Assembly: GCA_027490055.1 (NCBI GenBank) | Contig: JAIXYV010000029.1 | Coordinates: forward strand, 1 to 47,829 | Origin: Bacteroidota bacterium | Lineage (GTDB): Bacteria; Bacteroidota; Bacteroidia; NS11-12g; UBA955 | Length of the DNA: 47,829 bases | Reading direction: 5' to 3' | Shown: in pieces, positions 1 through 47,829 of the stretch | Numbering within the stretch: the first letter of the stretch is position 1 | Layout of the letters: every line of letters starts with the position of its first letter | Made by a program: the position numbers and the translations under genes | Notes under the pieces: model-generated | Seen by the model: only the letters and a program-made list of their open reading frames with translations | Told to the model about the DNA's origin: nothing | The model's database searches: none

Positions 1-30
1 CACTTTGATAATTTATTGGAAAGATGACTG

Positions 31-38
31 TAATTTTG
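31..38 (+). promoter_or_regulatory. -7 promoter box for the vWA gene
   Basis: TAATTTTG matches the Bacteroidota sigma-factor -7 consensus TAnnTTTG and lies 49 bases before the ATG at 88. No clear -33 TTTG was found at the usual spacing. Confidence 0.45.
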
Positions 39-87
39 AACCCGTGTAACAATTTGTAAAAAATTGCGTTGTTACTTTAAATCATCT

Positions 88-1734
88 ATGTATCGTTTCT
101 GTATTTTGTGGTGTGCACTGATTGTATCAGCTCAGTTAAGCATGGCTCAGACGAAAGCTCTGCCTGGCAATCTGCATAAATTCTCTGCCCCTAAACTTTC
201 CGTTAACACTTCTGACCCCAATCTGGTTATACTCGAAACCGGTTTCAATGGCGCTATTCCAAAATCTAAACTTGAGAAAATTCCTGTCGACCAGATTGAG
301 TCTATCACCCTGGCCTACTCAAAATACAAACTCAGTGAGACCTTCGATCAGACGGCGCTGAATCAGCAAAGGATGGATCAATTGTATGCGCAGTTACCCG
401 GACTGAAAAAAGACCGCGATATCAACTGGTTTTGGGTAGAGCAAACAGGCTGTAAAGATGCCGGAGCCTGTAAAGACTATTTCCATGGCTTTATCATCAC
501 CTTAAAATCTGAAGAAAGCAAATTCTTTAAAGAAACAGAACTGGCATTGCTGGATTATTACAGCAGTGTTTATGAAGGCATGAGTGATCCACGCAAAATG
601 GATTCCTTGATCGCTACCGGGAAACTACCTTTCGTGAAAAAATGTGATACCATGACCCTAAGAACCCTCATCAAAGGCAACAAACTGCCTAAAGTGAGAG
701 GCTGGGAACGCGAGAACAACGAAGTGCTGGCAAAACTCCTTAAAACAGAAATGGCAACAGAAGACACCATACGACTTAGTGTTTTAATGGATGAAAAAGG
801 CGACTTCGTTTCGCTGGAATCTGCAGAGCAATTTTTGAAAGCTAAAAAGATCATTCGCCTGTTTAAAAACGACCTTAAAGTAGCGCCTGGCAAACTCGAT
901 AAAAAGAAAATTCCTTCAAGAGTCTATTTAGAACTCTACAAAAGTAAAAGCACTTTTAAACTTGGATTCAAAGCCTACCCTATCGAAGATCTTGACAATC
1001 CGGAAGATGCTAATCTCGACGAGTTTTTATATATCACCAAAGTGGAAAGCATTTGCGATTACCTGGATACCAGTATGGTAAAAGTAAGCAAAGGCCTTTT
1101 AAGTTCAACGCCTGATGTAGTCATTAAAGCTTTCGACCGCAACAAAGACTGGAAGAATTGTTTAGTGGTAACCGATGTAACAGGCAGCATGTACCCTTAC
1201 TTAGCACAGTTTCAGATGTGGCATAAGTTGCACCTCGACCAGAACACAGGCAATCACGACTTCATGTTCTTTAATGATGGCGACAACAAGCCCGATCTGA
1301 TTAAAGTCAGTGGCAACGTTGGCGGTTTGTACTACATCAACACATCGAACTTCGAGCAGCTAAGTATTACCATGAAAAAAGCCATGCTTAAAGGCGGTGG
1401 CGGCGATTTGCCAGAGAACAATATAGAAGCGGTGATTGAAGGTTTAAAAAAGAATCCCAACCTTAAAGAGGTTATCATGATCGCCGATAATTTTGCAACA
1501 CCACGAGATCTCGAATTATTAAAAATGGTAAAAGTACCGATTCATCTCATCTTATGTGGCGCGCATAAAAACACCATTAATCCGGCTTATCTAAATATGC
1601 TGCGACAAAACAAAGGCAGCTTGCATACCATGGATCAGGACTTAAATGACTTTTCGAAACTCAACGAAGGTCAGTCCATCAAAATAGGCGATCAGACCTA
1701 CCGTATTTCAGGCGGTCACTTTGTTAAATCTTAA
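88..1734 (+). CDS. Secreted von Willebrand factor A-like protein
   Basis: A 548-residue exported protein of unknown role. Starting at ATG 88 gives a clear signal peptide (MYRFCILWCALIVSAQLSMA-Q); the frame is open further upstream to a TTG at 64, but that would put polar residues before the signal. The C-terminal third has a MIDAS-like motif, VVTDVTGSM (D-x-T-G-S), followed by alternating beta/alpha segments (IMIADNF, IHLILCGA) typical of a vWA domain, which binds a divalent metal and a protein ligand. The N-terminal part has no motif I recognise. The stop codon directly abuts the stop of the convergent TonB receptor, with no intergenic base. Export is well supported; the vWA call is good; the function is open. 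Confidence 0.75.
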   Translation: MYRFCILWCALIVSAQLSMAQTKALPGNLHKFSAPKLSVNTSDPNLVILETGFNGAIPKSKLEKIPVDQIESITLAYSKYKLSETFDQTALNQQRMDQLYAQLPGLKKDRDINWFWVEQTGCKDAGACKDYFHGFIITLKSEESKFFKETELALLDYYSSVYEGMSDPRKMDSLIATGKLPFVKKCDTMTLRTLIKGNKLPKVRGWERENNEVLAKLLKTEMATEDTIRLSVLMDEKGDFVSLESAEQFLKAKKIIRLFKNDLKVAPGKLDKKKIPSRVYLELYKSKSTFKLGFKAYPIEDLDNPEDANLDEFLYITKVESICDYLDTSMVKVSKGLLSSTPDVVIKAFDRNKDWKNCLVVTDVTGSMYPYLAQFQMWHKLHLDQNTGNHDFMFFNDGDNKPDLIKVSGNVGGLYYINTSNFEQLSITMKKAMLKGGGGDLPENNIEAVIEGLKKNPNLKEVIMIADNFATPRDLELLKMVKVPIHLILCGAHKNTINPAYLNMLRQNKGSLHTMDQDLNDFSKLNEGQSIKIGDQTYRISGGHFVKS

Positions 1735-4584
1735 TTACTTTTTCGCCTTAAAATTGCGAATACTATAGGTGAAAGTCAGCATATAAAAACGCGTTAAAAT
1801 CTGCGTTGTTTTATCTTCAATATAACTTTCTGTGACAGTTCTGTTGATGCTGTTGTTGCGTTTTAAAGCATCAAAAACAGACATCTTTAATTCACCTCTG
1901 TTGTCTTTTAAGAATTTATAACCCACACCACCGTTGACCAGCCAGATACTCTGATTAAAGCTTGCTCCTAAACCAGAATACGAACTATTGGTAATATCGG
2001 TATTGAAAACGATTTTACTGCTAGGCATGTAATTAAGTTTGGCATTAAAATTCGCAATCAGGAATTTAGAATTAGAGGTCGTTTGCAACGAATTCTCGAC
2101 AATATTATAATTAGCACTATAGCTCAATGTAAAATCTAAACGCTCGCTGATATTACTTGCAACTACTAAACTTGCATTAGTATTATAGGTATTGCTGTAG
2201 TTAATGGCATTGTTGATCAGAGCAGGCGATTTGGTGTACGACTGACCCAGGTTGAAATTCAACACCGACTTAATCTTTTTAAACGGCATGGCATACGTGG
2301 CATAGGTACGGATCATGCGATAGCCATTGATGTTTACTGGCAGATTCAACTGAGTTCCTTTTTTCATAGAGATGCTCTCGTTGTTGACCGTGATGCTGGT
2401 GTCAGACTGAGCCAGGATATTGTTATTGGCAATATAATTAGCCGTAGTTGCAAAATGTCCGAACAGGAAGAAAGAGCGACCCTTAGGCACATTGCTAACA
2501 CTGTATCTCAGGAACGTACGATGGGTGAACTCCTGTTTAAGTTCGAGATTACCAGAAGACAGAATCAATGGATTAGAGTTATTAATCACATTTTGAAGCT
2601 GACTGATACTAGGAATATTAGCAGAACTGCGGTAGTAGATTCTTAAGTTTTTAGTTTTAGATGGCTGATAAGTAATCATAGCATTTGGCAATACATTATC
2701 AAATGGTCTGTTGATTAAAACCTGCTTAGGGAAAGACTGATCGCCCTCCAGCATTACACGCTGAACATTTGCGCCGATATTAAACGAGAACTTATCCGTT
2801 TTATAGCGATAGGTTAATCCACCTCTCTGAGTGGTGGTGGTATTATTAAACGTATTGCTTAACAAACTATCAATAATGGTATAAGCAGCAGTAGCGGTAT
2901 CATAGCGCTGGGTGTATTTATAGGATTTGCTTTTAGCAAGGGCTGGATTATAGTTCACCTCGACAGTCGAGCGCTTTTTTATTGGATGGGTATACGACAG
3001 ATTCGGCGAGAAGTCCCACGAGTTATTGGAATTATCCGTTTGCTGTTTGAAATTGTTGAAAGAATACAAAGGCTCGTAAAATGCATTTTCAGACTGAAGA
3101 TCGGTATTGCCTTTAGACATGGCGATGGTATGCGACAGATTCAGGGAAATGGTTTGACCTGCCTTTTTAAATTTATGTCTCAGCAATACGTTATTGTTGA
3201 TATTATAGCCATTGCTTTTAGAGTTTGAAGTACTTCCGGAACGGTTCAGAGTATCTAACTCCTGCGTCTTTGTGCGTGCTGCAAAAAAGGCATTGCTATT
3301 GCCATTCTGAAGACGGATGGCTGGCGTATAAATGATGGAGTTGTTCGAATCGATGGTGTATTCTAATCTAGCGTTAAGACGGTGCGAAGACGAATGTGAT
3401 TCAGAAGTATCACTTTGCTGATAAATCTGATTACTAAGTGCAGAAAGGAAATAGGTTCTATTAAGGAAAGAAGCCGAATTATTGGTTCCGTTATTAAAGA
3501 AATAACTTCCCGTAATTTTCAGTTTCTTCATCCCGAACGACGTATAGTTTAATCCGATAGAATTAGTGGTATTGATACCACCTTGCTGATTCACCATGAA
3601 ATTACTCATAGGATCTCCTCCTGGTCCGCCCATACCACCACGGTTAGGCATACCACCCGGACCACCTCTGCCCATACCCTGCATCATTCCGCCACCAGAG
3701 GCAGAAGACCCAAGTGCACCAAGGATATCAGAAGATGTAAAATTCTGTTGATTGATATTATTGCTCATTCCTATAAGAGACAAGCGATTTTTTCCTTTGA
3801 AGTAATTGATATTGGCACCAGCAGCCCATCGATCGTCGGTACCATAGCCACCATAGATTTTTCCGAACTGACCGTTATTCTTACCACTTTTGGTAACGAT
3901 ATTTAATGTTTTCTGAGCGTTACCATCGTCGATCCCAGAGAACTGCGACTGGTCGCTGGCGCGATCGAACACCTGAATTTTATCGACCACTTCAGCTGGC
4001 AGGTTTTTAAGTGCGGCGGCAGCATCCGATCCAAAGAACTCCTGACCGTCCACTGTCACTCTTTTAACCTCTTCACCTTGAGCTTTAATCGTTCCATTCT
4101 CGTTGGTAATACCAGGCATTTTAGTCACCAGATTTTCGGCACTTGCATCCTGGTTGACTTTGTAACTACCCGCACTGTATTCGAGGGTATCATTTTTCTG
4201 GGTCATAGGCCCTTTTTTAAAGGTAACGCCCCCACCCTTCATATCCAAAATTTCTTCTAAAAACTGAATTTCTCTTCTCAACATGGTTGTCGAGTCGGCC
4301 GAGAAAGCAAAGTACTGAGTAGCATATCTGAAGGCAGAAGCCTTTACAAAGAAATCGCCGCTGCCAAATTTAATAAATCGGAATCTCCCGGTGGAGTCGG
4401 TGTACATAGAACGCACCTTAGTCGAGTCAGGCAATTGGTAAAGTTCAACGGTAGCAAAAGATACCGGCTGTTTGGAAGGATTAAGCACACGCCCCATAAA
4501 GGCTTGGGCACTTAATTGATGAGAATAAAAAAACGTCGTTAACAACAGACAAGATAGAGCGGCAACAGATTTTATATTAGGCAT
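1735..4584 (-). CDS. TonB-dependent outer-membrane receptor-like protein (CarboxypepD_reg + plug + barrel)
   Basis: A 949-residue outer-membrane protein. From ATG 4584 it has a signal peptide (MPNIKSVAALSCLLLTTFFY...SAQ), then a carboxypeptidase-regulatory-like Ig domain (AFMGRVLNPSKQPVSFATVELY), then a plug-like region (NLVTKMPGITNENG, VKRVTVDGQEFFGSD, LPAEVVDKIQVFDRASDQ) and a long beta-barrel rich in aromatic/polar alternation (OMP_b-brl_3 type). Around residues 290-330 a Gly/Met-rich stretch (GGGMMQGMGRGGPGG and a second GG-rich block) interrupts the fold. The family includes importers and uncharacterised barrels; no partner lipoprotein or substrate-processing gene sits beside it, so the cargo is unknown. 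A TTG at 4605 also opens the frame but lies inside the -7 box. Confidence 0.85.
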   Translation of the reverse strand: MPNIKSVAALSCLLLTTFFYSHQLSAQAFMGRVLNPSKQPVSFATVELYQLPDSTKVRSMYTDSTGRFRFIKFGSGDFFVKASAFRYATQYFAFSADSTTMLRREIQFLEEILDMKGGGVTFKKGPMTQKNDTLEYSAGSYKVNQDASAENLVTKMPGITNENGTIKAQGEEVKRVTVDGQEFFGSDAAAALKNLPAEVVDKIQVFDRASDQSQFSGIDDGNAQKTLNIVTKSGKNNGQFGKIYGGYGTDDRWAAGANINYFKGKNRLSLIGMSNNINQQNFTSSDILGALGSSASGGGMMQGMGRGGPGGMPNRGGMGGPGGDPMSNFMVNQQGGINTTNSIGLNYTSFGMKKLKITGSYFFNNGTNNSASFLNRTYFLSALSNQIYQQSDTSESHSSSHRLNARLEYTIDSNNSIIYTPAIRLQNGNSNAFFAARTKTQELDTLNRSGSTSNSKSNGYNINNNVLLRHKFKKAGQTISLNLSHTIAMSKGNTDLQSENAFYEPLYSFNNFKQQTDNSNNSWDFSPNLSYTHPIKKRSTVEVNYNPALAKSKSYKYTQRYDTATAAYTIIDSLLSNTFNNTTTTQRGGLTYRYKTDKFSFNIGANVQRVMLEGDQSFPKQVLINRPFDNVLPNAMITYQPSKTKNLRIYYRSSANIPSISQLQNVINNSNPLILSSGNLELKQEFTHRTFLRYSVSNVPKGRSFFLFGHFATTANYIANNNILAQSDTSITVNNESISMKKGTQLNLPVNINGYRMIRTYATYAMPFKKIKSVLNFNLGQSYTKSPALINNAINYSNTYNTNASLVVASNISERLDFTLSYSANYNIVENSLQTTSNSKFLIANFNAKLNYMPSSKIVFNTDITNSSYSGLGASFNQSIWLVNGGVGYKFLKDNRGELKMSVFDALKRNNSINRTVTESYIEDKTTQILTRFYMLTFTYSIRNFKAKK

Positions 4585-4602
4585 TTTGTTTCTTGGACGC
4601 TG

Positions 4603-4610
4603 CAAAGATA
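4603..4610 (-). promoter_or_regulatory. -7 promoter box for the TonB receptor
   Basis: The minus strand reads TATCTTTG, a match to TAnnTTTG, 18 bases before the ATG at 4584. This supports the ATG start. The -33 region is weak. Confidence 0.55.
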
Positions 4611-4671
4611 AGAAAGTTTAAATCGAAGATTGACTGAATTAAAACTAAACCCTCCTTTCACTCTATTTAAA

Positions 4672-5352
4672 TTACATTTGGAAATGCATAACTAAATTCA
4701 ACAAACTGTAGCAAATTACATTCTCAGTTAAATGATTTTGCCCGGGGACCTTGTACAATAAAGCATTATCACTTTTTTGAAATAGGTTTATTCCAACCCT
4801 ATTGTTTAGTTCTAACTTTAGTTTCTTTTTAAAAGCCGATAACAGAACAATATTAAACTCAGGCTCTACAATGAACTTACTCCCCTTATAAAAATTATAA
4901 TAATATATTTCGTCAATATAATAACCTCGGTATTTTAATTTGATTTTATGCCTGTAGTTGACATAATTAAAATTGATTCCTATAGAATTTTGAATAGGGA
5001 ATTTGACATAAGGGAATTTTAGTTCAAATTTTTTAAAAACACCAAGTCTGTAATGAAACCCATCAACTTTATTGAAATCGTTCTCATTCAAATGAGTGGG
5101 CACGTATAAACTTTGATTATAAGGCAATCTAAGATTAAGTTTATTATAACCAAACGAGAACTGCACAAAACTTTTTTCAAAATAACGTCTTATAACACCT
5201 TCAGAAGAAATATCACGCTTAAATGCACCAACAATAGGTTGAGACAAATTACAGCCCAGTGTGTATTTGGGAATAGAATCAAGGCATAGGGCTCTACTTA
5301 TCGAACCATACATAAACACGAACAAAAAGACTACTATTCGCAATACAGCCAT
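4672..5352 (-). CDS. Unrecognised secreted protein, possible small beta-barrel
   Basis: A 226-residue protein with an N-terminal hydrophobic signal (MAVLRIVVFLFVFMYGSISRALC) followed by amphipathic aromatic-rich strands (FVQFSFGYNKLNLRLPY, IGINFNYVNYRHKIKLKYRGYYI) and a C-terminal strand ending LLNLVMHFQM. This pattern resembles a small outer-membrane barrel, but I do not recognise the family. It is the last gene of a four-gene overlapping operon; its ATG lies 19 bases inside the upstream lipoprotein gene, implying translational coupling. The operon is much richer in A+T than its neighbours. Confidence 0.6.
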   Translation of the reverse strand: MAVLRIVVFLFVFMYGSISRALCLDSIPKYTLGCNLSQPIVGAFKRDISSEGVIRRYFEKSFVQFSFGYNKLNLRLPYNQSLYVPTHLNENDFNKVDGFHYRLGVFKKFELKFPYVKFPIQNSIGINFNYVNYRHKIKLKYRGYYIDEIYYYNFYKGSKFIVEPEFNIVLLSAFKKKLKLELNNRVGINLFQKSDNALLYKVPGQNHLTENVICYSLLNLVMHFQM

Positions 5353-5744
5353 AACTCATTATTGATAAATTTAACACTATCAAAATTAACATTAGTGAAT
5401 TTAAAATCACTAAATTTGATATATTGAAACTCAGAATACTTGTTTTCCACCCTTGTTCTAGAATATTTTATTGAAAAATAAAATTCTTTGCGATTAATTG
5501 TGTTTTCAAGGGTGTATTCTGCACTATCTGAAAAAGCTGAAAAAAAAGCCGGGAATTGATTCCTATTAGAATTATTATAAGTGGTCAAATTATAATATTG
5601 AGGAAAATTCATATACCCAGAATAGGTTTGATTTGTTCTGGATTTTACAATCAATAATAAATCTGGGGGATTCGAAAGAGTTGAGTCTTTCTTTGAACAA
5701 GATAGAAGAAGCAACAATGATATTACAAGAATAAATTTCCTCAA
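5334..5744 (-). CDS. Small lipoprotein, unknown function
   Basis: A 136-residue lipoprotein: MRKFILVISLLLLLSC-SKKDS is a textbook signal peptide with lipobox LLSC, so the mature protein would be anchored by Cys16. The rest has no recognisable domain. The start is a TTG that overlaps the upstream gene's TGA (TTGA); no ATG fits, because the lipobox follows immediately. It sits third in a four-gene overlapping operon with another lipoprotein upstream and a barrel-like protein downstream. Confidence 0.65.
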   Translation of the reverse strand: MRKFILVISLLLLLSCSKKDSTLSNPPDLLLIVKSRTNQTYSGYMNFPQYYNLTTYNNSNRNQFPAFFSAFSDSAEYTLENTINRKEFYFSIKYSRTRVENKYSEFQYIKFSDFKFTNVNFDSVKFINNELWLYCE

Positions 5745-6445
5745 TACAATATTTGATTTATTTTATACACTAAATTAATAGAACTATCCTGAAAACCTAA
5801 ATAATCAAAGGATTTATACGAATAATTGATTGCAACAATACCTTTATCTTTAGCAAGTTTTATTTCTTGTTTATACGCTCTTTTTATTCCATTATTATAT
5901 TTTTTATTGAACGAAATTGTTGAACTAACAACATCAAAATTACCGATTGCAGAGTTGTAATTTTTAAGAATTGGCGACTGGTAAGAGACCAAATAATCGT
6001 TGTTAAATGGTGTGCCATCGAACGAATATATGGAATCTAAATTGTCTTTAATTTTTTCAAGATTGAAAGCTTCATACGTAACGCCATTGATAAAATAATA
6101 AAGACTATTTGGTAAATATTTACCAATGATAAATTCCAAATCAAAAGGTTTCTTTTGAAAGTTAAAAACATTAAAATAGATGTAACCACTTTTTGCGATA
6201 TTGGTATCTTTGGTATATTTCAGTGTATCTTGGAAAATATAACTAAGTTGTCCGGAGCTGTCGGTGTATACATCAAATACCCATTGGATATTTTGCCTAA
6301 TCGGCCAATATTGATAGGCTCCAGAATAATCCCCGTACAAATTCTCTTTAAATTTGGGAGATTGAATTGGAGCAACTTCAATGTCAAGACAAGCAGAAAA
6401 GCCTAAAACACCTATTAATACAAGAATTGAAAATTTATTGATCAT
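5741..6445 (-). CDS. Lipoprotein, unknown function
   Basis: A 234-residue lipoprotein with signal MINKFSILVLIGVLGFSAC-LDIE (lipobox FSAC, Cys19). The mature part is rich in Tyr, Asn and Lys and has beta-strand character, with no motif I can assign. The ATG lies within the last 11 bases of the upstream small gene, and its TGA overlaps the next gene's TTG by four bases. The overlaps at both ends indicate an obligate operon whose products are probably made in fixed ratio and act together in the envelope. Confidence 0.65.
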   Translation of the reverse strand: MINKFSILVLIGVLGFSACLDIEVAPIQSPKFKENLYGDYSGAYQYWPIRQNIQWVFDVYTDSSGQLSYIFQDTLKYTKDTNIAKSGYIYFNVFNFQKKPFDLEFIIGKYLPNSLYYFINGVTYEAFNLEKIKDNLDSIYSFDGTPFNNDYLVSYQSPILKNYNSAIGNFDVVSSTISFNKKYNNGIKRAYKQEIKLAKDKGIVAINYSYKSFDYLGFQDSSINLVYKINQILY

Positions 6446-6695
6446 ATTTCACTCTTAATTTAATACTTCTCGTATTAGTATTTGTTCCATTCGAACTTAA
6501 AACTGCATCTATAAAAATTTCATCACTTGGATTATTCCCTTTACCTGTCCAAGAATCGGGAGTTATCATTATAACATGCGATGCGGGTGTTGGATTCAAT
6601 GAGCCTAACGGTGAAATTGAACCAAAAAAGAGTGTAGAGCTAAGCATCTTTTTATCTCCCCAAGGTCCTTCATTTGATCGTGAAAAAAATTGCAT
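6435..6695 (-). CDS. Small unrecognised protein, first full gene of the envelope operon
   Basis: An 86-residue open frame starting at ATG 6695 (MQFFSRSNEGPWGDKK...IKLRVKYDQ). The frame also opens at a TTG at 6707. It has no signal peptide and no known motif. A separate 16-codon reading frame in another phase (6747-6697) ends with TGA one base before this ATG, so this could be the body of a gene split by a frameshift, or a gene coupled to a leader peptide. Its stop overlaps the following lipoprotein start by 11 bases. Confidence 0.45.
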   Translation of the reverse strand: MQFFSRSNEGPWGDKKMLSSTLFFGSISPLGSLNPTPASHVIMITPDSWTGKGNNPSDEIFIDAVLSSNGTNTNTRSIKLRVKYDQ

Positions 6696-6696
6696 A

Positions 6697-6747
6697 TCAC
6701 AACTCAAGCCACGTCGATATTGAAATAGTTAAGTTTTTATTTTTCAT
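6697..6747 (-). CDS. 16-codon leader peptide or frameshifted 5' end
   Basis: ATG 6747 opens a frame encoding MKNKNLTISISTWLEL, then TGA at 6699-6697, one base before the next ATG. It is placed as expected for the first codon after the -7 box at 6765-6772. Either it is a short leader whose translation feeds the next gene, or one base has been lost or gained and the real gene spans 6747-6435. Confidence 0.3.
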   Translation of the reverse strand: MKNKNLTISISTWLEL

Positions 6748-6764
6748 AGTCTAATAATTTAAAA

Positions 6765-6772
6765 CAAAAATA
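6765..6772 (-). promoter_or_regulatory. -7 promoter box for the four-gene envelope operon
   Basis: The minus strand reads TATTTTTG, a match to TAnnTTTG, 17 bases before the ATG at 6747. Confidence 0.5.
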
Positions 6773-6865
6773 CGAATGAAAACAATAAAACAAAAAAAAT
6801 ATTCTAATATTGTGGGACTAAAAACACTTTTAAAAATACAATTTCCCCCTTTTTTTTAATACACC

Positions 6866-8119
6866 ATGAAACACAAAGTACTCATTATCGGGGCAGGTTT
6901 CGCAGGTATTCAGTTAGCAAAAAACCTCAATTCTGACGCATTCGACATTCTACTGATTGACAAAATCAACCACCACCAGTTTCAACCCCTATTCTATCAG
7001 GTGGCTACCTCACAGATAGAACCCTCGAGTATCTCCTTTCCTATCCGCAATATTTTTAAGCACCAGAAGAATATCCAAATTCGCTTAGCTGAAGTCCATA
7101 AAATTGATACTGCCAACAACTCTGTAACTACCTCTATTGGCAACTTTTATTACGATAGTCTTGTTATTGCCATCGGCTGTAAAACCAATTTTTTTGGCAA
7201 TGCCGAAATTGAAGCCAATGCCCTTACTTTAAAATCGACAGCCGAAGCCATCAGCATCAGAAACCATGTTCTTAAAACATTCGAAGATATCATCTCCTCT
7301 GATGAAGTCCAAAAGGAAGCTTTGTACAATTTGGTAATTGTGGGGGCCGGACCGACAGGCGTTGAACTGGCCGGCGCATTTGCTGAAATCAAACAACATA
7401 TTTTGCCAAAAGATTACCCTGGCATCAATTTCTCCAAATTTAATATCACATTAGTTGAAGGCAGTGGTAACACCCTCAACAACATGAGTGCAGCCTCTAA
7501 AAAAGATTCAGAACACTATCTGAAAGGTATGGGCATCAACCTAATCAGCTCCACTTTTGTTAAATCTTATGACGGAACAAAACTGAGCTTAAGCAACGGG
7601 CACGAAATACAAACAAAAACGGTTATCTGGGCAGCAGGTGTTACACCAAATACTATACAAGGTTTACCAGAGAGCTCTCAGCATCCAAGTAAGCGATTGA
7701 TTGTCGACCGCTACAATAAAATCAGCGACTGTACGAATATTTACGCATTGGGTGACGTGGCCTATATGGAAACACCGCTCTATCCCAAAGGGCACCCACA
7801 AGTAGCTAACGTCGCTATCAATCAGGCCAAAAACCTTGCAAAGAATTTAAACAACAGCTTAAATAAAAAACCGCTCAAAGCATACGAATATAAAGATCTG
7901 GGATCGATGGCAACCATCGGTCGCAACAAAGCGGTAGTCGACATCGGCAAGTTCCACATCAAAGGCTATTTCGCGTGGTTGATATGGATGTTCCTACATT
8001 TGATGCTGATATTAAGCGTCAAGAATAAACTGATAATTTTTATTAACTGGGCCTGGGCTTATATCACCAAGGACAGTTCGCTGAGACTGATTTTAACGCC
8101 CAATAAAAGGCAAGACTAA
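6866..8119 (+). CDS. ndh: Type II NADH dehydrogenase
   Basis: A 417-residue flavoprotein that passes electrons from NADH to quinone without pumping protons, at the inner face of the membrane. It has two Rossmann motifs, the FAD-binding GAGFAGIQLAKNL near residue 10 and the NAD-binding VIVGAGPTGVELAGAFAE near residue 157, and the C-terminal FAD motif YALGDVA. The last ~60 residues are hydrophobic/amphipathic (GYFAWLIWMFLHLMLILS), the membrane-attachment region characteristic of NDH-2. Length fits the family. It runs alone and its stop codon overlaps that of the convergent aminotransferase by four bases. Specificity for NADH versus NADPH cannot be decided by eye. Confidence 0.88.
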   Translation: MKHKVLIIGAGFAGIQLAKNLNSDAFDILLIDKINHHQFQPLFYQVATSQIEPSSISFPIRNIFKHQKNIQIRLAEVHKIDTANNSVTTSIGNFYYDSLVIAIGCKTNFFGNAEIEANALTLKSTAEAISIRNHVLKTFEDIISSDEVQKEALYNLVIVGAGPTGVELAGAFAEIKQHILPKDYPGINFSKFNITLVEGSGNTLNNMSAASKKDSEHYLKGMGINLISSTFVKSYDGTKLSLSNGHEIQTKTVIWAAGVTPNTIQGLPESSQHPSKRLIVDRYNKISDCTNIYALGDVAYMETPLYPKGHPQVANVAINQAKNLAKNLNNSLNKKPLKAYEYKDLGSMATIGRNKAVVDIGKFHIKGYFAWLIWMFLHLMLILSVKNKLIIFINWAWAYITKDSSLRLILTPNKRQD

Positions 8120-9495
8120 ACCGTTTGATCGACCAGCGATTTAACAAATGCAAGGAAGCGGATTAAATCGGCATTGTTAGTTGCCAGTCCTACCGAAACC
8201 CTCACAGAACCACGCTCGGCATGTAAACCTATGCCATTATTTTGGGCAACTAAGTTGACTTGTTCAGACAGCACATCTTTTTCAATGGCATGAATGGTTT
8301 CGTCGATACCAGGATTGCAGAAACAGCCTGCTCTGAGAGAGATGTTCTGCTGAGCTGCCAGTAATTCTATGGTTTGAAAAGGAATCAGTTTGGCTCCAGG
8401 ATTATTGAACAACATTACAATAGAGCTACCGGAAGAATCGATGGTGTCAGGACCGAGAATTTGAATCATTTTAGTACCATCTGAATGTTTAAACTGATTG
8501 AGTTCTCGAACCAGCGCCTGGCGCATAGAGTAGACACGTTCGCTGATGCGTTTGATACCGATACCTCTAATGAAATCTAGTCCGAATTGAATCGCAGGAA
8601 TATTCAGATAGTTAACGGTTCCGTCTTCGAAACGCTCGTAGTTATTATTCAGATTATGGTCGTTGGTTTTTACTGTAACCAGTTTAACGGTTCCACCGGC
8701 AAACCATTGTTTCTGTAGTTTTTCAAATTTTGAATTGTGAACCAGCAGGCAACCCAAACCGGTAGGATATCCAAAAATTTTATAGAAAGAGACACTTACA
8801 AAATCAGGCTTATATTTTTGCAAATCGAGAACAGAGGTAGGCACAAAAGCCGCTGCATCGAGGAGGACATCCCATCCATGATCGTGAGCTGTTTGAATCC
8901 AGTTGAGATTATGTTTTACCCCACTGACATTCGACTGGGCGGGATAAGCAAAAAGTTTATTTCCGGTAATTGATGTTGAAGACAAATCATTGAGCAAACG
9001 GTTGTGATCAATGCTAAGATCAACCTGATTCATTGGCACATAATCAAACTTACCACCCTTGCTGATGCAATACTCGCGGATACCATTGACAGAATTGTGA
9101 TTATCGGCTGTCATCAGCAACTGCGAATTCTCTGAAAAGGGATAAGACTCCCCAACAATTTTGAGAGCACCAGAGGCGTTCTGAGTAAAGATGCAATGGT
9201 AATCGGTTGCATTAAAAAATTCGAGCACCGTTTGTCTGGTTGTTTCAATAAATTTACTTGAACGTTCTGAGGTCGGATTAATAGAATGCGGATTGCCGAA
9301 GGTATTTTTCTTCAGCCAGTCGTGGTGCGTATCAATCAAACTATCAGGATACAGGTTACCACCAGTATAATCGAGGTACACCTCTGAAGAGACATCCAGA
9401 CGGCGGTATTCCGACTTACGCAACTTTTCAAAGTAATCGTTGTGTAACAGATTTAATGCATTTTTGGTGGCGCGACCGAGTAATTTTTCGAACAT
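8116..9495 (-). CDS. Class V PLP-dependent aminotransferase, MOCOS/NifS-like
   Basis: A 459-residue fold-type I PLP enzyme. The PLP lysine is K239 in SVSFYKIFGYPTGLG, the cofactor-ring Asp is D213 in VLLDAAAFVP, and RAGCFCNPG near residue 390 carries the loop cysteine typical of cysteine-desulfurase relatives. The FYKxFGxPTGLG spacing resembles the N-terminal domain of molybdenum-cofactor sulfurase more than IscS/SufS. No MOSC domain is fused and no molybdenum cofactor gene is near. It may move sulfur from cysteine or act on a similar substrate. Confidence 0.75.
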   Translation of the reverse strand: MFEKLLGRATKNALNLLHNDYFEKLRKSEYRRLDVSSEVYLDYTGGNLYPDSLIDTHHDWLKKNTFGNPHSINPTSERSSKFIETTRQTVLEFFNATDYHCIFTQNASGALKIVGESYPFSENSQLLMTADNHNSVNGIREYCISKGGKFDYVPMNQVDLSIDHNRLLNDLSSTSITGNKLFAYPAQSNVSGVKHNLNWIQTAHDHGWDVLLDAAAFVPTSVLDLQKYKPDFVSVSFYKIFGYPTGLGCLLVHNSKFEKLQKQWFAGGTVKLVTVKTNDHNLNNNYERFEDGTVNYLNIPAIQFGLDFIRGIGIKRISERVYSMRQALVRELNQFKHSDGTKMIQILGPDTIDSSGSSIVMLFNNPGAKLIPFQTIELLAAQQNISLRAGCFCNPGIDETIHAIEKDVLSEQVNLVAQNNGIGLHAERGSVRVSVGLATNNADLIRFLAFVKSLVDQTV

Positions 9496-9536
9496 AAATT
9501 ATGAAGGTGTAGTTCAGGACATACTGAGCTATCTTA

Positions 9537-9544
9537 CAAAATTA
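9537..9544 (-). promoter_or_regulatory. -7 promoter box for the class V aminotransferase
   Basis: The minus strand reads TAATTTTG (TAnnTTTG), 41 bases before the ATG at 9495. Confidence 0.45.
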
Positions 9545-9656
9545 CGCGAAAAACAGGAAAATCAAACACCGCTGGTATTTCAGTCAATAAAAATGAAGTA
9601 AATACTAGACAGCCCTTATAGAAAAAACTGGCAGCACAAAGCTGTAAAGACGCAAA

Positions 9657-10238
9657 ATGACAAACAATAAAGAGATATGGTTAAATTTGCTGAGCATGAA
9701 CTTTTACATAGAAACACCACGATTGATATTAAGAGACTTTAAGGCGGAAGACACTAAGGGTTTATTCAGACTGGACAGCGACCCACTGGTGCACAAATTT
9801 TTGGGTAATCAGCCCATTGAGAAGATGGAAGAAGCAAAGCAAGTTGTTAATTTCGTTAGGGAACAATACGAGAGCAATGGTATAGGCAGATGGGCGACGA
9901 TAGAAAAAGAGAGCGGCGCCTTTATTGGCTGGAGCGGATTAAAGTATATACGTGAAGAAGAAAACGGTCATCGTAATTTTTACGATGTTGGGTACCGTTT
10001 AATTCCAGAATTCTGGGGCAAGGGCTATGCGACAGAAGCTTGTAAAGCCTCTTTAGATTTTGGGTTTAACAATTTCGATATGGATAAAATAGTTGGCACA
10101 GCAAACGAATTAAACCTGGCTTCTATAAGGGTGTTGAGCAAATGTGGCTTAGTGTACAAGAATCAGTTTATGTGGAAGGACATCCTATGTAACTGGATGG
10201 AAGTTTCGAGAGAGGAACATACAAAACAGTCAACTTAA
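9657..10238 (+). CDS. GNAT family N-acetyltransferase, RimJ/RimL-like
   Basis: A 193-residue acetyl-CoA-dependent transferase. It opens with ETPRLILRDFKAED, the standard N-terminus of the RimJ/RimL ribosomal-protein acetyltransferase subgroup, and has the acetyl-CoA loop region YRLIPEFWGKGYATEACKA (Q/RxxGxG/A type, here WGKGYA) plus NLASIRVLSKCGL, the conserved C-terminal segment. ATG 9657 is used here; an internal ATG at 9696 (MNFYIETPRL) gives a more usual length and is an equally good start. Its substrate is unknown. It converges on the response regulator with six bases between stops. Confidence 0.82.
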   Translation: MTNNKEIWLNLLSMNFYIETPRLILRDFKAEDTKGLFRLDSDPLVHKFLGNQPIEKMEEAKQVVNFVREQYESNGIGRWATIEKESGAFIGWSGLKYIREEENGHRNFYDVGYRLIPEFWGKGYATEACKASLDFGFNNFDMDKIVGTANELNLASIRVLSKCGLVYKNQFMWKDILCNWMEVSREEHTKQST

Positions 10239-10244
10239 TTAACT

Positions 10245-10907
10245 TTATGCATTAAAGCCATTTTTAAACCAGGTTTCGATACCGTATAGTTCAGCCATTA
10301 GTTTCAGTTCATTCAGTCGCTGCAGATTCAATTTCTCGAAGATGCGACTTTTGTAGGTAGAAATGGTGGTCGACTGCAGGCTCATGACATTAGCGATTTC
10401 ATTTGTTTCCATGTCATTGATCAGGTAGAGCATAACACTAAACTCGCGTTCAGACAGTTTATCAAACGGATTGTTCAGGCCATTAATAGCATTAAACATA
10501 TCGGTATAAGAACTTACAATTTCGTTTGAAAAGTAGCGTTCTTTATTGAGTGTTTTTCGGATGGCATCGAGAATAACCGGATCATCCGCTTTTTTATTAA
10601 GATACCCATCGGCACCTTCGCGGATAGCACGCACACCGAAGACCACATCTTTACCAAATCCCGCAATCAGCACAGACAGACCAGGGCAGATTTGTTTAAG
10701 GGTTTGGATATGGTGAAGTGTATTGGTATTTTCGATAAAGATATTCATGATGAGTAAAGTAACATCAGATTCATTTTTAAGCAAAGCATAGAGCTTTTCC
10801 ATACTATGGCATGGCAGGGTAATGACAAGGGGATTGACTTGTTTACAGCATAGTTCAAAGCCTTTTCTGGAGATGATTTGGTCATCCGCGATAACAATTT
10901 TCTTCAT
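10245..10907 (-). CDS. NarL/FixJ-type response regulator lacking the phosphoacceptor Asp
   Basis: A 220-residue protein with an N-terminal receiver fold (D8, D9 acidic pair; GADGYLNK with K105) and a C-terminal LuxR-type helix-turn-helix (LSEREFSVMLYLINDMETNEIA...STISTYKSRIFEKL). The normal phosphoacceptor Asp is Asn55 (LLIMNIF instead of LLxDI) and the switch Ser/Thr is Gly83 (VLIAGFG). The codon is AAT, so a single change from GAT. It probably cannot be switched by phosphorylation in the usual way. No histidine kinase is nearby. Three direct repeats sit just upstream of the start. Confidence 0.88.
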   Translation of the reverse strand: MKKIVIADDQIISRKGFELCCKQVNPLVITLPCHSMEKLYALLKNESDVTLLIMNIFIENTNTLHHIQTLKQICPGLSVLIAGFGKDVVFGVRAIREGADGYLNKKADDPVILDAIRKTLNKERYFSNEIVSSYTDMFNAINGLNNPFDKLSEREFSVMLYLINDMETNEIANVMSLQSTTISTYKSRIFEKLNLQRLNELKLMAELYGIETWFKNGFNA

Positions 10908-10910
10908 TAA

Positions 10911-10950
10911 TAAATTAGTTTTAAATTTAGTTTTGGTAAATTTAGTTTTA
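10911..10950 (+). repeat. Triple direct repeat upstream of the response regulator, candidate operator
   Basis: Three tandem units read TAAATTAGTTT (10911-10921), TAAATTTAGTTTT (10922-10934) and, after GG, TAAATTTAGTTTTA (10937-10950). They end four bases before the regulator's ATG on the opposite strand, a position suited to autoregulation. In AT-rich DNA some chance similarity is possible, but units two and three share 13 identical bases. Confidence 0.4.
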
Positions 10951-11483
10951 CAGACAGACGGGCAAAGATTGTTTTAATTTCTATTGCACTTTTTCTGAAA
11001 GTTTCTGCTAAATAATGAAATTTCATTAATAAAAATTGTAGAATTAGATTACAGTTTGCAGGCGTGCAAGGAGAATCATAAATTTCATTTATTAATTCTA
11101 TTAATTGTTTTTATAATTTAGAAAAACAGAACTTTAAAATGCTACAAACTACATTTTTTACTGCTCTGACATTCAATTAATATAGAGTTAAATACTAGCA
11201 ATTTATTCATACGAAAGAAAATTCTACTTTGAAAACAGGTATAGATTGTGAGACCTATTATTGTGAAAAAATCTTTCAAAAAAAATGCATCACTTAGTCA
11301 TCTAACTTGACGAAAAGAATTACTTTTTACACTTTTAAGAAGAAATTTACATTAAACCGCAAATAGGAAAGTGTTGTAATTCCATCAAATTCCTCCATTT
11401 ATTTCTACAACATTTTCCATATCTGGCTACAAGTTCAGATAAAACACAAGATCATTTTTGAAGCCATTAAAACGACGTAAAAA
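10951..11483. other. Non-coding AT-rich gap with a 16-bp palindrome
   Basis: No gene is visible in this stretch between the response regulator and the divergent fucosyltransferase. It holds a perfect 16-base palindrome, TAATGAAATTTCATTA, at 11013-11028. No clear TAnnTTTG box was found close to the fucosyltransferase start. Confidence 0.4.
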
Positions 11484-12344
11484 ATGATCATAGCGGATAT
11501 CTTTGGCGGACTTGGCAATCAGATGTTTCAGTATGCCACAGCCTACAGACTGGCCTTACACCTGAATACAGAACTGGTACTTAACAATAGTGAGCTTAAA
11601 TACGACAGTAAGAGAGCTTTTGGATTAAAGCCTTTCTGGATCAATAACCAGATTATTGAATTCAATATTCAGGAAGCTTCCGCTCTTAAAAAATATATTT
11701 ATGGCATACCTACTAAAACGATCAGGTACAAAGAGCAAGAAGAATTTGTGTACGACCCCAAGCTCATTTTGTTAAACGGCAACTGCCATATCAGCGGTTA
11801 CTGGCAAAACCCAGCTTACTTTGAGGACATCCGCGAAGTGATCTCTTCTGTATTTAGCCTGAGAAGCATGTCCCTTGATTTCGTGAAAATGAGGCTTGCG
11901 ATTCACGAAATGCCTTCATTGAGTCTGCATGTCAGGCGCGGCGACTTCATTGAAAATCCAAGTATTAAATCGATTCACAATGTTTGCGACATCCACTATT
12001 ACACTAATGCCATTGATACATTCAGACAATTATTTGGCTCCGACCAGCATAGCCTGTTCGTCTTTTCAGATGATCCGTACTGGTGTCGTCAGCATTTCGC
12101 TCACTACAAGAATGTCCACTTCGTCAAATCCCTCACTGATGCTGAAGAATTGATCCTAATGTCTGAATGCCAACACAACATTACCGCCAATAGCACCTTT
12201 AGCTGGTGGGGTGCCTGGCTCAATAAAAATCCGGATAAAATTGTCATTACCCCAGAAACCTGGTTAAAGAACAGTGACTTGAAGTACCATAATTTATTGC
12301 CGGACGAATGGGTGAAGTTGGGGGTCCACTTTGAAACACAATAA
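11484..12344 (+). CDS. Alpha-1,2-fucosyltransferase, GT11
   Basis: A 286-residue glycosyltransferase expected to move fucose from GDP-fucose to the 2-OH of galactose in surface glycans. The family signatures are clear: N-terminal GGLGNQMFQYA (residues 8-18), the GDP-fucose-binding HVRRGDF (149-155), and C-terminal NSTFSWWGAWLN. Length is normal. It is transcribed alone after a long non-coding gap, without other polysaccharide genes nearby, so its acceptor cannot be inferred from context. Confidence 0.92.
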   Translation: MIIADIFGGLGNQMFQYATAYRLALHLNTELVLNNSELKYDSKRAFGLKPFWINNQIIEFNIQEASALKKYIYGIPTKTIRYKEQEEFVYDPKLILLNGNCHISGYWQNPAYFEDIREVISSVFSLRSMSLDFVKMRLAIHEMPSLSLHVRRGDFIENPSIKSIHNVCDIHYYTNAIDTFRQLFGSDQHSLFVFSDDPYWCRQHFAHYKNVHFVKSLTDAEELILMSECQHNITANSTFSWWGAWLNKNPDKIVITPETWLKNSDLKYHNLLPDEWVKLGVHFETQ

Positions 12345-12512
12345 AACAACCAATTGCAAATTGGCTTTAATTTAAGAATTAGTCTTCGTTAAGAACGAAA
12401 CAAACAAAAATTTAAATAGGATAATTTATTAATATTCAAATTGCAATTATATTATGTAATACTAACCTTTACATAATTTCTTTTCGGATTTAATACCTTC
12501 TTTTTGTAGAAA

Positions 12513-13853
12513 ATGTCAAACAAAAAAAGCAAATCCAAAATTTTCGTTCTGGATACATCTGTTATTCTTTTTGATCACCTTGCAGTAAAGAATTTTCAAG
12601 AGAACGATATTGTGATCCCTATAACAGTTTTAGAAGAACTAGACAATTTCAAAAAAGGAAATGACACTGTAAATTTTGAAGCCAGACAGTTTATTCGTTT
12701 TATTGATGGTGTTTCCGTTGGTCAAAATCTAAACAGCTGGATCAAAATTGACCCCAATAAACCTTCAAAACTTAAGGTTTATATGAATACAGAACATGAA
12801 TTACTAATTGACGCTACGAAGGTGTTTGGAGATCGTAAAAACGACCACTTAATTCTGAACACAACATTAGCAACACAAAAAGAACATCCTGATCGCACGG
12901 TCATTTTAGTAACAAAAGACATGAATTTAAGGATCAAAGCAAGATCTTTAGGATTAACATCGGAAGATTACGAAACAGGAAAAATCAAAGACGTTGAAGG
13001 GTTATATAAAGGTATCACACAATTAGAATGGAACAATAGCGATGCTATTGAACGGTTTCATTCACGAAGATCTGTTAATTATAAAGAAATTACAGATTCT
13101 GAGCCATTCTGTAACCACTTCTTATTACTTAAAAGCAACAAGAATTCTGCATTGGCTTGTTACAACAAAACTACAGAAGAAATAGAAAAGGTAGAGAAAA
13201 TAACGGCATATGGCATTAAACCCAAGAACGCCGAACAAACCTTTGCCATGCATGCATTATTCAATCCAGAGATAAAACTTGTCACCATACAAGGGGTTGC
13301 CGGAACTGGCAAAACCCTTATTGCACTTGCCAGTGCTTTAGAACAACGATCGCTTTTCAGACAAATATATCTGGCCAGACCAATTGTTCCCTTAAGCAAT
13401 AAAGATATCGGTTATCTTCCGGGAGATGCACAGCAGAAAATAAACCCTTACATGGAACCTCTATGGGACAATTTAAAGCTTATTCAAAATCAATTTAAAG
13501 AAACTTCTAAAGACGCACAGAGAATTACTGAAATGATTCAAACTGAAAAACTACTTGTTACACCTTTAGCATATATCAGAGGAAGAAGTTTGTCAAACAT
13601 TATGTTTATTATTGATGAAGCTCAAAACCTTACGCCTCTTGAAATAAAAACTATTATTACGCGAGCAGGTGAAGGTACTAAAATTGTTTTTACTGGAGAT
13701 ATTTATCAAATTGACACCCCATATCTGGACACACAATCAAATGGATTATCTTATTTAATAGACCGATTCAAAAACCAGGAACCATACGCCCATATTACAC
13801 TCGAAAAAGGCGAGCGATCAGGTATAGCGAACTTAGCAAACACTTTATTATAA
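12513..13853 (+). CDS. PIN domain-PhoH ATPase fusion
   Basis: A 446-residue two-domain protein. Residues ~10-150 form a PIN nuclease domain with the acidic set D14 (FVLDTSVIL), E41/E42 (VLEELDNF), D111 and D136. The C-terminal half is a PhoH ATPase with Walker A GVAGTGKT (261-268) and Walker B IMFIIDEAQNL. This is the PhoH2-like architecture; studied members unwind and cleave RNA. The ATP-grasp gene follows after eight bases, so the two are likely co-transcribed. Substrate and phosphate regulation are not shown by the sequence. Confidence 0.88.
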   Translation: MSNKKSKSKIFVLDTSVILFDHLAVKNFQENDIVIPITVLEELDNFKKGNDTVNFEARQFIRFIDGVSVGQNLNSWIKIDPNKPSKLKVYMNTEHELLIDATKVFGDRKNDHLILNTTLATQKEHPDRTVILVTKDMNLRIKARSLGLTSEDYETGKIKDVEGLYKGITQLEWNNSDAIERFHSRRSVNYKEITDSEPFCNHFLLLKSNKNSALACYNKTTEEIEKVEKITAYGIKPKNAEQTFAMHALFNPEIKLVTIQGVAGTGKTLIALASALEQRSLFRQIYLARPIVPLSNKDIGYLPGDAQQKINPYMEPLWDNLKLIQNQFKETSKDAQRITEMIQTEKLLVTPLAYIRGRSLSNIMFIIDEAQNLTPLEIKTIITRAGEGTKIVFTGDIYQIDTPYLDTQSNGLSYLIDRFKNQEPYAHITLEKGERSGIANLANTLL

Positions 13854-13861
13854 AACACATC

Positions 13862-14824
13862 ATGGAAAAACAAATTGCCATATTATACGCCGATAGTCAA
13901 TTTACACCCTGGAAGGAAAACATTGACGCCATTACTATAAAAAACATTTTGGACAGCATACCGTCACCATACAAAACCACCATAATTCACATGACAGAGC
14001 CCAGTGATCATCTGGCTTCATTGTTAAACAATTTTAAATTTGTTATCAATGTTTGCTATGGATTTCTGGAGTATTCTCAAGCTGATATCGCCTGCTGGTT
14101 GGACGAACATAACATACCTCATCTTTCAAGCTCAGGTAAAACACAATCTTTAGTCCAGGACAAACAACTTACAGAATCAAAACTTATAAATGAGGGCTTA
14201 CCTACTGCTAAAAGCATTCAATCTCAACAAGAAATTTTAGACAGCAGTTTCGATCACTTTATAGTAAAACCCGTAAAAGGAGGCTGCCACCGAGGCATCT
14301 ATACTTATAGCAAAAACCAATTGTTGGAAAATTTTAAAAACATTGACAAATCCAATAATCTTATACAACCATATCTATCAGGCAGAGAATTCTCTGTAGC
14401 GGTAATTCCAAACGACAATGGATCAAGTTTCGAAGCATTGCACCCCGTTGAGATTATTCCATTTCCAAAAAGAACCATCTATATCGCTGGTCAGCAATAC
14501 GGCTATACTAAAAAGGACTTCTTTCCTGACTTAAGCATTCAAAAGACCCGCGACCTACAAAAGATTGCTTTAGACACTCATAAAAAACTTCACTTAAAAT
14601 ACTTTTCAAGAATTGATTTCCGACTGCATAACGATGAGTTTTTAATTCTTGATGTCAATGCAATGCCCAATTTACACCCAAATCTTAGTGTATTACCGGC
14701 CATTTTAAACTCAATGAATATGTCTTTCAAATCATTTATTGAAAGAATCATTAAGAGTCATGATTTTGAGCGTGAAATTGAGACAAAGCTTGACAATTAT
14801 AAAAACTTTGCATTACAAGCTTAA
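13862..14824 (+). CDS. ATP-grasp ligase, D-Ala-D-Ala ligase-like
   Basis: A 320-residue protein of the ATP-grasp fold. Visible parts are the nucleotide-binding segment HFIVKPVKGGCHRGI, the IQPYLSGREFSVAV block, and the metal/catalytic end FRLHNDEFLILDVNAMPNLHP, which corresponds to the D-E-N-P-G region of D-Ala-D-Ala ligase. Overall similarity to Ddl is partial, so the true substrates may be another amino acid or peptide. It lies directly behind the PIN-PhoH gene in what looks like a two-gene operon. Confidence 0.78.
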   Translation: MEKQIAILYADSQFTPWKENIDAITIKNILDSIPSPYKTTIIHMTEPSDHLASLLNNFKFVINVCYGFLEYSQADIACWLDEHNIPHLSSSGKTQSLVQDKQLTESKLINEGLPTAKSIQSQQEILDSSFDHFIVKPVKGGCHRGIYTYSKNQLLENFKNIDKSNNLIQPYLSGREFSVAVIPNDNGSSFEALHPVEIIPFPKRTIYIAGQQYGYTKKDFFPDLSIQKTRDLQKIALDTHKKLHLKYFSRIDFRLHNDEFLILDVNAMPNLHPNLSVLPAILNSMNMSFKSFIERIIKSHDFEREIETKLDNYKNFALQA

Positions 14825-15023
14825 TAACAACTTATATCGTGATACTCTGAATACTTTGATTGACAGTACGGAATTATCAAGGCTTTAAAAAATGATTTCA
14901 TTTAGAGTAACTTTAAAAATCAACTATTTATTTACTTTTAAATCATAAGAATTTGTTTGTTGCTGAGTTGACTTAATCAAGATACTCCGCAATTTTTCAC
15001 TACGATTATGCGTTCATGATAGT

Positions 15024-16316
15024 ATGAAAACGCATTTGTCTCATTCACTCTGGAGACTTTTACTTTTACTTTCGCTATTTAGTATCTCCCATTTTACATA
15101 CGCCTGTAGTGGCTATAAAATTACCAAAGGTGACAAAACCATTCTGGGTAGCAACGAAGACGCCTGGCGAACTACCCCACATATTTGGTTTGAGAACAAG
15201 ACAACACAAACAAAATACGGGGCCGCATTTACTGGTTCACGTTTCGACGGCGACAATGGCTATGCGCCGCAATCGGGCATGAACGAAGCTGGACTTGCTT
15301 TCGAACGCCTGGTAGCTTTCCATCCAAAACAAACTGCTAAACCAAACACCAAAACCATTACCAATCCCACAAAATACCTGAAAGACATTATACACCAGTG
15401 TCAAACAGTTGAAGAGGTGCGCGACTATATCAGCCAATATGATTATAGTTATTTTATTGAAGATGTATTTATCTATGTCGATCGCACTGGGAAATACCTT
15501 ATTGTTGAGCCTTACCAGCTCAGCATCGGCAACAACCCTTCGTATGTCATTTCTAACTTCTGCCCTTCTATTACATCCGACCATAAAGCCCAAAAACTGG
15601 AGCGCTATAAAAAAGGAAAAAATTTCCTTAACCATCAACTAGACACAACAGCAGAATTCTGCAAAGCTCTTTCTGACAGCATGCATGTCTGTCGTAAGAA
15701 GATTGGTGATGGCACTTTACTAAGCAGTATATGGGATCTGAAGAACAACCTAGTAAGTCTCTATTTTTACCATAACTATGATACCTGCGTACAATTTAAT
15801 CTGAACAAAGAACTAAGCAAAGGCGATCATCGTATTGCTATTGAAACTTTGTTTCCAAAGAATGCTGAATTCGAAAAATTAGGCACTTATAAAATTCCAA
15901 AAAACAATATGCCCATGGGACTATTCGTCGTCGGCTCGGCCATCTTTATGTTGTTCAGTTCGCTTTACTTTCTCGTACGTTTCATCAAAAACACATCAGT
16001 ATACCGATACCCGCAACTGGGACTATCCATTTTGGGCTTAATGTTGGTATATTACATGTATGTACTACTTGGCAGCATCAATATCTATTATTTTCCAGCA
16101 CCATTTAATGATCCGGGAAGCCTGCTTGTTAGTGCAAGCTCTTATCTTCCTTTTGTTCTCTTAATGGCAATTATACCTTTAATCGTCTTGCTTTTCAAAA
16201 TCATTAAACACAAAAGCTGGAATACCTTTGCTGTTTTTGCATTCAGCACCTATGTGTTGATCGACCTCGTAATGCTGGGACTGTTTGGGTATTGGGAGTT
16301 TTTCAATGTATTTTAA
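15024..16316 (+). CDS. Secreted Ntn hydrolase (C45/choloylglycine-like) with four C-terminal membrane helices
   Basis: A 430-residue protein. A signal peptide ends at TYA-C, so removal would expose Cys28 as an N-terminal nucleophile, the mode of activation of Ntn amidohydrolases. CSGYKITKGDKTILGSNEDAW and the following GYAPQSGMNEAGLAFERL match the pattern of acyl-transferase/penicillin-acylase relatives (C-x-x-x, GxNxD, GMNExGL). Residues ~300-430 carry four hydrophobic segments (GLFVVGSAIFMLFSSLYFLV, LGLSILGLMLVYYMYVLLG, YLPFVLLMAIIPLIVLLF, FAVFAFSTYVLIDLVMLGLF), which should anchor a periplasmic hydrolase in the inner membrane. The lipobox is poor, so Cys28 is unlikely to be lipidated. Substrate unknown. 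Confidence 0.75.
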   Translation: MKTHLSHSLWRLLLLLSLFSISHFTYACSGYKITKGDKTILGSNEDAWRTTPHIWFENKTTQTKYGAAFTGSRFDGDNGYAPQSGMNEAGLAFERLVAFHPKQTAKPNTKTITNPTKYLKDIIHQCQTVEEVRDYISQYDYSYFIEDVFIYVDRTGKYLIVEPYQLSIGNNPSYVISNFCPSITSDHKAQKLERYKKGKNFLNHQLDTTAEFCKALSDSMHVCRKKIGDGTLLSSIWDLKNNLVSLYFYHNYDTCVQFNLNKELSKGDHRIAIETLFPKNAEFEKLGTYKIPKNNMPMGLFVVGSAIFMLFSSLYFLVRFIKNTSVYRYPQLGLSILGLMLVYYMYVLLGSINIYYFPAPFNDPGSLLVSASSYLPFVLLMAIIPLIVLLFKIIKHKSWNTFAVFAFSTYVLIDLVMLGLFGYWEFFNVF

Positions 16317-16369
16317 GGCTTGAAAGGAAGCGGGTATTTTAAGTCTTGATATACTTAATCCAAATCTAA

Positions 16370-16963
16370 TCAAGCCTTAGATCTTCTCTTCCACTCCAAT
16401 AAATATAATACCGCTAATGATTGCTGATCTTTCCATAAAGAGGCAATCTCCAGCATCTGCGCTTTTAATTTGGAATTAGGATTGAGCTGATACAACGAAA
16501 CCATGACTTGCTTCAGATGAAAATCGTCGTAAGGAAAAACATTAGGCCTGTTAAGTGTATATAACAATACCATATCTATGGTCCATTTCCCTATACCTTT
16601 TATTCCAGACAATTCTTTTCTGATATCTTCATCTGAGAGCGTTTCGAAATCGGGATGCGGTCCACGCCAATAATCGATAAATGCCATCATAGTCTCTAAT
16701 TTACCTGAAGACAATTTAAGAAAAGGAAGGGCGTGCTCTTCCAATAAATAGACATTATCCAGACTTAAATGACGAATACCAGCCCTTTCCAATGCCTTGG
16801 CAAAAATGCGCTTACTGCTGCGGTAATGTATTTGCTGTTCAATGATGCAGCTCATCAAATCGTGAAAAACATCATGCGTTGACTCGATTACAGGCGGTTC
16901 GAGCCGAACTATAATATTTGCCAGAACCGGGTCATTCTGCAAAACGAGGGTATTATAAGCCAT
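16370..16963 (-). CDS. AlkA-like DNA-3-methyladenine glycosylase (HhH-GPD)
   Basis: A 197-residue base-excision repair enzyme. It has the helix-hairpin-helix LSGIKGIGKWTIDM (residues 118-131) followed by the catalytic Asp in NVFPYDDFHLKQ (D146/D147), the HhH-GPD layout of AlkA without the N-terminal AlkA domain. IIEQQIHYRSSKRIF is the usual first conserved helix. I chose ATG 16963; a TTG at 16996 extends the frame by 11 residues that add nothing to the fold. It probably removes alkylated purines. Confidence 0.88.
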   Translation of the reverse strand: MAYNTLVLQNDPVLANIIVRLEPPVIESTHDVFHDLMSCIIEQQIHYRSSKRIFAKALERAGIRHLSLDNVYLLEEHALPFLKLSSGKLETMMAFIDYWRGPHPDFETLSDEDIRKELSGIKGIGKWTIDMVLLYTLNRPNVFPYDDFHLKQVMVSLYQLNPNSKLKAQMLEIASLWKDQQSLAVLYLLEWKRRSKA

Positions 16964-17388
16964 AGTAAACTTTAAGTGTTCTAACTGCTCTAACAAACGA
17001 AAGATAAAAATGATTTAAGAAAGAGATTATAGAAAAAAGGGAGTACTGCGTGATCCCTGAGGGGGGAGGCTTGAAGCGAAAATCGCTTTACAAACGCCAC
17101 CGACAACACCTGAAACGGTCGTAAATAATTTAGCAAGTATATGATGCTGTTGAAGTCTTGTATCGATTAGGACACAAACTTCCGAAATGAATAATTAGGT
17201 AAAAGGCGAAAGAGGATGTGTAAATTTCTAAAGAGGTGTATGTAAAATTATGTGGGTAAATTATTATTTTTGACATCAATATTTTTAGAATTCATCTGTA
17301 ATTGCAAAAAAGAATAAAACGAAAAAAAGTTTCGCATATCACTGCATTATTGTATGACTAAACGAAGGTTTGTTTCGTGTATATAAAA
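16964..17388. other. Non-coding stretch at the left edge of the accessory island
   Basis: No gene is visible. It contains the first copy of a 34-base repeat (17039-17072), a short hairpin right after it (AAGCGA-AAA-TCGCTT, 17074-17088), and two small inverted repeats near 17320-17380 (CGAAA...TTTCG; ACGAA...TTCGT) just before the cassette boundary. Confidence 0.4.
17039..17072 (+). repeat. 34-bp dispersed repeat, left copy
   Basis: Begins GGGAGTACTGCGTGATCCCT and continues GAGGGGGGAGGCTT. It is identical to the right copy at 19579-19611 except for one extra G in the G run, in the same orientation. The two copies flank the AraC/SDR cassette. Confidence 0.75.
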
Positions 17389-17436
17389 GTTAGCGGTCAT
17401 TGTAGCTGACGACACTGCAACTAACAAAAAGACAAA

Positions 17437-18306
17437 ATGCAAGAAACAAAAGGAATACTTGACGACATAAAACAACACGACAAACTGACTATCAAAATTA
17501 GTTCTAATGCTAATAGTTTTTTGCCCGCAGACGTTTTAAAAAAATTACTTAAACCTCATAGGACAGCGTATTACTTTTTTGTATTTGTGGACAACGGTTC
17601 GTCAACTCATAAAGTGGACTTGGAAACTTTATCAATTTCAAGCGGACAATTGCTTTATATTTTACCAAATCAAATTCATACACCACAGGCGAAAAAAGAC
17701 GACCTTGAATATTTCAAATTGAGTTTTGACCACAATTGTTTGGCTTTACTACCTCGACAGTTTCCATTTTTAATAAATCCGCTAAATACTCAAACTATCA
17801 CGTTTGACAATGTTGCAAAACAAAGAGTAAATAAACTTTTTGAAATTTTAAATCAATTGCTGCAATCAGACAACAACCATAAAGACACAGAAATAATATT
17901 AGCCCATTTGAATTCACTCTTAACAGAATTTAATAACGCCTATTTTAGAAATATTGGGAAATACAATATTTTAAATCCCAAGCTATCAAAATACATTGAA
18001 TTTAAAACAGCTATTGAAACTCATTTGACAGAGCAACATTCTATAAACACCATTGCCGACAATCTTTCTATATCTACAAACAATCTTTATAACATTGTAA
18101 AAGAATTTTCAGGTGTTTCGCCAAAGGAATTTATTACCAATCGTTTGATGTTGGAAGCACAAAGAAAACTGCATTATTCAAAACCATCTATTAAAGAATT
18201 AGCTTACGACCTTGGTTTTAATGACCCTGATTATTTCTCACGGCTTTTCAAAAAAAGCACAGGGAAAAGCGTAAGTAAATATTCAGCAGACATTCACGAT
18301 TTATAA
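17437..18306 (+). CDS. AraC family transcriptional regulator
   Basis: A 289-residue regulator. Residues ~1-170 look like a cupin-type sensing domain (VDLETLSISSGQLLYILPNQIHTP is the typical AraC_binding strand pattern). The C-terminal ~100 residues are the double helix-turn-helix: HSINTIADNLSISTNNLYNIVKEFSGVSPKEFI and PSIKELAYDLGFNDPDYFSRLFKKSTGKS. It is the first gene of the presumed cassette and is followed 74 bases later by the dehydrogenase, so it likely controls that gene. The DNA is AT-rich compared with flanking housekeeping genes, which agrees with horizontal acquisition. Confidence 0.92.
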   Translation: MQETKGILDDIKQHDKLTIKISSNANSFLPADVLKKLLKPHRTAYYFFVFVDNGSSTHKVDLETLSISSGQLLYILPNQIHTPQAKKDDLEYFKLSFDHNCLALLPRQFPFLINPLNTQTITFDNVAKQRVNKLFEILNQLLQSDNNHKDTEIILAHLNSLLTEFNNAYFRNIGKYNILNPKLSKYIEFKTAIETHLTEQHSINTIADNLSISTNNLYNIVKEFSGVSPKEFITNRLMLEAQRKLHYSKPSIKELAYDLGFNDPDYFSRLFKKSTGKSVSKYSADIHDL

Positions 18307-18380
18307 AGTAATTAAAGTGATTAGTCCTGCTGTAACAAATATATCAAACCGACTTTTGCAGCTTAAAAAAAAAAAAAAAA

Positions 18381-19103
18381 ATGAAATCAGCATTTGTAAC
18401 AGGAGCAAACAAAGGAATCGGTTTTGAGACCGCTAAGCAATTAACAGAACTTGGGTATTTCGTTTACATTGGTAGCAGAGACAAAGCCAAAGGGATTGAA
18501 GCAATTGAAAAATTAAAAGCATTGGGTTTCTCAAACGTGGACTGTATAGAATTAGATGTAACAGACATTAATTCTATCAAATCAGCAAGACAAGAATTGG
18601 AAGTTAAAACTCAACACTTGGACATTTTAATAAACAATGCCGGTATTCGTGGCGAAGTTCCTCAACCTGCCTCAAAAGTACCAATTGAAAGATTACGACT
18701 TGTATTTGAAACCAATTTTTTTGGAGCGGTTCAAACGACACAAGTGTTTATGGATTTGCTTAAAAAAGCAGACCAACCGAGAATTGTAAATGTAACAAGC
18801 GACCTGGCTTCGTTGACAAATCACAGCGACCCAACTTGGAAATTTTATCCATTTAAGTCATCGGCATACAGTCCTTCAAAGACAGCCTTGAACGCATATA
18901 CAGTTATGTTGGCATTTGAATTAAAAGACACAAGTTTTAAAGTAAATTGTGTTAATCCAGGACACACTGCAACTGACTTTAACAATTACAAAGGCGAAAA
19001 ACCAATTGAACAAGGTGCAAGTGTAATAGTGAAATATGCAACTCTTGACAAAGACGGTGCAACTGGAAAGTTTTTCAGTGAAGAAGGAGAAACAGCTTGG
19101 TAA
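18381..19103 (+). CDS. Short-chain dehydrogenase/reductase
   Basis: A 240-residue NAD(P)-dependent oxidoreductase: cofactor motif TGANKGIGFE (residues 7-16), NNAG in the fourth strand region, and the catalytic YxxxK as SAYSPSKTALN, with an upstream Ser in NVTSDLAS. The NKGIGFE/GSRDKAKG start resembles carbonyl-reductase-like SDRs. The ATG directly follows a run of 16 A residues (18365-18380), so the spacing before the start may vary by slippage. The gene shares the cassette with an AraC regulator, suggesting an inducible detoxifying reductase; the substrate is unknown. Confidence 0.9.
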   Translation: MKSAFVTGANKGIGFETAKQLTELGYFVYIGSRDKAKGIEAIEKLKALGFSNVDCIELDVTDINSIKSARQELEVKTQHLDILINNAGIRGEVPQPASKVPIERLRLVFETNFFGAVQTTQVFMDLLKKADQPRIVNVTSDLASLTNHSDPTWKFYPFKSSAYSPSKTALNAYTVMLAFELKDTSFKVNCVNPGHTATDFNNYKGEKPIEQGASVIVKYATLDKDGATGKFFSEEGETAW

Positions 19104-19139
19104 CAAAGGACAACATAACGACAGAAGAAAAACAACGAA

Positions 19140-19272
19140 CCGCTAACACGGGTTTGGCAAAAGTGGCGGTTCAGTGCTCCGCAGACACATTTGTGAGTAA
19201 TCAAAGTTTGGTTCTCCGCATCAACATTTGTGAAAAAAATCGCCACCTTCGCCAAGCCCGGGAACGTTAAAA
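19140..19272 (+). repeat. attC-like recombination site at the cassette 3' end
   Basis: Starts with CCGCTAAC (19140-19147) and ends with GTTAAAA (19266-19272). Inner arms 19149-19168 and 19241-19260 pair 17 of 20 bases (CGGGTTTGGC... against ...GCCAAGCCCG). Spacers between outer and inner boxes are unequal (1 versus 5 bases), giving extrahelical bases like those that set strand choice in real attC sites. The central part holds a direct repeat, CTCCGCAnnnACATTTGTGA, at 19177-19196 and 19214-19233. Confidence 0.6.
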
Positions 19273-19578
19273 AAATCACGGCTCCACAAACTCATTAACT
19301 ATAACTTTCACATGCGTTGGTGTCAGTTATCTAAGACCTGGCTAATAACCATAGCTATTAAGTAAATCAAAAACATTTTCACTTAATTTGATCCATCTGC
19401 GTAATTGAGCACTGGCACGTTTCTTTGATTTATTCGGTTAATAGTGCTGTGTGTTTGTGCTGTTTTTGTATCTAAGCATTTTACTTACTAATTCTATCTA
19501 AAGTATTTTCCTTTACCTTCCCAACTCCCGAATTAGCATCAATGAACATTGAATATTTGATTTTTATAGCATTGTGTT
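19273..19578. other. Non-coding stretch right of the cassette
   Basis: No gene is supported: all frames break within ~25 codons. The bases TCTAAGACCTGG at 19330-19341 equal one half of the REP palindrome found at 35 kb, possibly a decayed copy. Confidence 0.35.
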
Positions 19579-19611
19579 GGGAGTACTGCGTGATCCCTGA
19601 GGGGGAGGCTT
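19579..19611 (+). repeat. 33-bp dispersed repeat, right copy
   Basis: Same orientation and same sequence as 17039-17072 apart from one G fewer in the G run. It lies 310 bases after the cassette end. The role is unknown. Confidence 0.75.
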
Positions 19612-19625
19612 AAGTTAAATTTAGC

Positions 19626-19653
19626 ACCAATTTGTAGAACAAATTGGTTTTTT
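19626..19653 (+). terminator. Rho-independent terminator
   Basis: Perfect 10-bp stem ACCAATTTGT / ACAAATTGGT with loop AGA, followed by a run of six T. It reads on the plus strand and would stop transcription leaving the cassette before it reaches tRNA-Ser. Confidence 0.6.
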
Positions 19654-19714
19654 ATGCCTTTTGCAAAATTTGCTCAAGCGCAGAGCCGCTTGGCAAATTT
19701 TTTAAAGGCATAAA
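19651..19714. repeat. Long imperfect inverted repeat
   Basis: Left arm 19651-19680 (TTTATGCCTTTTGCAAAATT then TGCTCAAGCG) pairs with 19687-19714 with a one-base bulge and a short internal mismatch, around loop CAGAGC. It lies between two terminator-like hairpins; it is far longer than a terminator needs. Confidence 0.6.
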
Positions 19715-19743
19715 AAAACCATAAGCTTTCGCTTATGGTTTTT
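19714..19743 (-). terminator. Terminator of tRNA-Ser (works on both strands)
   Basis: Stem AAAAACCATAAGC / GCTTATGGTTTTT. On the minus strand the loop is GAAA closed by C-G (GNRA tetraloop) and the stem is followed by a T run, 14 bases after the tRNA 3' end. Confidence 0.7.
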
Positions 19744-19756
19744 AACTTTTAACTTG

Positions 19757-19841
19757 CGGAGAAAGAGGGATTCGAACCCCCGTTAGCTTTCACTAAAACA
19801 GTTTTCAAGACTGCCGCATTCAACCGCTCTGCCATTTCTCC
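19757..19841 (-). tRNA. tRNA-Ser(UGA)
   Basis: The minus strand gives an 85-base cloverleaf: acceptor GGAGAAA pairing with TTTCTCC, discriminator G, D-arm region GGCAGAGCGGTTGAATGC, anticodon stem/loop CAGTCTTGAAAACTG with anticodon TGA, a long variable arm as in class II tRNAs, and the T arm GGGGGTTCGAATCCC. CCA is not encoded. The accessory island lies directly on its 3' side, a common position for insertions. Confidence 0.95.
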
Positions 19842-19853
19842 CTAAAAGGAGGG

Positions 19854-19885
19854 CAAAAATATATAAAAATATTTAATTGTGCAAT
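19854..19885 (-). promoter_or_regulatory. Promoter of tRNA-Ser
   Basis: On the minus strand ATTG (19885-19882), 20 bases, then TATTTTTG (19861-19854), matching the Bacteroidota -33/-7 pair closely; the tRNA begins 12 bases later. Confidence 0.6.
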
Positions 19886-19901
19886 AGAAAATATTAGGAA
19901 T

Positions 19902-20873
19902 TTAACTCCTGAACCTGTTCTCCAGTTTTCTTTGCTCCTGAGCTATTTTTACAACAGTCTTAATACTCTTGTTTAACTCGAAGCCAACCAAGACACATAA
20001 GGTATTGAAATAAATCAGCAACATAATCACGATAATAGCACCAATACTGCCATACAGCTTGTTATAACTATCAAACCCGTCTACATAATTAGAAAATAAG
20101 TAAGTAGCAATAATGGACAAAATGGTGGCGACTATAGCGCCTGGCGAGAAAAACTTCCACTTCTCTTTGGCACTGTGACCGAAATAATACAAGCCGCTCA
20201 TGATAAAAAACACCAAAGAGGTCAGGCACACAAACTGCAAGCCTTTAATGAAGACTAACATGACGGTCTTATTAATAATATCCTTGTTTACAATAAAACT
20301 GTACAACAAATTACCCGACACCAATACGCCCAAAGCCAAAAATATTAAGGCAGTTACACCTAAAGTCAGCAACATCGACTTCCCTCTTTTCTGAAAAAAG
20401 TTGCGTTTCTTTTTCTCGCCTTCCAGAAAATTACTATCAAACGCTACCATCATCGAAAAAACCCCGTTGCTGGCAAAATAGAGCGCCGAAAAGAAACCAA
20501 ACGACAATAGACCACTCCTTTGGTTCTGTACGATGTCTCTGACCGTCCGGCGAATAATTTTATAGGCATCATCAGGTAAAAAGAAATCCATCTGGACCAA
20601 AATGGTCTTCTGCAAACTATTGCCTGGCAAATAAGCGATTAAAGTAAAAAGGAAAATGAGCGAGGGAAAAATCGCCAGGAAGAAATTCCACGACAAGGAC
20701 CCAGCATACAAGTTAAACTTGGGCGAGATAATCCCTTTAAAGAAAAACTGAAAAACCGAATACAAGGAAGCGCCTTCGAAACCCGGCGGATAAATTCCAT
20801 CCAGAAAATTGATTACCCGTTTCACCGGCGGCAATCGCATAAACTTATCTCCTATTGTTGGCTTCTTTGTCAA
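19902..20873 (-). CDS. YihY/BrkB family inner-membrane protein
   Basis: A 323-residue protein with about six membrane segments and the family features FKGIISPKFNLYAGSLSWNFFLAIFPSLIFLFTL near the N-terminus and FFSPGAIVATILSIIATYLFSNYV, NKLYGSIGAIIVIMLLIYFN toward the C-terminus. The biochemical role of YihY proteins is not settled. The frame starts with TTG overlapping the methyltransferase stop (TTGA); an internal ATG at 20840 (MRLPPVKR) is the alternative. It is third in a DUF349-methyltransferase-YihY operon. Confidence 0.88.
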   Translation of the reverse strand: MTKKPTIGDKFMRLPPVKRVINFLDGIYPPGFEGASLYSVFQFFFKGIISPKFNLYAGSLSWNFFLAIFPSLIFLFTLIAYLPGNSLQKTILVQMDFFLPDDAYKIIRRTVRDIVQNQRSGLLSFGFFSALYFASNGVFSMMVAFDSNFLEGEKKKRNFFQKRGKSMLLTLGVTALIFLALGVLVSGNLLYSFIVNKDIINKTVMLVFIKGLQFVCLTSLVFFIMSGLYYFGHSAKEKWKFFSPGAIVATILSIIATYLFSNYVDGFDSYNKLYGSIGAIIVIMLLIYFNTLCVLVGFELNKSIKTVVKIAQEQRKLENRFRS

Positions 20874-21652
20874 AATCTTAATACAAAATGTTCTTTTTCC
20901 TGTTCCTTCCTAAAAAACACAATTCCCATGGCATACAAGTCGATGCTCACCGTAACAGCAGGATAGTTCTTGATTTTAGACCATGCCAGGTACATCTCAT
21001 CACTCCAGCGAATATCGTCAAAAACAAAGACCGTTCCGGTATGTGCTTTCTGCAAACATAACTCGAAATACTTTAATGTGGCCTCCATGCTGTGATTACC
21101 ATCAAAAAAAACATAATCAACTCGTGGCAAAAATTCTATTAAAGCAGGCAACTGATCATCGAAATTCCCTTCTATTAACTGGATGTTTTTAAATTCCAGT
21201 TTCTCAAAATTAAACGCCGCTACCTTAGCGCTATCCGGATTCCCTTCAAGGGTATATAAAAACCCGTCTCTAAGTGCGCTGGCCTGATACATGGCACTAA
21301 TTCCAAGAGATGTTCCAATCTCTACGGCAATCTGGGGTTGAAAATACTCGCAAATCCGCTCCAGCAATTCTGCATAGCGGGCAGATTTAGCACTTCTTCT
21401 GGCAACCCTGCTGAGAGGAACAGTTTCTTCCTCTTTTGCTGCTGCACCCAGTGGCAAAATTTTAATAAGCGATTTACTTTTCATCATTCGGGAACGAACC
21501 AGTTCGAACTCGTGATACATTGGCTTGTTCTTTCTAACATTTAGCACCTTGCATACGAAATCGTATACAAAGGGCGAGTGCACAGAATGCTTTGTACCCG
21601 ATGTAAAGAAATAAAATAGATAATTGATGGCAAACTGAATACTGTTCAGCAT
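20870..21652 (-). CDS. SAM-dependent class I methyltransferase (O-methyltransferase-like)
   Basis: A 260-residue enzyme with SAM-binding motif I AVEIGTSLGISAMY (about residue 100), acidic LEGNPDSA after strand 2, and VDYVFFDGNHSMEATLKYFE, the D-G-x-H motif of the Methyltransf_24/O-methyltransferase group. The N-terminal ~40 residues (INYLFYFFTSGTKHSVHSPFVYDFV) form a hydrophobic leader common in Bacteroidota homologues. It follows the DUF349 gene by 18 bases and overlaps YihY by four. Substrate unknown. Confidence 0.82.
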   Translation of the reverse strand: MLNSIQFAINYLFYFFTSGTKHSVHSPFVYDFVCKVLNVRKNKPMYHEFELVRSRMMKSKSLIKILPLGAAAKEEETVPLSRVARRSAKSARYAELLERICEYFQPQIAVEIGTSLGISAMYQASALRDGFLYTLEGNPDSAKVAAFNFEKLEFKNIQLIEGNFDDQLPALIEFLPRVDYVFFDGNHSMEATLKYFELCLQKAHTGTVFVFDDIRWSDEMYLAWSKIKNYPAVTVSIDLYAMGIVFFRKEQEKEHFVLRF

Positions 21653-21670
21653 ATCGAAGTCAATTACAGA

Positions 21671-23548
21671 TTACTTACCTGAATTGTTTCTGTATGATCT
21701 GAGCACTTTCAGTTCTTCCTGAAGCTTTGCAATCTGGTGATTAGCCGTTTCAATTTTTTGCTCAATCTGCTTTCTTAATGCATCCGCATTTTTTGATTTT
21801 GCGAAAAACTCAATATTGTTTTTAAGTGTTGCGGCATCGTCTCTTAGCATTCTTAACTTATCGTTGATGATGCGTTCTTCGTGACGCATTTTATCATCAC
21901 CATTAGGTGAAGTAGACAGCATTTCGTAATGCTCTTTCACTCTAAGAGATTTATTTTCATCTGCAGATTGCTTAAACTTCTTATACACCGCATCCACAGA
22001 TTTACTGTAGCGGTTTTGAAGATCAGCTTTCACTTTAATAGGCACGAAACCAATGCTCATCCATTCCTGCTGCAGGTTTTTCAACTGAGCAAACACTTCA
22101 GAACTGTTCTCATTATTGATAAGTTCATTGACTGTTGCAATAATTTTCTCTTTCGCTACCAGGTTATCTTTTTCACCAGCGTTTTTATCTTTGTAAAACT
22201 CTTCTTTGCGTTTGAAGAATTTATCGCAGGCCGATCTGAAGCGACTCCAGATCTGTTCGTTTTTATTTTCCGGAACAGGGCCGATAGATTTCCATTTTTC
22301 CTGCAAGGATATCAAGTGTTTTGAAGTCGCATCATACTGCGTACTTTCAGACAACTTTTCAGCCTCTTCGCATAGGGCAGTTTTAAGTTCAAGATTTTTA
22401 TCTTTACCGCTGTTGAGTTGTTCAAAGAAGGCTTTCTTGTTGTGATTAAAGACATTCTGTGCCTCTCTGAAACGTTTCCAAATCTGGTCGTTGACACTTT
22501 CTGGCACCGGACCGATGGTTTTCCATTCGGCAAATATGGCGACTATCTCCTCCCCTTTTTCTTTCCAGAGTTTAGGCGAAGTGATAGGCAATTGATTGAT
22601 GTGTTCTACTTTCTCGCAAAGTACTTTTTTCAGTTCCAGATTCTCGTTGCGTTTGGCTTTTATGTTTTCAAGCTGACCGCGTTTTTCGCCAAGAACTTTA
22701 TCAGAAGCTTCTTTAAAACGCTTCCAGATATCTTCAGCGACATCTTTACCTGGAACAGGACCAGCATTTTTAAATTCCTCGTGGTATTTGTTTAATAAGA
22801 TATGGGCTTTCTTGATAGATTTCTCTTCGTGAAGCAGCGTAACTTTCTTGATTAAATCGATTTTAGCTTCAAGATTTTTTTGTCTGTCTTTTTCTTTTAG
22901 CTCGTTATTGATCGCGTGATTATCATAGAACTTATCCAGGTGGTAGCGGTAGTTTTCCCACAGCTCCTGCATGTGCTCTCTAGGCACTGTGCGAATTTGC
23001 TTCCATTGTTTCTGAAGTTCCAGAACTTCTTTAAACACAGACTCAGTTTCATCCTGAGCAGACAGCGCTTTCAGCTTTTCAATAATCTGTTTTTTAGCTT
23101 GCAGATTTTTTTGTTTTTCCTCTTCTGCCAGACGTTTTTCTTCCGCTCTTTTCTCCAGAAAGGTGGTATATACTTTATAAAACTTTTCTTTCAGTTCGTC
23201 GTAAGCAGGTTTAAACTCGCGTACATCATTGCCCGCATCTGCCCATTCTTTTACCTGAATAACACGTTCTGCTTTAACCGCGTCATCAAACAAAACACGA
23301 ATCTTTTTAAAGATATCGTGAGCTTCTTTAATATTTGGATGATCAATTAATTGTTCTGCTTTGGTAAGAAAATCTGCTTTGGTAAACGATGAGTAATCTG
23401 TCTGATCACGTTTTTCTTCTTCCACATCAGCAAATTCATCATGTTCTTCGGTATCACCTTTTTTCTCAAGGTTGACAATGTTCTTTTGCAATGCTTCATC
23501 ATTGGCATCTACGTGCGTGTCATTCAAATGCTTGTTTGTTTCGCTCAT
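21671..23548 (-). CDS. DUF349 repeat protein
   Basis: A 625-residue, highly charged helical protein made of DUF349 repeats. Four good copies show the signature W-K-x-I/A-G-P-V-P followed by W-x-R/Y-F/Y-R (QIRTVPREHMQELWENYR; AGPVPGKDVAEDIWKRFK; IGPVPESVNDQIWKRFR; IGPVPENKNEQIWSRFR), a fifth is divergent (IGFVPIKVKADLQNRYS) and one more degenerate copy lies near residue 100. The C-terminus is a coiled coil. DUF349 proteins are cytoplasmic; the exact role is uncertain. First gene of its operon. Confidence 0.88.
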   Translation of the reverse strand: MSETNKHLNDTHVDANDEALQKNIVNLEKKGDTEEHDEFADVEEEKRDQTDYSSFTKADFLTKAEQLIDHPNIKEAHDIFKKIRVLFDDAVKAERVIQVKEWADAGNDVREFKPAYDELKEKFYKVYTTFLEKRAEEKRLAEEEKQKNLQAKKQIIEKLKALSAQDETESVFKEVLELQKQWKQIRTVPREHMQELWENYRYHLDKFYDNHAINNELKEKDRQKNLEAKIDLIKKVTLLHEEKSIKKAHILLNKYHEEFKNAGPVPGKDVAEDIWKRFKEASDKVLGEKRGQLENIKAKRNENLELKKVLCEKVEHINQLPITSPKLWKEKGEEIVAIFAEWKTIGPVPESVNDQIWKRFREAQNVFNHNKKAFFEQLNSGKDKNLELKTALCEEAEKLSESTQYDATSKHLISLQEKWKSIGPVPENKNEQIWSRFRSACDKFFKRKEEFYKDKNAGEKDNLVAKEKIIATVNELINNENSSEVFAQLKNLQQEWMSIGFVPIKVKADLQNRYSKSVDAVYKKFKQSADENKSLRVKEHYEMLSTSPNGDDKMRHEERIINDKLRMLRDDAATLKNNIEFFAKSKNADALRKQIEQKIETANHQIAKLQEELKVLRSYRNNSGK

Positions 23549-23734
23549 TAACTATGGATTATAAAAAAATTGAGGGTATTTTGAAAAGTGCGTGTGCTCT
23601 TAGTTCTGTTCTGTTTTAAGACATCATTAGATATGTGAGATAAGTTGTAGCCATGAGGCTTTGATCAGGTTGATTTCACTAGTCGACACAAAGATAAGTT
23701 GAAAGTTTTCAAAATGACAAATCATTTTTGTAAA

Positions 23735-24859
23735 TCATTTGTCATTTTGAAGTAAAAAATTTGCAAAGCCAAGTTTATTAATATGACTGCTATGCTTGTT
23801 ATTGGTTAGAATGACGTAACATATCTGTTTATCAAACCTGTTCCAGAAGGATGTCCAGAACCCGCGCCACCAGCCATTGTGATAGGTCCACTGCCCGGCA
23901 GGTGTATTCATAAGCCTGAAACCCAGTCCGTAACTTCCTCCAAAAACATTATATTTATAAGAAGGCTCAGACATTTGCTTCAATAAATCGCGACTGATTA
24001 ATCGACCCTCTGAAAGTGCCAGATGAAACCCAAAAAGATCTTCCACATTGCTATACAGACTTTTATCACCCAAAACACCATCCAGATAATAGGTGCCGTA
24101 ATACTCATATCTATCATATCGCCCCACCAGAACCTTTGATTTCACCCTGGGCAACTGATACCCTTTGAAAAAAGAATTGCGCATGCCAGCAGGCTTAAAA
24201 ATGCGCTCTTCAACAAACTTAGGGAAACTCATACCACTTACTTTTTCTATCATCACCGCCAGAAAAGCATAATTGGTATTGCAATAACTAAAGCTAACAT
24301 CCGGATCGAGGTATGGCACTGGTTTATTTTTAACCATAAACTGATAAAAATCCTTGTTGTTCATGTACTTTGAAGTATCCTTCCAGAACGTATCTGTATA
24401 ATAAATGTAATTAGCCAATCCGCTTCGGTGAGAGAGCAATTGTCTCACGCTTACTTTGGGATAGGGAAAATCAGGCAAATAGTTCACAACCAAATCATCC
24501 AGTTTAACTTTCCCGTCTTGCACCAGCAACATAACAGCTGTTGCAGTGACCGTTTTAGACACTGACGCTAACTGAAAAACATCGTCCACCTGCATCTCGC
24601 TGGACTTGTTGAGATCGCGATAACCGAAGGCTTTTTTGTAGAGATACCCTTTTTTATAAACCAGCACAGTGCCGCAAAATCCGGGTTCAAAGAACTGCTC
24701 CAGACTGTCTGTAAAGCGCTTGCTGAATGGCTTGAATGATTGAGATGAAACAAAGAAACTATCCTTGGAAACATTGGCATGTTTCTTTGCACGACCGCTG
24801 TTAGTGCAGGAGACAGAATACAACAGAATACATACAACAAGAATATACCTCAAATTCAC
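23735..24859 (-). CDS. Serine hydrolase lipoprotein, class C beta-lactamase/DD-peptidase-like
   Basis: A 374-residue lipoprotein (signal MNLRYILVVCILLYSVSC, Cys18). It holds the serine beta-lactamase-fold residues: S99-V-S-K102 (QLASVSKTVTA), Y192-C-N194 (FSYCNTNYAF), and HNGWWRGF as the H-x-G equivalent of KTG. Likely a periplasmic peptidase, esterase or amidase rather than a resistance enzyme, as most members of this Pfam family are. The start is GTG, placed four bases after a -7 box; no ATG fits ahead of the signal. Confidence 0.85.
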   Translation of the reverse strand: MNLRYILVVCILLYSVSCTNSGRAKKHANVSKDSFFVSSQSFKPFSKRFTDSLEQFFEPGFCGTVLVYKKGYLYKKAFGYRDLNKSSEMQVDDVFQLASVSKTVTATAVMLLVQDGKVKLDDLVVNYLPDFPYPKVSVRQLLSHRSGLANYIYYTDTFWKDTSKYMNNKDFYQFMVKNKPVPYLDPDVSFSYCNTNYAFLAVMIEKVSGMSFPKFVEERIFKPAGMRNSFFKGYQLPRVKSKVLVGRYDRYEYYGTYYLDGVLGDKSLYSNVEDLFGFHLALSEGRLISRDLLKQMSEPSYKYNVFGGSYGLGFRLMNTPAGQWTYHNGWWRGFWTSFWNRFDKQICYVILTNNKHSSHINKLGFANFLLQNDK

Positions 24860-24863
24860 GCGT

Positions 24864-24871
24864 CAAAAATA
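24864..24871 (-). promoter_or_regulatory. -7 promoter box for the serine hydrolase
   Basis: TATTTTTG on the minus strand ends four bases before the GTG start, so the transcript would be leaderless or nearly so. Confidence 0.5.
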
Positions 24872-24920
24872 ATTTCGGGAAATTACTAAAGTACATCGAA
24901 ATATCAAGTGTACAAACAAA

Positions 24921-24951
24921 AAAAATCCCGGCAAATTTTACCGGGATTTTT
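24921..24951 (-). terminator. Terminator after the secreted lipoprotein gene
   Basis: Perfect 11-bp stem AAAAATCCCGG / CCGGGATTTTT around a nine-base loop, with A and T runs on both sides; it starts 18 bases after the stop at 24969 on the minus strand. Confidence 0.75.
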
Positions 24952-24968
24952 CAATGATTAATTATTAA

Positions 24969-25844
24969 TTATCTAACTGTGTAGAAGTATTCTTTATTAT
25001 TGATAGTGGCTTTCGCTACTAAATCGCAAGCCTGATTATTATATGGATCGTAATCGATCTTAATGGTTTTACCTGAACTAACATTGGTAAGGGTGATTTT
25101 ACCTTTAACAAAGGTTCTTGCGCAACCCATTTCAACTTTCTTCAACAAAGGCACGTCAATATTAACAGTGAAGTTTTCGTTGTTTCTGTTGATACCGCTG
25201 GCACTACCTTCAACCTGAAACTGGTCGCCGAGCAAACCCGGACCGTTATCCAGCAATTTGGTTATTTTTCTGGTACTCTGCCAAGCTACTGTTCCTTTAT
25301 CATTAGTAGCTTTTGCATTGATAACATCAATTTTCAATTCAGTTTCAGACAATCTGGTTAATTTAATAGTACCAGTTAATTTAGTCAGGTTAACGCCATC
25401 GCTTCCACCGTAGTAATTATCAGAATCGCTGGTTGAAATAGTTACTTCAGCGCTGTCCATGAAATATCTTTTGCTGATACTTAAGTGCACCACCCCTGAG
25501 CGGTAACGACCGTCTTTACAGAGAATTCCTTTAGGAATACTGGTCTTCAAAGGACCGAAATCGATGGTACATTCAACGCCATCACCGTCGGTAAATAAAC
25601 TGTCTGTAAAGCTAACAACAGCACCACTTGGTAAGATGGTATTTCCAGATCTTGTTCTTGCGTCATTACTTGAAAAGTCGTCGGCAACATCAAAAAGAGA
25701 AGTAAATTCGTTTTCTGCAGTGGAATTGTCTTCAGCAGAAACAATGGTTTCAACTGTAGCGTTAGTGTCTTTTTTGCATCCCACCATCATTAATCCTGAC
25801 GCTGAAGCCAGTAATAAGGCAAAAGTTAATTGTAGTTTTTTCAT
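24969..25844 (-). CDS. Secreted lipoprotein, unknown function
   Basis: A 291-residue lipoprotein (MKKLQLTFALLLASASGLMMVGC-KKD, lipobox MVGC). The mature part is Asp/Ser/Thr-rich at first (TVETIVSAEDNSTAENEF) and then mostly beta strands, with four cysteines spaced as two likely disulfides (VECTID, GILCKDG, MGCART, NQACDL). I do not recognise the domain. It is monocistronic, with a strong terminator directly downstream. Confidence 0.7.
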   Translation of the reverse strand: MKKLQLTFALLLASASGLMMVGCKKDTNATVETIVSAEDNSTAENEFTSLFDVADDFSSNDARTRSGNTILPSGAVVSFTDSLFTDGDGVECTIDFGPLKTSIPKGILCKDGRYRSGVVHLSISKRYFMDSAEVTISTSDSDNYYGGSDGVNLTKLTGTIKLTRLSETELKIDVINAKATNDKGTVAWQSTRKITKLLDNGPGLLGDQFQVEGSASGINRNNENFTVNIDVPLLKKVEMGCARTFVKGKITLTNVSSGKTIKIDYDPYNNQACDLVAKATINNKEYFYTVR

Positions 25845-25886
25845 TTTTAAATTAAGGTATTTGGTTGTGTATATAGACTACACAAT

Positions 25887-27089
25887 TTACAAAGGTTGCA
25901 TAGCCTTCGAAATATTTTCAATAATTATGCCACAAACCTTACGTATTTCAGGTTCTTCAATAATTAAAGGGGGGGCAAGACGAATGCGATTAGCCGCAAA
26001 AAGGAACCAATCTATCAGCAAACCGTCTCTAACACAGCCATCTATCACTTTTCTGCAAAACACCTCATCGTCGAATACCAGCGATAACATGAGGCCAGTT
26101 CCAGTGATACTTTTTATTAAAGGATGAACCAGGAGCGATCTAAATAAGGCCTCTTTTGAGGCTATTGTATTTAAAATACCTGTTTCAGTGAGTATTTTAA
26201 GGGCTTCCAGTGAGGCTGCACAAGAAACAGGGTGACCACCAAATGTGGTTATATGACCAAGTACTGGTCGGTCTGTAAGCACCGACATTAGTTCTTTTGA
26301 TGCGATAAAAGCGCCCAAAGGCATGCCGCCGCCGAAGCCTTTGGCAAGGACCAATATATCTGGAACTACCTCCAGGACTTGAAAAGCAAACAAAGAGCCG
26401 GTGCGACCGTAGCCTGTCTGGATTTCATCAAACACGAGTAAGGTCCCAGTTTCATCACAGCGCTTTCTGACAGCTTTCAGGTAATTAATATCACATGGCT
26501 CGTAGCCCTTTTCGCCCATAACTGGTTCCAGAAAAACGGCAGCTGTTTCAGTGGTGATAAGCGTATTAATTTCTGAGATATCATTTTGATGCATAAAGCT
26601 AACACCTGGGATAAGCGGTCTGAAGGCATTACTAAAATAAGCATCGCTCATTAAACTAAGAGCACCCTGCGTACTGCCGTGGTAGGCAAGATGCTGAGAA
26701 ACAAAACGGTATCTGCCTGTTGCTCTTTTGGCAAGTTTCATCGCTCCTTCTATAGCTTCGCTCCCACTATTGACAAAATAAACGGATTGAAGTTTCTCAG
26801 GAAGCTGCTGGGAGAGCAAATGGGCCAACTGCACCTGAGTCGACTGTATCATTTCACCATATACCATTAAGTGCATATGCTGATCGACTTGTTTCTTGAC
26901 CGCTTCGGTGATACGCGGGTTTGAATGTCCAAGATTACTAACCGAAATTCCAGAGATACAATCTATATAGGACTTATCATCACTGTAAAGAAACACACCG
27001 CTGGCATGCGTGATCTGCAGGGCAAGCGGACTATCAGAAGTCTGTGCCACATCATTAAAAAACCAATCACGCAAAGTATGCTTATACAT
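25887..27089 (-). CDS. Class III aminotransferase, acetylornithine/ornithine-type
   Basis: A 400-residue PLP enzyme. Conserved elements: NSGSEAIEGAMKLAKRAT (phosphate loop region), FDEIQTGYGRTGSLFAFQ with the ring Asp, and the PLP lysine in VLAKGFGGGMPLGAF (about residue 250). Length and motifs suit ArgD/RocD-like aminotransferases, but no arginine genes are near, so the substrate is open. I chose ATG 27089, four bases after a -7 box; the frame opens at TTG 27119, which lies upstream of that box. Confidence 0.85.
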   Translation of the reverse strand: MYKHTLRDWFFNDVAQTSDSPLALQITHASGVFLYSDDKSYIDCISGISVSNLGHSNPRITEAVKKQVDQHMHLMVYGEMIQSTQVQLAHLLSQQLPEKLQSVYFVNSGSEAIEGAMKLAKRATGRYRFVSQHLAYHGSTQGALSLMSDAYFSNAFRPLIPGVSFMHQNDISEINTLITTETAAVFLEPVMGEKGYEPCDINYLKAVRKRCDETGTLLVFDEIQTGYGRTGSLFAFQVLEVVPDILVLAKGFGGGMPLGAFIASKELMSVLTDRPVLGHITTFGGHPVSCAASLEALKILTETGILNTIASKEALFRSLLVHPLIKSITGTGLMLSLVFDDEVFCRKVIDGCVRDGLLIDWFLFAANRIRLAPPLIIEEPEIRKVCGIIIENISKAMQPL

Positions 27090-27093
27090 ACGG

Positions 27094-27101
27094 CAAAGGT
27101 A
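27094..27101 (-). promoter_or_regulatory. -7 promoter box for the class III aminotransferase
   Basis: TACCTTTG on the minus strand ends four bases before ATG 27089. It directly abuts the T tract of the HU terminator. Confidence 0.55.
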
Positions 27102-27105
27102 TAAA

Positions 27106-27135
27106 AAAACCCCTTGCAATTACGCAAGGGGTTTT
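27106..27135 (-). terminator. Terminator of the HU gene
   Basis: Stem AAAACCCCTTGC / GCAAGGGGTTTT with a six-base loop and a run of T on the minus strand, 26 bases after the HU stop. Confidence 0.8.
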
Positions 27136-27161
27136 GAGAGTTAATAGTAATCTAAATTAGA

Positions 27162-27434
27162 TTATTTTACTTTGCTTGAAAGGTCAGCACCTGCTTTGAA
27201 TTTCACAACTTTTTTAGCTGCGATTTTGATTTCTTTGCCTGTACGTGGGTTACGACCGGTTCTTGCAGCTCTTTTAGTAACTGAGAAAGTACCGAAACCT
27301 ACAAGGATTAATTTGTCACCTTTTTTCAATGCACCTGTAGTAGCAGAGATAAAAGAGTTCAAAGCTGCTTGAGCTTGAGCTTTAGTAACTTTGGCATCGT
27401 TAGCCATTTTGCTGATTAGATCTGATTTGTTCAT
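27162..27434 (-). CDS. HU family DNA-binding protein
   Basis: A 90-residue nucleoid protein that bends DNA as a dimer. MNKSDLISKMANDAKVTKAQ begins the helical dimerisation part; GFGTFSVTKRAARTGRNPRTGKEI is the signature arm with the intercalating-proline RNP motif; the end KKVVKFKAGADLSSKV is typical. Full length for HU. A -7 box 51 bases upstream and a terminator downstream make it a single-gene unit. Confidence 0.95.
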   Translation of the reverse strand: MNKSDLISKMANDAKVTKAQAQAALNSFISATTGALKKGDKLILVGFGTFSVTKRAARTGRNPRTGKEIKIAAKKVVKFKAGADLSSKVK

Positions 27435-27484
27435 AATTTAAAATAATTAATAAATGTTAATGTTTTTTAATGAATTCTTGAGGT

Positions 27485-27492
27485 CAAAAGTA
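27485..27492 (-). promoter_or_regulatory. -7 promoter box for HU
   Basis: TACTTTTG on the minus strand (TAnnTTTG), 50 bases before the HU ATG, leaving a ~45-base leader, longer than for most genes here. Confidence 0.5.
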
Positions 27493-27562
27493 AAGCAAGG
27501 ATTAGTAAAATCAAGGGCTAAGCCACAATTTTTCCTGAAAAATATTAACATACAATTCACAT

Positions 27563-28099
27563 TTATCTCCGTTTATTTTTAAAATGTTTTATAATCTTCT
27601 GAATTACAACACTTAACGGAACAGAGTGCTGTTGGTTATGGTCGATGATAACATCAGCTTTTGCATATGTTTTACGCCTGTTTTCGTATAAAACACTAAG
27701 TTTTTCCATGATTTCCGCTTCGCTGAGACCCAAAAACAATGGTCGTCGCGTGCTATTCTGGACTATTCTTCTCTTAATTATATGCAAATCGGTATTCAAC
27801 CATATAACAATACCATTAGATTTCATCAATTCTATATTGTTATAATGAAAAGGTGTACCGCCTCCACAAGACACTACACAGTTATTATAGCAAATAGTCT
27901 TTTTAAGCATTTCGTGTTCCTGCTCTCTGAAATAAGGTTCGCCTTTCTCTGTTATAATATGTCTTACAGAAGCCAGTTCTTTTTTCTCAAGCATTTCATC
28001 CAGATCAAAGAATTGCATTTTCAAACTTTGAGAGAGCAATCTTCCAAAATGTGTTTTGCCCGTACCAGGCATTCCAACGATATAGACCCTGAGCATCAT
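27563..28099 (-). CDS. aroK: Shikimate kinase
   Basis: A 178-residue kinase that phosphorylates shikimate at O3 in aromatic amino-acid synthesis. Walker A is GMPGTGKTHFGR (residues 9-20), the shikimate-binding loop is VVSCGGGTPF, the lid contains RRPLF, and DLDEMLEK carries the magnesium/substrate Asp. Length is normal. Its first ATG overlaps the stop of the upstream ABC permease by four bases. aroA lies elsewhere in the window at 37-38 kb. Confidence 0.92.
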   Translation of the reverse strand: MMLRVYIVGMPGTGKTHFGRLLSQSLKMQFFDLDEMLEKKELASVRHIITEKGEPYFREQEHEMLKKTICYNNCVVSCGGGTPFHYNNIELMKSNGIVIWLNTDLHIIKRRIVQNSTRRPLFLGLSEAEIMEKLSVLYENRRKTYAKADVIIDHNQQHSVPLSVVIQKIIKHFKNKRR

Positions 28100-29136
28100 G
28101 ATAATTTAACTCTTGGGTCTAAAACAACATATAGAAGGTCGACGATAATATTAACGACTATAAAGATAGAAGCGATTAACAACACTGCCCCCATTACTAC
28201 AGGCAAGTCGCTTTGCTGCAAGGCATCAATAGTTACTTTACCCAAACCTTTCCAGCTAAAGATATATTCTATAAAGAAGGCTCCGGCAAGCAGACTGGCA
28301 AACCAGCCACTGGCAGCGGTAATAACTGGATTAAGCGCATTTCTAAGAGCATGCTTCATAATGATCTGATATTCGCTTAGACCTTTAGCTCTTGCCGTCC
28401 GAATATAATCCTGTTGCATGACGTCTATCAAATTACTACGGGTAAGTTGCATGATGATAGAAAAAGGGCGAACCCCCAAAGCCAATCCAGGCAATATGAT
28501 GTGTTTAATATTAATATACTGTTCTCCCGTTTCAAGATTGATAGAGAACAAACTCCCAGTCATAGATAAGCCTGTATAGGCTTTCAGTACATAAGCAAAC
28601 AACCAGGCAAAAATAACGGCCAGAAAAAAAGATGGTAAAGAAATTCCGAGTGTTGCAACAGACAGGCACAATCTATCCAGAAAACTCCCTGGCTTTAAAG
28701 CTGAGAGGATGCCTGTTCCTATACCCAGGAAAAGAGCAATTCCCATTGCCACAACTGACAAAACCAAAGAGCCAAGAAAAGCCTCGCCCAGAATTTCTGA
28801 AACAGGCTTCTTAGACAAATAACTTTTTCTCAGATATGGCAGTTTTAAATATAGACGTTTGTTGTCTGTAATCTTCATATCCAAACCTGTGTAGTTGGGA
28901 TTCTGATCACAGAAAGCAATCGGAGATAAATCTTGTAAATAAATAAATAGCTGTTCCGATTTAGACTTATCTAAACCCATTTCAGCGCGCATGGCCGCTT
29001 TAGTGGCTTCGTCGGCACGCTGACCGGCAGTAATTTCGTCAGCAGAAGGAAAAAGAATGAATAAAGAAAATATCAGTAAGATTACTCCAAGGAGCACAGC
29101 AAGGGCTGACAATATCTTTCTGAAAACCAGTTTCAT
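28096..29136 (-). CDS. ABC transporter permease, dipeptide/oligopeptide (DppB/OppB) type
   Basis: A 346-residue inner-membrane permease. The N-terminal helix (FRKILSALAVLLGVILLIFSLFILFP), a periplasmic loop with LGLDKS-like DppB features, and the EAA-type coupling motif ARAKGLSEYQIIMKHALRNALNPVIT are clear, with five further membrane helices. Its partner permease, ATPases and binding protein are absent from the window. It starts one base after the BT_3928 stop and overlaps aroK. Confidence 0.88.
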   Translation of the reverse strand: MKLVFRKILSALAVLLGVILLIFSLFILFPSADEITAGQRADEATKAAMRAEMGLDKSKSEQLFIYLQDLSPIAFCDQNPNYTGLDMKITDNKRLYLKLPYLRKSYLSKKPVSEILGEAFLGSLVLSVVAMGIALFLGIGTGILSALKPGSFLDRLCLSVATLGISLPSFFLAVIFAWLFAYVLKAYTGLSMTGSLFSINLETGEQYINIKHIILPGLALGVRPFSIIMQLTRSNLIDVMQQDYIRTARAKGLSEYQIIMKHALRNALNPVITAASGWFASLLAGAFFIEYIFSWKGLGKVTIDALQQSDLPVVMGAVLLIASIFIVVNIIVDLLYVVLDPRVKLS

Positions 29137-29137
29137 C

Positions 29138-30664
29138 TTACTTTTTCATCATTTGCTGAATCTTGTCAGCAGAAGGAATAGAGCGGCAGCTCCATTTATC
29201 GACAATGGTACCGTTATGCCAAAGCATGATTCCGGGGTTTGACCTAACAATTGTTTTCAGCAAGGTTTCATCGGCGCTTCCAAATCTGAAAGGCAATTGT
29301 TGTTCACTGGCAAACATATCGGCCTCTTCAAGCGATGAAGATGTTACAGCATATACACCAACACCCATCGCTTTAGCTTTAGTGGCCAGTTCTTTTATTT
29401 TAGCCCATGAGCTGCTATGCGATTTTTCAAGGTGTGCACTAACCACCAGAATGTGATAACCTTTACTGTTGAGCAAAGTATCTTTAAGATTAACATCCAT
29501 CTCGTCGCGAGGCGTGAAATCGAACTCGTGGATAGGCGATTTCCAGGCTGGAGCAATCAATCTATCTAAACGGGTAACATATTTCCAGGTGGTATCGGCA
29601 GGCATTTTTGGGAAGACCAGAGAATCGTATTGATTTCCTTTTTGATACACCAGCACATTCACAAACGAATCGACGGTACGGGCACCTTTCGGAGCGGTCA
29701 TCATTTCTCTGACATTATTCCCAGCTTTGTATGGCAGGAAATCCCATGCCGGCAGGAACATATTGCAATAGATAGCAAATACAGAAGAGGCCAGGGTAAC
29801 AACTATAACAGCATTAATACTGAATAAAGAAGAGAATAGCGGTTTAATCTGATGTCGTCTGAAGAAAATTATGAGAATAAAGAAGAGCAAGACCAAATCC
29901 TTTATAAAGGAATGCCAAGGTTTAAGTTTTATAAAATCACCGAAACAGCCGCAGTCTGTTACTTTATTGTAATAAGCGCTGTACCAGGTAAGGAAAGTAA
30001 AGAAGACAATCATACCAAGTATTAACCAGGTCATGATTTTTGGTTGCCAGCCTATTAGGATAGCAAATCCGAATATCACTTCCAGAATACACATAATAAT
30101 AGAGAAAGAAAGCGAGTATGGCTTTAATCCTCTAAAGAAACCCACCCACATACTTTCTGGTTTGGCATATGCAAACACATTCAGTTGCTCTTGTACTTCA
30201 TGTTTGGTATCGGTATTAATAGTAATGGTCCGATCCATGATGGTTTTAGAACTGGCACCAGAGACAGTAACTTTAAGTTGAATCTTAGGCAACACGATTG
30301 TGTCTTCGAGCGTGTAGAAATAAGAGAACATTTCCTCACCGTTTTTCACGACATATACGGTACTTCCGAAACTTGAATCCACTTCATCATCAAACAGAAT
30401 TTTACCAGGAGCAGCCTGATTCAGCTGCATATTGATAAAGCTATCACCAGGAGCTAATGTAAAACTGTATTTATCATTAACATCAAAATTATCTTTCACT
30501 TCTATGGTAACAGTATCCTGGGCGACCTGAAAGCTGGAAGCAAACACATCAAAGTATTCGTTTAGTTTGATACCTGTACCTTTTGGATCATTACTTTTAA
30601 TGATACCTGAAAAGATAAAGAGTAAACCAACTAGTATTCTCGAGAAAGTGGTTAAAAATTTCAT
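29138..30664 (-). CDS. BT_3928-type membrane protein (DoxX/MauE + thioredoxin-like)
   Basis: A 508-residue protein. The start FSRILVGLLFIFSGIIKSNDPKGTGIKLNEYF is the DoxX/MauE-like first helix of the Bacteroidota BT_3928 family; a periplasmic beta-rich insert follows, then helices (IIMCILEVIFGFAILIGWQ, LILGMIVFFTFLTWYSAYY with the Cys pair TDCGCFGD, LVLLFFILIIFF). The C-terminal part (GYHILVVSAHLEKS...LPFRFGSADETLLKTIVRSNPGIMLWHNGTIVDKW) resembles a thioredoxin fold without a CxxC. Possibly linked to redox chemistry in the envelope. It sits between DUF1599 and an ABC permease with gaps of three and one bases. Confidence 0.85.
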   Translation of the reverse strand: MKFLTTFSRILVGLLFIFSGIIKSNDPKGTGIKLNEYFDVFASSFQVAQDTVTIEVKDNFDVNDKYSFTLAPGDSFINMQLNQAAPGKILFDDEVDSSFGSTVYVVKNGEEMFSYFYTLEDTIVLPKIQLKVTVSGASSKTIMDRTITINTDTKHEVQEQLNVFAYAKPESMWVGFFRGLKPYSLSFSIIMCILEVIFGFAILIGWQPKIMTWLILGMIVFFTFLTWYSAYYNKVTDCGCFGDFIKLKPWHSFIKDLVLLFFILIIFFRRHQIKPLFSSLFSINAVIVVTLASSVFAIYCNMFLPAWDFLPYKAGNNVREMMTAPKGARTVDSFVNVLVYQKGNQYDSLVFPKMPADTTWKYVTRLDRLIAPAWKSPIHEFDFTPRDEMDVNLKDTLLNSKGYHILVVSAHLEKSHSSSWAKIKELATKAKAMGVGVYAVTSSSLEEADMFASEQQLPFRFGSADETLLKTIVRSNPGIMLWHNGTIVDKWSCRSIPSADKIQQMMKK

Positions 30665-30667
30665 GTT

Positions 30668-31204
30668 TTATTGGTTGTTGAGTGTTATTAAAGCAAATAT
30701 AGAATAGTTCATCATATCGCGATAATTGGCATCGATACCTTCGCTAACGATGGTTTGACCGGCATTATCCTCGATTTGTTTAGTTCGGTTAAGTTTCATT
30801 AGAATCAGGTCGGTAAAGCTACTAATACGCATTTCTCGCCATGCCTCGCCATAATCGTGATTCTTGCGCAGCATCAGTTCGCGGGTTTCTTCCAGTTCTT
30901 TATCGTAGAAAGACATGATTTCTGTGGCAGTGAACTCGCGGGCATCTTCCCAGTATTTCAGTTGAATCAATCCGATAATACAATAGTTGTAGATGCCGAT
31001 AAATTCGTCTTCAATACTTTCGCCAACTTTGGTAACCCCTTTTTCTTCGATACTGCGGATGCGGAGTGCTTTGATTAAAATCTGGTCAGTGATACTTTTC
31101 GGACGAAGGATGCGCCAGGCTGCGCCATAATCTCTGTTCTTATTTTCAAACAAGTGTCGGCATTTTCCGATTTCTGAATTGTATTGTTGAAGGGTTGTAT
31201 TCAC
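30668..31204 (-). CDS. DUF1599 protein with two internal repeats
   Basis: A 178-residue cytoplasmic protein formed from two copies of one ~70-residue unit: NKNRDYGAAWRILRPKSITDQILIKALRIRSIE and KNHDYGEAWREMRISSFTDLILMKLNRTKQIE. The NxDYG-AWR core is the DUF1599 signature; all-alpha character and charged motif suggest an MazG-like nucleotide-binding fold, but that is inference. GTG 31204 is the best start, ~20 bases after the -7 box; the frame continues to TTG 31258 only by reading through the promoter. Confidence 0.82.
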   Translation of the reverse strand: MNTTLQQYNSEIGKCRHLFENKNRDYGAAWRILRPKSITDQILIKALRIRSIEEKGVTKVGESIEDEFIGIYNYCIIGLIQLKYWEDAREFTATEIMSFYDKELEETRELMLRKNHDYGEAWREMRISSFTDLILMKLNRTKQIEDNAGQTIVSEGIDANYRDMMNYSIFALITLNNQ

Positions 31205-31221
31205 TATATGTCGATTCTGAT

Positions 31222-31237
31222 TACCTTTGCAAATATA
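31222..31237. promoter_or_regulatory. Palindromic bidirectional promoter between folP and DUF1599
   Basis: TACCTTTGCAAATATA contains TACCTTTG for folP on the plus strand and, abutting it face to face, TATATTTG for DUF1599 on the minus strand. The whole has the symmetric form TAnnTTTGCAAAnnTA. Predicted start sites of each gene fall within the other's -7 box. Confidence 0.65.
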
Positions 31238-31241
31238 TCTA

Positions 31242-32090
31242 ATGTTGGCAGATTTCAAATCTTATTCAATAAAATTAGGAGAATCCACCTTACACATTGA
31301 CAAACCAATGGTGATGGGCATCCTCAATACTACCTCCGATTCATTCTTTGATGGCGGCAAATATCATACCATTGACAGTGCTTTAATGAGATGTGAGCAA
31401 ATGCTGGCAGAAGGCGCTAGCATCATTGATATTGGGGGACAGAGTACCCGTCCCGGCGCCGAACTGATAGAAACAGAAACAGAGTTACAGCGGACCATCC
31501 CCATAATTGAAGCCATCGTTCAACGATTTCCAGAAACCATTATCAGCATAGACACCTTTAGAGCCAAAGTGGCCAAAGCAGCAGTGCAAGCGGGAGCAAA
31601 AATCGTCAATGACGTGAGTGCCGGCGACGATGATGTGGATATGATTTCGGTGGTAGCAGACTTACAGGTCCCATTTATCGCCATGCATAAAAAAGGCAAT
31701 CCGCAGAACATGCAGATCAATCCAGAATACAGCGATGTCAACGAAGAAGTACGCTCCTATTTTCATCAAAAAACAGCACAATTGAACAAGGCAGGCATTA
31801 AGGACATCATTCTGGATCCAGGTTTTGGCTTTGGAAAAACCTTGGAGCACAATTACAGCATCATGCGTAATCTTGAAGTTTATCAACAGTTTAACAGACC
31901 GATTTTAATAGGTGTTTCAAGAAAAACCATGATCTGGAAATTACTGAAGACCAATCCAGAAGGCGCATTGAATGGCACAACAGCTTTGAATACCATTGCA
32001 TTAATGGCAGGTGCACATATCTTAAGGGTGCATGATGTGAAAGAAGCGGTAGAGAGTGTGCGTATAGTTGAAGCCTTAAGAAAGGGCTAG
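31242..32090 (+). CDS. folP: Dihydropteroate synthase
   Basis: A 282-residue folate-pathway enzyme joining dihydropterin pyrophosphate and p-aminobenzoate; the sulfonamide target. Signatures are MGILNTTSDSFFDGGKY, IDIGGQSTRPGAE, the NDVSAG block, DPGFGFGKTLEHNYSIM and HDVKEAVESVRI. I chose ATG 31242, 12 bases after the -7 box; TTG 31227 lies inside that box. It diverges from DUF1599 and ends five bases from the stop of the convergent small outer-membrane gene. Confidence 0.95.
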   Translation: MLADFKSYSIKLGESTLHIDKPMVMGILNTTSDSFFDGGKYHTIDSALMRCEQMLAEGASIIDIGGQSTRPGAELIETETELQRTIPIIEAIVQRFPETIISIDTFRAKVAKAAVQAGAKIVNDVSAGDDDVDMISVVADLQVPFIAMHKKGNPQNMQINPEYSDVNEEVRSYFHQKTAQLNKAGIKDIILDPGFGFGKTLEHNYSIMRNLEVYQQFNRPILIGVSRKTMIWKLLKTNPEGALNGTTALNTIALMAGAHILRVHDVKEAVESVRIVEALRKG

Positions 32091-32095
32091 TACGT

Positions 32096-32713
32096 TTACT
32101 TTTCGGACTTCTGACCAAATTGCCAGTTGAGGTATACTATTAGAGCCGTGTAGTCATATTTATTTGCACCACCATACGACTGCCATCTATGGCGTAAAAC
32201 ACCAGCGCCCCAATGGATTGAATTCATCATACTTTTACCAGGCTTATGATAAATTCTGCCATTTTGTATCCCTGCTTCATAAATTAATCCAGTGATCTTA
32301 TTTAGATTATAAAACCTTTCATAGTCTATTTGACAATAAGTGATCTGAATATGTGGCGACCAAAATTTATTTTTCCTGAGCAGAAAACGGTAATCGAGTT
32401 CGGCACTGTAGTTAATATTATTTGGTCTGTTACTTGAATAAAGAACATTTCTTCGGGTTGACAAGAGAGCATAATTGCCATAGGTAAATCCAGCTTGTAA
32501 ATACTGATTGCGTGAGACGTTGTTAAAATCGCTGGTTCTGAAACCCACTTGAATATTGGGCGCCAATAAAGCATCTGTAACAGGACGGGTTGTAATATAA
32601 AACGACGGTTTAAAATCGAGAGAATCTTTGGTAAAAGCATCGACCTTGTTGTTGACCGAATAGATCAAAACAATTAAAAAAAAACGAATAAAAGCCAATT
32701 TCAGGAAGTCCAT
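32096..32713 (-). CDS. Unrecognised secreted protein, probable small outer-membrane barrel
   Basis: A 205-residue protein with a signal-like N-terminus (MDFLKLAFIRFFLIVLIYSVNNKVDA) and alternating aromatic strands (QVGFRTSDFNNVSRNQYLQAGFTYGNYALL, ELDYRFLLRKNKFWSPHIQITY) finishing with ALIVYLNWQFGQKSEK. No family recognised. ATG 32713 lies six bases after a TATTTTTG box; the longer TTG start at 32722 would overlap the box. Confidence 0.6.
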   Translation of the reverse strand: MDFLKLAFIRFFLIVLIYSVNNKVDAFTKDSLDFKPSFYITTRPVTDALLAPNIQVGFRTSDFNNVSRNQYLQAGFTYGNYALLSTRRNVLYSSNRPNNINYSAELDYRFLLRKNKFWSPHIQITYCQIDYERFYNLNKITGLIYEAGIQNGRIYHKPGKSMMNSIHWGAGVLRHRWQSYGGANKYDYTALIVYLNWQFGQKSEK

Positions 32714-32719
32714 GCCACA

Positions 32720-32727
32720 CAAAAATA
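32720..32727 (-). promoter_or_regulatory. -7 promoter box for the small outer-membrane gene
   Basis: TATTTTTG on the minus strand ends six bases before ATG 32713, predicting a transcript with almost no leader. Confidence 0.5.
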
Positions 32728-32807
32728 GACAATACTAATTACAAAACGATTTATATTCAAACATTTAGTTAGAATAATAAATGATCTGTTTTCGCTTTAA
32801 ATTTTAG

Positions 32808-32837
32808 TTTGATAGATGCATCAAGTTTGTATATTTG
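32808..32837 (+). promoter_or_regulatory. Promoter of the ZIP transporter
   Basis: TTTG (32808-32811), 18 bases, TATATTTG (32830-32837): the best complete -33/-7 pair among protein genes in the window. ATG 32848 follows ten bases later. Confidence 0.6.
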
Positions 32838-32847
32838 CACAAACCCT

Positions 32848-33675
32848 ATGCAAGACTTAATTAATTATTTCACCCATTTAAGTCCGGTAATGCAAGCATT
32901 GCTTGCAACAACTTTTACCTGGCTTTTAACCGCTTTAGGCGCCAGTTTGGTATTAGTATTTAAAGACATGAGTCGCCGATGGTTGGATTTTTTATTAGGA
33001 TTTACAGGAGGCGTGATGGTAGCCGCCAGTTTCTGGAGTTTATTAACGCCAGCCATTGAGATGTCTGAAGAAACTTACGGCAAAGCTTTAGCTTGGATCC
33101 CTGCAGCCGTCGGATTTATAGCAGGCGCAGGTTTTATTTACATCATTGATAAAATTATTCCGCACTTACATTTAAATGCCAATATTTCGGAAAAAGAAGG
33201 TTTAAAAACCACCTGGGACAGAACCATATTACTAGTTTTAGCCATTACCTTACACAATATACCAGAAGGACTGGCCATTGGTGTTTCATTCGGAGCAGTA
33301 GCCATGGGCGATCCACATTTCAGTATGGCAGCTGCTGTTGCATTAACTATTGGTATAGGCATCCAAAACTTTCCTGAAGGTATAGCCGTAGCGATGCCTC
33401 TAAGAAGACAAGGTGTTAGTCCGTTTAAGAGCTTCTGGTGGGGACAGTTGAGTGCAATAGTAGAACCAATTGCAGGTGTTATTGGCGCAGTGGCGGTAAT
33501 GTATGCACAACCAATTTTACCTTATGCGCTTGCATTTGCAGCTGGAGCGATGTTATATGTTGTGGTCGAGGAAGTAATTCCAGAGACACAGAGAGACAAG
33601 TTCGCCGACTTTGCCACTATGGGTTTTGTGGTTGGTTTTGTGACCATGATGGCCTTAGATGTAGGATTAGGATAA
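32848..33675 (+). CDS. ZIP family divalent metal transporter
   Basis: A 275-residue transporter with eight membrane helices. The metal path motifs of helices IV and V are intact: TLHNIPEGLAIGVSFG and IGIGIQNFPEGIAVAMPL (the H-N-x-P-E-G and N-x-P-E-G pattern of ZupT/GufA proteins), with VVEEVIPE near the end. It likely imports zinc, iron or other divalent cations. ATG 32848 fits the promoter; the upstream TTG at 32809 lies within it. Its stop overlaps the convergent gene by nine bases. Confidence 0.9.
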   Translation: MQDLINYFTHLSPVMQALLATTFTWLLTALGASLVLVFKDMSRRWLDFLLGFTGGVMVAASFWSLLTPAIEMSEETYGKALAWIPAAVGFIAGAGFIYIIDKIIPHLHLNANISEKEGLKTTWDRTILLVLAITLHNIPEGLAIGVSFGAVAMGDPHFSMAAAVALTIGIGIQNFPEGIAVAMPLRRQGVSPFKSFWWGQLSAIVEPIAGVIGAVAVMYAQPILPYALAFAAGAMLYVVVEEVIPETQRDKFADFATMGFVVGFVTMMALDVGLG

Positions 33676-35007
33676 AGTAGAAACGGTATCATTAAATGTG
33701 ATTCCGAATCGACTTAGTTCTTCGAGAATTGGCAGATATATTTCTTTAGTTACCGGCGTTAATACCCCTTTAGCTTTTATTTTGTTTTCGAGAATCAATT
33801 TACAAGAGATTGCCAAAGGCAGACCTACTGTTTTAGCCATTGCTGTATGCGTATTAGATTCGCCTTTAAGCACCATGGTAGACTCTAAAAGACACTTTTC
33901 ACCATTTACCACATAGCTAATCTGGTGTAACATTACCACTAAATCGCGGTCGTGCGCACCTAACACCCATTTAGCTTTTAGAATTTCCTCAAGAATCTGA
34001 GCAGAAGTTCCTGTGGTAATAGGCAAAGGCGATGTACTGAAGAACCCGAGCCAATCAAGTTTAGAAAGACTATCATCTGAGAGATTCAGGAAGTTTTTGA
34101 GTTTAATTTTCAGTTCAGCATCCGATTCTGGCAAGTACATATTTAGCCAGTCGGCCATAGTACAATTGTTCGGCAAATGCAGAACGAGTGAATCGTCTGT
34201 CATACCCAGTTCTACGAACACCTGCCAGGCATGGCAATAACCCGATTTTCTGAAGGTACCGCGAACCATATCTTCAACATCGTGCAAGCCATACAGATCG
34301 ACATATTTTAGTGAATCGCGATTAGGATAGGCTTCCAAACGACCGTAATTGGCGACCTCACAGATTGCAGGATGTTTAAAAATTTGCTGGTAAGGCATGA
34401 TTTTCATTTTGCCATTCTCGAGAAATTGAGCAGGTGCGCCCTGAGCCGCCAGAACGACATTACGAGGATTCCAGGAGAATTTGTATTTCCATGGATTATC
34501 ATCATCATCCTCGTCGGCTACAAGTCCACCGCAATAGCTTTTAAAACCTTTAATCACGGCACCATTCTCGCGCAGTTCATCCATGATTTTCATGGCGCTC
34601 ATATGGTCGATTCCGGGATCCAGACCGACTTCATTAATAAAAACAAGGTTAGATTTAATCGCTTCCTCATTCAACTCACTCATAGCATCAGAGACATAAG
34701 AAGCGGTGCCCATATTGACTTTATGTTTCAGGCATAGCAGAGCGACCTGAGGGTGCATAAAAGCAGGCAGCATTGACACGACCAGTTGAGAGGAGGCAAT
34801 TACTGCTTCTATAGCCGATTCGTCAGAAACATCAAGGAGATGTATAAACTGATGAAAGTCTGGATGAATGGCATGGGTAATGAAAGATGTATCTCTGTCG
34901 TAAACAGCGAAGGGAATTGAATTACTTTGGCAGTAGTTTGCCAGGTATTCAATCAAAAAAACCGAAGAGCGACCGGAGCCTATGACAGATACAGAGTTGG
35001 AGTTCAT
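33667..35007 (-). CDS. Saccharopine dehydrogenase/reductase-like oxidoreductase
   Basis: A 446-residue NAD(P)-dependent enzyme. The N-terminus VSVIGSGRSSVFLIEYLANYC is the Rossmann GxGxxS motif; NEVGLDPGIDHMSAMKIMDEL and KGFKSYCGGLVADEDDDDNPWKYKFSWNPRN are hallmark segments of lysine-forming/degrading saccharopine reductases (lys9-type). It probably interconverts saccharopine and aminoadipate semialdehyde plus glutamate in lysine metabolism. ATG 35007 follows a TACCTTTG box by seven bases; GTG 35040 opens the same frame further upstream but lies in the REP element. Confidence 0.87.
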   Translation of the reverse strand: MNSNSVSVIGSGRSSVFLIEYLANYCQSNSIPFAVYDRDTSFITHAIHPDFHQFIHLLDVSDESAIEAVIASSQLVVSMLPAFMHPQVALLCLKHKVNMGTASYVSDAMSELNEEAIKSNLVFINEVGLDPGIDHMSAMKIMDELRENGAVIKGFKSYCGGLVADEDDDDNPWKYKFSWNPRNVVLAAQGAPAQFLENGKMKIMPYQQIFKHPAICEVANYGRLEAYPNRDSLKYVDLYGLHDVEDMVRGTFRKSGYCHAWQVFVELGMTDDSLVLHLPNNCTMADWLNMYLPESDAELKIKLKNFLNLSDDSLSKLDWLGFFSTSPLPITTGTSAQILEEILKAKWVLGAHDRDLVVMLHQISYVVNGEKCLLESTMVLKGESNTHTAMAKTVGLPLAISCKLILENKIKAKGVLTPVTKEIYLPILEELSRFGITFNDTVSTLS

Positions 35008-35014
35008 TTGGGGG

Positions 35015-35022
35015 CAAAGGTA
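35015..35022 (-). promoter_or_regulatory. -7 promoter box for the saccharopine reductase
   Basis: TACCTTTG on the minus strand, seven bases before ATG 35007. The expected -33 position falls inside the REP palindrome at 35035-35069. Confidence 0.5.
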
Positions 35023-35034
35023 ATTAAAAAAACT

Positions 35035-35069
35035 CGACACCTTCCAGGTCTAAGACCTGGAAGGTGTCG
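35035..35069. repeat. REP palindrome, copy 1
   Basis: Perfect 16-bp arms CGACACCTTCCAGGTC / GACCTGGAAGGTGTCG with loop TAA. It starts one base after the RAYT stop codon. Confidence 0.85.
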
Positions 35070-35070
35070 T

Positions 35071-35754
35071 TTAAAAACTTTTAACAAAAGCATACCCAGG
35101 CGGCAAGTAATCCAGCGTATCTTCCACTTTTTTACTAGCTTGAGCCAGGTCATTGTGATGGTCAATTAAAGGCTTTAGACCACCAAAGAAATTAATTGCA
35201 TAACTCTTTGATACAAAAGACTTTTTCCTTTTCACATAGGCGTTGTAAGAACTCCAGGACCACTTTTCCATATGATCTGTAAAACGATGATTAACCGGAT
35301 TATGGTGAATATAAAATAAAACTCTTGCGAAATACGAGTGATCATCAACCACCTTTTTTTTAAAATTCTTAATAAACATACTACCATACCTATTGAAAAC
35401 GAGATTAGAGGTCCTAGTATATGAATTGAAAAAATTTGAAAAACTTTTAGAAACAAAGGCTTTAGGTGTCATTGGTTTCTTGTTTATTTTAGGCTTTGGG
35501 CGTTGAAGTTTAGATCGTTTTTTAGCTTTAATTTCTACCCAGGCATCCAAGGCTTTAGCAACTTCTTCTTCAGATCTAATACGCAATAAAAAATGGAAAT
35601 GGTTAGGCATTAAACAATAGGCATAAATCTCTGCGACCGGCAGGATGTATTCTTCAAATTTTTGAAGGAAAAGATTGTACGAATAGTAGCTGTAAAATAA
35701 TTTTTCGCGACCATTAGCGTGATTAAAAACGTGATAAACAGTATTAAATTCCAT
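35071..35754 (-). CDS. REP-associated tyrosine transposase (RAYT, Y1/HUH family)
   Basis: A 227-residue single-strand DNA transposase of the IS200/IS605 superfamily. It has the HUH metal site CLMPNHFHFLLRI (H52, H54) and, further on, FYIHHNPVNHRFTDHMEKWSWSSYNAY, the YIHxNP...W-SSY block typical of RAYTs; Y148 is the probable nucleophile. The family is normally domesticated, present once per genome, and linked to spread or upkeep of REP palindromes. Both flanks carry such palindromes. A basic middle region (KAKKRSKLQRPKPKINKKP) may bind the hairpin. Confidence 0.9.
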   Translation of the reverse strand: MEFNTVYHVFNHANGREKLFYSYYSYNLFLQKFEEYILPVAEIYAYCLMPNHFHFLLRIRSEEEVAKALDAWVEIKAKKRSKLQRPKPKINKKPMTPKAFVSKSFSNFFNSYTRTSNLVFNRYGSMFIKNFKKKVVDDHSYFARVLFYIHHNPVNHRFTDHMEKWSWSSYNAYVKRKKSFVSKSYAINFFGGLKPLIDHHNDLAQASKKVEDTLDYLPPGYAFVKSF

Positions 35755-35877
35755 AAAAAAATAATATTTAATACACTAAATTACTGACTGACTAAGAAAT
35801 TTATCTGATCGTGTAGACGAGATGGGAGAATAGTTTGTGAAACTGTGTTTTTTCTTTTTGGCGCAGGGTCTTTCAAT

Positions 35878-35910
35878 CGACACCTTCCAGGTCTAAGACC
35901 TGGAAGGTGT
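35878..35910. repeat. REP palindrome, copy 2
   Basis: Arms ACACCTTCCAGGTC / GACCTGGAAGGTGT (14 bp) with loop TAA. The left end keeps the CG of copy 1, the right end has TT instead of CG. It lies between RAYT and kmo. Confidence 0.85.
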
Positions 35911-35940
35911 TTGGATATTTTTCTTTATCAAAAAGTTCCC

Positions 35941-35948
35941 TAATATTG
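35941..35948 (+). promoter_or_regulatory. Variant -7 box for kmo
   Basis: TAATATTG differs from TAnnTTTG at one base and lies ten bases before the kmo ATG. The same variant precedes aroA. Confidence 0.35.
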
Positions 35949-35958
35949 CACCTACATC

Positions 35959-37305
35959 ATGAAAGAAAAAATTGCAATCATAGGAGGCGGACTTAGTGGC
36001 TCACTTCTAGCTATTTGCCTAGCTAAACGTGGTTTTCAGGTGGAAGTGTATGAACGCAGAGGCGATATCAGAAAAGGTCAGGCAGCTGCAGGTCGCTCTA
36101 TTAACCTTGCCCTCTCTACTCGCGGAATCGAAGCCCTCAAAAAAGTTGGCCTAGCCGAAAAAGTACTTCAGGATGCTATCCCGATGACTGGCCGTATGAT
36201 GCACAGCGTCAAAGGAGAACTCAACTACCAACCCTACGGCAAATCTGGCCAGTACATCAACTCTGTTTCCCGCTCTGGCCTCAATATCAAACTTCTTGAA
36301 TTGGCAGATGAATACGATAACGTAAAACTGTTCTTCAATCACAAATGTGTGGATGTCGACCTGAATATCAATACCGCTGTTCTCGAAAACGATAAAGGTG
36401 AAAAAATCACCGTAGAAGCTAGTATCATGTTTGGTTCTGATGGCGCCTTCTCTGCCATCCGCTCAGAAATGCAAAAAACCAACCGTTTTAACTACTCTCA
36501 AAACTATGAAAACTACGGTTACAAAGAGTTAGAAATCCTACCACTTAAAGATGGTGTATTCCAGATTGAAAAAAACGCCCTGCACATCTGGCCCCGCGGC
36601 GAATTTATGATGATTGCTCTCCCTAATCCTGATGGCAGTTTTACCTGTACCCTATTCCTGGCTTACGATGGTGAAAAAAGCTTCAGCAATCTTAAAACTA
36701 AAGTGGATGTTACCGCCTTCTTCGAAAATTACTTCCCTGATGCCATGGCAATGATGCCTAATTACCTGGAAGACTTTTTCAATAACCCTACCGGCAGTCT
36801 TACAACCATTCGCTGCAACCCATGGGTCTATAAAAAATTTGCTTTAATCGGTGACGCTGCTCACGCTATTATCCCTTTCTACGGTCAGGGTATGAACTGC
36901 AGCTTTGAAGATGTTAGTGAACTAGATGAAATCATCGAAACGTATTACCCTGACTGGACCACCGTCCTTCAGAAATATCAGGAAGCCCGTATCATCAACG
37001 CTAACGCAATCGCTGATCTGGCTTGTAAAAACTTTGTGGAAATGCGCGATCTGGTTGGTCAGCCTGCCTTTATGCATTTCAAGAAAGTTGAACAAGAACT
37101 TTCAGAAACCTATCCTGATGTTTACCGCAGTCAGTATAGCCTGGTGAGTTTCTCGACAACACCATACAGCTATGCCCTGGCACAAGGCTACAAAAACGAA
37201 GCATTGATACAATACATCATCGAACACAAACTCGAAGATAAAATAAAAGATGCTAATGTAATGATGCCTCTATTCAGAGACTTTCTTGGCGAGGTTACCA
37301 TATAG
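35959..37305 (+). CDS. kmo: Kynurenine 3-monooxygenase
   Basis: A 448-residue flavoprotein monooxygenase that hydroxylates kynurenine with NADPH and O2 in tryptophan breakdown and quinolinate/NAD synthesis. FAD motifs are IAIIGGGLSGSLLAICLAKRG (N-terminal) and FALIGDAAHAIIPFYGQGMNCSFEDV (the GD motif); AAGRSINLALSTRGIEAL is characteristic of KMO. Length equals the bacterial family. The other kynurenine-pathway genes are not in the window. The last 36 bases overlap the end of convergent aroA. Confidence 0.92.
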   Translation: MKEKIAIIGGGLSGSLLAICLAKRGFQVEVYERRGDIRKGQAAAGRSINLALSTRGIEALKKVGLAEKVLQDAIPMTGRMMHSVKGELNYQPYGKSGQYINSVSRSGLNIKLLELADEYDNVKLFFNHKCVDVDLNINTAVLENDKGEKITVEASIMFGSDGAFSAIRSEMQKTNRFNYSQNYENYGYKELEILPLKDGVFQIEKNALHIWPRGEFMMIALPNPDGSFTCTLFLAYDGEKSFSNLKTKVDVTAFFENYFPDAMAMMPNYLEDFFNNPTGSLTTIRCNPWVYKKFALIGDAAHAIIPFYGQGMNCSFEDVSELDEIIETYYPDWTTVLQKYQEARIINANAIADLACKNFVEMRDLVGQPAFMHFKKVEQELSETYPDVYRSQYSLVSFSTTPYSYALAQGYKNEALIQYIIEHKLEDKIKDANVMMPLFRDFLGEVTI

Positions 37306-38505
37306 GCGATTAAACGCTTCCCAATAATCTGGAAAGGATTTAGATACTACTTCCTCTGAATCAATTACTAATTCGGCCGCAACTGAATAAACCGAACAGG
37401 CCATTGCTATCCTGTGGTCGCCGTATGATTGTATAGCTATTTTATCTTCTGGCATTGACCCGAAGCTAATGCTTAACTCATCTTCATTTATCATTTTGAA
37501 CTCAGCACCCATCGACTTCGAATTATTGGCCATAGCCTCTACTCTGTCACTTTCTTTATCTCGCAAATTGCGAACCCCTTTAAATACCGAAGGAATTCTT
37601 AACGCTACCACAGTTGAGCAAAGCGCAGGAAATACATCTGGTGTATCTCGCAAATCAAGTTCGAAATTTGCCGGACAATCTCCTTCACATCTGATCCTTA
37701 TTCCCCCAAGTTCAAAATCGGTCTGAACACCTAAGGCCCTGTAATAATCAACTATTTTATTATCTCCCTGAATAGAATCTTGATTCAAGCCCTCCATGAA
37801 TAATTCACCTTTCCTTCCAACCGCCATCAAATTATAAAAAAACGCGGCAGCACTCCAGTCGGATTCGATCTCTACTGAATCAAACAAATATTGCCCCGCT
37901 CCAACCACTATTGCATTATCCTCATACTCACATCTCACTCCATGCTGATTCATTAACACCATGGTCATCTTGACATAGGGCGCAGAGCGCATTTCGTCTT
38001 TTAATCGAATAATTAGTCCGTTATTTAAATAGGGCGCTATTAACATCAAAGCGCTTATAAACTGAGAACTCACGCCTGCAGATATAGACAATTCTCTTGT
38101 GTCTTTATCCAGTGTTTTAACAACTTTCAAAGGTAAACTGTACGCCTTCTCCAAATAGTTGAATTCTGCGCCACAAAATTCAAGCGCTTCCAGCAAAGGT
38201 TTAATTGGTCTTTCTCGCAACCTGTCAAATCCATCGATTAACCTTTCATTATTGCCTCTTAATGCGGCATAAGTCAGGTAGAACCGCAATGGCGTGCCAG
38301 CATCTTCAAAAAAACAAGCACCATCTTCCGACTCAAGACATTTCTCAAGCACCTTGACATCATTGCTATTCGGCAGATTAACAAAATCAAGCTCAGCACC
38401 TGCAACCGCTTTCATCAATAAAAAACGATTGGCAATACTTTTTGATCCGGGCAAATTAATTGACCCGTTTAAAACCGCATGCTGTATTTTGTCTATTTTT
38501 AACAA
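37270..38505 (-). CDS. aroA: 3-phosphoshikimate 1-carboxyvinyltransferase (EPSP synthase)
   Basis: A 411-residue shikimate-pathway enzyme, slightly short as is usual in Bacteroidota. It has the N-terminal LPGSKSIANRFLL, DAGTPLRFYLT (the GT-R PEP site), DWSAAAFFYNL, and the C-terminal RNLRDKESDRVEAMANNSKSMGAEF and SYGDHRIAMAC signatures. The PGSKSI variation at the glyphosate-site region is worth noting but not interpretable alone. No ATG precedes PGSKS, so TTG 38505 is the probable start, five bases after a TAATATTG box. Confidence 0.93.
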   Translation of the reverse strand: MLKIDKIQHAVLNGSINLPGSKSIANRFLLMKAVAGAELDFVNLPNSNDVKVLEKCLESEDGACFFEDAGTPLRFYLTYAALRGNNERLIDGFDRLRERPIKPLLEALEFCGAEFNYLEKAYSLPLKVVKTLDKDTRELSISAGVSSQFISALMLIAPYLNNGLIIRLKDEMRSAPYVKMTMVLMNQHGVRCEYEDNAIVVGAGQYLFDSVEIESDWSAAAFFYNLMAVGRKGELFMEGLNQDSIQGDNKIVDYYRALGVQTDFELGGIRIRCEGDCPANFELDLRDTPDVFPALCSTVVALRIPSVFKGVRNLRDKESDRVEAMANNSKSMGAEFKMINEDELSISFGSMPEDKIAIQSYGDHRIAMACSVYSVAAELVIDSEEVVSKSFPDYWEAFNRLYGNLAKKVSE

Positions 38506-38510
38506 GTATG

Positions 38511-38518
38511 CAATATTA
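38511..38518 (-). promoter_or_regulatory. Variant -7 box for aroA
   Basis: TAATATTG on the minus strand, five bases before the TTG start of aroA. Confidence 0.35.
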
Positions 38519-38630
38519 CTAAAAGCAAAACGAATGCGCTCATTTTCTTTTCATATTCCTAAGCTACCTGCACAATCATGTAAAAAAATTCAAGCATTGT
38601 ATATCAAATCTTGTATTTTCGCATTTGAAG

Positions 38631-39626
38631 ATGAGAAAAATCGGTATTATTGGAAATGGCAGCTGGGCAACGGCTTTAATCAAAATTCTTTGCGATAATC
38701 CTCAAGGAAAATCCATTACATGGTGGTTAAGAAATAGCGAAGACATTTCCTTTATCCGAGAATTTGGTCATAACCCCCGATATCTGACTGATGTCAACAT
38801 CGATCTCGACAAGGTGAACTTATCAGACAATATTCTTGAAACAGTTGCTCAAAACGACATCATTCTCATCGGTGTTCCCTCTGCATTTGTTCACGAAGTA
38901 TTAAAACAATTGCCAGAAAACGCGTTCGAAAACAAACTCATTATCTCTGCGGTAAAGGGGGTCAATCCTGATACCCACCAGATCATCAGTCATTATTTTG
39001 AAGGCTCCTGGTCTGTACCATCTGACAATATCTGCGCCATCAGCGGTCCGTGTCATGCCGAGGAAGTGGCCATGGAAAAACTTTCTTACCTTACCATTGC
39101 CTCCACAAAAGACAGTTTCGCCAGCGATATGGCCGAGATATTCAGCTGCCACTATATCCTCTGCAAAACCACCGAAGATATCTACGGTATTGAATACGCT
39201 GCTGTTCTAAAAAATGTCTACGCGATCGCTTGTGGCATCTGCCATGGTCTGGGCTATGGCGATAATTTCCAGTCAGTACTTGTATCCGCTTCTTCACGTG
39301 AAACCGAGCGTTTCCTCGAAGCAGGACATCAGATTCACCGCGATGTGAAAGAAAACGCTTACCTGGGAGATTTGCTGGTGACTGCCTACTCTCAATTCAG
39401 TCGCAACCGCACCTTCGGCAACATGCTTGGCAAAGGTTACACAGTTAAAAGTGCTCAGATGGAAATGAATATGATTGCTGAAGGCTTTTACGCAACTAAA
39501 ACCATGAAGGAAATAAACGACAATGTTCAGGCCGATATGCCTATCCTCAATGCCGTTTACGAAATCATCTACAAACATACTCCTGCACGCAGGGTAATGA
39601 AAGAACTGACCTCTAAAATCATTTAA
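38631..39626 (+). CDS. gpsA: NAD(P)-dependent glycerol-3-phosphate dehydrogenase
   Basis: A 331-residue enzyme reducing dihydroxyacetone phosphate to sn-glycerol 3-phosphate for phospholipids. The Rossmann start is RKIGIIGNGSWATALIKIL; ISAVKGVNPDTHQ, CAISGPCHAEEVA and the catalytic-lysine helix AAVLKNVYAIACGICHGLGYGDN are conserved, with SRNRTFGNMLGKGY near the C-terminus. I chose ATG 38631; TTG two codons earlier is also in frame. A TATTTTCG sequence at 38614-38621 may be its -7 box. Confidence 0.93.
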   Translation: MRKIGIIGNGSWATALIKILCDNPQGKSITWWLRNSEDISFIREFGHNPRYLTDVNIDLDKVNLSDNILETVAQNDIILIGVPSAFVHEVLKQLPENAFENKLIISAVKGVNPDTHQIISHYFEGSWSVPSDNICAISGPCHAEEVAMEKLSYLTIASTKDSFASDMAEIFSCHYILCKTTEDIYGIEYAAVLKNVYAIACGICHGLGYGDNFQSVLVSASSRETERFLEAGHQIHRDVKENAYLGDLLVTAYSQFSRNRTFGNMLGKGYTVKSAQMEMNMIAEGFYATKTMKEINDNVQADMPILNAVYEIIYKHTPARRVMKELTSKII

Positions 39627-39647
39627 AATCCAAACAGCCAAAAGGCT

Positions 39648-41333
39648 ATGTTAGACAACAGAGACATATCGGATATACTTACACAGTATGCCAGATTATA
39701 TGAACTTCACGACGGCAATCCTTTTAAAGTAAAATCACTTGCTGGCGCTGCCTATAACATCAAAAAAATCGGCGAACCACTTGCTGAAATGTCAGAGGAA
39801 GAACTTTTCAAAGTACCGCAAATTGGCAAAAGTCTGGCCCCAAAAATATACGAAATTACACAAACTGGCTCTTTCAAAGAACTAGATGAACTAATTGCCC
39901 AAACACCTGCTGGCGTTATCGATATTTTAAAAGTAAAAGGTCTGGGACCAAAAAAAGTGGAAGTCCTCTGGAAACAAGTGGGCATCACCTCTATCCCCGA
40001 ATTACTGGACGCCTGCCGCGAAAACCGTCTGGTTGAAATTAAAGGCTTTGGCTTTAAAACTCAGGCTCAAATTCTCTCAGATATAGAATTTAAATTCAGC
40101 AATGAGGGTAAATTCCACTGGGCTAAAATGGAACCTATTGTTAGCTTCCTCGACGACTTTTTTAAAGACAATGAAGATGTGCTTCAATTTGAAGTCTGTG
40201 GCGATTTTCGCCGACTATCAGATATCGTCAACAGCATTGACTATCTTATTGTGGCCGATAATCTGGAACCTATCTCAGAAGCACTATGTAATGGGAATTT
40301 CGAGCTCATAGATTGCACCGACGAGTATTACACCTTGCTTTATCTCGAAGCTGTCACCATCAATCTTTACAAGTCATCATACGATTCATGGGGCAACGAT
40401 TTACTCCGTTATACGGCTACCGACACCCACTTAAACCTAATTGAATTTAGTACTATAAACCAACAGTTCGATTCTGAAGAATCGCTCTACAAGTCATTAA
40501 ACTTACCTTTCATTTTACCAGAACTTCGCGAAGGTCTGAGAGAACTTGAAATAGCCTCTTTGCAAGACAAACTGATTACATACAAAGACCTCAAAGGTGT
40601 GCTCCACAACCACACGACTTACAGTGACGGTCTTAATACCCTGGAAGAAATGGCCACGCATGCCAAAAACATGGGGCTGTCGTATATTGGCATCTGCGAC
40701 CACTCGCAAACAGCCGCTTATGCTGGTGGATTAAAACCAGAAAGGGTGCTCGATCAATTACAAGCCATCGATAAATTAAACGATAAATATGAAGCAAGTT
40801 CTACACCTTTCAGAATCTTTAAAGGGATTGAAAGCGATATACTCGGCGATGGCAGTCTCGATTACACCGATGACATCCTGCAATTATTCGACCTGGTAGT
40901 TGCCAGTGTTCACAGCAACTTAAAAATGGAACAAGACAAGGCGCATCAGCGTCTGGTTAAAGCTATCGAAAATCCGTATACCACCATTTTAGGTCACCCA
41001 ACCGGCCGACTCTTACTCATGCGCCCGGGATATCCCATCGACCATCAATACATCATTGATGCCTGTGTCGCTAACAACGTTGTTATCGAACTCAATGCAC
41101 ACCCTTACCGTCTGGATATCGACTGGCGCTGGATCGATTATGCCATCAATAAAGGCGGGATGATTAGCATCAATCCGGACGCTCACCAAAAAGAAGGTTT
41201 AGCAGATATGCGCTACGGTGTTAATGTGGCCAGAAAAGGCTACCTGAGACCTGAAAACTGCCTGAATGCTAAAGACCTTAGCACCTTTACGCAGTGGTTA
41301 GAAAACAATGCAAAAACCAAACGCAGTAGGTAA
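39648..41333 (+). CDS. polX: PolX-type HhH/nucleotidyltransferase/PHP protein with degenerate polymerase site
   Basis: A 561-residue protein with PolX architecture: N-terminal helix-hairpin-helix (VPQIGKSLAPKIYEI, VKGLGPKKVEVLW, IKGFGFKTQAQI), a pol-beta-like domain, and a C-terminal PHP domain (VLHNHTTYSDG with H320, H322, D327; GICDHSQ; FKGIESDIL; VASVHS; GHPTGR; INPDAH). The polymerase DxD is changed to S196-I-D198 (VNSIDYLIV) and the third Asp region is VTINLY (N239 for Asp). It therefore should keep 3'-5' exonuclease or phosphoesterase chemistry but not DNA synthesis. gpsA ends 21 bases upstream, suggesting co-transcription. Confidence 0.88.
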   Translation: MLDNRDISDILTQYARLYELHDGNPFKVKSLAGAAYNIKKIGEPLAEMSEEELFKVPQIGKSLAPKIYEITQTGSFKELDELIAQTPAGVIDILKVKGLGPKKVEVLWKQVGITSIPELLDACRENRLVEIKGFGFKTQAQILSDIEFKFSNEGKFHWAKMEPIVSFLDDFFKDNEDVLQFEVCGDFRRLSDIVNSIDYLIVADNLEPISEALCNGNFELIDCTDEYYTLLYLEAVTINLYKSSYDSWGNDLLRYTATDTHLNLIEFSTINQQFDSEESLYKSLNLPFILPELREGLRELEIASLQDKLITYKDLKGVLHNHTTYSDGLNTLEEMATHAKNMGLSYIGICDHSQTAAYAGGLKPERVLDQLQAIDKLNDKYEASSTPFRIFKGIESDILGDGSLDYTDDILQLFDLVVASVHSNLKMEQDKAHQRLVKAIENPYTTILGHPTGRLLLMRPGYPIDHQYIIDACVANNVVIELNAHPYRLDIDWRWIDYAINKGGMISINPDAHQKEGLADMRYGVNVARKGYLRPENCLNAKDLSTFTQWLENNAKTKRSR

Positions 41334-41359
41334 TCGACCAGCATTACCATCGAAATACT

Positions 41360-41367
41360 TAACTTTG
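41360..41367 (+). promoter_or_regulatory. -7 promoter box for the GT9 gene
   Basis: TAACTTTG, 11 bases before the TTG start at 41379. Confidence 0.5.
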
Positions 41368-41378
41368 CAGCATAACTT

Positions 41379-42323
41379 TTGAAAATACTTGTACTCAGAT
41401 TCAGCTCCATTGGTGACATTGTTCTAACCACTCCGGTTCTGCGATGTCTCAAAACTCAGAAACCCGAGTTTCAAATCCACTATGCGACGAAGAAACAATA
41501 TCGGGGTCTTTTAGTTAACAATCCATACATCGATAAATTACACCTTTTAGATGGTAGCTTGGCCGACCTGGTAGCGGAATTAAAGCAAGAGAATTTTGAT
41601 CTGATTGTCGATTTACATAATAACCTCAGAACAGTCAACCTTTGGTCGCAACTCCGCGTTAAACGCGTTAAGTTCGACAAACTAAACTGGGAAAAATGGT
41701 TAATGGTGCGACTGAAAGTCAATATGCTGCCTTATGAACACATCGTCGATCGCTATCTTGAAACTGTCTCAGATTTAGGAATCGTAAACGATGAAAAAGG
41801 CCTGGATTATTTAATCCCGGAAACCACTACCCTCTCCGATTTCAATCTGCCAGATTCATACACCGTATACGCTTTAGGCGCTCAGCATAACACTAAAAAA
41901 CTACCTCTATCCAAACAAATTGAATTGTGCAATAGCGTCAACCAACCCATTGTTTTGATTGGAGGCAAAGAAGATGCTGAAGCTGGCGAAAAACTCAGTT
42001 CTGCCTGCAACAACACCATCAATCTTTGCGGCCAGCTTAGTATCGATCAAAGCGCCTTGTTAATGAAAAATGCGATTAAAGTATATTCGCATGATACAGG
42101 CATGATGCATATTGCTGCGGCATTATGTAAACCAATTGTTTCTATATGGGGCAATACAATCCCAGAATTTGGCATGACGCCATATTACCCTGCCAGTTTC
42201 GATGACTCCAACAGCACCATTCTGGAAGTCGATAATTTAAAATGCCGTCCTTGCAGTAAAATCGGTTTTGATACTTGCCCCAAGGGTCATTTTAAATGCA
42301 TGATGAACCAAAAATTCGGGTAA
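41379..42323 (+). CDS. Glycosyltransferase family 9 (heptosyltransferase-like)
   Basis: A 314-residue GT-B enzyme of lipopolysaccharide core assembly. KILVLRFSSIGDIVLTTPVLR is the classic GT9 N-terminus, YALGAQHNTKKLPL and the second domain VLIGGKEDAEAGEKL...SHDTGMMHIAAALCKPIVSIWG hold the ADP-heptose site; CRPCSKIGFDTCPKGHFKCM is the Cys-rich tail common in the family. The start must be TTG: the first conserved residues follow it directly and no ATG is in frame upstream. Confidence 0.9.
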   Translation: MKILVLRFSSIGDIVLTTPVLRCLKTQKPEFQIHYATKKQYRGLLVNNPYIDKLHLLDGSLADLVAELKQENFDLIVDLHNNLRTVNLWSQLRVKRVKFDKLNWEKWLMVRLKVNMLPYEHIVDRYLETVSDLGIVNDEKGLDYLIPETTTLSDFNLPDSYTVYALGAQHNTKKLPLSKQIELCNSVNQPIVLIGGKEDAEAGEKLSSACNNTINLCGQLSIDQSALLMKNAIKVYSHDTGMMHIAAALCKPIVSIWGNTIPEFGMTPYYPASFDDSNSTILEVDNLKCRPCSKIGFDTCPKGHFKCMMNQKFG

Positions 42324-42325
42324 TA

Positions 42326-42352
42326 AAAAACCCCGCTTTCACGGGGCTTTTC
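42326..42352. terminator. Bidirectional terminator between GT9 and fumC
   Basis: A run of A, stem CCCCG / CGGGG with loop CTTTCA, then CTTTTC; lies between two convergent stops and can serve both. Confidence 0.7.
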
Positions 42353-42369
42353 TTCGTAATCAATATTGT

Positions 42370-43782
42370 TTAGTTGTGAGAAATCTCACCAACCATTTGC
42401 TCCGGACGAACCCACTCGTCAAATTGTTCGTTAGTCAATAAACCTAAATCCAAAGCAGCTTGTCTCAAACTGGTATTTTCTTTATGTGCTTTTTTAGCAA
42501 TCTTAGCCGCATTCTCATATCCAATATGGGTATTTAAAGCGGTAACTAGCATTAATGAATTTTCAAGTTTGTGTTTGATCTCAGGAAGATTCGGCTCAAT
42601 ACCCACTGCACAGTTGGTATCAAAACTTAAAGCTGCTTCACCTAGTAATCTGGCTGATTGCAATACATTAGCAGCAATTAATGGCTTGAACACATTCAGT
42701 TCAAAGTGGCCATTAGAACCACCAATCGTTACAGCAACATCATTACCCATTACCTGAGCACAAACCATGGTTAATGCTTCACATTGAGTAGGGTTAACTT
42801 TACCTGGCATGATACTGCTGCCTGGCTCGTTGTCTGGAATAAAGATTTCACCAATACCAGATCTCGGACCGCTGCTAAGCATTCTGATATCATTTCCGAT
42901 TTTCATTAAGCTAACTGCCACACGTTTTAAAGCACCGTGTAATTCAACCATCGCATCGTGAGCCGCTAAAGCTTCATATTTATTTTCAGCCGTGATAATT
43001 GGCAATCCTGATAATTCTGCAATAGTTTTTGCCACTAATTCAGAATAGCCTTTTGGCGTATTAATACCAGTACCTACAGCAGTTCCACCTAAAGCAATTT
43101 CTCTTGCTGGCTCTAAGCTTCTGTTAATGGCATTGATACCATTTTTCAATTGCTGAACATAGCCTGAGAACTCCTGTCCCAAAGTAATTGGCGTTGCATC
43201 CATGAAGTGGGTTCTGCCAATTTTAATGATCTCCATAAAATCTCTTGACTTATGTTTCAAGGTTGTCTTTAAAGCCTGCAAACCAGGAATAGTATAATCT
43301 ACCACTTGTTTGTATGCCGCAATGCTCATAGCAGTAGGGAAAGTATCGTTACTAGACTGAGATTTGTTGACATCATCATTCGGATGAAGCACTTTGTTCT
43401 CATCAGATAATTTACCGCCGTTCAACACATGAGCACGGTTGGCAATCACCTCATTCACGTTCATATTACTTTGAGTACCGCTACCAGTCTGCCAGATTAC
43501 CAGTGGGAACTGCTCATCGTGCATACCTTCCAGAATCTCATCACAAACTGAACAAATCAAATCACATTTAGTCAGTGATAAAGTTCCCAGTTTATTGTTG
43601 GTAATAGCTGCTGCTTTCTTCAGAACAGCAAATGCTCTTATGATTTCAATCGGCATACGCTGAGTACCGATTTTAAAGTTTTGTAAAGATCTTTGAGTCT
43701 GAGCACCCCAATACACATTGGCTGGCACTTTTACCTCACCCATGGTGTCGTGTTCAATTCTGAATTCTTGTGACTGGTTCAT
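42370..43782 (-). CDS. fumC: Class II fumarase
   Basis: A 470-residue TCA-cycle enzyme interconverting fumarate and malate. The superfamily signature [18 protein letters not shown] is present, as are [19 protein letters not shown], the [10 protein letters not shown] segment, [20 protein letters not shown] and the N-terminal [19 protein letters not shown]. The pattern is fumarase rather than aspartase (GSSxMPGKVNP occurs in both; overall length and TxGQE-SGY favour fumarase). Monocistronic. Confidence 0.94.
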
Positions 43783-43808
43783 GATGTTTTTATAAAAATT
43801 ATAAGCGG

Positions 43809-43816
43809 CAAATTTA
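43809..43816 (-). promoter_or_regulatory. -7 promoter box for fumC
   Basis: TAAATTTG on the minus strand, 26 bases before the ATG at 43782. Confidence 0.45.
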
Positions 43817-43909
43817 ATTAAAATACGCTCAAAAACACTTGTATCGACAAAAAAATGAGAAATATCAATTTGTGCAGCCCGCAGAAAGCAAAGAGTGATT
43901 TTTTTTTCT

Positions 43910-43917
43910 TAAGTTTG
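43910..43917 (+). promoter_or_regulatory. -7 promoter box for the BatA-like operon
   Basis: TAAGTTTG, eight bases before ATG 43926. Confidence 0.5.
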
Positions 43918-43925
43918 CGTAAATT

Positions 43926-45959
43926 ATGGTTTGGCTGTATCCTTCTTTCTTATGGGCCCTTCTGGCATTGCTCATCCCGATAGCCATACACCTTTTCAAT
44001 TTCAGAAGATACAAAAAGTTAGTCTTCTCCAATGTGCGTCTTCTTCGTAAAATTGATCGTCAGACAAAAAGCGGTAATAAACTTAAAAAATACCTGATTC
44101 TGGCCTCGCGACTACTAGCAATTATGTTTCTGGTATTCGCCTTTGCTCAACCCATCCTGCTTCGCAATGGTCAGACCCTCGACAATGGCAAAAAGTTCAT
44201 TAGTATCATTATCGACAATAGCTACAGCATGAACCTTAGCGGCAACGAAGGACAATTATTCGAAGCTGCCAAAAACCGAGCTAGAGCCATCGTTAATGCC
44301 GCCGGAGCAGGTGACGAATTCAACATCATCAGCGCAGACATGAATGCCTCTCTCCTGCATTTCCACGGCAAACAAGCGACTCTCGAATCCATCGACAAAC
44401 TTAAAATCAGCAGTGGCGCTCACCCACTTACCGATCTGCTGGCTGTGCAGAACCGCACACTTAAAGAGAAAAACGGCAACAAACTAGCCTTCTGTATTTC
44501 TGATTTCCAGAGCAGCACCAACAGCATCAGGAACAATCCGGTAGACAGCAGCATTCTTCAAACCTGGATTAAACTGCCTTCTGCTGAACACGATAATTTC
44601 AGTATTGATACCTGCTTTCTTGAATCACCAATTCTTCAAACTGGTCAGACCATTACTTTAACGGCACAAGTAAGCAATTACACCGAAAAGGATGTCGAGG
44701 GTTTAACTTTAGAACTTGAAATAGATGGCAAGCCTAAAGGTATCGCCAATTTTAATATTGCCGCTTATGGCAAATCACGTCAGTCGCTGAGCTTTACACT
44801 TGAAAACGGTGGCAATCACCGGTGTGTTCTAAAACTTCCTGGCGATAACATCCCTAACGATGATGAGTTGTTTTTCGCACTCCGCATTAATCAAAGCTAT
44901 AAAGTTGACGTTATCAGCGAAGCTGGCGAACGCTATGCTGACGCTGTCTTCTCAGAAAATCCTGGCTTTATTTATAAAAAGGAACTGGCTGGAAGTATCA
45001 ACTACACTGCCTTAAAAACTAACGACCTGATTGTTCTGCAAGGTCTAAACAACTACCCAAGCGGCTTAATCTCAGAATTAAAGAAAGTCGTGCAAAACGG
45101 CGCCACTGTTTTTGTTTTTCCTAACGCCAATGACAATCAAGGACTGAATGCCTTGTGCAACACCTTCAACGTTTCTGTTGAAAATGATCTTTATACAGAG
45201 AACATCAAAGTAGGGAGTATCGATTTAGAGCACCCAATCTATAAAAACATCTTTGAAAAAACGCCTAAGAACCCAGATTTACCGAGCGTAAGCAAGTACT
45301 TAGCCATCTCTGCTCAGGGAGGCAATACCCTGATGAAACTCGCTAATGGCAAAGCATTCATACAGGATATGACTATTGGCAAAGGCCATTTCATCGTATG
45401 TGCTTCGGCTTTGGATAAAACATGGACCAGCCTGCAAAGTCATGCGCTTTTCCTGCCTACCCTCCTCAAATCCGCCATGATGGGCAGCTATAAAACAACC
45501 CTCTACTATCAGTGTGGTGAAACTAAACCCATCTACACCGGACTGCCCTATGTCAGTGAAAGTGGCATTAGCCTAAAGGGACCAAAGACTGCCTATGTTC
45601 CGGAAGTTATTAACATGGACGGAGAGATGATTTTGAACACCAACGGTGAAATTGAAACTGCTGGTCATTACGATTTGCTGGACAAAAAATCCGATACCGC
45701 TTTAGCCTCAATTTCATTCAATATCAATAGAAATGAAAGCGATACAAGGACTTTAACAGAGCAGGCCTTCAGTGATGCTACCAAAAACTTTAAGGTTGAA
45801 ACTTTTGAAGGCAGCTCAGAAAAACTCTCAGCAGAGTTTACTAAAAGTCAGAAAGGCATCAGTTTGTGGAAATGGTGCATTATTTTTGTTTTGTTTTTCT
45901 TACTTATTGAGATACTTTTGATCAGATTTTTCAGGAACAATGCAAAGCTATCTGCTTAA
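43926..45959 (+). CDS. BatA-like membrane protein with vWA domain
   Basis: A 677-residue protein. The N-terminal region (MVWLYPSFLWALLALLIPIAIHLFNFRRYKKLVFSNVRLL) is the BatA/aerotolerance family start, with a second helix (LKKYLILASRLLAIMFLVFAFAQPIL). A vWA domain follows (SIIIDNSYSMN with D-x-S-x-S; AFCISDFQSS), then a CARDB-like beta region (LTAQVSNYTEKDVEGLTLELEI) and a C-terminal anchor (WKWCIIFVLFFLLIEILLIRFF). Its role in the family is not well defined. The last 20 bases overlap the next gene. Confidence 0.86.
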   Translation: MVWLYPSFLWALLALLIPIAIHLFNFRRYKKLVFSNVRLLRKIDRQTKSGNKLKKYLILASRLLAIMFLVFAFAQPILLRNGQTLDNGKKFISIIIDNSYSMNLSGNEGQLFEAAKNRARAIVNAAGAGDEFNIISADMNASLLHFHGKQATLESIDKLKISSGAHPLTDLLAVQNRTLKEKNGNKLAFCISDFQSSTNSIRNNPVDSSILQTWIKLPSAEHDNFSIDTCFLESPILQTGQTITLTAQVSNYTEKDVEGLTLELEIDGKPKGIANFNIAAYGKSRQSLSFTLENGGNHRCVLKLPGDNIPNDDELFFALRINQSYKVDVISEAGERYADAVFSENPGFIYKKELAGSINYTALKTNDLIVLQGLNNYPSGLISELKKVVQNGATVFVFPNANDNQGLNALCNTFNVSVENDLYTENIKVGSIDLEHPIYKNIFEKTPKNPDLPSVSKYLAISAQGGNTLMKLANGKAFIQDMTIGKGHFIVCASALDKTWTSLQSHALFLPTLLKSAMMGSYKTTLYYQCGETKPIYTGLPYVSESGISLKGPKTAYVPEVINMDGEMILNTNGEIETAGHYDLLDKKSDTALASISFNINRNESDTRTLTEQAFSDATKNFKVETFEGSSEKLSAEFTKSQKGISLWKWCIIFVLFFLLIEILLIRFFRNNAKLSA

Positions 45960-47232
45960 GAACATACAAATTAGCGACAAAAGGTCGGCACTTAACGGTC
46001 AGTTAGGTGATCTGGGTATTAAAGACGGCAAAATCCATGCATTTGGAATCGACCTTAGTGAAGCTGATTACGACAAGACCATCGACTTCAGCGAATGCAT
46101 CGCAACACCAGCTTTTGTGGATGTGAGATGCAACAGCTCAGAACCTGGTTACGAACACCGCGAGACACTTAAATCACTCAACAATTGTGCAATGGCAGGC
46201 GGTTACTCTACTGTTGCCCTTTTACCAAACTGCCAACCTACCAGACAGACAAAATCGGATATCGAATTTCTAGTCAACCAGACCTCGGCATATCCGGTTA
46301 AATTTCTGCCAATGGGCGCTATTACCCGCGACTTAAAAACGGATGATATGTGTGAGCTCTATGACATGAAAAAATCTGGAGCCGTTGCATTTGCTAACGC
46401 TAACTATTCCATTGGCAATATTGGCACAATGAGCAGAGCATTGCAATACAGCAAAAGCTTTGAAGGCTTAATATACAGCTTCTGCGAACAACAGGAACTT
46501 ACTCAGGGCGCCTATGTCGCTGAAGGTACCGTTGCTGTAAGTCTCGGACTGAAAGGCATTCCCCAGATGGCAGAATACCTGCAGGTTCAAAGAGATATTG
46601 AACTGGCAGACTATCACCAGACTTCTTTGCATATTTCTAAAATCAGTACTGAGAAATCAGTTGAGTATATCAGACAAGCAAAAGCTCAGGGCATTCAGGT
46701 AACTTGCGATGTGGCTGTTATGAATCTGGCACTGACAGACGAAACCATTATGGATTTCGACAGCAACCTAAAGCTTACGCCTCCACTCAGACAAGCCAAT
46801 GATGTAAAAGCCTTATGGGAAGGTTTGATTGATGGCACAATAGATGCCATTTGCACCGACCACCACCCTCAGGAGATAGAAAGAAAAAATGTTGAATTTG
46901 AATATGCGGCCAATGGCGCTATATCACTTCAGATAGCATTAAGTCTTGCCATAGAAGGCAGAAACAGATTCTGCACTAAAATGGATGATGACACCCTACT
47001 TTCTAAATTCAACTATGGTGGCGCAGAAGTACTGAGATTAAATATACCATCTATAGCAATCGGATCAGAGGCCTCATTCACACTGATCAATCCGCATAAA
47101 CAGACCATTCTAAACAGAAAAAATAATCTGTCAGAATCTGCTAATACCTATTACATGGATAAACCATTGCCATATTGCATCGAGGCAACTTTTTTAAATA
47201 AAAACAGTCTTTTTAACATCAACCACTACTAA
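45940..47232 (+). CDS. Dihydroorotase-like protein lacking metal ligands
   Basis: A 430-residue amidohydrolase-fold protein closest to type I dihydroorotase (pyrimidine synthesis). Family landmarks are intact (PAFVDV, EPGYEHRETLKS, LPNCQPT, LTPPLRQANDVKALWEGLIDGTIDAICTDHHPQE), but the catalytic HxH is R63-C-N65, the HCED-like motif reads FCEQQ, the HxxHIST motif reads HISKIST, and PHHL reads VMNL. Only the last Asp (CTDH) remains. It is therefore probably a structural or regulatory paralogue (PyrC'/PyrX-like). It overlaps BatA by 20 bases and is followed by DUF4199. Confidence 0.85.
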   Translation: MQSYLLKNIQISDKRSALNGQLGDLGIKDGKIHAFGIDLSEADYDKTIDFSECIATPAFVDVRCNSSEPGYEHRETLKSLNNCAMAGGYSTVALLPNCQPTRQTKSDIEFLVNQTSAYPVKFLPMGAITRDLKTDDMCELYDMKKSGAVAFANANYSIGNIGTMSRALQYSKSFEGLIYSFCEQQELTQGAYVAEGTVAVSLGLKGIPQMAEYLQVQRDIELADYHQTSLHISKISTEKSVEYIRQAKAQGIQVTCDVAVMNLALTDETIMDFDSNLKLTPPLRQANDVKALWEGLIDGTIDAICTDHHPQEIERKNVEFEYAANGAISLQIALSLAIEGRNRFCTKMDDDTLLSKFNYGGAEVLRLNIPSIAIGSEASFTLINPHKQTILNRKNNLSESANTYYMDKPLPYCIEATFLNKNSLFNINHY

Positions 47233-47238
47233 ACAACC

Positions 47239-47808
47239 ATGACAGACATATCCTTTAACTCTGAGGAAAGAACGCCAGTTGGCATGTTTAATTATGCTTA
47301 CAAATGGGCATTAATCGGCAGCATCGCTTATGTGGTAAAATTGTATGGCTTGTACTTTTACAACGATTTCCATTATTACCCACAGGCTGGGGGATTGACA
47401 GGTATGTTGTTTGATATTTTGCTGGTATTGGTCACTATGTACCTTTGTACCGCCGAATACAGAAAGAAAGAGCAAGACGACTATATCACTTTTGGTAAAG
47501 CTTTTAAAGTTTCGTACTTAACTGGCATACTGGTTTCTATCATTCTGGCGGTTTTTATGTATGTGTTTCACACCTATCAAGTCGACTACGACCAGGTGAT
47601 GTCTGAACAAACAGATCTGGCGGTAAAAATGCTGAAAGAAAAAGGCCTGACCCCAGAGCAAATTAAAAAACAAATGAGCATGGCTCCTGCATTCACTAAA
47701 ACCATAGAATTCTCCTCAGGCATTTTAATCATTGTAGGTTTTACGATTTATGCCATTTACGCTTTAATAGCAGCAGCCATTTTAAAAAGAAACCCACCAG
47801 CGATTTAA
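47239..47808 (+). CDS. DUF4199 membrane protein
   Basis: A 189-residue protein of a Bacteroidota family. Four membrane helices are visible (YKWALIGSIAYVVKLYGLYFY, GMLFDILLVLVTMYLCTAEY, AFKVSYLTGILVSIILAVFMYVFHTY, GILIIVGFTIYAIYALIAAAIL). YRKKEQDDYITFGKAFKVSYLTG is the conserved cytoplasmic loop, and a charged segment with LKEKGLTPEQIKKQ separates helices three and four. It follows the dihydroorotase-like gene by six bases. Function unknown. The operon may continue beyond the window. Confidence 0.85.
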   Translation: MTDISFNSEERTPVGMFNYAYKWALIGSIAYVVKLYGLYFYNDFHYYPQAGGLTGMLFDILLVLVTMYLCTAEYRKKEQDDYITFGKAFKVSYLTGILVSIILAVFMYVFHTYQVDYDQVMSEQTDLAVKMLKEKGLTPEQIKKQMSMAPAFTKTIEFSSGILIIVGFTIYAIYALIAAAILKRNPPAI

Positions 47809-47829
47809 TATTTACGGTTTACCTGAACC

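Follow-up and report, generated by a model that had tools for sequence, protein, structure and literature searches.

The window analysed here, a stretch of 47,829 nucleotides from a Bacteroidota bacterium, is one entire contig (C67) of an assembly of 3.02 Mb in 121 contigs. Positions 17390-19266 of this window are an integron-type cassette of 1877 bp, with both ends at G|TT and the cut placed between G and TT. The features of the locus are as follows.

17039-17065, + strand: 27-nt direct repeat, left of the attI remnant; its 22-nt core has two genome copies only at up to 3 mismatches
17289-17389, + strand: attI-like site, orphaned; it ends in the crossover G at 17389, its left limit is the limit of the alignment, and no upstream integrase gene was found
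17389-17397, + strand: left box GTTAGCGGT, that is G|TTAGCGGT, the first cassette bases after the crossover G; homology to locus L153 of genome G042 starts exactly at 17389
17390-19266, + strand: cassette, TT...G, placed by the G|TT rule and the complementary boxes; the rule was tried on 46 and 64 adjacent site pairs
17437-18306, + strand: gene for an AraC-family regulator of 289 aa (Pfam HTH_18 2.6e-18, AraC_binding 7.4e-7)
18381-19103, + strand: gene for a short-chain dehydrogenase/reductase (SDR) of 240 aa (Pfam adh_short 2.1e-41); a 74% identical gene lies in a two-gene unit of G042
19139-19147, + strand: right outer box R'' ACCGCTAAC, complementary to 17389-17397
19140-19273, + strand: attC-like hairpin site (held-out covariance model 69.7 bits, E 3.6e-12); 19142-19250 is 94% identical to the attC beside the integrase of genome G001
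19149-19168, + strand: inner arm L'', 17 of 20 positions paired with 19241-19260, in a stem that covaries across 45 other sites
19241-19260, + strand: inner arm L', the partner of 19149-19168 in the same 17 of 20 pairs and the same covarying stem
19266-19268, + strand: right crossover G|TT (R' core), read from the sequence; the palindrome ends in CG|TT at 19265-19268
19579-19605, + strand: 27-nt direct repeat, right of the cassette and near a tRNA-Ser; similar copies stand at the homologous tRNA-Ser place in genomes G006 and G007

The first-pass annotation had described complementary end boxes, and the match between GTTAGCGGT (17389-17397) and ACCGCTAAC (19139-19147) indeed extends over 9 nt, one more than it gave. 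Taken alone, this match is only modest evidence, since complementarity of at least 8 nt arises in about 2-3% of wrongly paired sites of the same family (mean 1.14 of 46 among mispaired descriptor sites and 1.85 of 64 among mispaired model sites); the match of the held-out covariance model and the attI-like left flank raise it far above chance. The unit had also been called larger than the usual cassette, and at 1877 bp it is long, yet it stays inside the range of 288-4109 bp of related cassettes. An Rfam scan had a tRNA as its sole match, the exact site pattern gave 0 matches in viral contigs, and distant blastn of the whole segment against plasmids gave none.

The right box opens a 134-nt imperfect palindrome. 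For its study we used covariance model R1, built on an alignment of 45 sites from integrase loci that excluded the window site, with training sites selected for a score of at least 11, a length of 125-140 and a mutual identity of at most 80%. Positions 19140-19273 are the sole R1 match in the 47.8 kb of the window up to E 10. The inner arms pair at 17 of 20 positions, as had been stated before, and have a left spacer of 1 nt and a right spacer of 5 nt. These unequal spacers had been expected to give extrahelical bases, an expectation that failed: the window arms have mismatches instead of a bulge, and the arm score is 15 with or without bulges allowed. Classical attC sites carry two one-sided extrahelical bases, according to the available part of one source (PMC3053210), and this feature is met neither by the window site nor by any of the 16 blast-found sites, in which no bulge improves the arms. 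The 45 training sites are uninformative about bulges, having been selected by an ungapped-arm rule. Of 62 R1 matches that were not training sites, 15 gain at least 2 in arm score from a bulge; the bulges in the 14 sites displayed lie on either side, next to an A.C mismatch that is kept. We therefore rejected the broad claim that attC sites of this family have no bulged bases, and regard the family as mostly, not always, without the two one-sided extrahelical bases of classical attC.

Sites of this kind are widespread. With blastn at E<=1e-3, relatives of the 133-nt site were found in 32 of 59 genomes (its own included), several per genome in many and often at contig ends; these copies vary in outer boxes and inner arms, and the inner arms change together. 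RNAalifold on the 45 sites gave 14 pairs, all 14 with compensatory double changes, and left two opposed positions unpaired: at the inner of these, 42 of 45 sites have an A.C mismatch (AG in 2, AT in 1), and at the outer, 23 have A.C, 3 a different mismatch and 19 a standard pair (GC 10, AT 6, CG 3). R1 at E<=0.01 found sites in 49 of the 59 genomes, 1 to 43 each, counts that are lower bounds given that Infernal's stricter filters were used; the genome under study holds at least 2, the second on contig C47. The many similar sites that the first-pass annotation proposed to seek with a covariance model thus exist in relatives, beside unrelated genes. As DNA, the window site folds to -23.4 kcal/mol (z -2.85) on the bottom strand and to -20.8 kcal/mol (z -1.72) on the top strand; the bottom strand is the more stable one in 71 of 82 sites of 120-150 nt, by a mean of -2.8 kcal/mol (25 of 107 were excluded by length). 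The near-invariant mismatch is T.G on the bottom strand and A.C on the top strand, which, together with the better folding of the bottom strand, favours use of that strand and argues against a role as RNA or terminator.

From about 17289 to 17389 the window has 81% identity to G001:C12:3177-3279 (minus strand), and from 17302 onwards 88% identity to G005:C195:4330-4419. The matching stretch in G001 starts no more than 3 nt from the stop codon of a tyrosine recombinase gene (3282-4325, minus strand). Since the left flank is homologous to DNA just after this integrase stop codon, the window holds an attI together with one cassette. A tblastn search with 13 integrases over 15501-19900 bore out the absence of an integrase nearby (best E 0.58). 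The search for an intI-like gene elsewhere in the genome, as had been suggested, led to contig C77, which has the genome's only match to the recombinase model at E<=1e-75; it falls into two reading frames as assembled, a frameshift that could be an assembly error in this draft genome. Because no recombinase was found at the window locus and C77, the only strong relative found, is frameshifted as assembled, the cassette can probably move only with help in trans.

The pair of AraC and SDR genes also occurs in G042, a genome of another family, with 74% homology from exactly 17389 to 19107, just behind the SDR stop codon. The attC of G042 (R1 E 8e-8) differs from the window attC, and the remainder of this 3.7-kb locus has no blastn match to the window. 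The first-pass annotation had named invariance at exactly these boundaries as grounds for refutation; G042 instead carries the same gene pair bounded at the same G|TT and followed by a different attC. At E<=1e-40 the SDR gene was found in 2 of 36 relatives, the genome under study and G042. A predicted empty site was not found in the 17 genomes of the genus (own included): a query of the joined window flanks matched well elsewhere in its attI half alone (in G005 and G001), besides weak matches in G008 and G001.

Whether the two 27-nt direct repeats bound a larger insertion was considered. The genome has just two copies of their core, but G006 and G007 carry similar ones at the homologous tRNA-Ser place, and on this ground the pair looks like a local tRNA-linked repeat.

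We consider it very probable that an integron has decayed at this place and that the segment is the one cassette still in its attI; the integron would be of an unusual type, common among Bacteroidia. Counting against this reading are the low site count of the genome itself, the failure to find an empty site, the integrase loci without a downstream R1 match and the boundaries under 8 nt described below, the sites in relatives without the recombinase, and the bulged bases in 15 of 62 R1 matches, which bring those sites closer to the classical form. The earlier reading had offered an orphan cassette or another recombinase system using folded single strands, and both halves of it are supported: the cassette has a complete attC-like site, G|TT ends, an attI-like left flank and no integrase found in the window, and in relatives it is a recombinase without helix I2 that heads the arrays and appears to use folded single strands. 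CALINs are defined by two or more attC sites without an integrase. The window resembles them in its attC without a nearby integrase and differs in having one attC only, which does not meet the two-site criterion, beside an attI-like site and belonging to an I2-less system. From this we infer that a tool based on IntI would probably call even intact copies integrase-less.

Intact copies were studied at integrase loci, for which the recombinase family was sought in genome contigs and the best 80 of 568 loci were kept. R1 had 107 matches at these best 80 of 568 loci, every one on the integrase strand, 105 of them downstream (250,432 nt) and 2 upstream (536,480 nt), both of the latter in L128. A model-free descriptor, applied to the same best 80 of 568 loci, detected downstream of the integrase 53 sites on the same strand and 2 on the opposite strand, besides 1 plus 1 upstream and 0 in shuffled downstream DNA; at a lower threshold it was less clean (103 matches against 21 in shuffles). 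Training sites make up 37 of the 107 R1 matches, and the locus counts of R1 and the descriptor are not independent; the boundary tests described below and the match in the window are independent of this overlap between R1 and the 80 loci. Downstream DNA reaches 1.5 kb or more in 39 of the best 80 of 568 loci and is shorter in 41. R1 has a downstream match in 36 of the 80, 29 of them from the longer group; the 44 loci without one include 10 of that group. At locus L045, a site lies on the opposite strand and upstream of its integrase.

The boundary test compares the bases after G|TT of one site with the outer box of the next site. Successive boundaries were complementary over at least 8 nt in 26 of 46 descriptor pairs (shuffles: mean 1.1, max 5) and in 51 of 64 R1 pairs (shuffles: mean 1.8, max 6), whereas the two outer boxes of one and the same site matched that well in only 4 of 90. 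Boundaries under 8 nt remained in 20 of 46 and 13 of 64 pairs, respectively, and we infer that some of these stem from a missed site in between. The junction of attI with the first attC behaved likewise: 30 of 42 loci have a GTT, no more than 320 nt from the end of the integrase, with complementarity of at least 8 nt to the first attC (shuffles: mean 1.3, max 7), and in 23 of the 30 it lies at 67-122 nt. Cassettes with a validated start (n=82) have a median length of 806 bp (range 288-4109), and their longest ORF lies on the attC strand in 73, on the opposite strand in 2 and is missing in 7; their contents are unrelated, 75 proteins falling into 70 families. As to a possible Pc promoter directed into the array, the motif TAnnTTTG, which we take to be the Bacteroidota -7 box, precedes attI in 13 of 28 loci against 1.7 expected from shuffles, without expression data. 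Among the 59 genomes, at least 5 sites occur in 20 of the 30 with the recombinase and in 3 of the 29 without it (site counts being lower bounds), and one or more sites are present in 20 of the 29 relatives in which the recombinase was not detected at E<=1e-75. In G003 a recombinase fragment is present and no site was found. Of the features of an integron, the system shows an attI adjacent to the integrase, attC sites with paired boxes and G|TT, an attC bottom strand that folds better than the top, and exchangeable, mostly single-gene cassettes of the same direction.

The recombinase at the head of these arrays matches PF00589 and PF13495 in Pfam and is, judged by its sequence, devoid of the insert of about 41 residues that bears helix I2 in IntI. 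The spacing from KGxKDR to LRH is 59-66 residues in the family (44 proteins, median 61), against 102 in 14 of 14 IntI (IntI1 included) and 64-69 in 8 Xer proteins. Phmmer against VchIntIA/IntI4 (2a3v) aligned chain positions 8-183 and 246-318 and skipped 184-245; TIGR02249 was matched in two pieces below its cut-off in 6 of 6 family members; and 4 of the 6 passed NF040815 (recomb_XerA_Arch, 'site-specific tyrosine recombinase/integron integrase'). The AlphaFold2 model of L098 (pLDDT 87, pTM 0.61) has XerA 5hxy and IntI 2a3v as its nearest folds. In a tree of 66 proteins, IntI form one clade (100/100) and Xer another (100/99); the 100/99 branch has 8 Xer on one side and 44 new proteins plus 14 IntI on the other, archaeal XerA being absent from the tree. 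It is unresolved whether the new family forms a clade of its own or gave rise to IntI; a branch with the family on one side is present in 20% of bootstrap trees. Many of the recombinases carry about 70-110 extra N-terminal residues, modelled as b-b-a-b-b-a (pLDDT 87); L070 and L045 are without this domain. HARP (SMARCAL1) is a junction-binding domain, and a HARP-like nature of the N-terminal domain, suggested by its motif, is no more than a lead: the likeness was not significant in Pfam (HARP E 0.072 in 1 of 13) or in Foldseek (4o66 on top at E 0.3), and VIA-align gave a best Z of 4.7 (<5), to another fold, with 4o66 absent among the 50 matches listed.

An intact system would consist of an upstream tyrosine recombinase, attI just after its stop codon, and cassettes of the same direction, each ending in attC. 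Where the DNA becomes single-stranded, the bottom strand of attC would fold so that the hairpin stem mimics a double core site; the recombinase would cut both attI and the folded attC at G|TT and insert the cassette circle. After insertion the cassette's own box (TTAGCGGT...) would stand at the attI junction, and excision would yield a circle with a complete, fully complementary outer pair. We infer that the N-terminal domain or the conserved mismatch may stand in for the contact with I2. The scheme builds on unit boundaries, an attI, a covarying hairpin, a linkage to the recombinase and a missing IntI insert that are all established at the level of sequence comparison; recombination itself, single-strand use, the choice of strand and what replaces I2 are inferred.

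A Xer-like fold without the I2 insert would also suit an enzyme acting on double-stranded core sites. In that case the hairpin would be an RNA element or a terminator of transcription, as its position at the 3' ends of genes, typical of terminators, could suggest, and recombination would involve no single strand. We think this unlikely, because the outer boxes pair the start of a cassette with its end (51 of 64) and not within a site (4 of 90), as a folded circle needs, because the A.C mismatch (42 of 45) harms the transcript strand and is T.G on the bottom strand, the better folder in 71 of 82 sites, and because the arms vary in sequence with their pairing kept. It is scarcely credible that the sites are a dispersed non-coding repeat or a family of transposon ends without a recombinase of its own, their linkage to the integrase being incidental: many near-identical copies, often at contig ends, would fit such an origin, but the location of 105 of 107 sites on one side and of 107 of 107 on one strand (best 80 of 568 loci) and the complementary boxes particular to each cassette are unexpected for a passive repeat.

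A canonical IntI with I2, located elsewhere or since lost, might also have placed the cassette, with the I2-less recombinases as bystanders. The attC anatomy, the G|TT and the attI fit the integron plan, about a quarter of the non-training sites (15 of 62) do have a bulged base, and IntI is present in the phylum (84 of 296 sampled genomes, 83 of these 84 outside the class). On the other hand, canonical IntI was above cut-off in 1 of 295 sampled genomes of the class and the cut-off of TIGR02249 was reached by 0 of 97 relatives, against 147 of 295 genomes for the I2-less family; the hairpin sites stand directly behind I2-less genes; and R1 finds none at any of 7 canonical IntI loci (flanks of up to 1.5 kb). 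We therefore rejected canonical IntI as the cassette's author on the counts of 0 of 97 relatives and 1 of 295 class genomes, and hold such an origin to be very unlikely.

The system of I2-less recombinase and hairpin sites shares with canonical IntI integrons (class 1 and chromosomal; 2a3v VchIntIA) an attI by the integrase gene, attC sites of the order R''-L''...L'-R', G|TT boundaries, an array of one direction with mostly one-gene, unrelated cassettes, and an outer box shared with the cassette start. In contrast, its recombinase has no I2 insert of about 41 residues, often has an extra N-terminal domain and reads towards the array, its attC stems share a symmetric A.C mismatch and are mostly without bulged bases, and it is common in a class in which canonical IntI was found in 1 of 295 sampled genomes. 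In the 'inverted' integrons of Treponema, which have a canonical IntI, the integrase also reads in the direction of the cassettes, and integrase and cassettes likewise lie on one strand. The term 'inverted IntIs' appears in the accessible part of PMC8352920. With XerC, XerD and XerA (5hxy being the best match in the PDB) the new family shares the catalytic fold and the length between KGxKDR and LRH, and it differs in its position on the IntI side of the 100/99 branch from the 8 Xer and in its linkage to cassette arrays. Under a strict definition that requires the IntI domain, the system is not an integron but a variant of the integron kind, and the window unit is taken to work as an integron cassette does.

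That Bacteroidia hold a second great branch of integrons, in which a folded single-stranded attC is used without helix I2, is in our view close to an even question, answered by the narrowest lean towards yes; the bulges in 15 of 62 sites lowered its odds a little. Such a branch could represent a stem lineage in which cassette capture preceded the origin of I2, or a separate solution, with the conserved stem mismatch and an N-terminal junction-binding (HARP-like) domain taking the place of I2 and the extrahelical bases. If a second branch exists, integrons of this type would be present in about half of Bacteroidia genomes and on plasmids, invisible to tools defined by I2. Helix I2 is held to have turned a double-strand recombinase into the integron integrase, as far as the accessible portion of that article goes (eLife PMC7790495), and surveys pick IntI by the I2 domain in the sections available of two reports (PMC2426708, PMC9668308). 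The part at hand of one large survey gives for Bacteroidetes In0 only at first and then one complete Salinibacter integron, besides those of Chlorobi and Ignavibacteriae (PMC9024848), and Bacteroidota are listed without detail among the phyla with integrons in what is available of two others (PMC9668308, PMC8618304). No I2-less integrons in Bacteroidota were met with in titles and the starts of abstracts, for the open-access literature only, and priority is not settled. An I2-less recombinase heading cassette arrays would make the origin of single-strand recombination directly testable and would give access to a large number of mobile genes that have been hidden so far, among them those of a plasmid-borne Chryseobacterium array.

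The recombinase family was detected at E<=1e-75 in 147 of 295 sampled Bacteroidia genomes; the presence of attC was checked in only part of these 147, and the family was sampled in Bacteroidia only. Relatives were also seen in contigs titled Nitrospirae (L111), with one validated 9-nt boundary and no R1 match, and in a Fusibacter contig (L138), with only weak R1 matches of E 0.001-0.003; both cases are unsure. On a circular Chryseobacterium plasmid of 66 kb, a recombinase 57% identical to that of L098 is followed by attI and cassettes in the recombinase direction, with six R1 sites behind the recombinase, all on its strand. A 172-nt unit of this plasmid (16150-16321 in L160) recurs near 18270, 20651 and 30805 between other cassettes. 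At two places this unit is annotated as hypothetical ORFs, and group II introns lie, by reading, inside attC sites of the plasmid.

The attI remnant and the cassette carrying AraC and SDR genes (17390-19266) are bracketed in the window by a pair of 27-nt direct repeats:

17039-17065, left copy, left of the attI remnant
19579-19605, right copy, right of the cassette

A genome-wide search with the repeat core returned only these two copies in the own genome, and the homologous tRNA-Ser place in two relatives' genomes (G006 and G007) holds similar copies. The own genome has a second attC, followed by what reads by eye, without a database search, like an antitoxin/PIN-toxin pair:

Contig C47 18720-17570, minus strand, region with the second attC and the pair after it (locus L007)

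The motif TAnnTTTG, which we take to be the Bacteroidota -7 box, occurs in 13 of 28 attI regions against 1.7 expected (for example, in locus L078 after 9041), and near the integrase 3' end it is likely to represent a putative cassette promoter, a reading made from sequence in the absence of expression data. The attC-like sites of L096, L082, L124, L133, L115 and other loci have one bulged base adjoining the A.C mismatch; it can lie in either arm of the stem and might be linked to the classical extrahelical bases.

A cassette array is also plasmid-borne, at 15001-31000 of a Chryseobacterium plasmid (L160, NZ_CP041688.1), and contains a repeated unit:

L160 16150-16321, 172-nt unit whose two ends, compared by eye, show 12 nt of complementarity

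Further copies near 18270, 20651 and 30805 separate different cassettes. Group II introns interrupt attC sites of this array, and IS110 is present within it.

Canonical IntI exceeded the cut-off in 84 of 296 genomes sampled across the phylum, and 83 of these 84 lie outside Bacteroidia; within that class, by contrast, it did so in a single one of the 295 genomes sampled. Acinetobacter plasmids (H2-H4) encode recombinases 53-57% identical, in the catalytic part only, to the Flavobacterium aciduliphilum member of the I2-less family (L098). In the Fusibacter sp. 3D3 record (L138), a relative is followed by four weak matches of ~176 nt to the attC covariance model (R1); three of these, at 11442-12378, are spaced about 380 nt and are perhaps a tandem repeat.
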